60,873 bases of DNA from Nostoc sp. TH1S01 (GTDB taxonomy: Bacteria > Cyanobacteriota > Cyanobacteriia > Cyanobacteriales > Nostocaceae): positions 1 through 60,873 of the forward strand of contig JAGKSW010000024.1 in the NCBI GenBank assembly GCA_018993265.1, written 5' to 3'. The notes beneath the pieces were generated by a model. It was not told the DNA's origin and did no database searches. It was given only the letters and a program-made list of their open reading frames with translations. Below are positions 1-60,873 of this stretch, one piece after another. Made by a program: the position numbers and the translations under genes. Numbering within the stretch: the stretch's first letter is position 1; every line of letters begins with the position of its first letter.

Positions 1-756
1 TTTATCGTAGGAGGCGATCGCTCTTTGGTAATCCTGTAAAGCAGAATGCAATCTTCCCAACTTAAACAGTAATTCACATTGTCGTTCAGATGTTTGATTG
101 TCTTCTGCAATTAATTCTTGAATTCTAAGTATTTCTTTAGTTTTTTCTTCTGGGGTCAGAGCGAGATATTTATCATAATCTGCTTCCTGAATAATACGAG
201 CTGACTCTTGTGCTAAAGTTTCTGAATCTATGGGGAATTCAAACAAACCAGAACGCCAATCAAAAAAGTCTGGCGCACGTTGAATAAAATATTTAATTGC
301 AAATATCGGTAGCAAGAAGACAAAACAGATATTAAAGTTATCTTTTAATCGTTCTCGTTGTTGGTTCAGGTTAATTAAAACAGGTGGTACACCTTTCCAA
401 CTGTATGAATAAATATCTTTACTCTGCCAACCATGTAAGCTTTTGCATTCTTCATATTCATAAAATGAACGCTCTAAACCTGTAATAAATAAAATATTTA
501 TTTCTGCTTTATTATCCAAATTATCAATTATTTCATATAAATTATTTACCGCTTTCTCAAGTCGCAAGACTTGAATATTTTTATTACTAATATCTGCTTT
601 TATTTTAGTAATTAACTGCTCACCTCCAGCCGGAGAGCAACGCACAAATAATAACCCAAATCCTTCTGTAAAATTAAGCGTACGCACTAAGGCTTGATAT
701 TCTTCTTCTGCTTGTGATGGTAAATCCTGATCCCAATCAGTTAGTTCTAGTGACAT
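1..756 (-). CDS. TPR protein with degenerate NTPase-like N-terminal region, partial
   Basis: The frame is open from ATG at 756 to the window edge (252 codons, 3' end missing). The N-terminal part (about residues 30-110) reads like an NTPase core that has lost its P-loop: a hydrophobic strand GFGLLFVRCSPAGGEQ stands where a Walker A would be, and INILFITGLERSF looks like a Walker B strand without the usual acids. Residues 210-252 (RQCELLFKLGRLHSALQDYQ) begin TPR repeats. The gene follows the P-loop ATPase on the same strand, with a 315-bp gap that holds a nested palindrome. Function is unknown. The family and the pairing are my inference; the open frame is certain. Confidence 0.75.
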   Translation of the reverse strand, partial: MSLELTDWDQDLPSQAEEEYQALVRTLNFTEGFGLLFVRCSPAGGEQLITKIKADISNKNIQVLRLEKAVNNLYEIIDNLDNKAEINILFITGLERSFYEYEECKSLHGWQSKDIYSYSWKGVPPVLINLNQQRERLKDNFNICFVFLLPIFAIKYFIQRAPDFFDWRSGLFEFPIDSETLAQESARIIQEADYDKYLALTPEEKTKEILRIQELIAEDNQTSERQCELLFKLGRLHSALQDYQRAIASYDK

Positions 757-846
757 AATCTTAACTGTAACAGAACGTTTTAGATCCCCCCAACCCCCCT
801 TAAAAAAGCGACGGTGTACATACAAATATTCGTGTAGTGTATCTGT

Positions 847-970
847 CCCGCCTCGGAATGAATTCCGAGTCTAATAGCACAAGTCATCTGAAGATGACTC
901 ACCTAAAAATGTCTTCTAGTCCACTTGAGTGGACTTTAGCTATGAGCCTGGAACTTTAGTTCAAGGCGGG
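847..970. repeat. 124-bp nested palindromic element (four 18-bp hairpins)
   Basis: The outer arms are CCCGCCT (847-853) and AGGCGGG (964-970). Inside lie four 18-bp near-palindromes at 852-869, 882-899, 918-935 and 948-965, each with 8-bp arms around a 2-bp centre. Three have perfect arms; the fourth has one mismatch. The spacers are 12, 18 and 12 bp, so the whole unit is symmetric, and the two outer spacers are themselves related as inverted copies (8 of 12 positions). It has no coding capacity. It looks like a non-autonomous MITE-like dispersed repeat or a structured RNA element between two genes. Confidence 0.75.
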
Positions 971-1071
971 ATGCGGTTTCATACAGCAAATTTTCGACTT
1001 GTCTGTACACCGTAATCTTTACAAGGGGAGGGTTAGGGTGGGGTAAGAATATTTAACAGTGTTGCATTCAT

Positions 1072-2403
1072 TTACACCGGATACAATCGATTAAAGGTAT
1101 CTTGAAATTCTTTAATTCCCTTAATCAAAGGATGAATATCATACCAAACTTGACTTTCTCCATCTCCATTTAAATAACGATATTCTAAAATACAGCGATT
1201 AAATAATAAATCTCGATAGAGTGAATCATTTACTATCTCTTTAGAATAATGCACAGTTGCCAGTGCGTCCCATTGATTAGCGAAAACTGTATTGCGGTAA
1301 GTATTTCGCAACTCACTCACAGAACGCAGTAAGGCTCTAGTCGGAATGGGCAAAGTGTTAGTGTATTTAATCGCCTCCTTCATTAATAATAATAAATTTC
1401 TCACATGACCTCCACTCATTAAGCATAGTCTTTCTAACGCTCCTCGCTCTTCAAACATATCGACAATAGATAAATTAGGGTCTACTAAATTCAAACGTTT
1501 TTGTAAAATTTCTGTAACTTTATTAATACCCCGTTGGTATGGTTGATTATCAGGCGTTTGCACCATAATCATCGGCAACACCTGAGTACTACCATAAGTA
1601 TTAGCGAGATCGGCGGCGCGATTAGAATATAGTAAAGAAATTGGTACTGTGTACAGCAAATGACAATCTAAAGCTTGGAGTTGTTCGCTACGGTCAAGAA
1701 AAATTTGGTCGTGATTGCTGCGTCCATCTTCTTGCGGTATGGGTACAATTCGGTCTAAGTTATCAGCAATTAATACTAGTTGAGAATATCCTGAAGGTAG
1801 GTGCTTTTTAGCATCTTGAATAAACTCATTTAACGCCGCAATCAAAGTAACTGTATGGGGATTAATCTGTTCTCGAATTTTTTGGCGTTGAGTGGGTTCG
1901 GTTCGCAAATTGGCGGTTAATTTGGCGAATTGGGAAATTTGAGCTTCGATACTTAAACTTTCTAAAGAAACTTTAGTTAGTGCTAAATCTTTTAAATCTT
2001 GCCAACGTTCTTGTAACCAATTCAACAAAACAGTTGGGGGAGTGCTATCTTTTAATGCTTCTACTAAGTGGCGGGTACAAGCTAAGAGAATATCAGTATA
2101 TTGAGCATCTTCTGGGTCAATATCTTCTTCATCGGCGGGAAAATAAACTACAAAGCAACCTTCTTCATCTAAAAATTTCTGTAAACGCAGCAATTCTGTA
2201 GATTTTCCCGCACCGCGATGACCTGCATATAGTTGCGAGGTCATTCTATCTGAGTATAAAATCTCTCTGCCGATTTCTACTAATATATCGCCGTCTCCCC
2301 GCACTTCTGAACAATCAACATAAGCCGGATCACCTGCGGGTAAAGGGCGGAATGGGTCAAAAACATTGTATATCCGCTTTAAAAGCGCAAAATTCGAGGT
2401 CAT
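1072..2403 (-). CDS. P-loop ATPase of AAA/STAND type
   Basis: This 443-aa protein has a clear Walker A, GHRGAGKST, at about residue 60-69, and a Walker B, LVLIADNLDRI, near residue 210. An arginine-rich stretch (GGHVRNLLLLMKEA) near residue 330 resembles the sensor region of AAA/STAND ATPases. There is no signal peptide or membrane segment, so it should be cytoplasmic. The start is ATG at 2403. The gene is followed by the degenerate NTPase/TPR gene at 1-756 on the same strand. An active ATPase next to an inactive-looking partner suggests a two-part signalling or defence module, but no effector domain is visible and the role is unknown. Confidence 0.85.
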   Translation of the reverse strand: MTSNFALLKRIYNVFDPFRPLPAGDPAYVDCSEVRGDGDILVEIGREILYSDRMTSQLYAGHRGAGKSTELLRLQKFLDEEGCFVVYFPADEEDIDPEDAQYTDILLACTRHLVEALKDSTPPTVLLNWLQERWQDLKDLALTKVSLESLSIEAQISQFAKLTANLRTEPTQRQKIREQINPHTVTLIAALNEFIQDAKKHLPSGYSQLVLIADNLDRIVPIPQEDGRSNHDQIFLDRSEQLQALDCHLLYTVPISLLYSNRAADLANTYGSTQVLPMIMVQTPDNQPYQRGINKVTEILQKRLNLVDPNLSIVDMFEERGALERLCLMSGGHVRNLLLLMKEAIKYTNTLPIPTRALLRSVSELRNTYRNTVFANQWDALATVHYSKEIVNDSLYRDLLFNRCILEYRYLNGDGESQVWYDIHPLIKGIKEFQDTFNRLYPV

Positions 2404-2589
2404 AAATATGAGTCGCTGAATTTAGCGTCATATTATCGCAAATTTACGGAGATAGATAGAAAACTAGGCATGGTTAAATCAAGAGTTATTCTTGTTGGGT
2501 AGCCATCTTGTCTACCCTGAATTTGGGACGGGTGAGGACACCTATCCCACAAAAATTAATAATTTGGAAGTCCCTTAGTGTCTGTGGTT

Positions 2590-2930
2590 GACAACTCACC
2601 GCCCTAAAAGTGCGGTGATTCTTGGGCTGAATCTTGCCTCCACCAACAATGTTGATTTTGGTCTTACAGTCTCATGTCTAGTCCGAAACACATCTCCCGA
2701 TATGCCCCACTTATGGACTACTCCCCAAGCGTAACTTTCCTTGTGTCCCAAGGTAGTTTATTCAATTTCTATTTGCGTCCTTGCAGTTTGGATTTACTTT
2801 TACACCATTGACTGTTAGGAATTTCAGGATCACGGAGTAGGACGTTTTACCTGTTTCCTCATCGTTCCTGCGGTTATCGACCTATTAGTATTTTACCATG
2901 CAAAGTCGCCCTAGAAGGGCGAGGTTTTAA
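2590..2930 (-). mobile_element. Decayed IS200/IS605-family element
   Basis: Two end-like hairpins frame the region: TCGCCCT-AGA-AGGGCGA at 2906-2922, next to a GTTTTAAAC motif, and TCACCGC/GCGGTGA at 2596-2618. Subterminal hairpins of this kind are typical of IS200/IS605 elements in cyanobacteria. Only about 340 bp separate them, far too little for a tnpB gene of about 1.2 kb, so the element is internally deleted. No tnpA is visible. Confidence 0.6.
2596..2800 (-). pseudogene. Remnant of tnpB C-terminus
   Basis: On the minus strand, codons around 2785-2771 read CKDANRN, resembling the zinc finger and last RuvC motif region (C..C, DRDxNAAxN) of TnpB nucleases. A stop follows, and a different frame stays open from 2751 to the TGA at 2596 (LGHKESYAWGVV, then VEARFSPR), which resembles TnpB C-terminal tails. 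The frameshifts and stops show it is dead. The family call rests on short motifs only. Confidence 0.5.
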
Positions 2931-3192
2931 ACCCAATTTTTCGATAAATGGTTGCAGGAACTTTCAGTAGCAATAAAAGTCTATATGTATTACCTTTTAA
3001 CAGTTAACCTTTGATTAACGATATCTACTACAGGTTTTTTAGTTAAACAGGATTGTTATATATGTTTATATTCTGCTCTACTCTACACATCCATCAGGAT
3101 TATGTTCTTAGCGAAGTGTAAAGGATCAAGGGTTTAACTTCAATTTAAAATTCAGAATTAACAATTAGTCTGTAGGAAGTTTTTGTAAGCTT

Positions 3193-3717
3193 ATGCTTTC
3201 AGGAAAGTTGAAGTTTCTGCGGATTTTGCTACTCAGTATTTTTGCTACTGCTGCTACTAGTGCTTATATCACTCAGCACCAACCTCCAGCAACAGTTTTA
3301 AATACTGAAACTCCAGAACAACCGCAATTTTCAGTCATGCATAATTCTGAAAATCTTGTGGTTTATCCAGAGAGGATTAACTATAAATCTATACCATTAG
3401 AAAGTCTCAACTCGGCTCGCCAAGGCAGTGATCCAGAAACTCTAGCGTTAAATGCGATTGAAGATGTCGGGTCAGAGAAAGGAACTCGTAAGGTAGAAGT
3501 GATTTATCCGCAACACAATCAAGCCTTAGTGACCATTACACATATTCCCCAAAACAGTCCTTCTGTGACGGCGATTAAATATCGGGTGGAAATGAATACC
3601 TTTGGGCGATCGCTTTTAGTTAGTTCCCCGCCTGTCTGGGAAATTATCTGGGCTGGCTCCCAGATACAATGTAAAGCTGGGAGTCGCCAAAGTAAAAGTC
3701 TGAAGTGTGAAATATGA
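3193..3717 (+). CDS. Exported or membrane-anchored protein of unknown function
   Basis: This 174-aa protein begins with a basic, hydrophobic leader (KLKFLRILLLSIFATAAT), a signal peptide or N-terminal membrane anchor. No lipobox is visible. The mature part has no motif I recognise. ATG at 3193 is the first start of the open frame, after a weak AGGAAG at about 3175. The last residues (KSLKCEI) and the TGA stop lie inside a heptamer repeat array (TGAAGTG/TGAAATA units), so the C-terminus appears set by the repeat. It converges with ylqD. Confidence 0.7.
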   Translation: MLSGKLKFLRILLLSIFATAATSAYITQHQPPATVLNTETPEQPQFSVMHNSENLVVYPERINYKSIPLESLNSARQGSDPETLALNAIEDVGSEKGTRKVEVIYPQHNQALVTITHIPQNSPSVTAIKYRVEMNTFGRSLLVSSPPVWEIIWAGSQIQCKAGSRQSKSLKCEI

Positions 3718-3753
3718 AGTATAAAATTTTCAGATTTCATACTTCACACTTTA

Positions 3754-4203
3754 TTAGATATCCCCACGAATATCTTCGATAATGCCGTCACGCATTACAA
3801 TTTCAACTTGCATTTTGCTAATTAAGTTATCACCTTTTTCGACACGGAAAAATCCTTCCATTTGAAATTGGTTAACTTCTTGATCTAACTCCAGCAGTTG
3901 TACTTGCTGAAGGTTTTGCAGCATTTGATTTTTTTGCTCTAGGAATTCGCTTTTCTTTTGATTAACTTGCAGTTGGATGTTGTCGATTTGTTGCAGAGTT
4001 TGGGGGCTAGGTGGTTGGATACTTTGCTTTTGAATGGCTGCGATCGCTCTTTGTCCTTCGAGGTCTAGTTGTTGCAATTGCTGATCAAGTTGATTGATCT
4101 GTGCTTGCAATTGCTGTTGTACTTCCTCTTTCCACAAAGGAGTCACAATCACTTTGACATTAACGATGCGCTTCAAAAGTAGTTGGGGGTTGGAAAGATC
4201 CAT
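3754..4203 (-). CDS. YlqD family protein
   Basis: At 149 aa, the size and pattern match the YlqD family, small proteins of unknown role in cyanobacteria and Firmicutes. The N-terminus (LLLKRIVNVKVIVTPLWKEE) is followed by a long, glutamine-rich coiled coil at about residues 25-100, then a short C-terminal beta-rich part (VEKGDNLISKMQVEIVMRDG). No signal peptide is seen. It ends just past the heptamer array that closes the neighbouring exported protein gene. Confidence 0.8.
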   Translation of the reverse strand: MDLSNPQLLLKRIVNVKVIVTPLWKEEVQQQLQAQINQLDQQLQQLDLEGQRAIAAIQKQSIQPPSPQTLQQIDNIQLQVNQKKSEFLEQKNQMLQNLQQVQLLELDQEVNQFQMEGFFRVEKGDNLISKMQVEIVMRDGIIEDIRGDI

Positions 4204-4327
4204 ATTTCGCGTTCACTCTATAAAGTTTGCATTGGAAATTATCGAGAAAGAATTCAGGAGGGGGTCAGTAGCCAGAAGTCAGAATATAACTATTGCTCAT
4301 AAATTCTGAATTCTTTATTCTGCTTTA

Positions 4328-6313
4328 TCAGGCAAACATTTCGTTAATCAGGTCGCGGTAGCGTTCTGCAACAACGTGTCGCCGGATTTTTAGTGTTTGG
4401 GTCATCAAGCCATTTTCAATAGAAAACGGTTCTAGAATCAACCTGAATGGCCCAATGCGATCGTCTAAACGATAACCTGGACGATTCTGAACTTCCCGAT
4501 TCAATTCTTGGCGAAACAAATCCTGGATTATTTTACTCTCTAGGTCAACACTAGTGCTGAGTGCTGAGTGCTGAGTGCTGAGTTGAGTTGGTAGATTGAG
4601 TTGCACGTTCTGATTTTCAGCCCATTTTGCTAAGGCTTCGAGGTTGGGAACAATTAAAGCACCAATACTGCGCTGATCTTGCCCTACTAGCATAATTTGG
4701 TCAATATAAGGCGATCGCAAACACGCATCTTCAATTGGCTGTGGTTCGATGTTTTCCCCGTTAGTCAAAACAATTGTATCTTTTGCTCTGCCAGTCAGCA
4801 CCAAGTCATTGTCTGGTGTGACCCAACCCAAATCACCGCTATCAAACCAACCTTCAGCATCAATTACTTTGGCGGTTGCTTCGGGGTTTTGGTAATAGCC
4901 TTGCATGATTTGCGGCCCTTTCAACAGCACTAAACCTCGTTTTCCTTTTGGGAGAGGCTGGCGATTTTCAGGATCTACAATTTTTACTTCTGTACCGGGA
5001 ATTGGTTGACCGGATGAACCACGGAAATTTCGCCAAGGACGACGGGCATTAGTTACGGGAGAAGTTTCGGTTAAACCGTAACCTTGTAAAATGTCTACAC
5101 CAATAATTTCAAAAAAGTTATCAATGTGCCTTGGTAACGCGCCGCCACCACTAATCACATGTTTAATTTTTCCGCCTGTGGCTTCTCTTACTTTGGCATA
5201 AACAATCTTTTCTCCCAAAATATGCAATGGTAACAAGGCTAATGCTTGAATTTTAGCCAAAATTCTTTCCAATCCTGAAGCATGAATATGATCTAAACAC
5301 AATCCTTGGGCAATGCGTTGCGCTTTGATATACTTTTCGCTCATGCCTACTAAAAAGTAAATTAGGCGTTGCTTGTTGGCAGGTTGTTCTCGAAACTGCT
5401 TCTGTACACCTTCATAAATCGATTCCCACAACCGCGGCACAGCAATCATGTAATTTGGTTTAAATTCTCTCAAGTCACGTTTGACAGAACGCAAGTTTGT
5501 GTAAACTTGGGTGCAACCTTGTGATAACAAAAAGTATTCGCCACTACGTTCGTAGCTGTGCCAGGTTGGCAAAATACTCAAAACAACATCGCCTGGCTGT
5601 GGTTGAACTATTGCCCGCAGGCTTTTCACTTGGTGCATCAAATTGCTGTGCGACAGCATTACACCCTTGGGCTTACCTGTTGTACCAGAAGTATAAATTA
5701 AAGTTGCTAAGTCATCAGCAGACTGTTGCGGCCGCACTAATGTCCGATTTGCCCCAATTTCTTGTAGCTGGGAAAAATTCAGGATTTTCAGTGCGTCGTC
5801 GCTTGGTGGCGTTTCATCGGAAAGTAAAATGACCAAGCGAATCGGCAAGTCATTCAGGCGTTCTCTTAATTTACCGAGAGTTTTTAAATCTTCAACTACC
5901 AAAACTGTACTGCCGCTGTTGGCAATAATAAACAGCAGTTCTTCTTTTTCGGCTTGAGAACTACGCACTGCATCCACGCCTCCCGCAGTGATGATGCCTT
6001 GGTCAGCGATGAACCAACGGGGACTGTTATCGGCAATTAACGAAATGCGATCGCCTAATTTGACTTCTAAAGCTTGCAAACCAGCTGCAAATTGTTGAAT
6101 TTGCTCGGCTAACTGAGTATATGTAATGACTGTTTCTGGTTTGGAATGCGGATTTCGCAACGCCACAATATTACCAAATTCTTTTGCAGCTAAAGGCCAA
6201 ATCTCCGAGAGTAAATTTACTTTTGAGTAATCTACAGAACCTTGTAATGCCAGCTTTTCTCTCTCACTGATGTTAAATAATATGGAAGACGCAGATTGGG
6301 TGTGTGACATCAT
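4328..6313 (-). CDS. aas: Long-chain acyl-ACP/acyl-CoA synthetase
   Basis: This 661-aa member of the AMP-forming (ANL) superfamily activates free fatty acids. In cyanobacteria the usual product is acyl-ACP for membrane lipid recycling. The AMP-binding P-loop YTSGTTGKPKGVMLSH is near residue 208, GYGLTETSPV near 412, and DTGDLG-like FDSGDLGWV near 490. Many ACP-specific members have a similar length. An unusual in-frame segment TQLSTQHSALSTS near residue 580 is encoded by four tandem AGTGCTG heptamers (4553-4580), placed in the C-terminal domain. Acyl-ACP rather than acyl-CoA use is inferred from the lineage. Confidence 0.88.
   Translation of the reverse strand: MMSHTQSASSILFNISEREKLALQGSVDYSKVNLLSEIWPLAAKEFGNIVALRNPHSKPETVITYTQLAEQIQQFAAGLQALEVKLGDRISLIADNSPRWFIADQGIITAGGVDAVRSSQAEKEELLFIIANSGSTVLVVEDLKTLGKLRERLNDLPIRLVILLSDETPPSDDALKILNFSQLQEIGANRTLVRPQQSADDLATLIYTSGTTGKPKGVMLSHSNLMHQVKSLRAIVQPQPGDVVLSILPTWHSYERSGEYFLLSQGCTQVYTNLRSVKRDLREFKPNYMIAVPRLWESIYEGVQKQFREQPANKQRLIYFLVGMSEKYIKAQRIAQGLCLDHIHASGLERILAKIQALALLPLHILGEKIVYAKVREATGGKIKHVISGGGALPRHIDNFFEIIGVDILQGYGLTETSPVTNARRPWRNFRGSSGQPIPGTEVKIVDPENRQPLPKGKRGLVLLKGPQIMQGYYQNPEATAKVIDAEGWFDSGDLGWVTPDNDLVLTGRAKDTIVLTNGENIEPQPIEDACLRSPYIDQIMLVGQDQRSIGALIVPNLEALAKWAENQNVQLNLPTQLSTQHSALSTSVDLESKIIQDLFRQELNREVQNRPGYRLDDRIGPFRLILEPFSIENGLMTQTLKIRRHVVAERYRDLINEMFA
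4553..4580. repeat. Four tandem heptamers AGTGCTG inside aas
   Basis: Four perfect copies of AGTGCTG lie in the aas coding frame and are read as Gln-His-Ser-Ala-Leu-Ser-Thr type residues. The same heptamer occurs at about 22589-22615 beside the histidine kinase gene. Because 28 bp is not a multiple of three, the frame is kept only with flanking bases. Confidence 0.9.
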
Positions 6314-6564
6314 AACACATTGCCTAAAGTGTAGTAATTTTTTAATTCCAGTTTATTCTGCTATTCACACTACAATAACTCCTGAATTTCTACATCGCTG
6401 ATTGTGTCAGCTATTTCGCAAAGCCACCGATTGTATTGATAAAAATTTATGTTAGAGTGAAGTTATATAAATTTTAAGCAATACTTCCTCAAATGATTGC
6501 TTAATTTTTGATGTTTGCAAGCAAAAACAGTGACCACCTAACTTTCCAATGGGGGTGATTACCT
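6314..6564. other. Intergenic region upstream of aas and of a small gene relic
   Basis: This divergent spacer is AT-rich. It holds an AAGCAAT/ATTGCTT inverted pair at about 6477-6503. No gene is seen. Confidence 0.4.
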
Positions 6565-6807
6565 ATAGATTTCACAGATGCAATATGCTTCACTCTGATC
6601 AATGCGATTGCTTGTTTGGCATTACCTAAATCTTTGTCTGGGATTCTAGCTAAAATCAGGTCTAATCAAGCATCTACAACAGCGCCCACATCAACAAAAG
6701 CTACAGTTGAAATTACTAGTTTCCCTTATTGTACGGTTTATGCACTAACAGGCAGTCAATATTGTAAATTCAGTCCTCATTTTTGTTCCAAATGTTCTAA
6801 TTATTGA
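6565..6807 (+). pseudogene. Small membrane protein gene with lost start codon (paralogue of the gene at 7663)
   Basis: The frame from 6565 to the stop at 6807 reads IDFTDAICFTLINAIACLAL and continues PKSLSGIL. This aligns without gaps to the small protein at 7663 (MSFTDGLLLTLVNTVACLML, PKLLSVIL). The position matching its ATG is ATA, and an in-frame TGA lies just upstream (6556-6558), so no normal start precedes the conserved part. A purine-rich GGGGGTGA lies about 8 bases before. An internal TTG at 6616 would drop half of the conserved segment. Either the gene is dead or it starts at a non-standard codon. The C-terminal tail differs from the paralogue and is cysteine-rich. Confidence 0.6.
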
Positions 6808-6821
6808 TGGAATAAAGGCTC

Positions 6822-6854
6822 AGATCCCCGACTTCTTAAAGAAGTCGGGGATCT
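6822..6854. repeat. REP palindrome, copy 1
   Basis: A perfect dyad: AGATCCCCGACTTCTT and its complement around one central A. It overlaps the stop codon (6853-6855) of the RAYT gene. An identical copy is at 7473-7505. Confidence 0.9.
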
Positions 6855-7425
6855 AGTCATCTAGCAGCAATTTCTTAAAATCAATGCTATGAGGTAAATT
6901 ACAATCCACCAAAAATTGCTGATAACTTGACTCATCATCAAATTGCATTCTAATATAATCGGGTCTGGGCAGCGTTCCTGCTCGTAAACCTGTATACTCC
7001 AAATAACTGGAGAACTCCCATTCTTCTGGTTGCTGTACCAGTGCTGCTTTTACTGGATTTAGATGAATGTAACGGGAAAAATTAATCAAATACTCTATTT
7101 TTGCAACGTGGATACTTTGGAACCGTCCTTGAAATAATACTCCGGAACGATTAAAACGTTTATTTATTGCTTTTGTATAAGCAATTGAGAGAGATTTCAT
7201 CGCCTCAGATAAAGTTTCATCTCTGAGATAAACTAACAAATGATAATGATTTGGCATTAAACAATAAGCAATAATATCTATTGCATTAATGATGAGATGC
7301 TTTCTGAGTAATTTGAGAAAATAAATATAATTTTCACGCTCAAAAAAAATAGTTTGGTGGTTATTTACGCGATTATAAATATGATAAAAGTTTCCAGGTT
7401 GTAGGGGAATTTCTCGTCGCGGCAT
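6853..7425 (-). CDS. REP-associated tyrosine transposase (RAYT, Y1 family)
   Basis: At 190 aa this has the IS200-like Y1 transposase fold. The N-terminal FYHIYNRVNNHQTIFFE is followed by YCLMPNHYHLLVYL, the HUH metal-binding pair, near residue 60; then KRFNRSGVLFQGRFQS and YIHLNPVKAAL, which are standard RAYT blocks. The catalytic Tyr is probably one of the tyrosines after LNPVKA or in YTKAINKR; I cannot fix it by eye. The gene is flanked by two identical 33-bp palindromes, its likely substrate. It is complete and intact. Confidence 0.88.
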   Translation of the reverse strand: MPRREIPLQPGNFYHIYNRVNNHQTIFFERENYIYFLKLLRKHLIINAIDIIAYCLMPNHYHLLVYLRDETLSEAMKSLSIAYTKAINKRFNRSGVLFQGRFQSIHVAKIEYLINFSRYIHLNPVKAALVQQPEEWEFSSYLEYTGLRAGTLPRPDYIRMQFDDESSYQQFLVDCNLPHSIDFKKLLLDD

Positions 7426-7472
7426 AGATAAAAATATAAGATGTCGCTTTTATTATTCCCGACTAACGATTC

Positions 7473-7505
7473 AGATCCCCGACTTCTTAAAGAAGTCGGG
7501 GATCT
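7473..7505. repeat. REP palindrome, copy 2
   Basis: Identical to the dyad at 6822-6854 and in the same orientation as judged by the central A. It lies 47 bp upstream of the RAYT start, so the pair brackets the gene. Confidence 0.9.
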
Positions 7506-7662
7506 TGGCTTTTACAAATAATTTATTAAATTTACAAAACTAAATATTGAACTAGCTTATGGAGATCAGAAGAAAATCAAAAGCACTAATGTAGTTCATT
7601 TAACAAAATATGTTTCACACTAGATAAATAGAAAACAAAATTTTGTAAAAAGGGGCATATAC

Positions 7663-7806
7663 ATGAGCTTTACAGATGGTTTATTGCTGACACTGGTAAA
7701 TACTGTGGCTTGTTTGATGTTGCCAAAATTGTTGTCTGTGATTTTGACTGACAAAACCGAAGCTAAAGTAGCAACTCAACCTGTATCTAGTTCTAAAATT
7801 TCCTAA
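7663..7806 (+). CDS. Small hydrophobic protein, 47 aa
   Basis: ATG at 7663 follows a good AAGGGG ribosome binding site at 7650-7655. The protein has one hydrophobic segment at residues 7-28 (LLLTLVNTVACLMLPKLLSV) and a polar tail, so a single-pass membrane protein is likely. It is too short for usual ORF cut-offs, but it has a tandem paralogue upstream (6565-6807) with about half of 28 residues identical, which supports it as a real coding gene. Function is unknown. The RAYT unit sits between the two copies. Confidence 0.65.
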   Translation: MSFTDGLLLTLVNTVACLMLPKLLSVILTDKTEAKVATQPVSSSKIS

Positions 7807-7889
7807 AATCCTGATTGCTGATGTCGGGCGATCGCTATTTAGATAAACATGGAGTAATATGTGTGGAGTTGATGCGATCGCCAAAAAAT

Positions 7890-10046
7890 TTATTTGCGTT
7901 TTTCTTGTCGCCATTTTTCTTTGACTAAGCGAATTTCATCAAAAGTATAGGCTGTACCTAGTTGTTCTTTGAGTGGAGTGAGGGGAATATCACCGAGAAC
8001 TTCTAGCACTTGCCAAATTTTTTGATGATGTTCTAAAGGTACAATTTGGTTTAAGTCTACAGGCTGATTTTTCTCAATTAATCTTGCTAAATGACCGACA
8101 ATTGTAGCTGGGCTAAGTTTGCGTTGTTTGGCGATTTCAGCTACACTCAAACCTTGTTGATGTAAATGCAGTGTTTGTAATTCAGTTCCCGAAATTAAAC
8201 TGAGTGAAGGTATGACATCAACAGCAGAACTAACTGAATTTTTCGCCTCGCGGTAAGCCCGAATTTCTGCTAAGAATTTTTCGCCGTATTGGGCAAGTTT
8301 ATGACTCCCTACACCAGATAACTTGCCAAATTCAACTAAAGTTTTAGGCTGTACCTGTGCCATCAATTTTAATGTCGAGTCATGAAAGATAACATAAGGT
8401 GGAACAGATTGTTCATCAGCCAATTGCTTACGCAGCGATCGCAACTTATATAATAGTTCTTCAGCCTCAGCCGCTTTAGGAATATCTTCCATTAAACTGA
8501 CTTTTGGCGTTGTAGAAACAGCAATTTCGACTTTACGCTGTCGCCGCATCACTTCCCAACTGTGGGCGTTTAATTTTAAGACAGAGTAACCATCACTAGT
8601 TTGTTCGAGTAAACCTTGATGTAACAGCGATCGCCCTAACATTCGCCATTCATCAACGCTTTTATCTTTACCAATACCATAAGTAGATAATTTGTCGTGT
8701 TCGTATTGGGTAATCTTTTGATTTTTTGCCCCCCGCAACACATCAATAATATGCAACATCCCAAATCTTTCTTTGCAACGCGCCACACAAGATAAAAACT
8801 TCATGGCTTCAATTGTCCAATCTTCCACAGGTTTGGGATGACGACAATTATCACAATTATTGCAATTTCCGAGAAATCTTTCGCCAAAATAACTAAGTTG
8901 AATTGTCCGCCGACAATCTGTCCCCTCAGCATAATCGATCATTTGCCGCAGTTGTTGTTTAGCTATCAACTGTTCTTGGGCATCAGTTTTTTGATTAATA
9001 CTCCACTCAATGGTTTTAATATCACCAAAACTAAAAAAGATAGTACAGCGGGAAGGTTCCCCATCGCGTCCCGCCCGCCCAGATTCTTGATAGTAACTTT
9101 CTAAATTGCGAGGAATATCAAAATGAATTACTAGCCGGACATCGGGTTTATTAATACCCATCCCAAAGGCGATAGTCGCCACCATCACCCGCGCATCATC
9201 TCGGATAAATCGCGTTTGATTATTGCTGCGTTCTTCGTCAGTTAATCCGGCATGATAGGGAAGGACTGAAACTTTATCATTTTGCAGTTTAAAAGTTAAT
9301 TCATCAACTTTTTTGCGAGTTAAACAATAAACAATTACTGCGCCTTCAGTTTCTCGAATTAATTCTAATAATTCTGCGTAAGCATATTTAGTTTTCGGGC
9401 GGACTTCGTAATAAAGGTTTTGACGATTAAAACTCGCAATGTGAATGCTTGGTTGTTTTAAACCAATTTGTTGAATGATATCAGAACGGACGCGCTCAGT
9501 AGCCGTTGCTGTTAGCGCAATTGTCGGGACATTAGGATAACGCGATCGCAATGAGCGCAACTGACGATATTCTGGACGAAAATCATGTCCCCATTCCGAA
9601 ACACAATGCGCTTCATCAATCGCAAACGTAGAAATGCCAACTTGGTGATTGACTAAATCGAGAAACGGTAGAAACCTTTCACTCATCAGCCGTTCTGGGG
9701 CGACGTAGAGTAACCTGACCTTACCATTGAGAATCGCTTCTTCACGAGAACGAACTTGATAAGGATTCAAACTGCTATTAAGAAACGTGGCGCTAATATT
9801 ATTATTTCGCAGTGCTTCTACTTGGTCTTGCATCAACGCAATTAAAGGTGATACTACAACAGTCAATCCCTTCTTCATCAAGGCTGGTAATTGAAAGCAC
9901 AAAGACTTACCGCCACCTGTGGGCATAACTACCAGCAAATCTCGATTTTGTAGCGCATCTTCGATAATTTTTCGCTGTCCAGGACGAAAATTATCATAAC
10001 CGAAGTGATATTTTAGCGCCTGTTCGAGATTCGGATACTGAAGCAT
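7890..10046 (-). CDS. recQ: ATP-dependent DNA helicase RecQ
   Basis: This 718-aa 3'-5' helicase acts in recombination and repair of stalled forks. Motif 0/I ([17 protein letters not shown]) is at residues 20-55, DEAH is near 143 ([18 protein letters not shown], including the RecQ aromatic loop), and motif [12 protein letters not shown] is near 320. The RQC zinc ligands are in [10 protein letters not shown] and CNNCDNC at about 375-405. An HRDC domain lies at about 530-600. The C-terminal 110 residues ([22 protein letters not shown]) form a helix-turn-helix of the HTH_40 type found in many cyanobacterial RecQs. Start ATG at 10046. Confidence 0.95.
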
Positions 10047-10160
10047 AGCGATCGCTTTTTTGGCTGCGTTCTGCGTAGGTAGTTGATAACAAGATTATAA
10101 AAGCACAAAATCCTCTCTGGGTCTTTGCCTGAATTAAAATATGTGCAGGCATTACCGCAG

Positions 10161-10259
10161 TTAACTAATTCGCCTTATATCCCGACGCTAAACGGAGTAC
10201 CGTTATAGCGCGGGACTTACGGCGAATTAGTTAAAATACTTAAGGCTTTTTTAAGTATT
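10161..10259. repeat. Two adjacent long hairpins
   Basis: The first hairpin has 14-bp outer arms TTAACTAATTCGCC (10161-10174) and GGCGAATTAGTTAA (10221-10234). Inside, TCCCG/CGGGA and AACGG-AGTA-CCGTT pair further, giving a long nearly continuous stem. It is followed directly by AATACTTAA (10235-10243) and TTAAGTATT (10251-10259). It lies between the recQ start and the end of the TPR gene, both on the minus strand, so it could act as a terminator of the TPR gene or be a small mobile repeat. Confidence 0.75.
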
Positions 10260-10336
10260 GCAATGACCCCCATTCCACAGAGCGATCGCACTTCGATTTG
10301 ACCTCAGAACGCCGAACTCCGACTGCAAAACACCAG

Positions 10337-10493
10337 CATTCAAGCTCAGAACAAGAACATTCTCGTTTAAAGCAGGAACATTCGAGTTCGGAACCTGAAA
10401 TTTCGAGTTCAAAACATGAAAGTTATTGTTTAAAACACGAAACTTGGAGTTCAGAACACGAAACTTGGAGTTCAGAACACAAAACTTGGAGAT
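10337..10493. repeat. Seven tandem 21-bp repeats
   Basis: Units of exactly 21 bp run from 10337 to 10483 plus a partial unit. The last two full units (acttggagttcagaacac plus gaa or aaa) are nearly identical and the first ones are diverged. A plus-strand frame would encode a heptapeptide repeat (SSEHETW), but it has no credible start or partner, so I read it as a non-coding tandem repeat. Confidence 0.8.
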
Positions 10494-10527
10494 AAAAGGT
10501 TGATTGATGAGGTTGGGAACTTGAATT

Positions 10528-11496
10528 TTACTGTTGTGAGTTGAGGCGATCGCGCAGATTTGCCAAACTTTTACGTGTAGTAATTGTGTTAGGATGGCTC
10601 GCGCCTAACCTTAGCTGACAAATATCTAAAGCTTGCTGATATAACAGTTCAGCTTTGCCGTATCTTCCTTGAGAATCGTAGAGTGATGCTAGGTTATTGA
10701 AACTAGTAGCAACTTCTGGATGATCCACTCCCAAAAAGTATTGTCTCATTTCTAAAGCTTGCAGAAGAAGGGATTCAGCTTTTGGGTATCGTTCTTGTGA
10801 ACAGTAGAGTACTGCCAAATTGTTAAGGCTAGTAGCAACATCTGGATGCTGCTGTCCCAGTAAACGTTGCCTCATTTCTAAAGCTTGTAGATAAAGAGGT
10901 TCTGCTTTATCATATCGTCCTTGCGAATAGTAGAGTAATGCCAAATTGTTGAGACTAGTAGCAACTAGTGGATGCTCATATCCAAGTAAACGCTGCCTCA
11001 TCTCTAAAGCTTGTAGATAAATAGGTTCTGCTTCTATATATCGTCCTTGTGAGCAGTATAGTAATGCTAGATTATTGAGACTTTGAACAATATTTGGATG
11101 CTCATATCCAAGTAAACGTTGCCTTATTTTTAAAGCTTGTAGATAAAGTGGTTCTGCTTTATCATATCGTCCCTGTAACCTATACAGTTCAGCCAGATTA
11201 TTGAGTACTAGTGCAACCTCTACATTCTCATTTCCCATTAACCGTTGCCACATTTGCAAAACTTGTAGATAAAGTGGTTCTGCTTTCGTATACTTTCCTT
11301 GCGATGTATAAAGTAACGCTAGATTATTGCGGCTTTGGGCAACAGTGGGATGTTCTAAACCAAAACGATTTTGAGTAACAATTACGCATTGCTCACGCCA
11401 AGGTTCAGCTTGCTCATATAATCCTTGAGCATTATAGAATCGACCTATGCTTATAAAAGGCCAGTATAAATCTTTATCGCTAAGGTAAGCTGTCAA
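10528..11496 (-). CDS. TPR protein, probable C-terminal fragment of an NB-ARC/TPR protein
   Basis: The 322 aa hold about six kinesin-light-chain type TPRs of 42 residues (pattern NNLALLYxSQGRYxKAEPLYLQAL). Such TPR tracts normally follow an NB-ARC-like STAND ATPase; here the whole N-terminal part is absent. The sequence LVEIANNLTAYLSDKDLYWP, just before and across the proposed TTG start at 11496, resembles the linker of those larger proteins and continues upstream inside the PIN toxin gene. The two genes overlap by 17 bp and look like a deletion junction. The ORF is intact but probably a relic. Confidence 0.65.
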   Translation of the reverse strand: MTAYLSDKDLYWPFISIGRFYNAQGLYEQAEPWREQCVIVTQNRFGLEHPTVAQSRNNLALLYTSQGKYTKAEPLYLQVLQMWQRLMGNENVEVALVLNNLAELYRLQGRYDKAEPLYLQALKIRQRLLGYEHPNIVQSLNNLALLYCSQGRYIEAEPIYLQALEMRQRLLGYEHPLVATSLNNLALLYYSQGRYDKAEPLYLQALEMRQRLLGQQHPDVATSLNNLAVLYCSQERYPKAESLLLQALEMRQYFLGVDHPEVATSFNNLASLYDSQGRYGKAELLYQQALDICQLRLGASHPNTITTRKSLANLRDRLNSQQ

Positions 11497-11794
11497 ATTG
11501 TTTGCAATCTCTACTAAATTCAGGTGTATCCTCAGCTACGCGAAATTGAGTTTGTAAAAATCTAACACGCTCAATTACTATGGCAACAGGTCGAGGATTT
11601 ACGAATGCTTGTGGACGAGTCAGAACCATCAAAAATTCTCGCAAAACTTGGCGACTAATCCATAACTCAATTTCTGTATCATAGAAATTTTGAATTTTCT
11701 GTATTGCTGCTTGGTGAAAGGGAGACTCGGCAACATTTGCATAAACTAAGATATTTGTGTCCAAAAAAACAGGGTTAGCGTCCCCAGTCACCAT
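11480..11794 (-). CDS. PIN-domain toxin (VapC-like), C-terminally truncated
   Basis: The frame has the PIN start PVFLDTNILVYAN with the first catalytic Asp and a downstream acidic site in SRQVLREFLMVL. The last acidic residues of PIN domains (usually D-A-x-x-A-T near residue 100) are missing: the frame ends after RVAEDTPEFSRDCKQFDSLP at about 104 aa, against about 130-140 for complete members. I chose ATG at 11794; an upstream GTG at 11806 is also possible. It overlaps the antitoxin gene by about 20 bp, a usual toxin-antitoxin arrangement. The toxin is probably inactive. Confidence 0.75.
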   Translation of the reverse strand: MVTGDANPVFLDTNILVYANVAESPFHQAAIQKIQNFYDTEIELWISRQVLREFLMVLTRPQAFVNPRPVAIVIERVRFLQTQFRVAEDTPEFSRDCKQFDSLP

Positions 11795-12017
11795 ACATAT
11801 CCTCACGGCTTAAAGAAAGATTTTCAGGCCAAGAACCGTAATTATCTACTGGGAAGTTGAGAGGAAGACGTTTTTGTTTGCTTTCTAATTTCTTGGCTAA
11901 GGGTTGTTCATCAATTACTATTACTACCTGATGTTCACCCTCTGGAATATCTAGCGGTAATTGGGCTGTCATCTTACCCTCTTTGGTAACTGTGACGATT
12001 GTTTCTATACTTTTCAT
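11775..12017 (-). CDS. Antitoxin of the PIN toxin pair
   Basis: This 80-aa protein starts MKSIETIVTVTKEGKMTAQL with a short beta region and ends with an acidic/polar tail (SREDMYGDWGR). Small proteins of this type sit directly before PIN toxins in cyanobacteria. Its stop overlaps the toxin start. The role is inferred from position and size; the family is not firmly named. Confidence 0.65.
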   Translation of the reverse strand: MKSIETIVTVTKEGKMTAQLPLDIPEGEHQVVIVIDEQPLAKKLESKQKRLPLNFPVDNYGSWPENLSLSREDMYGDWGR

Positions 12018-12028
12018 CTTGTTCTTCC

Positions 12029-13243
12029 TTAATCCATTACTGCTAACACAGCCTTGGGTAATAACTTATCTTTAAACCACACAATTCTTGCAGGTACATC
12101 ATTTAATTTGACTCCAGCTTTTTCTAAATTCAGCCGTTCGGAAATTGCCAAAATCAAATTATCACAACCCGCACGCCGCACCTGAGAAAATTTCTTTTGT
12201 AAATATTCTGGTCGCCAATAACCGACAATTTCTAATAGAAATTCCCTTCCATCAGGATGCACTAAGCGAAAATCGGGAATCATCACGCTACCGGGAATAG
12301 GAATTAAATCAACTTCTCTTTCTAACACCCAATCAGTTTTTAAAGCATCCCATTTATCAGCAAAAGAAGCCTCTAGCATACTATCGTAAGGCTTGCCTTT
12401 AGAATAGTGCGATACTAAACCACATTCAGAATTGAGGGTAAATCTGCCAGTTTTCCAAGTATCAGTATAAACATCACGGGTTTGTAATGTTGCTGAAAGA
12501 CTCCATTTAGTGACATGCAGTAAAGCCGGAATTAATTTAGCGATCGCCAGCCCATATCGCGTACTAGGATTAAATAAACTCGTCGGCCCATCCACTGTAA
12601 TTGTAAAGCCGTGGTCAGCATCACCTTCTATATAAGCCATGAGTTGAAACAATTTTAAATAGCGAAATAACAGCTTATATTCCCCCGGTACATTGCGATG
12701 AGCATTTAACACTAATTGACTCGCTTTATAAAAAATTCCCTGCACCTGGGACAAGTTATATCTATTTAAGATATCCACAGGCGAAGGTGTATCAAATTGC
12801 GTCAAAATTTTATTTTCTGATAAGTCAGCATACAAACCAGTCCGCACCTGTTCTAACAAAACTTCTCGCTCTAATTCTTGACTTAATTCATCAGCAATTT
12901 TGCTTAAAGTTGCTTGCGTTGATTCTTGACTCGCAACAGATTTCGCCGCCAAAGCAAACACCCGTTCTCTTAACATTGGCGGTTCTAAAGGACTCACCAC
13001 TTCAAAAGTACAAAAATTACTCTTGATAATATAAGCTAATCCTCGCTTGACTCGATAATCTGTCGCATCACCTTCTAAGTCTAAAAGCTGCTTTTCTAGC
13101 TCCCCCTGTGTTTTACCTTGCGCTGCTTGAAAACAAGCAATTAATTCATTTGTTAACGCCAAATGTTTATCATCAATCTTCAGCCTTTTCGGAATGATTT
13201 CTTCTCCGTTTAGGCGATGACTTAGTAACTCCGTTGGTAACAT
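12029..13243 (-). CDS. DUF790 family protein, Bax1-like nuclease
   Basis: This 404-aa protein starts MLPTELLSHRLNGEEIIPKRL, typical of DUF790. The C-terminal half (FADKWDALKTDWVLEREVDLIPIPGSVMIPDFRLVHPDGREFLLEIVGYW) carries a D...E.V nuclease-like core: PDF then E-I-V, as in PD-(D/E)xK enzymes. In archaea the homologue Bax1 works with the XPB helicase as a nuclease-helicase pair. Here the gene overlaps the XPB-like helicase gene upstream by 71 bp, so the two are translationally linked. Confidence 0.85.
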   Translation of the reverse strand: MLPTELLSHRLNGEEIIPKRLKIDDKHLALTNELIACFQAAQGKTQGELEKQLLDLEGDATDYRVKRGLAYIIKSNFCTFEVVSPLEPPMLRERVFALAAKSVASQESTQATLSKIADELSQELEREVLLEQVRTGLYADLSENKILTQFDTPSPVDILNRYNLSQVQGIFYKASQLVLNAHRNVPGEYKLLFRYLKLFQLMAYIEGDADHGFTITVDGPTSLFNPSTRYGLAIAKLIPALLHVTKWSLSATLQTRDVYTDTWKTGRFTLNSECGLVSHYSKGKPYDSMLEASFADKWDALKTDWVLEREVDLIPIPGSVMIPDFRLVHPDGREFLLEIVGYWRPEYLQKKFSQVRRAGCDNLILAISERLNLEKAGVKLNDVPARIVWFKDKLLPKAVLAVMD

Positions 13244-14744
13244 CTTCTGAATTTTGAGTTGAATATTTTATTTCTAATTGTTCCGCAGCCTTTAAACCTT
13301 TTTCCTTACCACTTCCATACACCACCTGCAAATTTCCTCTCTTCTCTCCGCGTCCTCTGCGCCTCTGCGGTTCGTAATCTTCCCCTCTTCGCCGCGCCGA
13401 AGTCCCTTCCTCACTCGTATCTTCCGCGATTACCTCATACAAAATCGCCTGCTTATTCTCCACATTTCCCTTACGTAAAACTCTCCCCAAGCGTTGAATA
13501 TATTCTCGCGTTGAACCTGTTCCCGACAGAATAATTGCGACAGAAGCCGCCGGAACATCAACACCTTCATTCAACACATGAGAAGCCACCAAAGTATTAT
13601 ATTCACCCTCGCGGAATTTAGTTAAGATTTCATGGCGTTCTTTGACTGGGGTTTGATGGGTAATTGCCGGGATTAATAAGTCTTGAGATATTTTATAAAC
13701 CGTCGCATTATCAGCCGTAAAAATTAACACCCGTTCAGGATAATGGGTGGCTAATAAATCAGCTAAAATTCGCAACTTGCCATCAGTTCCTAAAGCAATT
13801 TCTTTGGCTTCTCGGTGTGCTAACATGGCTCTACGTCCAAGTTGCGATCGCGCACTCATCTGCACAAACATTTGCCAACCTTGAATACTTCCCAAAGAAA
13901 TTTTAGATTGGCGTAAAAAATCATTGCGCGTTTGAATTAATTGATTGTATCTTTCGCGCTCTAGTTGGGATAATTTCACTTTTATTTGGACAATTTCGTG
14001 TTCAGCTAAAGCTTTACCTGCCAAATCTTCAGCACGTTTACGATATACCTCTCGACCAATCAAAATATTTAAATCAGCGTGTTTCCCATCTGTGCGTTCT
14101 GGTGTGGCTGATAATCCTAACCGATAAGGTGCGATCGCATATTCGGCAATTACCTTGCTAAAATCTGTCGGTAGATGATGGCACTCATCAAAAATAATCA
14201 AAGCATATTTATTTCCCAAAGATTCAGCATGAATCGCTGCACTGTCGTAAGTCGCTACTAATATCGCTGTCTTATCCCGCGAACCACCGCCCAGCAAACC
14301 CACCTCTGCATCGGGAAACGCCGCCACTAAATGTGCATACCACTGGTGCATCAAATCTAAAGTCGGGACAACAATTAACGTAGTGCGGGGTGTTGCTTGC
14401 ATCGCCATCTGCGCCAGATAAGTTTTACCCGCCGCCGTTGGTAGTACAACTACACCTTGTCTTCCCGCCAACTTCCAAGCCGCTAAAGCTTCACTTTGGT
14501 GCGGGTAAGGTTCCATTTCCAAACTCGGAACCAACTCTATCGGATAAAATTCCTTCGCCTCATCAATAAACTCTACTTCTTCCCCTTGCAGTGCTTCCAC
14601 CAAAGCCCGGTATCGCATCGCCGGAATCCGAAATTTTTCCACGCGGTCATCCCATGTAGCGTAATCCATCCAAGCTTTACCGCGTGGTGGTGGGTGCAGA
14701 ATTAATGTACCGCGATCGAAGGTTAATTTGGAGATGCGAGCCAT
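13173..14744 (-). CDS. XPB/Rad25-like DEAD/DEAH helicase
   Basis: At 523 aa, this is a superfamily 2 helicase. Motif I is VVLPTAAGKTYLA at about residue 100, motif II IIFDECHHLP near 185, SATPERTDGKH (motif III) near 213, and motif VI QRLGRVLRKG near 415. An N-terminal damage-recognition-like region precedes them. The pairing with DUF790 is the XPB-Bax1 arrangement, suggesting DNA repair by unwinding and cutting. A basic segment (SARRRGEDYEP, QRRRGRGEKR) at about residues 437-460 is encoded by a dispersed repeat (about 13336-13382) and looks inserted in frame between conserved blocks. Confidence 0.88.
   Translation of the reverse strand: MARISKLTFDRGTLILHPPPRGKAWMDYATWDDRVEKFRIPAMRYRALVEALQGEEVEFIDEAKEFYPIELVPSLEMEPYPHQSEALAAWKLAGRQGVVVLPTAAGKTYLAQMAMQATPRTTLIVVPTLDLMHQWYAHLVAAFPDAEVGLLGGGSRDKTAILVATYDSAAIHAESLGNKYALIIFDECHHLPTDFSKVIAEYAIAPYRLGLSATPERTDGKHADLNILIGREVYRKRAEDLAGKALAEHEIVQIKVKLSQLERERYNQLIQTRNDFLRQSKISLGSIQGWQMFVQMSARSQLGRRAMLAHREAKEIALGTDGKLRILADLLATHYPERVLIFTADNATVYKISQDLLIPAITHQTPVKERHEILTKFREGEYNTLVASHVLNEGVDVPAASVAIILSGTGSTREYIQRLGRVLRKGNVENKQAILYEVIAEDTSEEGTSARRRGEDYEPQRRRGRGEKRGNLQVVYGSGKEKGLKAAEQLEIKYSTQNSEDVTNGVTKSSPKRRRNHSEKAED
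13336..13382. repeat. Dispersed pyrimidine-rich repeat inside the XPB-like gene
   Basis: The plus strand reads like cctctgcgcctctgcggttc, matching an intergenic copy at about 31025-31066 (ctctgcgtctctgtggttcg). On the coding strand it gives an Arg-rich insert. Exact borders cannot be set by eye. Confidence 0.7.
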
Positions 14745-15161
14745 TCCGATATTTACGAGAGATTGAAGATAAAGATAGTCACGTCCTAACTTTTTGTCGT
14801 TAAGTTGTACTTAGTAACCATCCTACATTCAGTAGACCGAAAAATTTTGCGATCACGCTCTGTTTGGCATCTGCCTGTTTACTGGTTGTCGCGTATCAGA
14901 AGCGTTGTCCCTAAAACAGTGTGACTTAAAGCAAAAGATTGCCGAAAATTAAAGGATAAGCTTGCCGCATCTGTCACTAAAAGGATAAATTGGTTCAAAT
15001 CACACCCAGTTTGGAACATTTAACTAATTTTTAACAACAGCAGATTGATGTAATTCCATATTCTAGTCACATCAATTAATAGAGTTTTCAGCAACTTCCA
15101 AGCCATAAACCTGTTAACAAGTTTATGGCTTGGAAGGACGAAAGCGCAAGCTAGTCAAAAA
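14745..15161. other. Intergenic region between XPB-like gene and small exported peptide gene
   Basis: No gene is seen. The only strong structure is the long dyad at 15095-15136. Confidence 0.5.
15095..15136 (-). terminator. Perfect 42-bp dyad downstream of the 62-aa peptide gene
   Basis: The arms CTTCCAAGCCATAAAC (15095-15110) and their complement (15121-15136) frame a loop that is itself palindromic (TGTTAACA). It starts 26 bp after the stop of the 62-aa gene on the minus strand. There is no T-run after it, so it may stabilise the RNA 3' end or bind a protein rather than act as a simple intrinsic terminator. Confidence 0.5.
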
Positions 15162-15350
15162 CTAATTATTATCACCCTCCTGCTTGCTATCTTGTAATGA
15201 CCTAGACTTTTCAGCTAGTTGGCAAATAGCAGCAATAGAGGCAGGCGTAATTGTTGAGGCTAAAGCTATATAGTTGGAATCTTTAGCGGCTAACCCAAGA
15301 GGAACAATCGCTAAAATAGCGAGGCTCACTTTCAAAAATGCGTTTTTCAT
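15162..15350 (-). CDS. 62-aa exported peptide, probably Pho-regulated
   Basis: The protein starts with a clear signal peptide (MKNAFLKVSLAILAIVPLGLAA) with a likely cleavage after ALA or GLA. The mature part is about 40 residues with one Cys and a charged tail (KQEGDNN). I do not recognise a family. Its upstream region (15470-15530) is almost identical over about 60 bp to that of pstS, including paired Pho boxes, and it lies just downstream of pstB on the same strand. It is therefore probably induced by phosphate starvation. ATG at 15350; RBS weak. Confidence 0.65.
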   Translation of the reverse strand: MKNAFLKVSLAILAIVPLGLAAKDSNYIALASTITPASIAAICQLAEKSRSLQDSKQEGDNN

Positions 15351-15469
15351 GTGAAACTTGAGGTGACTTATATTTGAAACTCCGGTACTTAATTAAGTAT
15401 TGGGGTTTTTACTTTTCCAATTAGAAATTAAGACCGTGCTTCTAAGATGCCTTATATAGCAGGACTCTT

Positions 15470-15488
15470 AGGTTAAAGAAAGGTTAAG
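15470..15488 (-). promoter_or_regulatory. Pho boxes upstream of the 62-aa peptide gene
   Basis: On the minus strand CTTAACCT (15488-15481), a 3-nt gap, then TTTAACCT (15477-15470) fit the cyanobacterial SphR/PhoB direct repeat of 8-mers spaced by 3 bases. A TATATA lies about 12 bp downstream at 15453-15458. The AT-rich flank to 15530 is shared with the pstS promoter. Confidence 0.7.
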
Positions 15489-15619
15489 AGGAATAAAAAA
15501 AGTGTATTATCTTAACTAAATTTTACAATTAATTCAATACATCTCTAAAAAAAATAAAATTAGATATGCGCTGCATACCTAATTCTTGACTCGGAAAATA
15601 TTAAATTTATTTGCAATAA

Positions 15620-16426
15620 TTAACCAAATCTACCGCTAACGTAATCGCGGGTGTCTTCTTGCTTAGGATTATTGAAAATTACTTCTGTTGCGTCATACTC
15701 TACTAGATAGCCAATCCGACCACCTGATTCTGTGGGACGCACGTTGAAAAAGGCTGTTTTATCAGAAACCCGCGCTGCTTGTTGCATATTATGGGTAACG
15801 ATAACGATTGTATATTGCTCTTTCAGTTCATGAATTAGCTCTTCAACCCGCAACGTAGAGATAGGATCAAGAGCAGAGCAAGGTTCATCCATGAGAATAA
15901 TTTCTGGTTGAACTGCGATCGCTCGTGCAATACATAATCTCTGCTGCTGTCCACCAGATAAAGATAAGCCACTTTGACGCAGTTTATCTTTCACTTCATC
16001 CCACAAAGCTGCTTGGCGCAAACTCCGCTCAACTAATTCGTCCATATTACCTTTGTAGCCATTAATTTTGGCACCAAAAGCAATATTGTCATAAATTGAT
16101 TTGGGGAATGGGTTTGGTCTTTGAAACACCATTCCGATGCGGCGGCGTACCTCTACCGGATCAATATCAGGTGCGTATAAGTTTTTACCGTAATAAAAAA
16201 CCTTACCTTCGGCTCTAAATGAATCAATTAAGTCGTTGAGACGGTTATAGCATCTTAGCAATGTGCTTTTACCACAGCCAGAAGGCCCAATAAAGGCTGT
16301 TACCTTATTTTTGGGGATATCTAGCCAAATATTCTGCAAGGCTAAGTATTTGCCGTAATACACGTTCAGATTTTCTGTGCGTAATACGGTATCTGTACTA
16401 TTCACTGTGCTAATGTTAGTAGCCAT
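15620..16426 (-). CDS. pstB: Phosphate ABC transporter ATP-binding protein PstB
   Basis: This is the ATPase of the high-affinity phosphate importer at the inner face of the plasma membrane. Walker [10 protein letters not shown], the Q-loop VFQRPNPFP typical of PstB, the signature [14 protein letters not shown] and Walker [14 protein letters not shown] are all present, with the switch His in [10 protein letters not shown] start at ATG 16426 (MATNISTVN), since the upstream 12 residues of the longer frame are poor in family features. It is last in pstS-pstC-pstA-pstB; no phoU follows. Confidence 0.95.
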
Positions 16427-16489
16427 AAAAGGTCTAATGTAAGTTTTGGGATGGCAATGCAACTTGCTGTATACTTGATGTATATTTGG

Positions 16490-17371
16490 CTAGGCTTTTT
16501 GGCGAGTTGCCCAGCGAGCAATAATACTGGTGATTAAAACCATCAGTACCAATATTAAAGATGCTGCCCAAGCTAATGACTGCCAATTTTTAAATGGAGA
16601 AATCGCAAAGTTAAACACCAAAACAGCTAGAGAAGCTGTCGGCTTGAATAAGCTATTTGGCCAGAAAGTAGAAAATAAAGCAGTAAATAACAAAGGCGCT
16701 GTTTCACCAGCAGCTCTGGCGATCGCCAAGGTTGATCCAGTTACAATAGCTGGTAATGCAGCAGGCAGTACGACTTGTGTAACAGTTTGAAAGTTAGTCG
16801 CACCTAAACCTACAGATGCTTGTCGTAAATCCTGCGATACTAACTGTAAAGCTTCATCAGTTGTTTTAACGATAATTGGCAACATCAAAATTGCCAAAGC
16901 AAATCCTCCGCCAATTGCTGAATATGATCCTAGGTTCAGCCTTACTAATGTTAACACTACAATTCCATAAGCGAATACCCCAGCAATAATCGAAGGGACT
17001 CCACTCAAGACATTTGTAGCAAAACGTACCCACCTGGCTATTTTACCAGAACTAAACTCAGTTAGATAGATGGCGGCAATCACACCAAAAGGAATACTGA
17101 TGACAGCCGCAATTCCCACCATCAGCAAAGTTCCCACAATCGCGTTACCAAAACCCCCACCTTTTCTTAAAGGTGCGGGCGGTAATTCAGTCAATACGCT
17201 CAAGTTGAGACTACTGAATCCTTGAATGAGAACGTAAGACAGCACTGCTATTAAAGGTACCAGTGCCAAAATTCCACAAATAATTGCCACCCCAGTCATC
17301 ACTGTATTAAACAGCGTTCGAGGAGACATAGCAGTACGAGTTAAACTCCTTTCTGGATAATGAGAAGTCAT
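16490..17371 (-). CDS. pstA: Phosphate ABC transporter permease PstA
   Basis: The 293 aa form six predicted membrane segments. The cytoplasmic EAA-like loop DEALQLVSQDLRQASVGLGATNFQTV lies near residue 175-200. It forms the membrane channel together with PstC. Gaps of about 115 bp to pstC and 64 bp to pstB suit one transcript. Confidence 0.93.
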   Translation of the reverse strand: MTSHYPERSLTRTAMSPRTLFNTVMTGVAIICGILALVPLIAVLSYVLIQGFSSLNLSVLTELPPAPLRKGGGFGNAIVGTLLMVGIAAVISIPFGVIAAIYLTEFSSGKIARWVRFATNVLSGVPSIIAGVFAYGIVVLTLVRLNLGSYSAIGGGFALAILMLPIIVKTTDEALQLVSQDLRQASVGLGATNFQTVTQVVLPAALPAIVTGSTLAIARAAGETAPLLFTALFSTFWPNSLFKPTASLAVLVFNFAISPFKNWQSLAWAASLILVLMVLITSIIARWATRQKA

Positions 17372-17485
17372 AAATCAATCCACAACTAATACCATATTGG
17401 GATAGACCGCCTTGTTTCAAACGTTTGGAATACTTTATGAATCAGGATGTTCAATCAAAAATCAAAAATCCAAAATTGGTATAAG

Positions 17486-18436
17486 CTACACTCGCTTGAC
17501 TCGGAGAACAATAAACTCTGCCAAAATATTGACTATCAGTGTTAAGACAAATAAAACTAAAGCCGCATACATTAAAGCTGCAACTTGCAAACCACTAGCT
17601 TCGGCAAATTGATTTGCTAATAAAGAAGAAATTGTATTGGCTGGTGCTAACAGTGAGGCACTAATTTTGTTGGAGTTGCCAATCAACATTGTGACCGCCA
17701 TTGTCTCTCCCATTGCCCGACCGAGTGCTAACATTACAGCACTAACAATCCCAGAAAAAGCGGCGGGAATCAAGACCTGAAAAATTGTTTCCCAACGTGT
17801 AGCACCTAAACCTATAGATGCTTGGCGTAAACTAGATGGCACAGAAATCAAAGCATCTCTAGAAATAGCTGTAATAATTGGCAAAGTCATAATTGCCAGG
17901 ATGATCCCCGCAGGTAACATCCCTGGGCCTGTAGGAGAAGTGCTAAACAGGGGAAACCAACCAAAGTAAGTATTCAGCCATTTGCCGATGTTGTTTAAAA
18001 TTGGGATTAAGACAAAAATGCCCCATACTCCATAAACAACGCTGGGAATCGCCGCCAGCAGTTCTACCAAGAACACCAGCACAACTCTGACTTGCGAGGG
18101 CAGAAAATTTTCACTTAATAAAACAGCAGTACCAACGCCAATAGGTACTGCAATCAGTAAACCAATCAACGAACTAACTAAAGTGCCATAAACTTGGGGT
18201 AGTACCCCATACTCATCATTAACGGGGTTCCAAGTACTTTGCGCTAAAAAGCTCAGACCAAATTTTTGAATGGCAGGCCAAGCACTAATGGCAACCTGTA
18301 TTGCAATCCATAATAAAGTTGCTGCAACTGCTAGGGCAAAAATCCGAGTCAGCCAAATAAAACTCCGGTCTAAAGACCTACCAAGTTCGGAGCGTTGTTT
18401 AATTGCTGATGCCAAATTTTGAGAATTTGTAGCCAT
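17486..18436 (-). CDS. pstC: Phosphate ABC transporter permease PstC
   Basis: At about 316 aa from ATG 18436 (MATNSQNLAS), it has six membrane segments and the EAA-like loop REALISVP-type segment RDALISVPSSLRQASIGLGATRWETI. The longer frame from 18481 adds 15 residues without support; the chosen start begins MATN like PstB. It pairs with PstA. Confidence 0.93.
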   Translation of the reverse strand: MATNSQNLASAIKQRSELGRSLDRSFIWLTRIFALAVAATLLWIAIQVAISAWPAIQKFGLSFLAQSTWNPVNDEYGVLPQVYGTLVSSLIGLLIAVPIGVGTAVLLSENFLPSQVRVVLVFLVELLAAIPSVVYGVWGIFVLIPILNNIGKWLNTYFGWFPLFSTSPTGPGMLPAGIILAIMTLPIITAISRDALISVPSSLRQASIGLGATRWETIFQVLIPAAFSGIVSAVMLALGRAMGETMAVTMLIGNSNKISASLLAPANTISSLLANQFAEASGLQVAALMYAALVLFVLTLIVNILAEFIVLRVKRV

Positions 18437-18627
18437 GAATACTGACTTTATAGATGAAATCAGAGAAAAATGTGAGGGCAAACCAGCTTAGTAAAATTAC
18501 CGCTATAGCATCTTGATCAACTGAGACATCAACAAGTCATAATTAATAGAAAAACCTTTGACTTTGCTATTCATCCAAATAATTTCTGACTATAGATGTC
18601 TCACTCAGTATTGGTAATTTTGGAAGA

Positions 18628-19809
18628 CTATTTGCTAGCGCTTGTGCTACCACTAACCGCAATTTTGTAATCTGGACTAATTTGGTCGGCCGCAGTCGCT
18701 ACTTTTTGCACAACGTTTTGTGGTAGAGGCACATAACCTAATTCTGGAGCCAATTTTTGACCTTCAGTTAAACCATACTCAATCATAGCTTCGACTGCTT
18801 TCGCTTTAGCAGGATCAGAATATTTCTTGTAAGCCAAAATCCAAGAGTAAGTAACGATAGGATAAGAATCTGCACCTTCTGGATCAGTAATAAAGGCTCG
18901 CAGATTTTCAGGTAAAGTGACTGCTTCTAAAGTTTTTGCTGCTGATTCGTCTGTAGGTACTACGAATTTGCCACCTTTGTTTTCTAAAGCAGCATATTTG
19001 AGTTGATTTTGTTTCGCGTAACCATACTCAACGTAACCGATAGAGCCTTGAGTTTGTTGAATTTGGGCAGTTACACCTTCATTACCTTTACCGCCAACAC
19101 CGACTGGCCAGTTAACGGTTTTGCCATCACCAATTTTAGTTTTCCATTCAGGACTGATGGTGCTGAGGTGCTTAGTAAATACACCTGTAGTACCGCTACC
19201 ATCAGAACGATGCACAACTGTAATTGCTTGGTCAGGTAACTTAGCGTCTGGGTTAGCTGCTTTAATTTTGGGATCGTTCCAGTTTTTGATTTTGCCTAGT
19301 AAGATATCGGTGTAAACTGCCCGTGGTAACTTCAGTTCGGCAACATCTGGCAAGTTATAAGCCAGAACAATGCTACCAGCTGTCATCGGCAACAAAATTA
19401 CGCCTTTATCTTGAGGCACTTTCTGAATTTCTTCGTCTTTCATCGCCACATCGCTAGCACCAAAGTCTACAGTACCTTTGAGGAACTGCTCAACCCCAGC
19501 ACCGCTACCCACGGACTGATAGTTAACTTGTAAATTGGGGTATTTTTTGTTTAATTCAGTAAACCAACTTGCATATAGTGGAGCTGGAAAAGAAGCTCCT
19601 GCACCTATTAGTTCAACATTACCGCCAAGATCCAATTTCGCGGGGCTGGACGCTGTAGCATCTTGAGCAGTGCCAGTAGGTGCGTCCTTGGTAGCAGAAC
19701 TGTCAGAGCCTTGCTGTCCGCCACAAGCAGCTAGACTTAATGTCAGTAATAATACTGCTGTTGAAGAGGCTAATCGGTTATTTTTTATTGCATGTTGACG
19801 TGAAAGCAT
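18628..19809 (-). CDS. pstS: Phosphate-binding lipoprotein PstS
   Basis: This 393-aa periplasmic binding protein delivers phosphate to PstCA. The lipobox LSLAACGG is at residues 24-31, so it is lipid-anchored. Ligand-binding blocks are GAGASFPAPLY (near 68), SVGSGAGVEQF, DFGASDVAM, and HRSDGSGTTGVFT near 205. A low-complexity Ser/Thr/Ala linker follows the lipobox. It is the first gene of the operon, with Pho boxes upstream at 19864-19893. Confidence 0.95.
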   Translation of the reverse strand: MLSRQHAIKNNRLASSTAVLLLTLSLAACGGQQGSDSSATKDAPTGTAQDATASSPAKLDLGGNVELIGAGASFPAPLYASWFTELNKKYPNLQVNYQSVGSGAGVEQFLKGTVDFGASDVAMKDEEIQKVPQDKGVILLPMTAGSIVLAYNLPDVAELKLPRAVYTDILLGKIKNWNDPKIKAANPDAKLPDQAITVVHRSDGSGTTGVFTKHLSTISPEWKTKIGDGKTVNWPVGVGGKGNEGVTAQIQQTQGSIGYVEYGYAKQNQLKYAALENKGGKFVVPTDESAAKTLEAVTLPENLRAFITDPEGADSYPIVTYSWILAYKKYSDPAKAKAVEAMIEYGLTEGQKLAPELGYVPLPQNVVQKVATAADQISPDYKIAVSGSTSASK

Positions 19810-19863
19810 CGGTGTTAATTTTCAGTAACTTTCCAGGTTAGCGCCTCTACAATAATCCTAAAG

Positions 19864-19893
19864 GAGAGATGTATAGGTAAACGGAAGGTTAAG
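19864..19893 (-). promoter_or_regulatory. Pho boxes upstream of pstS
   Basis: On the minus strand CTTAACCT (19893-19886), gap of 3, GTTTACCT (19882-19875), gap of 3 and a weak third 8-mer CATCTCTC. This matches the 8-mer/3-nt pattern bound by SphR/PhoB. The site lies 66 bp before the pstS start, and also between pstS and the divergent glycosyltransferase gene, so it could affect both. Confidence 0.7.
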
Positions 19894-20017
19894 AGGAAGA
19901 AAAAAAGTGTATTATTTTAACTAAATTTTACAATTCTCTCACTTTGTGAATTGATAAAATTTATACTTTAGCCTGTTTCAAGTTACAGATGAGCCTTAGT
20001 AGAACTAATACAGATTT

Positions 20018-21205
20018 ATGCACAACGCTTTGACAGTAGAAAGCGTTATACCGCTTATATTGCTACTTATTCAACTACCAGCAACGGCAATTTTGCTGTC
20101 ACGTCTTTTGAAAGGGCCGGGAAGACTAGCACCAATTCAACCCCAACAGCCAACACCAGACATTTTTGGTAATGTCAGCGTTGTGGTTCCCACCTTAAAT
20201 GAAGCTGACCGCATCAGCCCTTTATTATCTGGCTTGAGTCAGCAAAGTTATGAAGTGCGAGAAATTATTGTTGTTGATAGTAACTCCCAAGATGGAACTC
20301 CTGACTTAGTCAAAGCAGCACAGCAAAAAGATCCCCGGTTTCGAGTGATCACAGATGATCCTCTACCTAGTAATTGGGTGGGTCGTCCTTGGGCGTTACA
20401 TAACGGCTTCTTGCATAGTTCCGAGGATAGCGAATGGTTTTTAGGGATGGATGCGGATACTCAACCACATCCGGGTTTAGTGGCGGGTTTAGTCAAAACC
20501 GCAGTAGCACAAGGCTATGATTTAGTTTCACTCTCACCCCAATTTATTCTTCAGTATCCGGGCGAGTGTTTATTGCAACCAGCTTTATTAATGACTCTGT
20601 TATATCGCTTCGACCCAGCAGGAATTAGAACTGAACAACCAGAAAGGGTAATGGCCAATGGGCAGTGCTTTTTATGTCGTCGTGCTGTGTTAGCGGCGGT
20701 GGGTGGTTATAGCAGTGCTAGTAGTTCTTTTTGTGATGATGTGACTTTGGCACGGTATATTGCGGCGCAGGGATACAAGGTAGGCTTTTTAGATGGCGCA
20801 AAGGTGCTGAAGGTGCGAATGTATGAGGGGGCGCTAGAAACTTGGAAAGAATGGGGACGTAGCCTTGATTTGAAAGACGCATCAAATTCTGGGCAAATTT
20901 GGGGAGATTTATGGCTACTTTCTGCCGTTCAAGGTCTGCCCTTGCTAATTATACTGGCTTACTTGATTTTTCTGCCCACGCCTGTCTCGCTGCCGCAGAG
21001 TTTATTGCTGGGTTTAAATGGATTTCTGTTGCTGATTCGGTTTGGAATGCTACTGGCGATCGCACCATCTTATGATCGCACAACCGCTAAAGGTGGCTGG
21101 TTATTCTGGCTGTCTCCTTTAGCAGATCCTATCGCCGTGTTACGCATCTTCTTATCTGCATCCCGCACTCCTAAAGAATGGCGAGGGAGAAAGTATGGTG
21201 ATTAA
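20018..21205 (+). CDS. Membrane glycosyltransferase, family 2
   Basis: This 395-aa GT-A enzyme has one N-terminal membrane helix (VIPLILLLIQLPATAILL), a nucleotide-sugar strand VVVPTLNEADRI, IIVVDSNSQDGT and the metal-binding DADTQPHPG near residue 147, and two or three C-terminal membrane helices. The order resembles the HpnB/CruG-like group, which acts on polyprenoid or carotenoid lipids, but I cannot fix the acceptor. It is divergent from pstS, 208 bp away. Start ATG 20018. Confidence 0.8.
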   Translation: MHNALTVESVIPLILLLIQLPATAILLSRLLKGPGRLAPIQPQQPTPDIFGNVSVVVPTLNEADRISPLLSGLSQQSYEVREIIVVDSNSQDGTPDLVKAAQQKDPRFRVITDDPLPSNWVGRPWALHNGFLHSSEDSEWFLGMDADTQPHPGLVAGLVKTAVAQGYDLVSLSPQFILQYPGECLLQPALLMTLLYRFDPAGIRTEQPERVMANGQCFLCRRAVLAAVGGYSSASSSFCDDVTLARYIAAQGYKVGFLDGAKVLKVRMYEGALETWKEWGRSLDLKDASNSGQIWGDLWLLSAVQGLPLLIILAYLIFLPTPVSLPQSLLLGLNGFLLLIRFGMLLAIAPSYDRTTAKGGWLFWLSPLADPIAVLRIFLSASRTPKEWRGRKYGD

Positions 21206-21429
21206 GGGAATAGGGAGTAGGGAGTAGGGAGTAAATTCTACTAGTACAGTTCGGCATAAATAAACAGACCATAAGAAATTGCTAAAAGGCTTGTGGTATC
21301 ACTATTCCTTCTTTTTCCTTTTGCCCTTCGGGTCGCCATTTGCTCTATGCCGGGAAACCCGTCCACCGCAATGGCTCACTTTTTACTTTTGCCTTGTTGT
21401 ACTAACCCCTAACCCCTAGCCTCTAGCCC
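21206..21429. repeat. Heptamer arrays between glycosyltransferase and rnhA
   Basis: Two short arrays are present: GGGAGTA units at about 21208-21232 and CCCCTAA/CCCCTAG units at about 21402-21432. The second reaches the rnhA stop codon. Confidence 0.75.
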
Positions 21430-22338
21430 CTATTCCTCCTCACCTCCCACGCGATCGCCGCGTTCCAGTTCCCAGAGAATTTGATTACCTTCGCGGCGGA
21501 CTCGTGACACAATCCAGTTCCGCCAGCGCCATTGATCCCCTCGGCTAGTGACGGCGCTGGCGTGGACATCCATTAAGTCTGCTAATTCAGAACTAGTAAT
21601 TAGATAGCCTTTTTCAGCAATTTCATCAGCGATACGGAGAGTTTCAACTAAGTTGCGGAGTTGTTCGACCCTGATTCCAGGCGTTGTTGTGTCAATTGCG
21701 GCCGCATTCTGTGCGGTGGATGGTTCCATAGCTGTTATGTCTGATGCAGATGTAATGGGTTCCGACTTTTCTTTGTTAATTATTGTCGAGTTTGCCTTAT
21801 ATTGAGAAACTTCTACTACATTTAGTTCATGAGAACTAGGTAAAGTTTTGTGAGCATTGGTAGAAGATAATTCTTTGAGTGTAGGGACTTTACCCGCAGC
21901 GAAACTCCGGGCGATCGCATCACAGCGTTCGTTACCGACGTTTCCCGCGTGACCACGAACATGTTGCCAAGTAATTTGACGGGTATTTAATTCATCTAAA
22001 ATTTCCAAAAGGTCTTGATTTTGTACAGGATTTCCATCAGCTTTTTTCCAGCCTTTTCTCTTCCAATTTTTTACCCATTTGGTAACACAATTAATCAGAT
22101 ATTCGCTATCGGTGTAAAGAGTGATGGGTTGCGATTGCTTTGAGGTATGGAAATATTTTAAGGCGGCGATCGCAGCTTGCATCTCCATTTTATTATTAGT
22201 TGTATGGGACGCAGCATCACCCATTTCGTGAACTGCTCCATCACTGAAATAAACTACAACACCCCAACCTCCAGGGCCAGGATTCCCAGTACAAGCGCCA
22301 TCAGTATATATACTTTGAATTATGCTTTGGCTAGACAT
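21430..22338 (-). CDS. rnhA: Ribonuclease HI with long C-terminal extension
   Basis: The first 150 residues are a full RNase HI that cuts RNA in RNA-DNA hybrids. Active-site residues are seen in IYTDGACTGNPGPGGWG (Asp), NNKMEMQAAI (Glu), LYTDSEYLINCV (Asp) and RGHAGNVGNERCDAIA (His/Asp). Residues 150-302 are an extension unlike bacterial RNase HI: a Ser/Thr-rich linker, then a conserved-looking domain (VEQLRNLVETLRIADEIAEKGY, ELADLMDVHASAVTSRGDQW, WRNWIVSRVRREG) resembling a helix-turn-helix found in cyanobacterial proteins. The extension may target nucleic acid. Confidence 0.92.
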   Translation of the reverse strand: MSSQSIIQSIYTDGACTGNPGPGGWGVVVYFSDGAVHEMGDAASHTTNNKMEMQAAIAALKYFHTSKQSQPITLYTDSEYLINCVTKWVKNWKRKGWKKADGNPVQNQDLLEILDELNTRQITWQHVRGHAGNVGNERCDAIARSFAAGKVPTLKELSSTNAHKTLPSSHELNVVEVSQYKANSTIINKEKSEPITSASDITAMEPSTAQNAAAIDTTTPGIRVEQLRNLVETLRIADEIAEKGYLITSSELADLMDVHASAVTSRGDQWRWRNWIVSRVRREGNQILWELERGDRVGGEEE

Positions 22339-22442
22339 GATGAAGATATTGAAACCGCATGGTTACGTAGAGGTGATAAAAATTTAGCGGCAAAAGATGG
22401 GTAGCAATATATATGTTACTGACGGAAAAAGCAAGTATTTGT

Positions 22443-22618
22443 TGGAAGGGGTTAGGGGTTAGGGGCTAGAGGCTAGGGGCTAGGGGGTTAGGGACTAGAG
22501 GCTGGGGGCTGAGGGAGACAAGGGGGATAAGGGAGACAAGGGGGATAAGGGAGACAAGGGAGTAATGTTTCTACCTTGTCTAATCCAACTCAGCACTCAG
22601 CACTCAGCACTCAGCACT
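22443..22618. repeat. Heptamer arrays upstream of rnhA and at the histidine kinase stop
   Basis: Runs of GGGGTTA/GGGGCTA/GAGGCTA units (about 22448-22515), then GGGGGATAAGGGAGACAA repeats (about 22515-22562) and finally CAGCACT heptamers (22589-22617). The stop codon of the hybrid kinase (22611-22613) lies inside the last array. Confidence 0.85.
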
Positions 22619-25181
22619 TGACCAAACTAGCGATCGCTGTTACCAATGCGTCGGGATCGACTGGTTTGGGTACGTGTAATTGAAATCCGGAGGTGAGTGC
22701 TTGCTGTTGGTTAATTTCGCCAGCGTAGGCTGTGAGGGCGATCGCGGGGACATTACCACCTTGTTGGGGCGATCGTTGGCGTACCTGCCGAATTAACATA
22801 TAACCGTCTACTTCTGGCATTCCAATATCGCTAATCAAGATATCAAATATTGACTGCGACAGTTCATCGAGGGCTTCGGCTGCGGATGTGACTGTGGTAA
22901 CATCGACACCATAATCATGCAAAATAAAGCTAATTAAGTCACGAATATCTGGTTCATCATCCACCATTAAAACTTTGATACCAGAAAGATTGGGAGATTC
23001 AGATTCATCAGTTAAAGATTCATTTTCTGGTCGTCGGACTGGTTCGTTGATTACTATCAAAGGTATTCTGACTGTAAAGGTAGCACCACTACCTTCACCG
23101 GGGCTTTCTGCTTTGACTGTACCGCCGTGCATTTCTACTACTTGACGGACAATTGCCAGTCCTAAACCTAAACCGCCAAATTTGCGCGTTGTTGTACCAT
23201 CTGCTTGACGAAAGTAATCAAAGACATAAGGCAAAAATTCTGGTGTAATACCTTTGCCGGTATCACTCACTTGAATTTGTGCTTGACCATCACGTTCTTG
23301 AACGTGAATTTCTATCTTTCCATCGGCTGGAGTAAATTTAACGGCATTGGAAAGTAAATTCCACATCACTTGTTGTAAGCGATTAGCATCACCCATAACT
23401 TGTCCAATATTGGGGTCAAATACGGTACGAATTTGAATAGATTTGGCTTCTGCTGCCAAGCGTACTGTTTCTAAGGCTGCTTGCACAACCATCACCAAAC
23501 TGACGGGACAGACATTTAAGCTTAATTTTCCTTGCAGGATGCGCGAGACATCTAATAAATCTTCGATTAGCTGGGTTTGTAATTTGGCGTTGCGTTCAAT
23601 TGTTTCTAAAGCTTGTTTTGTAGTTTTTTCATCAAACTTGCGACTGCGTAGCAATTTCGCCCAGCCTAAAATTGGATTCAGTGGAGTTCGCAGTTCATGA
23701 GAGAGAACTGCTAAAAATTCATCTTTGATGCGGTTAGCGACTTCCGCTTCTTGACGCGCCAGGCGTTCGGTTTGTAAAAGTCGATCACGCTCTTGTTCAG
23801 CGCGTTTGCGATCGCTAATATCTAAAACAAAAGCTACACCTCTATCTTGAGAGTCAGTTAACAACGCTATCCCTAAAACCACGGCTACTCGCTTACCGTT
23901 GCGTTGGACATATTCTTTTTCGTAAATCTGCGAAACTCCAGTAACTTGGACATCTGCGAGGGCGCGATAGTCTAAATCTAGATATTCTGGTGGAGTAAAT
24001 TCTCGCCAATCAATTTTACCGACAACGGCAAACTGATCACGGGTGTAACCAACTAACTGTAAATAAGCATCGTTGGCATCAGTAATGAAACCCTCCATAT
24101 TCCAAAAAGCCACCCCAACCAAGTTAGACTCAAACAAGCGGCGAAATCGAGCTTCACTTTCCCGTAATGACTGTTCTACTTTCTTATGTGCTGTAATATC
24201 ACGCGAAACAACAATTACACCTTCAATGCTTTGGGTATGATTGCGTAGGGGCGTGAGAATATACTCGTAGTCACGCCATCCTTCAACTGTGAGTAATTGA
24301 CATTCATCTTTGATTGATTCCCCAGAAGCCATCACTGCTTTTTGCTGAGTTTCCACTTGTTCGGCAAAATCATCAGGTAAATTCAAGTCTCGTAATGTTT
24401 TACCCAGAACTTCCTGCGGTTGGAAGCCTAATATAGCCGCGCCACCATGACTAATATACTTATGGCGACCGCAGCGATCAAATATGTAAATATGATCTAC
24501 AGAAGTAGCCAGAATAGCATTTAAGAGATTAGCTTGTTCTTGAACTTGGCTAGTTAATTGACGGGTGTTTTCTTCTGTCTGCTTAGGCGTAGTAATATCC
24601 ATACATACGCCGAACATCCTCGTCCCCTGTCCTTGTTCGTCATAATAAAATTTTCCCTGAGTAGAAATCCAATGCAAACTTTGGTCAGGCCAAATAATCC
24701 GAAATTCGTCTTTATAGTCAGTTTTGTTGGTTAAGGCAGTAGTAATATTTGTCGTGACAGATTTTCTATCTTCAGGATGCACACAAGCTAAAAAAGCCGC
24801 GTAAGTATTTTCAAAGCTACCTGGAGATAAGCCAAACAGCAGTTCATGGCTTTCCGACCAAATTAATTTATCAGTCAAAATATTCCAATCCCAAAAACCC
24901 AGCCAAGCAGCATCGATAGCCAGCCTCAAGAGTTGTTCGCTTTCTTGCAAGGCGATTTCAACTTGTTTTCGTTCCGCTTTTTCTTGTTGGAGTTGTTGCA
25001 GCGTTAATGCTATATCTGCCTGATGATCAGAATTGAGACTCGCTGTTGTCAGTTTTGTGTGTAGTTCAGTTAATTGTGCTTCTAGTGCAACTTGCTGACA
25101 CTGATATTGAATTTCTAAGTCTTCTAATTCTGCAACACGCTGCCGTAAAGCTGCTAATTCATCTCGATCATGGTCTGGCAT
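22611..25181 (-). CDS. Hybrid sensor histidine kinase with PAS domains and C-terminal receiver
   Basis: About 856 aa, cytoplasmic, no membrane segment. Order: N-terminal coiled coil (1-85), three PAS/PAC units (about 85-210, 220-340 and 345-465), HisKA with LSHELRTPLNPILGW near 500, HATPase_c with N-box LLSNAVKFTP and DTGKGI, then a receiver domain with VDDEPDIRD and phospho-acceptor SDIGMPEVDG near 795. The upstream TTG adds six residues; ATG 25181 (MPDHDRDEL) is preferred. The last residues VKC and the stop are encoded by AGTGCTG heptamers. Signal and output partner unknown. Confidence 0.9.
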   Translation of the reverse strand: MPDHDRDELAALRQRVAELEDLEIQYQCQQVALEAQLTELHTKLTTASLNSDHQADIALTLQQLQQEKAERKQVEIALQESEQLLRLAIDAAWLGFWDWNILTDKLIWSESHELLFGLSPGSFENTYAAFLACVHPEDRKSVTTNITTALTNKTDYKDEFRIIWPDQSLHWISTQGKFYYDEQGQGTRMFGVCMDITTPKQTEENTRQLTSQVQEQANLLNAILATSVDHIYIFDRCGRHKYISHGGAAILGFQPQEVLGKTLRDLNLPDDFAEQVETQQKAVMASGESIKDECQLLTVEGWRDYEYILTPLRNHTQSIEGVIVVSRDITAHKKVEQSLRESEARFRRLFESNLVGVAFWNMEGFITDANDAYLQLVGYTRDQFAVVGKIDWREFTPPEYLDLDYRALADVQVTGVSQIYEKEYVQRNGKRVAVVLGIALLTDSQDRGVAFVLDISDRKRAEQERDRLLQTERLARQEAEVANRIKDEFLAVLSHELRTPLNPILGWAKLLRSRKFDEKTTKQALETIERNAKLQTQLIEDLLDVSRILQGKLSLNVCPVSLVMVVQAALETVRLAAEAKSIQIRTVFDPNIGQVMGDANRLQQVMWNLLSNAVKFTPADGKIEIHVQERDGQAQIQVSDTGKGITPEFLPYVFDYFRQADGTTTRKFGGLGLGLAIVRQVVEMHGGTVKAESPGEGSGATFTVRIPLIVINEPVRRPENESLTDESESPNLSGIKVLMVDDEPDIRDLISFILHDYGVDVTTVTSAAEALDELSQSIFDILISDIGMPEVDGYMLIRQVRQRSPQQGGNVPAIALTAYAGEINQQQALTSGFQLHVPKPVDPDALVTAIASLVKC

Positions 25182-25330
25182 GTTGAAAACCACTTGCAAT
25201 AAACAATCTCAATTGAAACGGCAGAGACCCTATCTTTTGAATGAGTATGGATTTTTTTGGGCAAAAATACAATCTCTCACAGGGTACATAAACTATTCAG
25301 CCGCAAGGTATATGGTAATCCAAGTATGAT

Positions 25331-26029
25331 TTATCTTTGCCATTTCATGTAAGCCACGCCTATCAATAATCCAACAATTTGCATCCAATAAGCTAGGCTT
25401 GGTGAATTTGCTCCAATTGGGGGAATGCTTAAACTATCAATACCATAAAAAATTTGCTGTACAAACCACCAAAAGAGATAAAAGATTGCTGGCAATTCCA
25501 CAGGAATATAAATAACTAATAAAGGTAAAACTGTATAAATTTTTGCTTGAGGAAATTTCATTAAGTATGCACCTAAAATTCCGGCGATCGCTCCATTTGC
25601 CCCAATTAATGGCACCATTAAATTTGTTTCAGCAATAATTTGCATTACCCCTGTCAAAATGCCAGCCGCTAAATATAATCCTAGATAGCGTTTATGCCCC
25701 AATAAGTTTTCGACAGTTTTCCCAAAAACCCACAAAAACAGTAAATTACCTAAGATTTGGCTAAAACTAGCATGAATAAACAGCCCCAATAATAAAGCCA
25801 GCGATCGCCAACATACCACAATCCAAGCTGCGGGATTGCCAAAAACTGCATTTGTGGTTGCTGCTGTAATTTGACCTGGAATTAAACCCCAACTTTGAAC
25901 AAAATATCCTAATTGACCAGTTAGTTCTAATTGAAGTTCCCAAATAAAGATAACAATATTAATGCCAATCAACCAATAATTGATAATTGGTTTGCTACGA
26001 TAATGCAGGCGATCGCTAATAGGAATCAT
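25331..26029 (-). CDS. Rhomboid family membrane protein without catalytic residues
   Basis: The 232-aa protein (ATG 26029, MIPISDRLHYRSKP) has six predicted membrane segments and the rhomboid blocks. The usual GxSG catalytic serine motif reads GANGAIAGILGAYL, with Asn for Ser. The usual AHIGG histidine block reads WMQIVGLLIG, with Gln for His. The HAxxxH motif reads HASFSQILGN, with Gln for the second His. The fold positions are clear, so this is likely an inactive rhomboid (pseudoprotease). The longer frame to 26080 runs into GTAAAAG-like repeats and is not used. Confidence 0.85.
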   Translation of the reverse strand: MIPISDRLHYRSKPIINYWLIGINIVIFIWELQLELTGQLGYFVQSWGLIPGQITAATTNAVFGNPAAWIVVCWRSLALLLGLFIHASFSQILGNLLFLWVFGKTVENLLGHKRYLGLYLAAGILTGVMQIIAETNLMVPLIGANGAIAGILGAYLMKFPQAKIYTVLPLLVIYIPVELPAIFYLFWWFVQQIFYGIDSLSIPPIGANSPSLAYWMQIVGLLIGVAYMKWQR

Positions 26030-26089
26030 GAAGATAAAGTTAAAAGTAAAAAGGTAAAAGGCAGGATGCAGAAGGCTCAAGAATAAAAT

Positions 26090-26128
26090 TTCATACTTCA
26101 GACTTCATACTTCACACTTCAGACTTTT
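26090..26128. repeat. Heptamer array between the rhomboid-like gene and the kinase gene
   Basis: ATACTTC/ACACTTC/AGACTTC units, the same family as at 34515-34569 and 46183-46240. Confidence 0.8.
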
Positions 26129-26180
26129 TCTTGTGGCAATATTGGAATCAGACTGTGTTGCATTTAGCTAGGCAAACAAA

Positions 26181-28283
26181 ATGTTGGGAAACACACTTGT
26201 TGGAAGATACCAAATTATTAGCTATTTGGGAGGCGGGGGATTTGGTGAAACCTTTGTAGCTTGTGATACTCAACTCCCTGGTTCACCGCAATGTGTTGTC
26301 AAGAAACTCAAACCCCAAGTTAGCAATGCAGCTACCTTAGAAATAGCTAGACGTTTATTTGACACAGAAGCGCAAGTTCTTTATAAATTAGGCACACACG
26401 ATCGCATTCCCCAACTGTTAGCTTATTTTGAAGAAAATGCCGAATTTTATCTTGTACAAGAATTTATCCCCGGTCATGATTTAGGTAAAGAGTTAGTTAC
26501 AGGAAAAACTTTTACTCAAGACCAAGTTATTTTACTCTTACAAGAAATACTCGAAATCTTAGAATTTGTTCATCAACAAAACGTCATTCATCGTGATATA
26601 AATCCCCACAATTTACTCCGTCGTGACTCTGATAGCAGATTGATTTTAATTGATTTTGGGGCAGTCAAACAAATTACTACCCAAGTCGTAATACCAGAAG
26701 GTCAAACAAAAGCTACTGTTGCAATTGGTACTCCTGGTTATCTTCCTAGCGAACAAGCGCAAGGTACACCAAAATTTAGTAGCGATATCTATGCAGTGGG
26801 TATAATTGCAATTCAAGCTTTAACGGGAATACCTGCTGAAGAATTAGAAAAAGATGCCGAGACTAATGAAATTATCTGGGAAAATAAAGTGCAAGTTTCG
26901 CCAGATTTTGCCAAATTTTTAAATAAAATGATTTGTTATGATTTTCGGCAACGTTATGCTTCAGCAACGGTAGCATTAGCAGCGTTAAAAAATTTCATTC
27001 AGCCTGATAAAAAAACTATCAATATATCTCCGGTAATTTTACAAAAAAATCTCACTCGCAGCAAGCATAGTAAGAATTTATTCATTAAGTTATTATGGGC
27101 ATTTTTTTTATTAGCTATCACTGGCATTGCATCTTTATTTGTGATTAATAGAATCAATAATAATAATGCTATAGAATTATCGAAACAAGGCAACACCCTG
27201 TTTGAATTGCAACGCTATCAAGATGCTTTATCCGCCTACAAACAAGCAGTGGATATTAGACCTGATTATGCTCAAGGATGGAATGGTCAAGGTAAAACAT
27301 TATTTAGATTAAAACAATATGATGCAGCTTTGGCAGCTTATGAAAAGGCAATTCAAATTCAGCCAGATTATGTAGATGCTTGGAGTGGCAGAGGTTTCAC
27401 TTTACAAAAATTACAACGTTATCCAGAAGCGATCGCAGCTTTTGATAAAGCTTTACAACTCCATGATGATTACCCAGAAGTTTGGAATGCTAAGGGCGAA
27501 GTTTTTAGCGAGTTAAAGCAATACGATAATGCAATTAGAGCTTACGATAAAGCCATAGATTTAAAATCTGATTATGTAGAAGCTTGGTATAGTAAAGGTT
27601 TGGCGTGGCAAAATTTAAAAAATTATGAAGAAGCGATCGCAGCTTACGATAAAGCCTTAGAAATTAAATCTGATTATTATCAAGCATGGTATAATCGCGG
27701 CAATGCTTTAGTAAATTTAAACCGCTACGAAGATGCTTTTACTGCTTACGATAAAGCGGTACAATATCAACCAAGTTATTATCCAGCGTGGTTATCAAGA
27801 GGTAATGTTCTGATTACTTTACGCCGCTATGCAGAAGCCGTAGAATCATTTAATCAAGTAATCAAAAATGATGCTGACAACTACCAAGCATGGTACAACC
27901 TTGGGTGGTCACAACATCAACTGCAACGCTACGCCGAAGCAATCGCAGCTTATAATAAAGCCGCCAGCATTAAACGCAACGATGATCAACTTTGGTACAG
28001 TTTGGGCAATTCTCAATACAATTTGCAGAAATATGCAGAGGCGATCGCAGCTTATAATAGAGCATTACGCTACAACCCAAAACATTACGAAAGTTGGTAT
28101 AGCCGAGGCAATGCCTTACTCAATTTAAACCGTTATCCAGAAGCGATCGCATCCTATAATCAAGCTATTAAATATAAGCCAGATTATCAAGAGGCGATCG
28201 CTGCACGCAACCAAGCCGAGAATCAACTACACAAAGATAAATCAAAACCCATCATTGTTCCTACGATACCTAATTCAAATTAA
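26181..28283 (+). CDS. Ser/Thr protein kinase with membrane anchor and TPR repeats
   Basis: The 700 aa hold an N-terminal kinase domain (1-270), one membrane helix (about 295-320, LLWAFFLLAITGIASLFVI) and about ten TPRs (330-685) of the pattern YPEAIAAYDKALxxxPDY. Kinase motifs: GGGGFGET glycine loop, VVKKLKP lysine, DFGAVKQ, and APE-like GYLPSEQ. The catalytic loop reads HRDINPHN: Asp and Asn are kept but the usual Lys (HRDxKPxN) is Asn, so catalytic strength is uncertain. The kinase is cytoplasmic; the TPRs would be on the other side of the membrane. Start ATG 26181. Confidence 0.9.
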   Translation: MLGNTLVGRYQIISYLGGGGFGETFVACDTQLPGSPQCVVKKLKPQVSNAATLEIARRLFDTEAQVLYKLGTHDRIPQLLAYFEENAEFYLVQEFIPGHDLGKELVTGKTFTQDQVILLLQEILEILEFVHQQNVIHRDINPHNLLRRDSDSRLILIDFGAVKQITTQVVIPEGQTKATVAIGTPGYLPSEQAQGTPKFSSDIYAVGIIAIQALTGIPAEELEKDAETNEIIWENKVQVSPDFAKFLNKMICYDFRQRYASATVALAALKNFIQPDKKTINISPVILQKNLTRSKHSKNLFIKLLWAFFLLAITGIASLFVINRINNNNAIELSKQGNTLFELQRYQDALSAYKQAVDIRPDYAQGWNGQGKTLFRLKQYDAALAAYEKAIQIQPDYVDAWSGRGFTLQKLQRYPEAIAAFDKALQLHDDYPEVWNAKGEVFSELKQYDNAIRAYDKAIDLKSDYVEAWYSKGLAWQNLKNYEEAIAAYDKALEIKSDYYQAWYNRGNALVNLNRYEDAFTAYDKAVQYQPSYYPAWLSRGNVLITLRRYAEAVESFNQVIKNDADNYQAWYNLGWSQHQLQRYAEAIAAYNKAASIKRNDDQLWYSLGNSQYNLQKYAEAIAAYNRALRYNPKHYESWYSRGNALLNLNRYPEAIASYNQAIKYKPDYQEAIAARNQAENQLHKDKSKPIIVPTIPNSN

Positions 28284-28593
28284 CCGCAGATTTAGACGCG
28301 TTAGCGGCTTCCCGAAGGGTACGCGGATATAGACGCGTTAGCGGCTTGCCGCAGGCTACGCAGATAATCAGGATAACAATCTGAGTTAAAGCAGTTTTCA
28401 TCTATGTTCTACACAACACTAGTACAAAAAGGCTGAAGTATGAAGTCTGAAGTATGAAATGAAGAAAACCTTAGAGTGAGCTTTTCAGCAATTGATAATG
28501 GGTGCTTTATTTCCACTTTACTGTACTAGCCTCTAGTCTCCAGCCTCTAACCTCTTTTTTTCTCTGTTTTACTCAACCACGAAACATCAGAAA
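28284..28593. repeat. Intergenic region with 37-bp tandem repeat and heptamer arrays
   Basis: AGACGCGTTAGCGGCTT occurs at 28294-28310 and again at 28331-28347, each followed by an imperfect hairpin (CCCGAAGGG or GCCGCAGGC) and TACGC. Further on are TGAAGTA heptamers (about 28436-28460) and CCTCTAG-like units (about 28530-28553). No gene is seen. Confidence 0.75.
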
Positions 28594-30087
28594 CTAACTT
28601 CGATTATCTATTTGGGCGCGTTGTAAATTACCAGAAAAGTCAACATACACACTCTTCCATTCTGTGAACACATCTAAAGCAGTGGTTCCGGCTTCGCGGT
28701 GTCCGTTACCTGTTTGTTTCACGCCACCAAAAGGTAAATGTACTTCTGCGCCAATAGTCGGGCCATTAATATAGGTAATACCTGCTTCAATGTCGCGCAT
28801 CGCCGTAAATGCCCGGTTGATATCGCGCGTATAAATGGAAGAAGACAGACCATAATTAGTATCATTGAGAATAGCGATCGCATCTTCAAAAGAATTAACC
28901 TCAATTAATGCCACTACAGGCCCAAATATCTCTTCACGGGCAACGCGCATATCTGGCGTAACATTATCTAAAATAGTTGGCAAAAAGAAATTCCCCTCTT
29001 TTAATTGTCCTTCACTTGCAATTTCTCCACCAATTAAAATTTTTGCCCCTTCTTCACGGGCGATGTTCATATATTCATTCACCCGTTGCAATTGCCTTTG
29101 ATTAATTATCGGCCCAATTTCTGTATCTTGGTCATAACCAGCACCCAAGCGTAACTTACTAGTACGCTCATACAGCATAGCCGTAAACTTTTCTTTAATA
29201 TCATGATGCAATATTAGCCGACTTGTAGCTGTACAACGTTGCCCAGTCGTCCCAAAAGCCCCCCAAACTGCACCATCTAAAGCCAGTCCTAAGTCTGCAT
29301 CTTCCATTACTACTTGGGCGTTTTTACCACCCATCTCCAGACAAACACGCTTGTGAGTGCGTCCGCAAGTTGCACCTACAAAAGCCCCTGTTTCCGAAGA
29401 ACCAGTAAACGAAACTAAATCAACATTGGGATGTTCGACTAAAGCTTTACCAACTTCTTCACCAACACCATGCACTAAGTTAATCACACCTGCGGGTAAA
29501 CCTGCTGCGGCGAAAATTTCTATTAGTTTGGTTGCACAAGCGGGTGTATCTTCAGCAGGTTTGAGAATGACAGTATTACCGCATACCAAAGCGGGCATAG
29601 CTTTCCAGCAAGGAATAGCCACAGGAAAGTTCCACGGTGTAATTAAAGCACAAACACCAATGGGCATTCGCACTGTCATTGCAAATTTATTCGGCATTTC
29701 CGAAGGTGTTGTTAACCCAAACAGCCGCCGCCCTTCACCAGCACTATAAAAAGCACAGTCAATACCTTCCTGCACATCACCCCTAGCTTCTGTGAGGGGT
29801 TTACCCATTTCTCGACTAATTAATTGGGCGAGTTCTTCTTTATGCTGGAGTAATAATTCTCCCACACGAAAAATATATTCGGCTCTAGCTGGGGCAGGAA
29901 CTTTCCGCCAACTGCGGTAAGCGTGACGGGCGGCGGCGACGGCTTTATCTACATCCTCCGCTTGAGAACGAGGAAAGGTTGCGACAACTTCGCTTACCAA
30001 AGCAGGGTTATAACTTTCCAGAATATTTCCTGTCGTAGCATCCACCCACTGACCATTAATATAATTGCGACAAGTTAGCAAAGACAT
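28594..30087 (-). CDS. NAD(P)-dependent aldehyde dehydrogenase
   Basis: This 497-aa ALDH superfamily enzyme oxidises an aldehyde to the acid. It has the cofactor site [13 protein letters not shown] near residue 145-157, FTGSSETG near 226, the general base Glu in CLEMGGKN near 250 and the catalytic Cys in GQRCTATSR near 290. [16 protein letters not shown] near the C-terminus is typical. It resembles the semialdehyde/ALDH7-type groups, but the substrate cannot be told from sequence. Monocistronic; start ATG 30087. Confidence 0.9.
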
Positions 30088-30197
30088 AATTAGTATTTAA
30101 AAATTTCTTTTAGATAATTGCGATAGATTCGATTTGCTTTCTACGTTAACGTCAAGTTTAAAGAATGGGCAGAAGACGAAAAAGTTATACACAAAAG

Positions 30198-30899
30198 TTA
30201 AGGCACAAAAGCCAACACACCCACAGGACAACCAGAACCACCACGCAATTTAAGAATTGCGATCGCTAATGTAGTACCTTGAGGTGGTAATTGATCTAAA
30301 TTCGTCAAATTTTCCAAAACAATACCCTGCTGTGCCAACACTAAGCGGTTAGTCGTAAAACTGTTATCTTGTCCGGGGTCAACACCGTGAGTATCAATTC
30401 CTACTCCCGCAATTTGTCGTTCATCCAACAAAAACTGCGTAGCATCGCCACTAAAGCCCGGAAAGTGCATAATTCCTTTGGCATCCTGGTTAAAGAATGC
30501 GTTTCTATCAGTCCATTTATGCTGCCATCCAGTATACAGCAGTACTAAACTACCACTGGCAATCACACCGTATTTTTCCTCCCATGCCAGAATATCAGTA
30601 ATGCTCAAAGCATAATCAGGATTATTCACAGCAACTTCGCAGATATCTATCACTACCGCCGATAAAACTAGTGATTCCGCCGCATATTCATCAATTCCTG
30701 CACCAGCAGTATCAAAACTATTAGGAGCGTTGATATGCGTAGCACTATGTTCCCCCAAAGAAAAACTCCGCAGATAGTAGCCATCATCTTGAATATCCGC
30801 AACAGTGCTAAATTCTACTGGTGGGTCGCCCGGCCATAAAGGAATATTTCTATCAATAATATGGCTTAAGTGTATAACGCGGGAATAATTAATTTGCAT
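30198..30899 (-). CDS. Cyclase family (kynurenine formamidase-like) hydrolase
   Basis: From ATG 30899 (MQINYSRVIHLSHIID) it is 233 aa. The cyclase-family signature is present: WPGDPPVEF near residue 25 and the metal site HSATHINAPNSF near 55. GVGIDTHGVDPG near 170 completes the site. Members are Mn/Zn amidohydrolases or dehydratases; the substrate is unknown. The frame extends 33 codons upstream to 30998, but that part contains repeat sequence and has no family features. It follows the aldehyde dehydrogenase on the opposite-reading order with a 110-bp gap. Confidence 0.85.
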   Translation of the reverse strand: MQINYSRVIHLSHIIDRNIPLWPGDPPVEFSTVADIQDDGYYLRSFSLGEHSATHINAPNSFDTAGAGIDEYAAESLVLSAVVIDICEVAVNNPDYALSITDILAWEEKYGVIASGSLVLLYTGWQHKWTDRNAFFNQDAKGIMHFPGFSGDATQFLLDERQIAGVGIDTHGVDPGQDNSFTTNRLVLAQQGIVLENLTNLDQLPPQGTTLAIAILKLRGGSGCPVGVLAFVP

Positions 30900-31024
30900 A
30901 AATTTTATAGTATTTTCTAGTCTGTTGAAGTCAAGATTTATCTGTGTGCATCTGTGGTTAATAAATTTAACTGATATCAAATCGATATGAAGAAACATAA
31001 TTCAATATAGTTCAGTTAAATCAT

Positions 31025-31066
31025 TTCTCTCCTCTCTCTGCGCTCTCTGCGTCTCTGTGGTTCGTT
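31025..31066. repeat. Dispersed repeat (copy of the segment inside the XPB-like gene)
   Basis: The sequence reads tctctgcgctctctgcgtct and continues ctgtggttcg. It lies between the COP23 and cyclase-family genes and matches the insert at about 13336-13382. Confidence 0.75.
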
Positions 31067-31179
31067 AATAAAACTCGTAAGTCATATACTAATAGCAGAA
31101 ACTCTCACTTTAGCCCAAATAATATAGAGCTGAAATGAGAGTTTTCCAAAGTTAGCAGTGACATTCACTGTACACGATA

Positions 31180-31983
31180 TTACCGGAAATTACCAGGATT
31201 TAAGCGAGTCCGACCTTGAGATTGAGTTGGAGATTGACGGCGAATTGCGACACCATTACGTAATTTTGTTCCAGTTCCACCATCTTTGCGATCAAGGAAA
31301 GGTTTAAGATTAATTCCACTTCTAGATGAGCTAACTTGTCGATTACTTCCACCTAAAATTGTGCGGCCTATGTTGTAAATTTCATCTACTCCGCCTCTAT
31401 TGTTGCGATAAGTATTCACAGCCGTAGTTTGTTGACCATCATCCGCAGAAATTAAGTTTTGGAAAATGCTATTGCGGACAGTATAAGGGTCTTTATCTCG
31501 TGGTACTGTCAACACAATCCGACAACTAGGGTTAGCTTCAGTAGTTACACAAACAATGTTTTCGTTATTCAAGAAACCTGTTTGGAGTTCTTGCAAACCA
31601 TCAGGACGATATTGTTCTAGGCGTTGAGCAATGGTAACACAACGTTTGTAAGGATCCCAACCACCGCCCAATCGCGCAGGAGCCGCCCAAGGAAAGAATC
31701 TTCCCGGTTGGCTTTCTGGTTGATACATGACTACGTATTGACCATTATCATTTTGACAGCTAAATCTAGTATCGGTAACGACAGTACCACTAGAAGAAGT
31801 GGGTACGCCTGTTGAGGTGTCTACAGGATTTGATGAGCCTGATGGATAGGGATAAGGATCGGAAGTGGTAGGTACGACAATACCACCACCATCATTAACT
31901 TGGGCAAAGGCGGCAGAATTGCCCAAAAATAAGGATAAGCCCAAACCGCTTAAACATAATAGCTTCAAGGGTTGTAATGTCAT
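31180..31983 (-). CDS. COP23-domain exported protein
   Basis: This 267-aa protein has a signal peptide (LLCLSGLGLSLFLGNSAAFAQ) and a Pro/Ser/Thr-rich linker to about residue 70. A COP23-type domain follows: FSCQNDNGQYVVMYQP, WDPYKRCVTIAQRLEQYRPDGL, NIVCVT and CRIVLTV, with conserved cysteines. COP23 was described as a circadian-oscillating peripheral membrane protein in a unicellular cyanobacterium; the biochemical role is unknown. The C-terminal 60 residues are basic and low complexity. Confidence 0.85.
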   Translation of the reverse strand: MTLQPLKLLCLSGLGLSLFLGNSAAFAQVNDGGGIVVPTTSDPYPYPSGSSNPVDTSTGVPTSSSGTVVTDTRFSCQNDNGQYVVMYQPESQPGRFFPWAAPARLGGGWDPYKRCVTIAQRLEQYRPDGLQELQTGFLNNENIVCVTTEANPSCRIVLTVPRDKDPYTVRNSIFQNLISADDGQQTTAVNTYRNNRGGVDEIYNIGRTILGGSNRQVSSSRSGINLKPFLDRKDGGTGTKLRNGVAIRRQSPTQSQGRTRLNPGNFR

Positions 31984-32053
31984 AAATTATCCTTTACTAG
32001 ATATGAGGTTAGCTAATTGATAATTTCAGTGACGCAGAAATTTGTTTTTTGAT

Positions 32054-33661
32054 TCATTCAGAACGCTGCTTTTTCTCTTCTCGTTCTTTTTTCTCTTTCA
32101 GTATTTGTTTGACTTTGGCTTGAATGGCTGTGTGACGTTCAACTCCTTCGTAGCTGTAGCGGTTATAGTTACCACGGGTAATCAAGTTTTCTAAATAACT
32201 CACTCGTTCTTTACCGCCTGGGTGGGATGATATCCAAGTCGGCGGCGCATTTTTTTGTTGTTTTTGTAGCGTTACCATCAAATTACGCAACCCATCAGCA
32301 GCATAGCCATTAGCCACAATCAAGCGAGTACCCACAACATCTGCTTGACGTTCCATCTCACGGCTGTAGCTGAGGGAAAAAAGTTGACCAACTGTACCAC
32401 CAAAAGGCAGATATTGGGTAACGTTAGAAATCAAGTTTCCTTGGGTAACTAGTTGAAAACCGTGCGATAAAACTACGTGAGATAATTCATGACCGATTAA
32501 CCCAGCTAGTTCAGCTTCAGAGTTACTTTTGGCGATCGCACCAGCATTAATAAAAACTTTTCCTCCTGGTAAGGCAAAGGCATTTAATTCTTCTTCGGGA
32601 ATCACAAAAAATTCATATTTAAATTCGGTGCGTCCTGAAACTTTCACTAGTTTCTGCCCAATTTCGTTAACGTAGGCCAGCACTTCCTCATCTTTTACTA
32701 ATGGTAGCTGTTTTTTTGCCTGTTTCGCTACCGAATCACCCACTGCACCTTCACCTTGTAGCAGCAAGATGGTAGAGTCTAAGGCAGAAAATGGCCCTAA
32801 CAAACTACCTGTAACAGCATAGCCAACTGCACCTGTAATAATGTTAGCGAGAGTGTTACCTCGAATTTCTTCGCGGATATGGGCTTTGTAGCGTTTGAGG
32901 TTGAGTTCTGCAAGTTGGGTAAATTCCTCTGCTTGCGGATCATTAGGATAAAGAATCGCAAATTGACGCGCGGCTAACGATGCTTCCATCCATTTTTTTT
33001 CATCCGCCAGTGCTGTAACTTTGGCTTTAATTAAATCTGGCTGATCGGGATATAGTGATGATGCTCGTTCTAAAATTTCTACAGCTTCTTTGGGGCGATT
33101 ATATTGCTTGAGAATCTCAGCATAACGAATGTGACCAGGAATAAATTCTGGGTACTGTTCCACCAATAGTTTTAGCGGTACTTCCGTCCTGGTTTGTAAC
33201 TTAGCTGCAATTCCCGCTTCTGATTCTCGCCAGTAAACTTTGCCAGCTGGTGATAGTTGCATAGGATCAAGAATGGCGGGTTTACGTTCTTGAGTTGCAG
33301 TATCTGTATTGGCGAATGGTGGTTTGACTTCACGGTAGAGTTTTTCCGCCTCAGCAATATTGCCTGCGAGGTATAGTTTGTCTGCTGCGATAAACTTTTG
33401 TTGACGGGCAAGTTCTTCCGGTGTAAGTGTAGTTTCTGTTGCGGTATCTGGTTTTTGAGGTTCGTTCGCTTCTGGTTTTGGCGTTTGGTTGGGCTGTGGA
33501 CTTTCGGAACTGGGTGTATCTGTTGTTTCTACAGTGGTAGTGGCAGGTTCTTGGGCTGGGACAGGTGCTAACGGTTGCGTCAGAATAATTAAAATTGATG
33601 TACTAACTGACAATAAAATCCAACTCAAGGTTAGCAGCAGAGACTTCCTGGTTCGTTTCAT
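32054..33661 (-). CDS. M48 family metalloprotease with TPR region
   Basis: The 535 aa begin with a signal anchor (LLLTLSWILLSVSTSILIILT), then a Pro/Glu/Thr linker and a helical TPR-like region (about 90-260). The zinc site is HELSHVVLSHG near residue 390 with third ligand Glu in REMERQADVVG. SHPGGKERVSYL closes the domain. This layout resembles BepA/YfgC-type periplasmic proteases that help outer membrane protein assembly, although there the TPRs follow the protease domain. The C-terminus is a Lys/Glu-rich tail. Confidence 0.88.
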   Translation of the reverse strand: MKRTRKSLLLTLSWILLSVSTSILIILTQPLAPVPAQEPATTTVETTDTPSSESPQPNQTPKPEANEPQKPDTATETTLTPEELARQQKFIAADKLYLAGNIAEAEKLYREVKPPFANTDTATQERKPAILDPMQLSPAGKVYWRESEAGIAAKLQTRTEVPLKLLVEQYPEFIPGHIRYAEILKQYNRPKEAVEILERASSLYPDQPDLIKAKVTALADEKKWMEASLAARQFAILYPNDPQAEEFTQLAELNLKRYKAHIREEIRGNTLANIITGAVGYAVTGSLLGPFSALDSTILLLQGEGAVGDSVAKQAKKQLPLVKDEEVLAYVNEIGQKLVKVSGRTEFKYEFFVIPEEELNAFALPGGKVFINAGAIAKSNSEAELAGLIGHELSHVVLSHGFQLVTQGNLISNVTQYLPFGGTVGQLFSLSYSREMERQADVVGTRLIVANGYAADGLRNLMVTLQKQQKNAPPTWISSHPGGKERVSYLENLITRGNYNRYSYEGVERHTAIQAKVKQILKEKKEREEKKQRSE

Positions 33662-33864
33662 GCTGAGTTCATTGATGCAAAGGGGTTGTTTTAATGCTAT
33701 GAGTAACAGACCCCATCCGCCTAGAGCGATCGCTATTGTTTTACAACAATCTCAGGGTATAAACTGCTGCCGTCTTAGCCCTTGATTCAATATCATAATT
33801 ATTCTGATTTCAGAGCTACCTAATAGTAATAAATACTCTATTAAAATTATCTTTCTTAAATAGG

Positions 33865-33893
33865 TTAAGTACCAAAAAAAGAAACGTTATAAT
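33865..33893 (+). promoter_or_regulatory. Candidate promoter of the Fur-family gene
   Basis: TATAAT at 33888-33893 with TTAAGT at 33865-33870, 17 bp apart. The -35 match is weak. The AT-rich stretch around it could also hold an autoregulatory Fur/PerR site. Confidence 0.5.
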
Positions 33894-33931
33894 AATAATC
33901 TATTTCTGTTAATCTGATTCAAGTGAATGCT

Positions 33932-34363
33932 ATGCAGCAAAAAGCTGATGAGATTGTCAAAACACTCAAGAGCAAAGGATTGCGAGTGACTCCCCAGCGC
34001 TTCGCAGTATATGCAAATCTACTAGCACGAGAAGACCATCCTACAGTAGATCAAATTCTGACAAACTTGAATCAAGATGCACCAACTTCATCTCAAGCTA
34101 CAGTTTATGCCGCACTACAAGCATTACGCGAAGTCGGCTTAGTGCGCGAAGTACTGTTAGAAGAAGGTGTATCACGTTACGATGCCAAAGTTATGCCACA
34201 CCATCATTTTCGCTGTAACTGTTGTGGTGCAATTGAAGACATTGATTGGAATACCTTTCAGTGTATTGATTTGAATAAACTGCGTTCAGGATTGAAAGCC
34301 GAACGCTATGAAGTAACTGTGCAGGGAACTTGCGATCGCTGTCAAATAAAGTCTGAAGTGTGA
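33932..34363 (+). CDS. Fur family regulator, PerR-like
   Basis: This metal-dependent repressor is about 143 aa. The winged helix is at residues 10-80 (GLRVTPQRFAVYANLL, SSQATVYAALQALREVGLV). The metal-binding half has PHHHFRCNCCG and a second CDRC pair, so a structural zinc site is likely. Similarity is closer to the peroxide-type (PerR) than to the iron-type Fur by overall pattern, but this is not certain. I prefer ATG 33932 over GTG 33923. The last residues (KSEV) and TGA lie in a TGAAGTG heptamer array. Confidence 0.85.
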   Translation: MQQKADEIVKTLKSKGLRVTPQRFAVYANLLAREDHPTVDQILTNLNQDAPTSSQATVYAALQALREVGLVREVLLEEGVSRYDAKVMPHHHFRCNCCGAIEDIDWNTFQCIDLNKLRSGLKAERYEVTVQGTCDRCQIKSEV

Positions 34364-34380
34364 AGTATGAAGTCTGAAAT
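34345..34380. repeat. Heptamer array at the end of the Fur-family gene
   Basis: GTCTGAA/GTGTGAA/GTATGAA units. The gene's TGA is inside the first units. Confidence 0.85.
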
Positions 34381-34514
34381 TTTTAGGACTTAAGCCAAAG
34401 TTTGTCTGTGGAGACTGGGTGAAGGGTTGTAAGGGTAAAGGGTGTAAGGATTTTGTATACATACACCCTTTACCCGCCCAAACCGTTGATTTTGCGTTTT
34501 CATACGTAAGTTCT

Positions 34515-34569
34515 AATTTCACACTTCATACTTCATACTTCATACTTCACACTTCACATTTCACACTTC
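34515..34569. repeat. Heptamer array at the end of the DUF1611 gene
   Basis: ACACTTC/ATACTTC units in inverse orientation to the array at 34345-34380, so the two could pair across about 140 bp. The stop of the DUF1611 gene (34561-34563) lies inside. Confidence 0.85.
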
Positions 34570-35613
34570 ACTTCGCATGACTGCATCTAACAACAACCCA
34601 GCGCCAAAACGCACCGGATCAGTGCAAGCTAAACCGGTTTCGGCTGTAGTTTGGGCGATCGCTTCTTGGGCGGCAAACTCATCTAAATGTGCAGTATTCA
34701 ACGCTATACCCACCACAGGCACTTTCCCAAAAGCACCACCCGCACTTGCTACAGATTCATACATTTGAATCACTTTCGTTAACGGCGGAATCGGGACATG
34801 GGGATTATTTCGGTTGTGGGTTTGTCCCGCCCGATGTACCAATATCAGTTGTGTGGGTTGAGAACCGCGAATTAAAGGCAAGGTAGCTGTAGAACCAGGA
34901 TGTAACAGCGAACCTTGTCCTTCAATGTGCAGAATGTCATAGTTTTTGCCATAACGCATCACTATTTGTTCCACAGCACCAGCCGCAAAATCTACTCGGA
35001 CTGCATCTAAGGCGATACCATCACCTTCTAACATCAAACCAGTTTGACCTGTAGCGATAAACTTAGAACGCCAACCCCGTAACTTTGCCGCCCAGTTTAG
35101 TTCTAAACTAGTAGACATTTTCCCAATCGCCATATCTGTTCCCACCGTCAACACACGGCGACAGGGAAGAGTCCGCGCCATCCCACTCGCTACTTGTAGA
35201 TTTGGTGGTTCCTTGCGGACATCCCAAATTAACTGTCCTGGTTTTAACAGTTCATTTAACTCTGCCATTGTCGCCAATGGTGTGTGTAAACCATTCACCA
35301 AAGACATCCCAGCTTTTAGCGCATCTTTAATTTCTATCCAATAATCATCAGGTACCGCACCACCTTTGGGCGCAATTCCAATTACTAATACTTCTGGTTT
35401 ATACTCCAAAGCTGCGGTGACAGATTCCACAATCGGCACATCACGCTTGATACCTGTTAATTCTGGCAAAGACCTACCAGCAGTTACCTTATCAATGACT
35501 GCGACAATCGGGGCTTCACTGTAGCGTAAAATTGCCAACCCGGTTTTGCCCTGTGTTCCTGTAATTCCTTCATGTAGCAGAATAGCGATTCGTTGATTAA
35601 GCGGCAAACGCAC
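34561..35613 (-). CDS. DUF1611 family protein, candidate D-glutamate N-acetyltransferase DgcN
   Basis: At 350 aa it fits the DUF1611 family. It has an N-terminal Rossmann-like part (IAILLHEGITGTQGKTGLAIL) and a C-terminal P-loop-like part (TVGTDMAIGKMSTSLEL near residue 180, HIEGQGSLLHPGS near 235). A D-glutamate route has been described in which a DUF1611 protein, DgcN, N-acetylates D-Glu and an epimerase-family enzyme, DgcA, converts the product to the L form. The epimerase gene here overlaps it by 17 bp, which supports that role. The end (SEV) and stop come from a heptamer array. Confidence 0.75.
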   Translation of the reverse strand: MRLPLNQRIAILLHEGITGTQGKTGLAILRYSEAPIVAVIDKVTAGRSLPELTGIKRDVPIVESVTAALEYKPEVLVIGIAPKGGAVPDDYWIEIKDALKAGMSLVNGLHTPLATMAELNELLKPGQLIWDVRKEPPNLQVASGMARTLPCRRVLTVGTDMAIGKMSTSLELNWAAKLRGWRSKFIATGQTGLMLEGDGIALDAVRVDFAAGAVEQIVMRYGKNYDILHIEGQGSLLHPGSTATLPLIRGSQPTQLILVHRAGQTHNRNNPHVPIPPLTKVIQMYESVASAGGAFGKVPVVGIALNTAHLDEFAAQEAIAQTTAETGLACTDPVRFGAGLLLDAVMRSEV

Positions 35614-36649
35614 TGTATTGTACCCCCAAGCCTGGTAAATCGTTTGGTAAAACTTTTCCTTCTACTACGAATGCACCCATAAATGGGTCATCAACTAAGT
35701 TGAGATGACTGTCTAAATCTAAATAATCAGCGAGTGGTGCTAATTGTGCTGCGGCTGTGTTAGCTAGTGAACTGTCAGAATAGCAGCCAAACATCACTTG
35801 TAAATTGTAAGCCCGCGCTGTATGTACCATCCGCAATGCTTCGGTTAAGCCCCCTGACTTCATCAGTTTGATATTAATTCCATCCACGTAGTTCGCCAAA
35901 TGGGGAATATCAACGCTAGTAAAGCAACTTTCATCAACAAAAATCGGTAGGGGTGACTCTTGTTTGAGTTTGGCTAAACTTTCTTCTTGACCCCTTGCTA
36001 GTGGCTGTTCTACATACTTTACACCTAAATCAGCCAGCCAATGACACATCTTAATTGCATCTGGCAAACTCCAACCACCATTTGCATCCACAAAAAATTC
36101 TAGATGTGGTGCTTCTTGTTGAACAGCTAATAGCATTTGCTGATCAGCCTCAATACCATCGGGGCTACCTAATTTCACCTTAAACAGTCGGACATCCAAA
36201 TAATTTAACCAGTCCCGCGCCCTCGCCCTAGCGCCTGCTGGTGAATTTATGCCAATAGTTACCGAAGTTGGGACAATGAGATTGCGATCGCATCCCCAAA
36301 TCTGCCACAGTGGTAAACCGACACGCTTACCTAGCCAATCGTGCATCGCCATATCCACAGCCGCCCGCGCCGATGAAGGAACCTGCTGTTGAATTAACAA
36401 TTGCTCGACTTGCTGTCTCTGCAATGGGCTAAAAGATAATAAAAATGGTATAACTTGCTCGATAGCATCTTTAATTTGCTCGGTTTTTTGAGCATAATTC
36501 CCGACACCAAACGGTGAAGCTTCACCCCAACCCTCAACGCCATCTTGTGAAATTTTTACCCATACATTCGTTGTCTGTGCAGTTGTGCCCCGACTAATAG
36601 TTAAGGGAAATCGTTTATTGACAGTAAATACCTTGACTTCTACTTGCAT
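35597..36649 (-). CDS. Dipeptide epimerase-family enzyme (candidate DgcA)
   Basis: This 350-aa enolase-superfamily protein has the catalytic base pair KVK (LFKVKLGS) near residue 165, metal ligands Asp in FVDANGGW, Glu in YVEQPL and Asp in FVDESCF, and the second base Lys in INIKLMKSGGL near 265. The family contains L-Ala-D/L-Glu epimerases and N-acetyl-D-Glu racemase DgcA. It precedes the DUF1611 gene on the same strand with overlapping ends, which favours the D-glutamate route over cell-wall peptide recycling. Substrate not proven. Start ATG 36649. Confidence 0.85.
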   Translation of the reverse strand: MQVEVKVFTVNKRFPLTISRGTTAQTTNVWVKISQDGVEGWGEASPFGVGNYAQKTEQIKDAIEQVIPFLLSFSPLQRQQVEQLLIQQQVPSSARAAVDMAMHDWLGKRVGLPLWQIWGCDRNLIVPTSVTIGINSPAGARARARDWLNYLDVRLFKVKLGSPDGIEADQQMLLAVQQEAPHLEFFVDANGGWSLPDAIKMCHWLADLGVKYVEQPLARGQEESLAKLKQESPLPIFVDESCFTSVDIPHLANYVDGINIKLMKSGGLTEALRMVHTARAYNLQVMFGCYSDSSLANTAAAQLAPLADYLDLDSHLNLVDDPFMGAFVVEGKVLPNDLPGLGVQYSAFAA

Positions 36650-36747
36650 AAGTCTGCTCTATGATGGCTAGGGCAGAAAATAGTTTAAGGGATTTTAGCT
36701 GATTTTCTACATCTGTTATACTTTTTTACATTTATTAATTAGTATTT

Positions 36748-37296
36748 ATGAGCAATCTCAAGAAATGGAAAATCTTGCAATCAGACATGGTATTAAACCA
36801 TCTTTGGTGCAAGGTCAGGCAAGATAAAATCGAATTACCTAACGGTAAAGTCATTGATGATTATTTTGTCAGTATTAAACCAGAAATTGCCATTATTTTA
36901 CCGATTACCAGTAATCAAGAAATTGTTTTCGTCCGCCAATACCGACACGCAGTCGCAGATTTTTTTATAGAATTACCTGCGGGACACTTTGACCCGACCC
37001 AAGAAAGTGCAGAAATCGCCGCAATTCGAGAATTACAAGAAGAAACTGGTTATCTGGCTCAACAAGTTAAAAAAGTCACGATTTTTTATGATAAACCCAG
37101 TCAAGATACCAACCGCATACATTTATTTTTAGCTGAGAATGTTATGAAAGTTGGGGAACAAAATTTAGATATTACAGAAGAAATTGAAGTTATTTTGATT
37201 CCTGTAGAAGAAGTATTAGATAAAATTTATCAAGGTGAAATTTCAGTGTCAGGAACTATTGCTGCTCTATTTTTAGGTTTAAACCTGCTGGAATAG
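36748..37296 (+). CDS. Nudix hydrolase (ADP-ribose pyrophosphatase-like)
   Basis: At 182 aa, with LPAGHFDPTQESAEIAAIRE then LQEETGY as the Nudix box at about residues 76-102. Compared with GX5EX7REUXEEXGU there is one extra residue between the Gly and the first Glu; REL-EETG is intact. QYRHAVADFFIELPAGH resembles the ADP-ribose pyrophosphatase group. It is divergent from the epimerase gene, 98 bp away. Confidence 0.85.
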   Translation: MSNLKKWKILQSDMVLNHLWCKVRQDKIELPNGKVIDDYFVSIKPEIAIILPITSNQEIVFVRQYRHAVADFFIELPAGHFDPTQESAEIAAIRELQEETGYLAQQVKKVTIFYDKPSQDTNRIHLFLAENVMKVGEQNLDITEEIEVILIPVEEVLDKIYQGEISVSGTIAALFLGLNLLE

Positions 37297-37307
37297 ATTA
37301 ATAATAA

Positions 37308-37532
37308 ATGTACCTGTTTCAACAATCGGGTGTTCTGATTGCACCAGATATAAAGCATTCTCAGGATGAAGATAGGTATTTAGCCATAGGGATTTCAAGC
37401 CAACAAAGGTACATTTTTGTGGCTTTTACTCTCCGAAATAAACAGGATGAAATACTCATTAGACCGATCAGTGCCAGATATATGAGAGACAGAGAGGTAC
37501 AGAAATATGGACAAAACTTTCCCAAGACTTAA
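37308..37532 (+). CDS. BrnT-family toxin, N-terminally truncated
   Basis: The 74 aa match the C-terminal two thirds of BrnT-like RNase toxins: HSQDEDRYLAIGIS, RYIFVAFTLR and LIRPISARYMRDREVQKY. The usual N-terminal block (FEWDxxKxxxNxxKHGVxF) is missing; the frame opens only 11 bp after the Nudix gene with MYLFQQSGVL. It overlaps the antitoxin gene by 26 bp. The toxin is probably inactive. Confidence 0.75.
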   Translation: MYLFQQSGVLIAPDIKHSQDEDRYLAIGISSQQRYIFVAFTLRNKQDEILIRPISARYMRDREVQKYGQNFPKT

Positions 37533-37758
37533 AACTGATGAAGAAATAGAGGCACTCTTAGAAGAGGATTTGTCAGATTATCTTACTCCTGATAATTTCA
37601 AGCCAGTGACTTTTGAATTTAAGCCTAAAGACAAAAGTGTCAATATACGGATGTCTGAGGAGATGCTAGAAAAAGTTAAATCTGTTTCCAAGAAAGAAGG
37701 TATCCCTTATCAGCGTTACATTAGACGTGCGATAGAACAGTCTTTAGGTGCTGAATAG
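37507..37758 (+). CDS. BrnA/CopG-type antitoxin
   Basis: This 83-aa partner of the BrnT fragment has an acidic N-terminus (TDEEIEALLEEDLSDY), a linker KPVTFEFKPKDKSVNIRM, and a C-terminal ribbon-helix-helix (SEEMLEKVKSVSKKEGIPYQ) that should bind the operator. It is intact although the toxin is truncated. Confidence 0.8.
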   Translation: MDKTFPRLKTDEEIEALLEEDLSDYLTPDNFKPVTFEFKPKDKSVNIRMSEEMLEKVKSVSKKEGIPYQRYIRRAIEQSLGAE

Positions 37759-37808
37759 TAATTTGGCATAAAAAATGAGAGAAGTGAGCATCAAAGCGCG
37801 ATCGCAGT

Positions 37809-37875
37809 GTTTCTAAACATGATCGCAACTTCTCCAAAAGATAAGCGATCGCCGCAGGTTTACGGTACGGGTGCA
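37809..37875. repeat. Dispersed repeat copy A (with HIP1 sites)
   Basis: The segment TTTCTAAACATGATCG and the following GCGATCGCCGCAGGTTTACG recur at 40423-40483. Copy A reaches into the stop codon and last codons (APVP) of the toxin gene at 37860. Confidence 0.8.
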
Positions 37876-38234
37876 ATATTAGGGTGTTTTCCCGCGTAAT
37901 AAACAATAACCTTCAATTCTTGCTCATCAGGAATGTAAAATACTCTGTCTCCTTTTGTTACTTCATATTCCCATACTCCTTTGTAAGTTTTACCCTTCAA
38001 AGGAAAAACACGTCCTGGCTGTCTGGTTGTTGGCGTAGAACATAAATCCTCATAACAGCGCAGAGAGTTTTCTGGATAACGTTGCATTAAAGCTTCCCAG
38101 TCCCGATTAACTCGACGATTTTTAGCTACTACCAACCAAGTGCTTTCTCTCTCAGATAATTCAGGAGCAGTCAGTTTCACTTCAGGCGGCTCTACATTTT
38201 CTACTATGGGGTTTTCTTCTTGGTTGTCTGACAT
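37860..38234 (-). CDS. RelE/ParE-like toxin candidate
   Basis: In these 124 aa, the C-terminal half (GRVFPLKGKTYKGVWEYEVT, GDRVFYIPDEQELKVIVYYAG, KH) has the strand pattern of RelE/ParE-fold toxins: L.G...G.WEYxV..GDRxxY, then a last hydrophobic strand. An unstructured acidic N-terminus precedes it. The gene starts 6 bp after the Phd-like gene stop on the same strand. The call rests on pattern and context. Confidence 0.7.
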   Translation of the reverse strand: MSDNQEENPIVENVEPPEVKLTAPELSERESTWLVVAKNRRVNRDWEALMQRYPENSLRCYEDLCSTPTTRQPGRVFPLKGKTYKGVWEYEVTKGDRVFYIPDEQELKVIVYYAGKHPNIAPVP

Positions 38235-38240
38235 ACACCT

Positions 38241-38735
38241 TTACTCAGCACTATGAGCAGATGGTTGGGTTAATGGTACTTCATCAGTTTCAGTACTAAA
38301 AGCTGTTGCTAGTTCAGGACTAGATATAGCAATAGCACTTTCATGCCATTCATGGATGAGCGCCGCAATCATCTCCCATGCTGTAGTTGAAGAATCTATC
38401 AACCGAAAAGCTTCACTTAGCTCCTTGATAAACTCTTGCAAATCATCCGCATCAAACACACTCAACCATCCATAAGGATGTTCAAAGCCGATTTCTTTCC
38501 CTAGTAATAAAGAAAAAGCAACAGTTAATCCTTCAAAGACAGCTTGACTTTGAGTAGCTGCTTTCACCAAAGAAGTTACTTCCTCTCGACGCAACAAAGC
38601 AAAAGCCTGATCATTACGAGTAATTGTCACTGGACGTTCTAAAGCTTTGTCTAGAATTCGCCCAGGCTGACGATTTAATTCAGTAGCAGTAACTAGCTCA
38701 TCTGAGTAAATATTGCCAAAATTGCCTAAAACCAT
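38241..38735 (-). CDS. Phd/YefM-like antitoxin with C-terminal extension
   Basis: This 164-aa protein has the Phd/YefM N-terminal DNA-binding part (VTATELNRQPGRILDKALER, PVTITRNDQAFALLRREEV). The C-terminal 100 residues form an extra helical region (EFIKELSEAFRLIDSSTTAW) longer than usual antitoxins. It comes first in the pair, as expected for an autoregulating antitoxin. Confidence 0.75.
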   Translation of the reverse strand: MVLGNFGNIYSDELVTATELNRQPGRILDKALERPVTITRNDQAFALLRREEVTSLVKAATQSQAVFEGLTVAFSLLLGKEIGFEHPYGWLSVFDADDLQEFIKELSEAFRLIDSSTTAWEMIAALIHEWHESAIAISSPELATAFSTETDEVPLTQPSAHSAE

Positions 38736-38779
38736 AAGTTATGTGTTTTCAGCCAAGGAGATTTCATAAAATTATTGAC

Positions 38780-38808
38780 TACGTATAATTGTACGTACTA
38801 TCTTTCAA
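38780..38808 (-). promoter_or_regulatory. Promoter with palindromic operator for the Phd-like/RelE-like pair
   Basis: On the minus strand TTGAAA (38808-38803) and TACGTA (38785-38780) are 17 bp apart. Two TACGTA hexamers (38780-38785 and 38792-38797, the latter inside GTACGTAC) flank an AT-rich centre and overlap the -10, as in autorepressed toxin-antitoxin operons. Confidence 0.45.
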
Positions 38809-38987
38809 GGGTCAATAGGGAATAAAACTCGCTTGTGCTGAAACCATCTCTAGAAAAGTATGAAAGATTTTTAGACTAGAAACAATACAATGTCACAATT
38901 CAGCCTAAGTAAACAAAAACTAGGCAAGAATTTGTGCAGATTTGCCATAGTGCTTTATTTATCAAGGTTTAAAACTGAAAACAGTTA

Positions 38988-39158
38988 ATGTTTATAGCAA
39001 GCTTTTTGGGGTTAGCTTCTGTAATGGGATTTACAGCTATTTCTGTTGTAGCGGACAGTCAGTACAGTAGCTCACTCAGTTACAATATTTTACATTTTGG
39101 TACAGAATTGGAGTTAAAGAAAGAGGCTTATAAGCTTCCGATAACATATACTAAATAA
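38988..39158 (+). CDS. Possible 56-aa exported peptide
   Basis: ATG at 38988 opens a 56-aa frame with a hydrophobic leader (FIASFLGLASVMGFTAISVV) and a polar tail. No clear ribosome binding site is seen and no family is recognised. It stands in a 478-bp gap between minus-strand genes. Doubtful but plausible. Confidence 0.3.
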   Translation: MFIASFLGLASVMGFTAISVVADSQYSSSLSYNILHFGTELELKKEAYKLPITYTK

Positions 39159-39213
39159 ACTGAATGTAATCATGTCATTAATGTTATTTTTGATGACATA
39201 ATTACATTTTTTA

Positions 39214-39726
39214 CTAAAACTTTATTTCTTCACGAGGGTTATCCCTAAGAGTGTCTAGAAGTAAAGTTACATTACTACGATATTTATCTAAGATATCGGG
39301 TTTTTCGTAGCCTGGAACCCACTGCCTGAAGGTTCTATCAACTACAAAAAATTGAGCTATTCGAGCGCATGGATCTGCTATATCTTTGCACATTGAGCGA
39401 TTTTTGTGTTCTCTCAAAGTTACACGTCTAATTCCATATCCATAAACTGTTATGCTTGCTGAAAAAAGTGTTTTACCGTCTTCGTCTTTTGTGTATAGTT
39501 CTAGTTCGTCATAAGTTTTACCTGGCACTAAAATTGTGGGGTCTGTGATTCTGCAAATTACAGTATATGGGTCAACAATTTTCAAGGTAATGACTTGAGT
39601 CATATTAGGACAATATGCTACTTGTTTTGTTGGCTGTTGTGCTTGTGCATAATTATCAAAAATAACTGTAGTGACAGACAATGTAATAGATGATGTAAGT
39701 AAAGCAGTAGTAGTTAAAAATTTCAT
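39214..39726 (-). CDS. Exported protein of unknown function
   Basis: The 170 aa begin with a signal peptide (FLTTTALLTSSITLSVTTVI), cleavage near YAQAQ. The mature part has three to four Cys (AYCPN, VICRI, SMCKDIADPC) that could form disulfides. The N-terminal region (TQVITLKIVDPYTVICRI) hints at a small beta domain. I do not recognise the family. Confidence 0.7.
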   Translation of the reverse strand: MKFLTTTALLTSSITLSVTTVIFDNYAQAQQPTKQVAYCPNMTQVITLKIVDPYTVICRITDPTILVPGKTYDELELYTKDEDGKTLFSASITVYGYGIRRVTLREHKNRSMCKDIADPCARIAQFFVVDRTFRQWVPGYEKPDILDKYRSNVTLLLDTLRDNPREEIKF

Positions 39727-39875
39727 TTGGGCTACCTAAGTTTATTTAAACATCGCTTAGAGCTTAGTTGTTTACATAAGAAATAGCTACTGTATGTAGA
39801 TGAAAATTTTATTAATACTGCTTGCTTTCGCGTCTTGTAAGTTGATCTGACATATTGTCATGAAATCTTTTTGGC

Positions 39876-40154
39876 TTACTTAGGTTGAGGACAATGCTCT
39901 ATCAAAATGAGTTCTTCGTATATTGACATTAAAATTTCTACTAATTCATTTATATCTTCACTTTCATCTCGGATAAACTCATCATATTTTTCTAGAAATT
40001 TTTGGTAGTCTTCTTCTATTTCTGGAGAGAGTTTCTGCTCTATTAATAAATGCAATTCAACTTGAAAAGCATCAATCATTCTCTGGCGTGGACTTTCTTT
40101 ACTAACCGCTAAAATGTCTATTGCTTTGGTAAATTTTTCGTAAGCGTATGTCAT
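39876..40154 (-). CDS. Small acidic helical protein of unknown function
   Basis: This 92-aa protein is predicted all-helical (YEKFTKAIDILAVSKESPRQ, RMIDAFQVELHLL, DEFIRDESEDINELVEIL). It has no signal peptide or membrane helix. Such proteins are common in cyanobacterial genomes, but no role is known to me. Confidence 0.65.
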   Translation of the reverse strand: MTYAYEKFTKAIDILAVSKESPRQRMIDAFQVELHLLIEQKLSPEIEEDYQKFLEKYDEFIRDESEDINELVEILMSIYEELILIEHCPQPK

Positions 40155-40581
40155 CTTTTTCTTTACATAACAACGTGCTTAAAAAGCATATATTGATTTA
40201 CTGTATTTATTCAATACCTAGAATCCAAATTGTTCTGTGATGGTCTTTTCAGCCTATTTCCCCATCTGCCCCAATGTCGTGATAATAGTAAATCAAACTC
40301 TTATTACTTCTGTTGTAATGGGAATCCAGCTAACGCCGCAACGTCTCTCAGTTGCTATGGACTGATATTTATTGAATAGCTCTTAAAGGTATCACGGCGC
40401 TTAACAGAGGTGTGATCGTCGTTTTTCTAAACATAATCGTAACTAAAAATAAGCGATCGCCGCAGGTTTACGGTATATGTGCTTTCACTTCAAGCCGGAG
40501 TTATTTTTTTGGTCATGAAAAACAAAAGCGATCGCACCTGTAAAATCAGAAATGCGATCGCCTTTGTTGTAATCCAAAAAA
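40155..40581. repeat. Intergenic region with dispersed repeat copy B
   Basis: Copy B of the repeat (40423-40483) matches 37809-37875. Two HIP1-rich inverted pieces (about 40527-40562, GCGATCGC twice) may form a terminator-like structure after ndhN on the minus strand. No gene is seen. Confidence 0.6.
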
Positions 40582-41070
40582 TTATACAGCCTGAGAACTA
40601 ACCGCGAAGGTAGCTGTCAAAGGCTTCCAATTGAAAGCGCGACTACCGCCTCTTTCCACCACCACTTTGACTTTTGGTTCCAATTTAGGCAATTCTGCTA
40701 AAAACTCAATTTCTTGGTCAGACAGAATATGACCTTCAATAATCCACAACACCAAACCCTTAGATTTGGGTGGTAACTGTTCTAGCTGATAGTTAACAAT
40801 TGGGGGTAAATAGTAGACATTACCCACAGCCGCACCACTACCAGAACTTTTCTTACCCAAGTGAGGCGGTCTCACACCATGAACTCCTGTGAGATAGGCA
40901 GCCACATCGCCCAATCCCCTAGCAGTCATATTCAAAGTCACATAACCAGCAGCACGCAGTCGGCGGCGATATCGACCTTCAAAACCTCCCTCTAAAGGGA
41001 CGTACGTACCGAGAGCGCCAAATTTCTCCAAATCTCGGATTAAACCATTGCCAGTGGTAATCAGTGCCAT
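40582..41070 (-). CDS. ndhN: NAD(P)H-quinone oxidoreductase subunit N
   Basis: The 162 aa match NdhN, a cyanobacteria/chloroplast-specific peripheral subunit of the NDH-1 complex used in respiration and cyclic electron flow. Recognisable blocks are MALITTGNGLIRDLEKFGAL, GVYVPLEGG-like TYVPLEGGFEGRYRRRLRAA, GLGDVAAYLTGVHGVRPPHL and the C-terminal LVLWIIEGHILSDQEIEFL. It is monocistronic and divergent from the ribosomal cluster. Start ATG 41070. Confidence 0.93.
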   Translation of the reverse strand: MALITTGNGLIRDLEKFGALGTYVPLEGGFEGRYRRRLRAAGYVTLNMTARGLGDVAAYLTGVHGVRPPHLGKKSSGSGAAVGNVYYLPPIVNYQLEQLPPKSKGLVLWIIEGHILSDQEIEFLAELPKLEPKVKVVVERGGSRAFNWKPLTATFAVSSQAV

Positions 41071-41992
41071 AGATTTTCGTTTATCCTATCCCACTTACAT
41101 ATCTCTATTATTTACTGTTAAGTAAAATATTTAAGGTGCTGTCAGATAGCAACTAGTCCAAAACTTGCCAAAGTCTTGCCTGACAAGGCAAATCGCTTCC
41201 AAAAGCTGATTTATTCACTTAATAATATAGATATGGTCTGGGCTGCCCAAAGCATGAGCCACAACTCCTAAAAAAATACTCGACAAACATCACACCCCTC
41301 ATCTATAATGTGAGATTGTGACCAAACGGCAAAATAAAGCTTTTCTCTTTCATTGGCATGGGCATACAATCTAACAGCTGATTAAACAGAATCAAGTTAT
41401 GATTTAGCCTAAACTGTCAAGAGACTGCTAAACTAAAAAAGCCTTGATGTTCACCAATGAAATTATGGCTAATTAATCAAAGCCATAACCCGGACGTAAT
41501 CTGGATTTTCTCCTGTAGCCCGGATAAATTAGGCAAAACCTTGAACAATAGTTTCAGGTGATCCTAAAAGTAGAAACTGAGTCGTAATACTAGCGCTGTA
41601 GTAGTACAAGAGTCTTAGTTATAGGGATACTGAGTGGTAAGTAACTGCTTAAGTCCTTCTACAACAAGGAGGCAACCACAAAAGCAGCCTCCAAAAAGTG
41701 CCTAAGCAACTGCTTGGACGAGAGCATTGCTGCACAAAGTGCAAAGCTTTAGAGCATTGCCTTAAAACCAGAGATTTGTAATTCCATTTGGAAGCAACTC
41801 ATGGTTGTTCTAGTAAACAACTGAATTCACGTAAACGGATTCACCAAAAAGTCAGGGAACGGTTTTTGTTTTCCGGATAAGAGAAAGCAGCGTTTGCCGC
41901 TGGAAATTGCTGAGGATCGTCCTCCCTCAGTCGGAACATCACCGACAATCCCGATGAATCTGCTCAGTAAGTAAAAAGGAGAACCAGTTACT
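41071..41992 (+). promoter_or_regulatory. Divergent promoter region and long leader of the ribosomal cluster
   Basis: No gene is seen in 920 bp. The part near rplC has structure: GGAGGC/GCCTCC (41668-41673, 41687-41692), and a TGCAC-AAA-GTGCA hairpin (41731-41743) between two copies of AGAGCATTGC (41721-41730, 41751-41760). AAAAGGAG before the rplC GTG is the ribosome binding site. Such a leader could carry ribosomal protein feedback control, but I cannot identify a known binding site. Confidence 0.5.
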
Positions 41993-42628
41993 GTGTCTGT
42001 AGGTATTCTCGGCACCAAGCTGGGCATGACCCAAATATTTGACGAGGCAGGAGTATCAATTCCTGTCACAGTCGTTCAAGCAGGGCCATGCACTGTTACA
42101 CAAGTTAAAACAAAACAAACTGACGGTTACGCCGCCATTCAGGTTGGTTATGGCGAAGTCAAACCAAAAGCTCTAAATAAACCCTTGTTGGGTCACTTAG
42201 CCAAATCATCAGCACCAGCTTTACGTCACCTAAGCGAGTTTCGCACAGATAATTCTAGCGAATACACATTAGGTCAAGAAATCAAAGCAGATATTTTTAG
42301 TGCTGGTCAAATCGTAGATGTAATTGGTACAAGTATCGGTCGCGGTTTTGCAGGCAACCAAAAGCGGAATAACTTTGGTCGCGGGCCAATGTCTCACGGT
42401 TCTAAAAACCACAGAGCGCCCGGTTCCATTGGTGCTGGTACAACACCCGGTCGTGTTTATCCAGGAAAAAGAATGGCAGGGCGCTTGGGCGGTAGCCGCG
42501 TCACCATTAGTAAATTGACAGTTGTGCGTGTAGACGCAGAACGCAACTTATTACTCATCAAAGGAGCAATTCCTGGTAAACCAGGTTCCCTAGTGAGTGT
42601 TGTGCCCGCAAAGAAAGTTGGTAAATAG
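41993..42628 (+). CDS. rplC: 50S ribosomal protein L3
   Basis: 211 aa, GTG start at 41993 after AAAAGGAGAAC. L3 is an early 23S-binding protein near the peptidyl transferase centre. Blocks: [15 protein letters not shown] at the N-terminus, the central extended loop [20 protein letters not shown] and [10 protein letters not shown]. It is the first gene of the cluster; rpsJ (S10) is not present before it, as usual in cyanobacteria. Confidence 0.97.
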
Positions 42629-42718
42629 TCAATCGTCAATAGTCATTAGTCATTGGTCATAGCTAAAGACAAATGACAAAGGACTAATGACAAAAGACAA
42701 ATGACAAAGGACAAAAAA
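42629..42718. repeat. Inverted heptamer arrays, rplC-rplD spacer
   Basis: GTCATTA/GTCATTG-type units (about 42629-42660) are followed by AATGACA/AAAGGAC-type units (about 42668-42718). The two blocks are complementary (TCATT with AATGA) and can fold. The last unit places AAAGGA just before the rplD ATG. Confidence 0.85.
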
Positions 42719-43351
42719 ATGGTTGAGACTGTAGTTAAAAACTGGCAAGGAGAGGAAGTCGGGCAGAAAACGTTCGACTTGCGAGTTGCCAAAGAAGAAA
42801 CAGCGGCCCATATTGTACACCGCGCCTTGGTTAGACAAACAACCAATGCTCGTCAAGGAACCGCTAGTACAAAAACTCGCGCAGAAGTTAGAGGTGGTGG
42901 CCGCAAACCTTGGCGGCAAAAAGGCACAGGTCGCGCTCGTGCTGGTTCGATTCGTTCTCCCTTATGGCGTGGTGGTGGTGTGATCTTTGGGCCTAAACCC
43001 AGAGAGTACGACCTGAAAATGAACCGGAAAGAACGGCGGTTGGCATTACGTACAGCTTTTGTAAGTCGTGCTGAAGACTTGATTGTGGTCGAAGAATTTA
43101 GTAACGAACTTTCTCGTCCGAAAACTAAAGATTTATTGGCAGCTTTAGTGCGTTGGGGAGTAAACCCAGAACAAAAGACACTGTTAATTTTGTCTGAGAT
43201 TACCGAGACAGTTTATCTGTCAGGACGCAACGTCGAGAACTTAAAAATTATTGCCGCAGATCAGTTGAATGTTTATGACCTGCTGCACGCTGACAAGCTT
43301 GTGGTTACAGCACCAGCATTAGAAAAAATTCAGGAGGTCTACAATGGCTAA
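42719..43351 (+). CDS. rplD: 50S ribosomal protein L4
   Basis: 210 aa from ATG 42719 ([15 protein letters not shown]); an upstream in-frame ATG at 42701 lies in the repeat array and is not used. L4 binds 23S RNA and lines the exit tunnel with its basic loop ([20 protein letters not shown]). In other bacteria L4 can repress its own operon. It overlaps rplW by 8 bp. Confidence 0.96.
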
Positions 43352-43658
43352 GATTGCGCCCCGTGATCTGCCTGACTTGGTGCGTCGCCCGATTGTCACC
43401 GAAAAAGCAACGATTCTGATGGAACAGAATCAATACACTTTTGAAGTAGTTCTGAAAGCTACCAAGCCAGATATTAAAGCAGCGATCGAAGACTTGTTTC
43501 AAGTCAAAGTAGTCAAAATCAATACTGCTACACAGCCACGGAAAAAACGTCGCGTTGGCAAATTTATTGGCTACAAACCTCAATATAAGAAAGCTATTGT
43601 TACCGTCTCACCTGGGGACGCACAAAAGATTAGACAGATTCTATTCCCAGAGGTCTAA
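43344..43658 (+). CDS. rplW: 50S ribosomal protein L23
   Basis: 104 aa with [20 protein letters not shown] and [20 protein letters not shown], standard L23 blocks. L23 sits at the tunnel exit and docks trigger factor and SRP. A good AGGAGG lies before ATG 43344, within the end of rplD. Confidence 0.96.
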
Positions 43659-43664
43659 CAAAAA

Positions 43665-44528
43665 ATGGGTACTCGTTCTTATCGCCCTTATACCCCCAGT
43701 ACTCGTCAAGTTACAATCTCCGACTTTTCGGAAATTACTAAAAAAGAGCCAGAAAAGTCTCTGACGGTGTACATCCATCGCGCCAAAGGTCGCAATAATC
43801 AAGGGCGGATAACCAGCCGTCGTCGGGGTGGCGGCCATAAAAGACTTTATCGAATTATTGATTTTAAAAGAGATAAGCGTAACATTCCCGCTACAGTGTT
43901 AGCGATCGAGTACGATCCCAACCGCAACGCTCGTATTGCCTTACTGCAATATCAGGATGGGGAAAAACGCTATATCCTCCAACCTAATGGATTGACTGTA
44001 GGCAAAACCTTAATGGCTGGCCCTGAGTCTCCCATTGAAGATGGTAATGCTTTACCACTGGCAAACATTCCTTTAGGTACAAACGTACATAACGTAGAAC
44101 TGACTGCGGGTAAGGGTGGTCAAATTGTCCGTGCTGCTGGTGCGACAGCGCAAGTAGTGGCGAAAGAAGGTAATTATGTCACCCTCAAGTTGCCTTCTGG
44201 GGAAGTGCGGATGGTACGGCGTGAATGCTACGCTACCATCGGGCAAGTAGGCAACACCGACTTTAGAAACCTGAGTGCAGGTAAAGCTGGACGCAATCGC
44301 TGGAAAGGTCGCCGCCCGAAAGTTAGAGGTAGCGTCATGAACCCAGTTGATCACCCACATGGTGGTGGTGAAGGTAGAGCGCCCATTGGTCGTTCTGGCC
44401 CTGTCACACCTTGGGGTAAACCAACATTGGGAGCCAAGACACGCAAACCCAAGAAACCTAGCAGTAGATTGATTGTACGCCGTCGTCGTAAATCTTCTAA
44501 GCGCGGTCGTGGTGGTCGTCAGTCATAG
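43665..44528 (+). CDS. rplB: 50S ribosomal protein L2
   Basis: 287 aa, normal length. The key C-terminal segment [20 protein letters not shown], needed for peptidyl transfer and subunit joining, is intact, and the tail is basic ([13 protein letters not shown]). ATG 43665, six bases after rplW. Confidence 0.97.
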
Positions 44529-44534
44529 GCAAGT

Positions 44535-44643
44535 CTGAAGTATGAAGTATGAAGGATGAAATAGAAACGTTTAACTTTCCATCTTCATCCTTAAGTCTTT
44601 ATTCTTCATTTTTAATTTTCATTTTTAACCTCATCCTGATACT
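44535..44643. repeat. Inverted heptamer arrays, rplB-rpsS spacer
   Basis: TGAAGTA/TGAAGGA units (about 44535-44560) are followed by TCTTCAT/CCTTAAG-like units (about 44580-44615) in opposite sense, able to pair. Confidence 0.75.
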
Positions 44644-44922
44644 ATGGGTCGTTCACTAAAAAAAGGGCCTTTCGTTGCCGATCACTTACTCAGCAAAATT
44701 GAAAAGCTGAATGAGAGAAACGAAAAGCAAGTGATTAAAACTTGGTCAAGAGCCTCAACAATTCTGCCCCAGATGGTAGGACACACGATCGCTGTTCACA
44801 ATGGCAGACAACATGTCCCCGTGTTTATCAGCGATCAGATGGTAGGCCATAAGTTGGGAGAATTCGCCCCAACACGCACCTACAGGGGTCATGGCAAAAG
44901 TGACAAAAAAGCGGGTAGATAG
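44644..44922 (+). CDS. rpsS: 30S ribosomal protein S19
   Basis: 92 aa, [20 protein letters not shown] at the start and [20 protein letters not shown] at the end. S19 contacts S13 and tRNA in the 30S head. Confidence 0.97.
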
Positions 44923-44929
44923 TTTGTTC

Positions 44930-45005
44930 TTTGTCTATTGTCATTAGTCCTTTGCAACTGACAAATGACAAATGACAGATGACGAATGACAAACGACAAG
45001 GAGAA
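44930..45005. repeat. Inverted heptamer arrays, rpsS-rplV spacer
   Basis: GTCTATTGTCATTAGTCC is followed by a run of GACAAAT/GACGAAT units ending in ACAAGGAG, which is the rplV ribosome binding site. Confidence 0.85.
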
Positions 45006-45009
45006 AAAC

Positions 45010-45369
45010 ATGGCAACTAATACTACAGAAGTAAAAGCGATCGCCCGTTATATACGCATGTCTCCCTTTAAAGTGCGTCGTGTACTCGATCAGATTCGGG
45101 GGCGGTCTTACAGAGAAGCGTTAATTATTTTGGAATTCATGCCTTATCGGGCTTGTGAACCAGTATTGAAACTAATTAGAAGCGCAGCTGCAAATGCTGA
45201 ACACAATGCAGGTTTAGACCGCGCTCAACTGGTAATTACTCAAGCTTATGCCGATCAAGGCCCAGTCCTAAAACGTTTCCAACCTAGAGCGCAAGGTCGA
45301 GCTTACCAAATTCGCAAACCAACGTGTCACATCACAGTAGCTGTAGCTGCTGGTGAGACTGCGGAATAA
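45010..45369 (+). CDS. rplV: 50S ribosomal protein L22
   Basis: 119 aa from ATG 45010 ([19 protein letters not shown]). An ATG at 44986 in the repeat array is not used. L22 lines the exit tunnel; its beta hairpin ([19 protein letters not shown]) is intact. Confidence 0.96.
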
Positions 45370-45395
45370 TTACCAGAACTTTAGAGGAAGCATTT

Positions 45396-46151
45396 GTGGG
45401 ACAAAAAATTCATCCAGTTGGCTTTCGCCTCGGAATTACCCAAGAACACCAATCTAGGTGGTACGCAGATCCTGAACGCTATCCAGAACTTTTACAAGAA
45501 GATTACAAACTACGTAATTACATCGAACAAAAACTGGGTAGACTCGCTCAAAATAATGCTGGCATTTCCGAAGTCAGAATTGAGCGCAAAGCAGACCAAA
45601 TTGATTTAGAAGTACGCACAGCCCGCCCTGGTGTAGTTGTAGGTCGTGGTGGACAAGGTATCGAATCCTTACGCACTGGACTGCAAGATTTATTAGGCGG
45701 TACTCGCCAAATTCGGATCAACGTCGTCGAAGTCCAACGAGTTGATGCCGATGCTTACTTGATTTCGGAATACATCGCCCAACAATTAGAACGTCGGGTT
45801 TCCTTCCGTCGCGTAGTCCGCCAAGCTATTCAACGGGCGCAACGTGCTGGTATTCAAGGAATTAAAATTCAAGTCAGTGGTCGGCTCAACGGTGCGGAAA
45901 TTGCGCGGACAGAGTGGACGCGTGAAGGTAGAGTACCTCTACACACCTTACGGGCTGACATTGACTACGCTTACTGCACAGCCAAAACCGTTTACGGTAT
46001 TTTAGGCATCAAAGTGTGGGTATTTAAAGGAGAAATTATTCCTGGACAGGAAGAAACTCAACCCCAACCCGCCACCCGCGAACGTGAACCACGTCGCCGT
46101 CAACAACAGCGCCGTCGTCAGCAGTTTGAAGACCGTTCAAATGAAGGCTAA
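45396..46151 (+). CDS. rpsC: 30S ribosomal protein S3
   Basis: 251 aa, GTG start at 45396 after AGAGGAAG. It has a type II KH domain with GRGGQGIE and the C-terminal domain [20 protein letters not shown], followed by an Arg/Gln-rich tail. S3 forms the mRNA entry site. The last residues (NEG) and TAA lie at the start of a TGAAGGC/TGAAGGA heptamer array. Confidence 0.96.
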
Positions 46152-46247
46152 GGGATGAAGGCTGAAGGATGAACAATTTGTGTTTCATACTTCACACTTC
46201 ACACTTCATACTTCACACTTCATACTTCATACTTCATACTTCATAGT
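46144..46247. repeat. Inverted heptamer arrays, rpsC-rplP spacer
   Basis: TGAAGGC/TGAAGGA units (46144-46170) are followed by nine or so ACACTTC/ATACTTC units (46183-46242). The array is open in the rplP frame and creates a false 23-residue extension ([13 protein letters not shown]). Confidence 0.9.
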
Positions 46248-46248
46248 C

Positions 46249-46677
46249 ATGTTAAGTCCTAGAAGAACTAAATTCCGCAAACAACAGCGCGGGCGAATGG
46301 CGGGTCTAGCCCACAGAGGTAGCACCCTCAACTTTGGAGATTTTGCCCTCCAAGCCCAAGAACCAGCTTGGATCACCTCTCGACAAATCGAGGCTTCCCG
46401 TCGGGCGATGACTCGTTATATCCGCCGGGGTGGGAAAATCTGGATTCGGATTTTCCCAGATAAACCTGTTACCATGCGTCCAGCAGAAACACGGATGGGT
46501 TCTGGTAAAGGTAATCCAGAGTTTTGGGTAGCAGTAGTCAAGCCAGGGCGGATTTTATTTGAAATCGCTGGTGTTTCTGAAGAAATCGCCCGTGAAGCTA
46601 TGCGCCTAGCTGCATACAAACTGCCAATTAAAACCAAATTTATTGTGCGCTCTCAAATAGAAGAGGAGCAGGAGTAG
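46249..46677 (+). CDS. rplP: 50S ribosomal protein L16
   Basis: 142 aa from ATG 46249 ([19 protein letters not shown]). The frame continues upstream into the repeat array, which is not part of the family. L16 helps form the A site; [20 protein letters not shown] is intact. No strong Shine-Dalgarno precedes this ATG. Confidence 0.96.
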
Positions 46678-46680
46678 GTC

Positions 46681-46908
46681 ATGCCGCTTCCCAAGATTTC
46701 AGAAGCTAGAGAATTAAGTGACGAACAATTAGCCGCAGAAATTGTCGCCACTAAAAAACAACTGTTTCAGTTGCGCTTGCAAAAGGCAACTAGACAACTA
46801 GAAAAACCTCACCAATTCCGCCATGCTCGCCATCGCCTCGCCCAACTTTTGACAGTAGAGGGAGAGCGCAAACGGGCAGCAAGTCAAACTCCTAAAGAAG
46901 AGAACTAA
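46681..46908 (+). CDS. rpmC: 50S ribosomal protein L29
   Basis: 75 aa, helical hairpin with ELSDEQLAAEIVATKKQLFQ and the conserved RHARHRLAQLLT. It is at the tunnel exit beside L23. It starts 3 bp after rplP; GGAG lies in the rplP end. Confidence 0.95.
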   Translation: MPLPKISEARELSDEQLAAEIVATKKQLFQLRLQKATRQLEKPHQFRHARHRLAQLLTVEGERKRAASQTPKEEN

Positions 46909-46914
46909 GAGATT

Positions 46915-47163
46915 ATGGCAATCAAAGAACGAGTTGGCTTGGTAGTGAGCGACAAAATGCAAAAAACGGTGGTTGTTGCCATTGAAAACCGCGCTCCCCA
47001 TCCCAAATACGGCAAGATTGTAGTTAAAACCCGCCGCTACAAAGCTCACGATGAAGAAAATAAATGCAAAGTGGGCGATCGCGTGCGGATTCAGGAAACT
47101 AGACCCCTGAGCAAAACTAAACGCTGGCAAGTCACAGAAATCCTCAACACTAAAAATTCATAA
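46915..47163 (+). CDS. rpsQ: 30S ribosomal protein S17
   Basis: 82 aa OB-fold primary 16S binder: [28 protein letters not shown] and [11 protein letters not shown] are standard blocks. It starts 6 bp after rpmC. Confidence 0.96.
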
Positions 47164-47202
47164 GTTGTTATTTAACTAACAACTGCACAAGGGAGACCAA
47201 TT

Positions 47203-47571
47203 GTGATTCAACCCCAAACTTACTTAAATGTGGCAGATAACAGTGGCGCGCGGAAACTAATGTGTATCCGTGTATTAGGTGCTGGTAATAGCCGTTACGG
47301 TTTTATCGGCGACAGAATTATCGCTGTTGTTAAAGATGCTATTCCCAACATGGCTGTAAAAAAATCCGATGTTGTGGAAGCTGTGATTGTTCGCACTCGC
47401 CATAACATTCGTCGTGATAGTGGGATGACTATTCGCTTTGATGATAACGCCGCCGTAATCATCAATAAAGAAGGTAATCCTAGAGGTACACGGGTATTTG
47501 GCCCAGTAGCACGGGAACTCCGCGACAAGAACTTTACTAAAATAGTTTCGCTAGCTCCGGAGGTGCTGTAA
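47203..47571 (+). CDS. rplN: 50S ribosomal protein L14
   Basis: 122 aa, GTG start at 47203 ([20 protein letters not shown]) after GGGAG. L14 bridges to the small subunit. Overlaps the rplX ATG by one base (TAATG). Confidence 0.97.
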
Positions 47572-47915
47572 TGGCAATCCAAAAGGCAAAAGAATTTCAT
47601 AAAATGCACGTCAAAACTGGTGACACCGTGCAAATAATTGCTGGCAAAGACAAAGGCAAAGTTGGCGAAGTAATTAAAGCATTACCCCAACTGAGCAAAG
47701 TCGTGGTTAAAGGTGTCAACATTAAGACTAAGCACGTTAAACCCCAACAAGAAGGGGAATCTGGACGGATTGTTACCCAAGAGTACCCAATCCACAGTTC
47801 CAACGTGATGCTCTATTCCACAAAACAAAATGTCGCTAGTCGCGTTTGCTACACCTTTACCTCCGAAGGTAAGAAGGTGAGAAAACTCAAAAAAACTGGC
47901 GAGATTATTGATTAA
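47571..47915 (+). CDS. rplX: 50S ribosomal protein L24
   Basis: 114 aa with a KOW motif ([20 protein letters not shown]). L24 starts assembly of the 50S subunit. Start coupled to rplN. Confidence 0.96.
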
Positions 47916-48013
47916 GGATGAAGTTTCAAGTCTGAAGTATAAATATTACTTATTTTATCTTCATCCTTCATAATCTTCCCTGACCAAGCCCAGGGATCTC
48001 AGGACAAAAAACT
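47916..48013. repeat. Heptamer-like arrays, rplX-rplE spacer
   Basis: GGATGAAGTTTCAAGTCTGA and later TCTTCATCCTTCAT (about 47916-47972) are inverted relatives and can pair. No gene is seen. Confidence 0.7.
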
Positions 48014-48562
48014 ATGGCGACAACAAGACTCAAAACTTTATATCAAGAGACAATCGTCCCAAAACTCACAAATCAGTTTCAATACACCAACGTTCATCAA
48101 GTACCGAAGTTGGTCAAGGTGACTGTTAACCGAGGTTTGGGTGAAGCGGCACAAAACGCTAAGGCTTTAGAAGCTTCTATCAACGAAATCGCACTAATTA
48201 CAGGTCAAAAACCTGTAGTGACAAGGGCGAAAAAAGCGATCGCCGGCTTTAAAATCCGTCAAGGTATGCCTGTCGGGATCATGGTCACTCTCAGAGGCGA
48301 GAGAATGTATGCCTTTCTCGACCGCCTCATCAGCTTGACACTACCTAGAATTCGTGACTTTCGTGGTATTAGCCCTAAAAGCTTTGATGGCCGAGGTAAC
48401 TATACTCTAGGCGTAAGAGAACAGCTAATCTTTCCAGAAGTCGAATACGATAGCATTGATCAAATTCGCGGTCTGGATATTTCAATCATTACTACAGCAA
48501 AAAATGACGAAGAGGGCCGCGCTTTACTCAAAGAATTGGGAATGCCCTTTCGCGATCAATAA
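48014..48562 (+). CDS. rplE: 50S ribosomal protein L5
   Basis: 182 aa, with [40 protein letters not shown] and the C-terminal [18 protein letters not shown]5 binds 5S RNA. rpsN (S14) does not follow it, as in other cyanobacteria. Confidence 0.97.
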
Positions 48563-48582
48563 GTTCATCTAAAGAGGGAACG

Positions 48583-48984
48583 ATGGCGGCTAACGACACA
48601 ATTGCAGATATGCTGACGCGCATCCGCAATGCCAACATGGCAAGGCATCAAACAACACAAGTGCCAGCCACTAAAATGACCCGTAGTATTGCCAAGGTAC
48701 TACAGGAAGAAGGATTTATTTCTGAAATTGCAGAAGCTGGAGAAGGCGTAAAAAGTCATCTGGTGATTTCCCTAAAATATAAGGGTAAAAATCGTCAGCC
48801 TTTGATTACTGCCCTCAAACGGATCAGTAAACCTGGTTTACGCGTTTATTCCAACCGAAAAGAACTACCCAGAGTATTAGGCGGTATCGGTATTGCCATT
48901 ATTTCTACATCTAGCGGCATTATGACTGACCGTGAAGCTCGCCGTCAGAATTTGGGTGGTGAAGTACTTTGCTACGTCTGGTAG
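48583..48984 (+). CDS. rpsH: 30S ribosomal protein S8
   Basis: 133 aa, [20 protein letters not shown] at the start and [19 protein letters not shown] at the end. S8 is a primary 16S binder and in other bacteria controls the spc operon. Confidence 0.97.
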
Positions 48985-49077
48985 TCATTAGTCATTTGTC
49001 ATTAGTCATTGGTCATTAGTAAATGGCAACTGACAAAAGACAAATAACAAAGGACAAATAACAAAGGACAAAAGATC
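48985..49077. repeat. Inverted heptamer arrays, rpsH-rplF spacer
   Basis: Five GTCATTA/GTCATTT/GTCATTG units (48984-49020), a short turn, then ACAAAAG/ACAAATA/ACAAAGG units (49030-49072). The last ones give AAAGGACAAAAG before the rplF ATG. Confidence 0.9.
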
Positions 49078-49626
49078 ATGTCTCGTATTGGTAAACGACC
49101 AATTACTATTCCCGCCAAAGTGCAAGTCACAATTGATGGCACTAAAGTTGTAGTCAAGGGCCCCAAAGGTGAGCTTTCACGGGATCTACCTGTTCACGTG
49201 ACAGTGAGCCAAGAAGGAGAAACCTTACAAGTAGTTCGTAAAGATGATTCTCGTACCTCTCGCCAAATGCACGGTTTAAGCCGGACATTGGTTGCCAACA
49301 TGGTAGAGGGAGTTTCCCAAGGTTTTCAACGTCGGTTGGAAATTCAAGGGGTAGGTTATCGCGCCCAAGTGCAAGGACGGAACCTAGTTTTAAACATGGG
49401 TTTCAGTCATCAAGTACAAATTGAACCACCAGATGGAATTCAGTTTGCGGTAGAAAATAACACTAACGTCATAGTTAGTGGCTATGACAAAGAAATCGTA
49501 GGTAATACAGCAGCTAAAATTCGTGCCGTCCGACCACCAGAACCTTATAAAGGTAAAGGTATTCGCTATGCGGGTGAAGTAGTCAGACGCAAAGCTGGTA
49601 AGACTGGTGGTAAAGGTAAGAAGTAA
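49078..49626 (+). CDS. rplF: 50S ribosomal protein L6
   Basis: 182 aa with two similar domains; [20 protein letters not shown] at the start and [20 protein letters not shown] near the end. It sits at the base of the L7/L12 stalk. The likely ribosome binding site AAAGGA is provided by the repeat array. Confidence 0.97.
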
Positions 49627-49628
49627 AA

Positions 49629-49991
49629 ATGAAACTTACTCGTAGAGAATCCAAACAGCGTCGTCATCGCCGCATCCGTGGTAAGGTTAACGGTTCCCTA
49701 GAACGCCCACGCCTAGCCGTATTTCGCTCTAACCAACATATTTACGCCCAAGTAATTGATGATACTCAGCACCATACTTTAGTTGCAGCATCAACTTTAG
49801 ATGCAGAGTTAAAAGCAAATTTAGCTTCTGGGGCTAACTGTGAAGCATCTGCACAAGTTGGGAAGTTGATTGCAGCGCGTGCGCTTGAAAAAGGCATTAC
49901 TAAAGTAGTCTTTGATCGCGGTGGTAACATATATCACGGTCGAATCAAAACACTAGCTGAAGCTGCACGCGAAGCTGGTTTAGATTTTTAA
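49629..49991 (+). CDS. rplR: 50S ribosomal protein L18
   Basis: 120 aa 5S RNA binder: [35 protein letters not shown] and [20 protein letters not shown] are standard. It starts 2 bp after rplF. Confidence 0.97.
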
Positions 49992-50140
49992 AGTCATTAG
50001 TCATTAGGAGCCAGTGCGTTGGGCGGCTTAGCCGACTTGTAGCAACTGGCGTTCATTGGTCATTGGTCATTAGGTAAATGACAAAGGACAAATGACAACT
50101 GACAAATGACAATTGACAAATGACATTTAGAGAGCATGAA
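49992..50140. repeat. Heptamer arrays with an inserted hairpin repeat, rplR-rpsE spacer
   Basis: GTCATTA units are interrupted at 50010-50050 by a separate repeat with GCCAGT/ACTGGC ends and a CGGCTTAGCCG core, then resume as TTCATTGGTCATTGGTCATT. Complementary AAATGACA/AACTGACA units follow (50075-50128). Confidence 0.85.
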
Positions 50141-50142
50141 TT

Positions 50143-50667
50143 ATGGCAACAGGTCGTCGTAAAGCTAACCGCGCAAAAAAAGAAGAGACCAACTGGCAAG
50201 AGCGGGTAATTCAAATCCGACGTGTGAGCAAGGTAGTTAAGGGTGGTAAAAAACTCAGCTTCCGTGCGATCGTCGTTGTTGGTAACGAACGTGGTCAAGT
50301 AGGTGTTGGAGTAGGGAAAGCCTCAGATGTTATCGGTGCTGTGAAAAAAGGCGTAGCCGATGGCAAAAAACACCTAATTGACATTCCGATTACCAAATCT
50401 AATTCCATTCCTCATCCTATTGATGGCGTTGGTGGTGGCGCAAAAGTCATCATGCGTCCAGCCGCACCTGGTACTGGTGTAATTGCTGGTGGTGCCGTGC
50501 GGACTGTACTGGAATTAGCTGGAGTTCGCAATGTTCTTGCTAAACAACTTGGTTCTAACAACCCACTAAATAATGCTAGAGCCGCTGTTAACGCTTTATC
50601 TACCCTGCGTACTTTGGCGGAAGTTGCTGAAGACCGCGGTATCGCTATTGACAAACTCTACATTTAG
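50143..50667 (+). CDS. rpsE: 30S ribosomal protein S5
   Basis: 174 aa, with the RNA-binding [23 protein letters not shown] block and [21 protein letters not shown]5 acts in decoding fidelity. ATG 50143. Confidence 0.97.
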
Positions 50668-50712
50668 TAGAGTTTCACTCACAGAGTTCTTGTACACAAT
50701 ACAAATAACATC

Positions 50713-51159
50713 ATGAGACTCAACGATGTTAAGCCTCAAAAAGGCTCAAAAAAACGCCGTCGCCGTGTAGGTAGAGGTATTTCTGCTGGTCAAGGTGCCA
50801 GTGCTGGTCTAGGTATGCGGGGTCAAAAATCTCGCTCTGGTAGCAGTACTAGACCAGGGTTTGAAGGCGGTCAACAGCCATTATACCGCCGTATACCCAA
50901 GCTGAAAGGCTTTCCACTTGTGAATCGCAAGATTTACACTACGATAAATGTAGAGAAGTTAGCCTCTCTTCCTGCCAATACAGAAGTAACATTGGAATCC
51001 TTAAAAGCAGATGGGATTTTAACCTCTGCCAAAGGGCCATTGAAAATTTTGGGTAATGGGGAATTGAACGTTGCCCTCAACGTTAAAGCGGCAGCTTTCA
51101 CAGGCCAAGCTCGTAGCAAAATTGAGGCAGCTGGAGGAAGTTGTGAAGTTTTAGGGTGA
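50713..51159 (+). CDS. rplO: 50S ribosomal protein L15
   Basis: 148 aa with the Gly/Arg-rich N-terminus ([30 protein letters not shown]). rpmD (L30) is absent between rpsE and rplO, usual for cyanobacteria. Confidence 0.97.
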
Positions 51160-51226
51160 AGCCAACCGCGCACTTAAATACCTCAACTCGCTTCCAGTGC
51201 CTGGTTCACGACAAAGGTAGCACTCT

Positions 51227-52540
51227 ATGATCAGTCGAGATAAAGCCCCAACGGCTCAAGAAACTTTTATGCAGATGGCACAAGCAGCTGGGCTAAGAGG
51301 CAGGCTGCTTGTCACTGTCGGTATTTTAATTTTGGTTCGCCTAGGTATATTTTTACCTGTACCAGGAATTGATAGACCTAGGTTTGCTGAAGCCATTTCC
51401 GGCAATAATTCCATATTCGGTTTATTGGATATCTTTTCTGGGCGCGGACTTTCTACTTTGGGAGTCTTTGCTTTAGGGATTCTGCCCTTTATCAATGCGT
51501 CTATTATCATCCAATTGCTGACTGCGGCTATCCCATCTTTAGAAAATTTACAGAAAAATGAAGGCGAAGCAGGACGGCGGAAAATATCACAGATTACACG
51601 CTACGTCTCGCTAGGCTGGGCAATAATCCAGAGCGTAGCTTTTTCTGCCTTCTTCCTACAACAATTCGCCTTAAATCCAGGCCCGCTATTTGTAGCTGAA
51701 ACTGCGATCGCTCTTACCGCAGGTTCAATGTTCGTTATGTGGGCATCCGAACTGATCACAGAACGAGGTATTGGTAATGGCGCATCACTGTTGATTTTTG
51801 TCAACATTGTCGCTTCACTACCTAAATCTCTAGGCGACACCATCGACTTAGTACAAGTTGGTGGTAGAGAAATTGTGGGTCGGGTAATTGTCCTAGTGTT
51901 GGTATTCCTGGCAACCATTGTTGGGATTGTGTTTGTACAAGAAGGTATTCGCCGCATCCCCATCATTTCGGCTCGTCGTCAAGTAGGTAGAAGAGTGTTG
52001 GCAGAACAACGTAGCTATCTACCACTGCGTCTCAATTCTGGTGGTGTGATGCCAATTATTTTTGCGGCTGCCATCCTCAGTTTGCCACTTTTAATTGCCA
52101 ACTTTACGAAGAATCCCGAATTGGCGAATATCGTCAACACCTATCTTAGTCCAGGTGGTTCTGCGCCTTGGGTATATGCACTAGTTTACTTAACTTCGAT
52201 TGTTTTCTTTAGCTACTTCTACTCTTCATTAATTGTGAACCCAGTTGATGTAGCGCAAAACTTGAAAAAAATGGGTTCTAGTATACCTGGCATTCGTCCA
52301 GGTAAAGCTACCAGTGAGTATATCGAACGAGTCATCAACCGATTAACTTTTTTGGGAGCTATATTTTTAGGCTTGGTTGCGATTATTCCTACCGCTGTGG
52401 AAAGTGCGTTGAAAGTGCCAACCTTCAAAGGACTGGGTGCTACTTCATTGTTAATTCTAGTTGGTGTGGCAATTGACACCGCAAAACAAGTCCAAACTTA
52501 CGTTATTTCTCAGCGATATGAAGGAATGGTGAAACAATAG
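51227..52540 (+). CDS. secY: Preprotein translocase subunit SecY
   Basis: 437 aa with ten membrane helices; the channel of the Sec system in plasma and thylakoid membranes. Seen: the plug region [26 protein letters not shown] near 180, the cytoplasmic loop [15 protein letters not shown] near 245 and [20 protein letters not shown] near 355. It overlaps adk by one base. Confidence 0.97.
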
Positions 52541-53094
52541 TGACGCGACTAATCTTCTTGGGGCCACCTGGAGCGGGTAAGGGAACTCAAGCTCAAGTTT
52601 TGGCAGAACACCTGCATATACCTCATATTTCCACAGGTGAAATACTGAGGCAAGCCATGAAAGAGCAAACTCCTCTGGGAATTAAAGCTCAAGGTTATGT
52701 GGATAGCGGTGAGCTTGTTCCTGATCAGTTGGTGCAAGACTTAGTAGAGGAACGTCTAGGTCAATCAGATGCCACATCTGGATGGATTTTAGATGGGTTT
52801 CCTCGCAAAGTTACACAAGCAGCTTTTTTAGAAGAATTGCTGGCAAAAACTGCTCAAGGGGGTGAAAGGGTAGTTAATTTAGATGCACCAGATGACGTTG
52901 TAATATCACGTTTACTAGCTAGGGGCAGAACAGATGATACCGAAGAGGTGATTCGTCGTCGCCTAGAAGTGTACCGCAATGAAACTGCACCTTTGATCAA
53001 CTACTATAGTGAACGCCAAAGGCTGTTAACAGTCAATGGTAATCAATCCCAAGAAGAAGTCACTAGTGAATTGAAACAAATTTTAGCTTCCTAG
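52540..53094 (+). CDS. adk: Adenylate kinase
   Basis: 184 aa, GTG start at 52540. P-loop [13 protein letters not shown]-binding [19 protein letters not shown] and [20 protein letters not shown]. It is the short form without the zinc-type LID insertion. It converts ATP and AMP to two ADP and sits after secY as in many bacteria. Confidence 0.96.
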
Positions 53095-53296
53095 TTGGAG
53101 ATGTAGGAGTAGTTATGGGGACGAATAAAATTCACCAGTCACTACTCCCAATTCTTCACTGAACTCTGGCAAGAGTATGCTGATCAATTTTAGCTAAGAT
53201 ATATTAATAAACTGTTGATATATTTCTCAAATTGTGTTCTTTTGCAGATAATCGCTGCAAGCGAACGAGAAATCGTTGAGTTGAGGAACAAAAAAA

Positions 53297-53521
53297 TTGT
53301 CTAAGCAAGATTTGATTGAAATGGAAGGTACAGTTACTGAGTCCTTGCCAAACGCGATGTTTCGCGTTGACTTGGACAACGGTTTTAATGTACTAGCACA
53401 CATTTCTGGAAAAATTCGCCGCAACTACATCAAGATTTTGCCAGGCGATCGCGTCAAGGTTGAACTCACTCCCTATGACCTGACAAAAGGCCGAATTACC
53501 TATAGATTGCGGAAAAAATAA
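53297..53521 (+). CDS. infA: Translation initiation factor IF-1
   Basis: 74 aa OB-fold protein; TTG start at 53297 ([20 protein letters not shown]), the usual IF-1 N-terminus. It binds the ribosomal A site. The 202-bp spacer from adk may hold a separate promoter. Confidence 0.96.
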
Positions 53522-53656
53522 TTAAATCCAGAAAAAATTAGTTATATGTGAAGGATCTTACCATAAAATCAACTTGTTGGGAGATTCTCATTTACTTAAC
53601 TGTAATATTTTTCTAGAAATGCTATAATTTTATATTTGGAGTCAATTAAGAAAGGC

Positions 53657-53770
53657 ATGAAAGTCCGAGCCTCTGTCAAAAAAATTTGCGAAAAGTGTAA
53701 CGTGATTCGCCGTCGTGGTCGCGTTATGGTGATTTGCTCTAACCCCAAGCATAAACAACGTCAAGGATAA
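53657..53770 (+). CDS. rpmJ: 50S ribosomal protein L36
   Basis: 37 aa, [20 protein letters not shown] then [15 protein letters not shown]. The Cys-Cys-Cys-His zinc site is complete. ATG 53657 after AAGAAAGG. Confidence 0.97.
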
Positions 53771-53893
53771 CACTCTCAGTATTGGGGAGTGAACCGTGAC
53801 TAGAGAAAATCATCACAAAAATTCTAGATGTGGAACATAAATCACCCACATCTTACCAATAGAAATTGCGAGAACAACAGGGAGAGATTTATT

Positions 53894-54274
53894 GTGGCAC
53901 GTATTGCCGGCGTAGACCTGCCACGCGATAAACGCGTAGAGATTGGTCTAACTTACATTTATGGAATTGGATTATCAAGGTCGCAAGAAATTCTGGCGAC
54001 TACAGGTGTCAATCCAGACACGCGTGTGAAAGACTTAAGTGATGCCGATGTCGCAGCCCTACGTGCAGAAATAGAAAGCAATTATCAAGTAGAAGGTGAC
54101 TTGCGGCGCTGGGAAGGCATGAATATCAAGCGCCTAATTGACATCGGTACCTACAGAGGTCGTCGCCACCGTATGGGTTTACCAGTGAGAGGACAAAGAA
54201 CTCGTACTAATGCTAGAACCCGTCGTGGTAGAAGGCAGACAGTGGCTGGTAAGAAGAAAGCTCCTGGCAAATAA
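53894..54274 (+). CDS. rpsM: 30S ribosomal protein S13
   Basis: 126 aa from GTG 53894 ([20 protein letters not shown]) after AGGGAGAG. The frame extends to 53828, but that part is not in the family. [20 protein letters not shown] is the basic tail that contacts tRNA. Confidence 0.96.
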
Positions 54275-54328
54275 TTGTTCATTGCTTGCTCAACAGAGCA
54301 AGTTTTTCCTTAAATTAACTAAACAAAT

Positions 54329-54724
54329 ATGGCGAGACAACCAACTAAAAAAACTGGGAGTAAAAAGCAAAAGCGGAACGTACCCAACGGACTTGCTTAC
54401 ATCCAATCTACTTTCAACAATAGCATTGTCACCATCACTGATCAAAACGGCGATGTTATTTCCTGGGCAAGTGCTGGTTCCAGTGGTTTTAAGGGAGCTA
54501 AAAAAGGAACTCCCTTCGCAGCGCAAACCGCTGCTGAAAGCGCCGCCCGTCGAGCTATTGACCAAGGAATGCGCCAAATAGAAGTGATGGTTAGTGGCCC
54601 TGGTGCAGGTAGAGAAACTGCGATTCGCGCCCTTCAAGGAGCAGGACTGGAAATTACACTCATTCGGGATATTACACCAATTCCTCACAATGGTTGCCGT
54701 CCACCAAAACGCCGCCGAGTCTAG
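54329..54724 (+). CDS. rpsK: 30S ribosomal protein S11
   Basis: 131 aa with [20 protein letters not shown] and [19 protein letters not shown], standard S11. It forms part of the mRNA exit platform. Confidence 0.97.
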
Positions 54725-55059
54725 TTACAACTTGTTGGGCAAAAAATACCAGAAGTTTCAATGAACAATTCACTTGTCATAGCTACTAACGTTTTGTTTT
54801 TAGTTATCAAGCAGAGTAAACAATCAATAACTTCTGGTGGCTTGGGTGGTAAAAAGCCAGTTAGCTCTTCCTAGAGGGAGAGCTGCTGTACTTTACATAA
54901 CACCATATTTATGGATAAACGCCCGCAAGCTTAATCAAGGAGTTCAATTACCGCCATAGAGATGTTGGCAGTTTGATAAGCCTGAAGAAAGCTCAGGGCA
55001 AAAGTAAATTGAATAGGCAATTAATTGCTAGCAGCACCTTAATTAAGGGAGGCTACTCC
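54725..55059. other. Structured spacer between rpsK and rpoA
   Basis: A 10-bp inverted repeat ACCAGAAGTT (54748-54757) and AACTTCTGGT (54829-54838) encloses 71 bases, and a second hairpin AGCTCTTCCT/AGGGAGAGCT (54863-54884) follows. AAGGGAGG before the rpoA GTG is the ribosome binding site. A 37-codon frame (54761-54874) exists but has no support. Confidence 0.6.
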
Positions 55060-56007
55060 GTGGCGCAGTTTCAAATTGAATGTGTAGAGTCTAGTACAGA
55101 AGAAAGTCGGAGTCATTACAGTAAGTTTGTCTTAGAACCCCTAGAGCGTGGTCAAGGCACAACTGTTGGTAATGCACTGCGACGGGTGTTATTGTCCAAC
55201 TTGGAAGGAACAGCCGTGACCGCAGTGCGAATTGCAGGTGTTACACACGAGTTTGCCACAGTTCCGGGTGTGCGGGAAGACGTGCTAGAAATTTTGATGA
55301 GAATGAAAGAAGTTATTCTCAAAAGCTATTCTTCTCAACCCCAAATTGGCAGATTGCTTGTGACTGGGCCAGCAACAGTAACAGCCGCCCATTTTGATTT
55401 GCCTAGTGAAGTTGAAGTTGTTGATCCTACCCAGTATGTTGCGACTCTTGCTGAGGGCGGTAAGCTGGAAATGGAATTTCGCATCGAACGCGGTAAGGGT
55501 TATCGTACCGTAGAACGAGGACGGGAAGAAGCTACTTCTTTGGACTTTTTGCAAATCGACTCAGTATTTATGCCGGTGCGAAAAGTCAACTATAGTGTTG
55601 AAGAAGCCCGTGCAGATGGCTCGATTACCAAAGACAGACTGTTATTAGAAGTTTGGACAAATGGCAGTGTCTCTCCCCAAGAAGCACTATCCTCAGCGGC
55701 CAGTATTTTGGTAGATTTATTCAACCCACTGAAGGATATTTCTTTAGAACCAACAGATATTGGTTCTGATGTTCCAGACGATCCAACTGCTCAAATTCCC
55801 ATCGAAGAATTGCAACTTTCTGTGCGGGCATATAACTGTCTCAAACGCGCACAAGTTAATTCTGTGGCAGACTTGTTGGATTTTACCCAAGAAGATTTGC
55901 TAGAAATCAAAAACTTTGGTCAGAAATCGGCGGAAGAGGTGGTGGAAGCGTTGCAACGACGCTTGGGTATTACCTTACCGCAAGAAAGAAGCTCCAAACA
56001 CAGCTAA
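55060..56007 (+). CDS. rpoA: RNA polymerase alpha subunit
   Basis: 315 aa from GTG 55060 (MAQFQIECVESSTEESRSHY) with AAGGGAGG 8 bases before; the longer frame from 54973 adds 29 residues outside the family. The N-terminal dimerisation domain (PLERGQGTTVGNALRRVLLS) and the C-terminal domain (AYNCLKRAQVNSVADLLDF, KNFGQKSAEEV) are both complete. Confidence 0.97.
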   Translation: MAQFQIECVESSTEESRSHYSKFVLEPLERGQGTTVGNALRRVLLSNLEGTAVTAVRIAGVTHEFATVPGVREDVLEILMRMKEVILKSYSSQPQIGRLLVTGPATVTAAHFDLPSEVEVVDPTQYVATLAEGGKLEMEFRIERGKGYRTVERGREEATSLDFLQIDSVFMPVRKVNYSVEEARADGSITKDRLLLEVWTNGSVSPQEALSSAASILVDLFNPLKDISLEPTDIGSDVPDDPTAQIPIEELQLSVRAYNCLKRAQVNSVADLLDFTQEDLLEIKNFGQKSAEEVVEALQRRLGITLPQERSSKHS

Positions 56008-56040
56008 AGCAAAACCTTTCATCTTTCATAGTCCACTATT

Positions 56041-56391
56041 ATGCGTCACCGTTGTCGGGTTAAAAAACTTGGTAAACCAGCTGACCAGCGTCGCGCTCTG
56101 TTGCGTACCTTAACCACTGAGCTAATTCGTCATGGTCGAATTACCACTACTTTAATCAGAGCGAAAGCTTTGCGGAGTGAAGTAGATAAAATGATTACCT
56201 TAGCTAAAGACGGCTCCTTAGCATCTCGTCGTGCAGCTTTAGGTTATATATACGATAAGCAACTGGTTCATGCTTTGTTTGAACAAGTTCCTACTCGGTA
56301 TGCTAATCGTAATGGTGGTTACACCCGGATTATCCATACCATGCCTCGGCGTGGAGATAATGCCGAAATGGCAATTATTGAACTGGTGTAA
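56041..56391 (+). CDS. rplQ: 50S ribosomal protein L17
   Basis: 116 aa, [20 protein letters not shown] and [20 protein letters not shown]. Located at the tunnel exit side. It follows rpoA as in most bacteria. Confidence 0.97.
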
Positions 56392-56439
56392 GTCATTAGT
56401 CATTAGTCAAATTGACAAATGACAAAGGACAAAATCTGT
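56392..56439. repeat. Inverted heptamer arrays, rplQ-truA spacer
   Basis: GTCATTA units (56392-56407) followed by TGACAAA units (56413-56430); the end gives AAAGGACAAAA before the truA ATG. Confidence 0.85.
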
Positions 56440-57261
56440 ATGTTAGAAATTGACCAGCCGAAACAAACTCAAAGAGTTGCCTTGGTAATTCAATACCTTG
56501 GTACTCATTTTCATGGCTGGCAAAGGCAAAAGGGGCAGCGTACAGTCCAAGAAGAAATCGAAACAGCGATCGCGAGTATTCTTGGTCATCATGTCACACT
56601 ACATGGTGCAGGACGCACTGATGCTGGTGTTCATGCTGCTGCACAAGTAGCCCACTTTGATGCTACAGGTTTAATTCCGGCTCAGAAATGGGCAACAGTT
56701 CTCAATAGTTATCTGCCGCAAGACATAATAATAAGGGCTTCAGCACCAGTAAGTAACGCTTGGCACGCGCGTTTTAGCGCGGCTTATCGGCGATACCGCT
56801 ACACGATATACACTGAAAAACGACCAAATTTGTTCGTTAAACCCTTTAGTTGGCATTATTATCATGAGCCACTGGATGAATTATTAATTCAGTCTGCCAT
56901 GAAACCTCTCTTGGGCAAGCATCATTTGGCTGCTTTCCATCGTGCAGGCTCCAAAAGAGCGCATTCTTGGGTGGAGGTACAAGCCGCAGAATGTCAGCGC
57001 AACGGGTCATTAATCCATATTGAAATCCAAGCAGATGGATTTTTATATGGCATGGTTAGGCTACTAGTGGGAATGCTAATACAAGTAGGTGCTGGACAGC
57101 GAACCCTGGCGAACTTCACCGAAATTTGGCAAGAAGAACGCCGAGAAGAAGTAAAATATGCCGCACCTGCTCAGGGTTTATGCTTGTTGCGCGTCGGCTA
57201 TCCTGATTTTCCTTTTTCTGGTGATATTTGGTACGATACCCAGCCCAAATTTAGTTTTTAG
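56440..57261 (+). CDS. truA: tRNA pseudouridine synthase A
   Basis: 273 aa from ATG 56440 (MLEIDQPKQTQRVALVIQYL); ATG 56419 lies in the repeat. It modifies positions 38-40 of tRNAs. The catalytic Asp is in GAGRTDAGVHAAAQ near residue 61. Its place between rplQ and rplM is normal in cyanobacteria. Confidence 0.95.
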   Translation: MLEIDQPKQTQRVALVIQYLGTHFHGWQRQKGQRTVQEEIETAIASILGHHVTLHGAGRTDAGVHAAAQVAHFDATGLIPAQKWATVLNSYLPQDIIIRASAPVSNAWHARFSAAYRRYRYTIYTEKRPNLFVKPFSWHYYHEPLDELLIQSAMKPLLGKHHLAAFHRAGSKRAHSWVEVQAAECQRNGSLIHIEIQADGFLYGMVRLLVGMLIQVGAGQRTLANFTEIWQEERREEVKYAAPAQGLCLLRVGYPDFPFSGDIWYDTQPKFSF

Positions 57262-57327
57262 TCATTGGTCATCAGTCATTGCTCAATGACGAATGACAAA
57301 GGACAAAATAACAAAGGACAAACACAA
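57262..57327. repeat. Inverted heptamer arrays, truA-rplM spacer
   Basis: GTCATTGGTCATCAGTCATT followed by AATGACGAATGACAAAGGAC and further ACAAAGG units. AAAGGACAAAC lies before the rplM ATG. Confidence 0.88.
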
Positions 57328-57780
57328 ATGAGTAAAACCTACCTTCCGCCTCAAGCTTCACTTGAGCATGATTGGTACGTAGTAGATGCTACTGACCAAC
57401 GTCTTGGTCGCCTCGCTACCGAAATCGCTATGATTCTCCGAGGCAAAAAGAAACCGGAATATACACCTCACATGGACACTGGTGACTTTGTGATTGTGAT
57501 TAATGCCGAGAAAATCGCAGTTACTGGTAAAAAACGGACTCAAAAATTATATCGTCGCCACTCTGGCCGTCCTGGTGGAATGAAGACCGAAACTTTTGCC
57601 AAGCTGCAACAGCGCATCCCCGAACGGATTGTTGAACATGCTGTTAAAGGTATGCTTCCTAAAAATAGCTTGGGTCGGCAGTTGTTTACCAAGCTAAAAG
57701 TTTATGCAGGGCCGACTCATCCCCACGAAGCTCAACAACCTAAAGAATTAAAAATTAGTACAATTCCTGGAGAAAGCTAA
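57328..57780 (+). CDS. rplM: 50S ribosomal protein L13
   Basis: 150 aa from ATG 57328 ([20 protein letters not shown]); the frame upstream to 57265 crosses the repeat array. Blocks [20 protein letters not shown] and [18 protein letters not shown] are standard. Coupled to rpsI by TAATG. Confidence 0.97.
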
Positions 57781-58196
57781 TGGTAGTAGCAGAAGCAAAT
57801 AGCGGTCGCGCCGTGTACTGGGGTACTGGTCGCCGGAAATCAGCAGTAGCAAGAGTCCGCCTTGTCCCTGGTAGCGGTCAATTGACAGTTAATGGCAAGC
57901 CTGGAGATTTATACTTCCAATTCAATGCTAATTACTTGGGAGTAATTAAAGCTCCTTTGGAAACCCTTGGCTTAGAAACCGAATATGACATTTTGGTGAA
58001 AGCTGAGGGTGGTGGCTTGACTGGTCAAGCTGATTCTATCCGTTTGGGTGTGGCTCGTGCTTTGTGCCAATTAGACCCAGAAAATCGCTCACCCTTAAAA
58101 ACCGAAGGTTATCTCACCCGCGATCCCAGAGCGAAAGAGCGCAAAAAATACGGTTTGCACAAAGCTCGCAAAGCTCCTCAGTACTCTAAACGATAA
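57780..58196 (+). CDS. rpsI: 30S ribosomal protein S9
   Basis: 138 aa, [20 protein letters not shown] and the C-terminal [17 protein letters not shown], whose last Arg reaches the P-site tRNA. Confidence 0.97.
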
Positions 58197-58262
58197 GGGA
58201 TTGGGTCTTGGGAATTGGGTAATTTTTGTAGTTCCTAGTCCCTAGTCCCTAGTCTCTAAATT
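58197..58262. repeat. Short repeats, rpsI-rpmE spacer
   Basis: GGGATTGGGTCTTGGGAATT at the start and CCTAGTCCCTAGTCCCTAGT at about 58235-58255: heptamer-type units of another sequence class. Confidence 0.75.
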
Positions 58263-58306
58263 CCACTGAAAGTTATAATTTATATAGATTCACCACAAAA
58301 GGAACA

Positions 58307-58546
58307 ATGGCTAAACCTGATATTCATCCCCAGTGGTATCCAGAAGCTAAAGTCTATTGCAACGGTCAAGTTGTGATGACTGTTGGTTCTACCAAACCAG
58401 AATTACACGTAGATGTTTGGTCTGGAAATCACCCTTTTTATACTGGTACTCAAAAGATTATCGACACAGAAGGTCGCGTAGAACGCTTTCTGCGGAAATA
58501 CGGCAAGTCAAGCGAGCAAGGCTCCGGCGGCAAAAAGAAAAAGTAG
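58307..58546 (+). CDS. rpmE: 50S ribosomal protein L31
   Basis: 79 aa, DIHPQWYPEAKVYCNGQVVM and DVWSGNHPFYTGTQKIIDTE. The zinc-binding CxxC pairs are missing, so it is the zinc-free form usual in cyanobacteria. A purine-rich AAAAGGAAC precedes the ATG. Confidence 0.95.
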   Translation: MAKPDIHPQWYPEAKVYCNGQVVMTVGSTKPELHVDVWSGNHPFYTGTQKIIDTEGRVERFLRKYGKSSEQGSGGKKKK

Positions 58547-58569
58547 CGGTTTGGCTCTGCTGTTAACGA

Positions 58570-58604
58570 CGACCCTGCGAATGCTGGGTCGATTGTCATT
58601 TTTT
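58570..58604 (+). terminator. Possible terminator between rpmE and prfA
   Basis: CGACCC (58570-58575) and GGGTCG (58586-58591) with a 10-base loop, then a T-rich stretch ending in TTTTTT. The stem is short and the T-run is set off by eight bases, so it may be partial. Confidence 0.4.
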
Positions 58605-58639
58605 GAGCCAAGTTGTTATTTGAAGGAGCGATCGCACTT

Positions 58640-59740
58640 ATGGCTGAAACATACCTGCTGGAGAAACTTAAATCTGTTGAACAAACCTTTAATGAATTGA
58701 CACGCCGCCTAGCTGACCCTGATACCGCAAAAAATCCTGATGAGTATCAACAAGTAGCTAAGGCTCGTTCTTCTTTGGAAGAGGTAGTGAATACCTATGA
58801 AACTTGGAAAACAGCCCAAGCCGATTTAACTGGGGCGCGTCAAGTTTATAAAGAAGCCGCCAGTGACCCAGAAATGCAAGAAATGGCTGCACTGGAAGTT
58901 AGTGAACTGGAAGAAAAAATAGAATACTTAGAAACCCGCTTAAAAGTATTATTACTGCCCCGCGACCCCAACGATGAGAAGAATATCATGTTGGAAATTC
59001 GTGCTGGGACTGGTGGCGATGAAGCGAGTATTTGGGCTGGCGATTTGATGCGGATGTACACTCGCTACGCGCAAACTCAAGGTTGGAAAGTTTCGCTGGC
59101 GAGCGAATCTTTGGGAGAAATGGGCGGTTGGAAAGAAGTCATTCTGGAAATTAAAGGTGACAACGTTTACAGCCAGTTAAAGTTTGAAGCTGGAGTGCAT
59201 CGCGTACAGCGTGTACCAGTCACAGAAGCTGGGGGACGGGTGCATACTTCAACTGCTACTGTCGCAATCATGCCAGAAGTGGATGATGTAGAAATTCACA
59301 TCGACCCCAAAGATATTGAAATGACAACGGCTCGTTCTGGCGGTGCTGGTGGACAAAACGTCAACAAAGTGGAAACAGCCGTTGACTTGATGCACAAACC
59401 CACAGGAATCAGAATTTTCTGTACGGAAGAGCGTAGCCAGTTGCAAAACAAAGAACGGGCGATGCAAATTTTGCGGGCGAAACTGTATGAAATGAAGTTA
59501 CGCGAACAACAAGAAGCTGTAACTTCGATGCGGCGATCGCAGGTTGGTACAGGATCGCGATCGGAAAAGATTCGTACTTATAACTATAAAGATAACCGCG
59601 TTACCGACCACCGCTTGGGTCAAAACTTCTCTTTAAACCCTGTGCTTGAAGGTGATTTAGAGACAGTAATTCAATCTTGTATCTCTCAAGATCAGCAAGA
59701 GCGTTTGGCAGAGTTAGCGGCTTCTGGTGCAATGAACTAA
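58640..59740 (+). CDS. prfA: Peptide chain release factor 1
   Basis: 366 aa from ATG 58640 ([20 protein letters not shown]); nine extra codons upstream are not used. The GGQ motif ([18 protein letters not shown]) near residue 240 triggers peptide release, and [17 protein letters not shown] holds the PxT codon-reading motif for UAA/UAG. It is the last gene of the cluster. Confidence 0.97.
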
Positions 59741-59769
59741 TTTTTAGCTTGAGATTTCATTTAATTACA

Positions 59770-59816
59770 AACCGTCTGGAGTGTTGCGATATTTAACACA
59801 CTAGACGGTTTTTTAA
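59770..59816 (+). terminator. Rho-independent terminator after prfA
   Basis: AACCGTCT (59770-59777) pairs with AGACGGTT (59803-59810); inner GTGTT/AACAC extend the stem, and TTTTTT follows. It closes the ribosomal cluster. Confidence 0.88.
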
Positions 59817-59900
59817 TTTAGCCATATTTTTTACAATTTTTCCTGATTAATTTATAACATTGAAATACCTACAATTACTTAGGCTAATGCCTCATCAAAA

Positions 59901-60873
59901 ATGGTAGCAACACGGGAAAGTTTGGATAAGTTTGTTAGTTTTTGCCAGCAGCACATTACAGGACAAGAAAAAAAAGAAGCTCAAACATTTTTGGATCGCT
60001 TTTTTCGAGCTTTTGGACATGAAGGAGCATTAGAAGCAGGAGCTAGTTACGAAGAAGCAATTAAAAAAGGTAGCAAAAAAGGTAAAACAGGTTTTGCAGA
60101 TTTAGTTTGGAAACCCCGTGTATTGATTGAAATGAAAAAGCGCGGGGAGGATTTGAGTAAGCATTATTCTCAAGCATTTGATTATTGGACACGTTTAGTA
60201 CCGCAACGTCCGAAATATGTAATTTTATGTAATTTTGATGAGTTTTGGATATTTGATTTTGATATTCAATTAGATACACCTGTAGATGTAATTACCCTAG
60301 AGCAGTTACCAGAAAGAGCAGGAGCATTTGGATTTATGGAATTAGGAGAAAAAACTCCTATTTTCCGTAACAATCAGGTAGAGGTGACAGAACGTGCTGC
60401 TCGTCGTATGGGTGAATTACTGCTTGAATTGGAAAAGCGGGGAATTGAAAAGTTAACAGCACAACGATTCATTCTGCAATGTGTATTAGCAATGTTCGCC
60501 GAAGATAGACAACTTTTACCTCGTGATATGTTTATTTCTTGCGTTGAAGATTGTATTGCTGGCGCAAGTTCTTATGATGTTTTAGGTGGTTTATTTCGGG
60601 AGATGAATCAACCCGGAATTACACCTGCTGGACGCTATAAAGGAGTTGATTATTTTAATGGTGGTTTATTTTCAATAATTCATCCTATTGATTTGAGCAA
60701 GGAAGAATTGAATTGTTTGGAGTTATCAGCTAAAGAAAATTGGAGTCAAGTACGTCCAGCGATTTTTGGTAATTTATTTGAAAGTACGATAGATAGAATA
60801 GAGCGCCATGCAAGAGGGATTCACTACACCTCAGAAGCGAATATTATGAACAGGACTTACGCAACTGGCACAA
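59901..60873 (+). CDS. MmeI-like restriction-modification enzyme, partial
   Basis: The frame from ATG 59901 runs off the window (324 codons). The N-terminal nuclease-like domain has FADLVWKPRVLIEMKKRG, a D...EMK motif of the PD-(D/E)xK type, and YVILCNFDEFWIFDFD as in MmeI_N. The helical spacer (TAQRFILQCVLAMFAEDRQL) follows, and HARGIHYTSEANIM marks the approach to the methyltransferase domain. After ANIM the expected KI...PT block is absent and the bases switch to AGGACTTACGCAACTGGCAC, a repeat-like sequence, so the gene is probably interrupted. Confidence 0.8.
   Translation, partial: MVATRESLDKFVSFCQQHITGQEKKEAQTFLDRFFRAFGHEGALEAGASYEEAIKKGSKKGKTGFADLVWKPRVLIEMKKRGEDLSKHYSQAFDYWTRLVPQRPKYVILCNFDEFWIFDFDIQLDTPVDVITLEQLPERAGAFGFMELGEKTPIFRNNQVEVTERAARRMGELLLELEKRGIEKLTAQRFILQCVLAMFAEDRQLLPRDMFISCVEDCIAGASSYDVLGGLFREMNQPGITPAGRYKGVDYFNGGLFSIIHPIDLSKEELNCLELSAKENWSQVRPAIFGNLFESTIDRIERHARGIHYTSEANIMNRTYATGT
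60852..60873. repeat. Edge of a dispersed repeat or insertion element
   Basis: AGGACTTACGCAACTGGCAC begins exactly where the restriction-modification frame stops matching its family. Sequences of this form are dispersed in cyanobacterial genomes. GCAACTGGC is shared with the hairpin repeat at 50010-50050. The rest is outside the window. Confidence 0.5.

Follow-up and report, generated by a model that had tools for sequence, protein, structure and literature searches.

Inverted pairs of heptamer arrays in ribosomal operon spacers of Nostocales: possible replaceable hairpins after stop codons

What do tandem arrays of seven-nucleotide units do between the genes of a ribosomal operon? Heptamer repeats have been known in cyanobacteria for decades and, to our knowledge, no function has ever been assigned to them. 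A 2015 survey, in the excerpts available, described their role as yet to be found (PMC4692102). Many species share this operon and its set of spacers, and in these spacers heptamer family and sequence are free while the pairing of the arms is constrained, so that function and selfish spread can be tested against each other site by site. We analyzed the operon of Nostoc sp. TH1S01 in a window of 60,873 nucleotides, the whole stretch of contig JAGKSW010000024.1 under study, together with the same spacers in related genomes.

A sequence-only reading of this DNA had placed inverted heptamer arrays in at least eight spacers of the operon. This was borne out: eight of the nine named spacers, all on the forward strand, carried a 7-nt array above threshold, and the same eight had an inverted stem that was equalled by 0/200 dinucleotide shuffles in each spacer. 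In the rplC-rplD spacer (42629..42718), the left arm (42628-42660, GTCATTA-type) and the right arm (42673-42705, ACAAA-type) formed 26/33 pairs (predicted fold z -4.5), and AAAGGA was located 7 nt 5' of the ATG. The rpsS-rplV spacer (44923..45009; 25/33 pairs, z -3.9) had arms at 44922-44954 and 44962-44994, with AAGGAGAAAAAC and then rplV. Between rpsH and rplF (48985..49077; 28/37 pairs, z -3.8), arms at 48984-49020 and 49033-49069 were followed by AAAGGA 9 nt 5' of the ATG, and the rpsH stop codon, TAG, lay inside the first unit of the array. The rplQ-truA spacer (56392..56439; 15/18 pairs, z -3.3) was similarly organized, with arms at 56392-56409 and 56413-56430 and AAAGGA 10 nt 5' of the ATG, as was truA-rplM (57262..57327; 17/21 pairs, z -2.5), with arms at 57261-57281 and 57284-57304, AAAGGA 9 nt 5' of the ATG and the truA stop codon TAG again within the first unit.

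Three other spacers had arrays without a Shine-Dalgarno (SD) sequence. These were rplB-rpsS (44529..44643; 20/25 pairs, z -1.5), with a TGAAGTA left arm at 44536-44560 and a right arm at 44584-44608; rpsC-rplP (46152..46248; 16/19 pairs, z -1.9), with a TGAAGGA left arm at 46155-46173 and a right array of CTTCATA/CTTCACA units whose best stem was at 46205-46223; and rplR-rpsE (49992..50142; 16/19 pairs, z -3.6). In the last, the left array (49992-50007) is split by an additional palindromic insert at about 50008-50052 and resumes at 50053-50125, which corrects the simple two-block arrangement proposed earlier. The exception among the nine was rplX-rplE (47916..48013), where no array rose above threshold at any place and a short 10-bp stem was matched by 13/200 shuffles. 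A distinct conserved hairpin was seen in this spacer at 47977-47996, 3' of the short stem.

The proposal that the pairs can fold into stems agreed with the predicted folds: in the six spacers with GTCATTA-type arrays, z lay between -2.5 and -4.5. Predicted folds were weaker (z -1.5 to -1.9) in rplB-rpsS, rpsC-rplP and rplX-rplE, and the array-free spacers infA-rpmJ and rpmJ-rpsM had z of -1.3 and -1.0. In an Rfam scan of 41500-58700, nothing reached the gathering threshold.

The arms had been described as a heptamer block followed by a block of its complement. Near-complementarity was indeed found, but exact complements were rare: among 120 pairs of neighbouring arrays from Nostocales, 94 agreed at five to seven of the seven positions, where 35.6 were expected, and just 3 agreed at all seven. 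Such rarity makes it less likely that one arm was copied exactly from its partner in the DNA and argues against a purely DNA-templated origin. Arms of the same family in complementary form accounted for 268 of 297 classified pairs, against 89 expected and against a mean of 169 and a maximum of 188 in 1000 within-spacer dealings. The family itself differed between relatives at the same spacer; about eight heptamer families exchange in this way, both arms changing together, and parsimony on a 56-genome tree requires 78 or more switches across 10 spacers. In the 11 array spacers, a genome's own arms paired better than the same-spacer arms of other genomes in 65-84% of comparisons, versus 45-52% at infA-rpmJ, rpmJ-rpsM and adk-infA; three control spacers, rplO-secY (0.71), rpsM-rpsK (0.68) and rpsK-rpoA (0.77, from 6 spacers), favoured own arms as well. 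Unit numbers of the two arms were correlated in three of eight spacers (rpsH-rplF, 0.61; rplR-rpsE, 0.47; rplQ-truA, 0.66), and the correlation was non-significant in the other five. Among mismatches in operon stems, G-U was at 0.110 (0.078 expected from composition) and A-C at 0.176 (0.180 expected), with raw counts of 449 A-C versus 281 G-U. The corresponding values for codirectional array stems of the TH1S01 genome were 0.209 versus 0.163 for G-U and 0.178 versus 0.170 for A-C, and in convergent array stems A-C was enriched above G-U.

Arrays of period 7 occurred in 563 of 1010 operon spacers from 58 Nostocales, as compared with 4, 13, 26 and 14 of the same spacers for periods 5, 6, 8 and 9, respectively. 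They are an intergenic repeat class spread genome-wide: in a 1.31-Mb sample of the TH1S01 genome, 227 of 734 spacers had arrays (154/470 codirectional, 50/145 convergent and 23/119 divergent; 7, 0 and 2 after shuffling), which occupied 8.0%, 8.5% and 3.3% of spacer bases in the three classes. Dispersal through the genome was also seen for GTCATTNGTCATTN, which was found at 373 places versus 7 for the reversed control. The ribosomal operon is not clearly special in this respect (arrays in 6/10 of its spacers versus 90/273 other codirectional spacers of 40-250 nt, p = 0.09); this comparison used an analysis-specific gene caller that was retrained, as its first run missed rpsS, infA and rpmJ. Arrays are also dispensable, since one relative (L031) had them in only 1 of 11 spacers, and in another (L005) the rpsC-rplP spacer was just 3 nt long.

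Typically, the 5' block of an element leans to G, and a short loop separates it from a near-complementary block on the 3' side. In the TH1S01 genome, the 5' arm had more G than C in 114 array stems and the reverse in 25, the three orientation classes summed, versus 118 and 98 in non-array stems. Within the operon, the orientation with GTCATTA on the left outnumbered the reverse by 108 to 10, a count in which relatives are not independent. We rejected this orientation as proof of function, because the G-leaning 5' arm was present in codirectional, convergent and divergent spacers alike, so that the polarity is for the most part intrinsic to the element. Outside the operon, 77 array stems were closer to the stop codon and 29 closer to the start codon, and non-array stems leaned likewise (100 to 50). 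TAG was the stop codon in 127 of 234 cases with GTCA arrays versus 180 of 705 in the remaining class ("other"). This link was seen inside single spacers, for instance after rplX (15/15 versus 20/43) and rpsH (33/40 versus 7/16); it was absent at rplR (0/34 with GTCA) and failed or was reversed at rpsE (1/17 with versus 20/39 without) and rplQ (2/33 versus 4/19).

We then considered whether arrays supply ribosome binding sites, as the sequence-only reading had proposed. The sites themselves were present: AAAGGA or AAGGAG ended 6-10 nt 5' of the ATG in rplD, rplV, rplF, truA and rplM, and alternative in-frame ATG codons occurred within the arrays of rplD (42701), rplV (44986) and truA (56419). 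At rplD, rplF and rplM, AAAGGAC was found above all in the units close to the start codon. The first start-proximal unit was an SD-like GG unit in 19/33 cases for rplD, 23/36 for rplF, 13/33 for rplM (21/33 for its second unit) and 8/22 for truA, and in only 4/24 for rplV; it was rare where the gene had no SD (rpsE, 1/34; rplP, 1/26; rplO, 1/16). For rplD, rplF and rplM, the final AAAGGA-like site and the ATG were usually 7-12 nt apart. For truA, an SD accompanied the array in 11 of 24 genomes versus 2 of 31 without it (p = 0.001), and for rplM an SD was found in 41/53 Nostocales versus 3/17 non-Nostocales. Thus, local supply stood, and truA and rplM may be concrete cases in which a repeat turned into a ribosome binding site.

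As a general role, however, this was ruled out. Where the family-1 arm was lacking (at most one unit between -80 and -20, so that leftover units closer to the ATG may persist), the SD was kept in 25/26 cases for rplF, 25/33 for rplV, 22/27 for rplD and 21/28 for rplM; non-Nostocales had it in 22/23 (rplF) and 18/21 (rplV). Arrays also preceded genes that were mostly without an SD (rplP, rpsS; rpsE had one in 19/58). Pairs of A-type units were not in excess before starts (10/912; sense to antisense, 10 to 3) over after stops (9/857; 9 to 8), and convergent spacers, which hold arrays, contain no start codon. In spite of the start-proximal GG units, their spacing and the behaviour of truA, it is therefore very improbable that the arrays exist chiefly as SD suppliers.

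Simple slippage of the polymerase in spacers under no constraint, involving neither a role nor a paired unit, would account for the strict period of 7 and the length variation, and slippage has been proposed for 7-mers in the excerpted texts of PMC4692102 and PMC4679880. It leaves the agreement of opposite arms unexplained and is improbable as a full account; we retain it only as a within-arm growth step. Selection at the RNA level for a hairpin (an operon insulator, or a processing or stability element), with sequence free and families swapping as long as the arms pair, is possible though doubtful. It fits the persistence of arm agreement through family switches, the correlated unit numbers in some spacers, the slight G-U excess over composition in operon and codirectional stems, and the parallel with the P6b stem of the trnL intron, an RNA stem (PMC4476775, excerpts). 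Against it are the equal frequency of arrays in convergent spacers, the G-leaning 5' arm in all orientation classes, the relatives that manage without arrays, the spacers whose unit numbers do not correlate, and the A-C mismatches, which exceed G-U in raw operon counts and in convergent stems. Still less probable, in our judgment, is a specific form in which Nostocales inherit the hairpin architecture and not its sequence, the stem being rebuilt from unrelated families because the transcript needs it as an operon-wide, sequence-free RNA insulator whose last unit is free to become an SD.

We favour, at about an even chance, replaceable REP-like hairpins after stop codons, made of a known kind of repeat. 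The elements are STRR-type: short heptamer repeats in tandem, arranged as inverted pairs, of a class that is widespread between genes in Nostocales and some other cyanobacteria. The whole inverted pair would be the unit of turnover, probably through a DNA-level repeat process in which arms change by slippage and new pairs are inserted or copied. Such a pair may be tolerated mainly between a stop codon and the translation-initiation region of the next gene, would be transcribed as an imperfect post-stop hairpin and, by analogy with REP/BIME elements, might act as an exonuclease barrier or a spacer between cistrons. SD use would be secondary and local (truA, rplM, perhaps rplD). Several observations count against these replaceable hairpins: the present data gave no sign of mobility or of a copying machine, exact complements between arms are rare, family agreement over many switches is also expected under RNA-stem selection, G-U mismatches in operon stems are slightly above composition while A-C are not, non-array stems show the same stop-side lean, three control spacers favour own arms too, and the TAG link is lost or reversed in some spacers.

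The arrays resemble several known systems. The STRR heptanucleotide tandem repeats of heterocystous cyanobacteria include those from Calothrix PCC 7601 (cited by PMC4692102) and the GGGGA(T/C)T repeats of Nostoc PCC 7120 (PMC4692102); like these, the present arrays are tandem, mostly intergenic and dispersed, and their G-rich strand is likewise coding after ORFs and non-coding before ORFs. In contrast, few paired (inverted) repeats were given for that Nostoc motif, whereas eight of nine named spacers were paired here, with about eight families exchanging among relatives. Beggiatoaceae TAACTGA repeats (PMC4679880) also adjoin start codons, including those near ribosomal-protein genes, but are of a single sequence and almost all direct (one indirect repeat in the described genome). 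Xanthomonas GGGAATC arrays (PMC4692102) form inverted intergenic pairs whose paired type is usually kept among relatives; they differ in being one GC-rich family with G-quadruplex potential, and the excerpts report no family exchange. Our literature search found no paper on heptamer-family exchange in operon spacers, and we do not claim that it is unpublished. A stem replacement of this sort has been published before, in the trnL intron of Nostoc, whose P6b stem has complementary heptamer arms, with one repeat class independently replaced and the structure kept (PMC4476775). That case involves one site and two classes in a self-splicing group I intron, whereas the present arrays are in many operon spacers and involve more families. 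REP/BIME elements (PMC3733652) are palindromic, occupy codirectional and convergent spacers downstream of ORFs and are a possible source of TAG stop codons. Hallmarks of the class are a family sequence that is conserved, with a GTAG or CGTC tag, and a RAYT transposase that goes with it. The present arrays, although made of tandem heptamers without a fixed sequence, likewise favour codirectional and convergent spacers and the stop side of their genes.

Inverted heptamer blocks had been proposed for nine spacers of the ribosomal operon that lies, from rplC to rpsI, inside the window of this 7.65 Mb genome and whose closest relatives, among the matches listed, are Nostoc records. We searched for arrays by lag-7 identity and for stems by an ungapped inverted-repeat scan, with 200 dinucleotide shuffles per stem. 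Both an array and a stem were detected in 8 of the 9 spacers (each stem matched by 0/200 shuffles), the exception being rplX-rplE, where the lag-7 detector found no array above threshold. Predicted RNA folds of the six GTCATTA spacers (rplC-rplD, rpsS-rplV, rpsH-rplF, rplR-rpsE, rplQ-truA and truA-rplM) were stabler than those of their shuffles (z -2.5 to -4.5), and those of rplB-rpsS, rpsC-rplP and rplX-rplE weakly stabler (z -1.5 to -1.9); the array-free comparison spacers infA-rpmJ and rpmJ-rpsM gave z -1.3 and -1.0. The arms are near-complements in which A.A and G.A mismatches are most frequent, with a minor peak at 7 nt in mismatch spacing.

Further 7-nt arrays occur at window positions 22447-22618, 26090-26126, 28429-28458, 34518-34571 and 58229-58258; one of these sits between rpsI and the next gene, facing a G-rich stretch. 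Within the left arm of rplR-rpsE is a palindromic insert (GAGCCAGT...AACTGGC, 50008-50052), of which the related locus L002 has a bigger, apparently nested form, and similar GAGCCA(C/G)T inserts were seen in arrays at other spacers (L007, L019 and L021). Another palindrome, AGAGACGCGATTAATCGCGTCTGTACA, which resembles small dispersed repeats of Nostoc, recurs as an insertion in heptamer arrays of several operon spacers (genomes L018, L016, L013 and L032).

Relatives were the best 80 operon loci from one scan (of at least 80), giving 58 Nostocales loci including the window, assigned by record title, and 23 other cyanobacterial loci. Among these matches listed, 578 of 1081 Nostocales spacers of 25-700 nt carried a 7-nt array, compared with 14 after shuffling. 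In the 1010 spacers of at least 40 nt from the same loci, period 7 was found in 563, and periods 5, 6, 8 and 9 in 4, 13, 26 and 14, respectively. The other listed cyanobacteria had arrays in 60/333 spacers, a few loci being rich in them, such as L064 (12/17) and L072 (8/9). Arrays can be lost, as rpsC-rplP is only 3 nt long in the related locus L005, and in L031 six of the nine spacers are at most 30 nt. Array-poor spacers of the listed Nostocales were rpsM-rpsK (4/55), rplV-rpsC (2/55), infA-rpmJ (0/55) and rpmJ-rpsM (3/55); the last two (135 and 123 nt, window 53522-53893) almost never hold arrays, which suggests a constrained function, e.g., a promoter or RNA element.

A given spacer carries different heptamer families from species to species; rpsC-rplP, for example, has GTCA, GGGNAT, TGAAG, GGTNA, GTTA and ATTTTAG types. 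On a quick 56-genome tree of nine concatenated genes (two nodes with support below 25, unclassified rows excluded), parsimony required at least 78 family changes across 10 spacers (2, 13, 4, 15, 10, 3, 9, 8, 11 and 3). Among the matches listed, 297 array spacers had both arms classified (281/578 were left out because at least one arm had no class), and 268 of these arm pairs were of complementary families, compared with 89 expected by independence. When right arms were dealt within each spacer in 1000 trials, complementary pairs averaged 169, with a maximum of 188. At 11 array spacers, a genome's own arms outperformed swapped ones in pairing in 65-84% of comparisons; three of six control spacers gave 45-52%, and the other three (rpsM-rpsK, rplO-secY and rpsK-rpoA, 68-77%) themselves bear arrays in part of the genomes. 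Unit numbers of the two arms correlated in 3 of 8 spacers. The chief rival to renewal of the paired array by a DNA process is that selection of the hairpin at the RNA level keeps the arms matched.

The arrays extend beyond the operon. Across the genome, GTCATTNGTCATTN was counted as a pattern 373 times, compared with 7 for its reversed control. In a 1.31 Mb sample (about 17% of the genome; 1012 genes called by our own hexamer script), arrays were found in 154/470 codirectional, 50/145 convergent and 23/119 divergent spacers (7, 0 and 2 after shuffling), covering 8.0%, 8.5% and 3.3% of spacer bases; coding sequence held 35 arrays in 666 kb (first 0.85 Mb of the sample). Enrichment in the operon over other codirectional spacers was not clear (6/10 vs 90/273, p = 0.09). 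Outside the operon, 77 array stems were closer to the stop and 29 to the start (medians 24 and 98 nt), a lean shared by non-array stems (100 vs 50), and in convergent spacers array stems lay a median of 9 nt from the closer stop (35 stems). The stop was TAG in 127/234 spacers where GTCA units lie close to it and in 180/705 of the remaining class (GTTA and ATTTTAG classes excluded), among listed loci that are not phylogenetically independent. Inside single spacers, this link was present at rplX, rplC and rpsH; rpsC and rpsS did not show it, and rplR, rplQ and rpsE showed either no link or the opposite one.

In the window, AAAGGA or AAGGAG ends 6-10 nt upstream of the ATG of rplD, rplV, rplF, truA and rplM, the five genes named in the sequence-only reading. 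Its proposal that the repeat was taken up as a ribosome binding site fared unevenly. We counted Shine-Dalgarno (SD)-like motifs in the last 22 nt among the matches listed, a family-1 arm being at least 2 units at -20 to -80. With an arm, without it and in non-Nostocales, SD was present in 26/28, 22/27 and 9/20 for rplD, 22/22, 25/33 and 18/21 for rplV, 25/32, 25/26 and 22/23 for rplF, 20/25, 21/28 and 3/17 for rplM, and 11/24, 2/31 and 1/17 for truA. Because arm-free genomes and non-Nostocales keep it, the SD of rplF and rplV predates the array or is independent of it. That of truA may derive from the array, since it tracks the array (p = 0.001), as may that of rplM, which is rare outside Nostocales but does not track the arm within them (p = 0.75). 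A GG unit variant is concentrated in units close to the start in rplD, rplF and rplM and seldom occupies the first unit upstream of rpsE, rplP or rplO, a pattern suggestive of a last unit tuned to its gene. Across the genome, A-type arrays were no more frequent ahead of starts (10/912) than behind stops (9/857), although ahead of starts the sense form outnumbered the antisense form (10 vs 3). GGACAAANRACAAA occurs at 39 places in the genome, several with a start codon apparently inside the array by eye (e.g., L193, L194 and L197, the gene at L194 being a putative ispF). In-frame ATGs also lie inside the arrays upstream of rplD, rplV and truA (window 42701, 44986 and 56419) and would add MTKDK- or MTNDK-like leaders; start prediction may be in error for genes of this kind.

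A hairpin of another kind, TCCCTG-ACCAAGCC-CAGGGA (window 47977-47996), lies 17 nt upstream of rplE. Its pattern CCTGAC..CCAGG, which fixes four inner base pairs by construction, was found in 80 of 81 listed loci with rplX and rplE, where its end lies 15-25 nt upstream of the start; the adjoining outer pair was C-G in 71, T-A in 7 and T-G in 2. It had no Rfam match at the gathering threshold. In E. coli, an S8 site is located near rplE, and the hairpin is a candidate ribosomal-protein control site.

The heptamer arrays are paired and exchange families, and outside the operon they lie on the stop side. We infer that the paired array would be renewed by a DNA process and that the transcript would bear an imperfect hairpin, which may work like a REP element. 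Parts of the observed pattern have precedents. In the Nostoc trnL intron, one heptamer class is reported to have been replaced by another with the stem conserved (PMC4476775), and inverted heptamer pairs have been described for Xanthomonas (PMC4692102).
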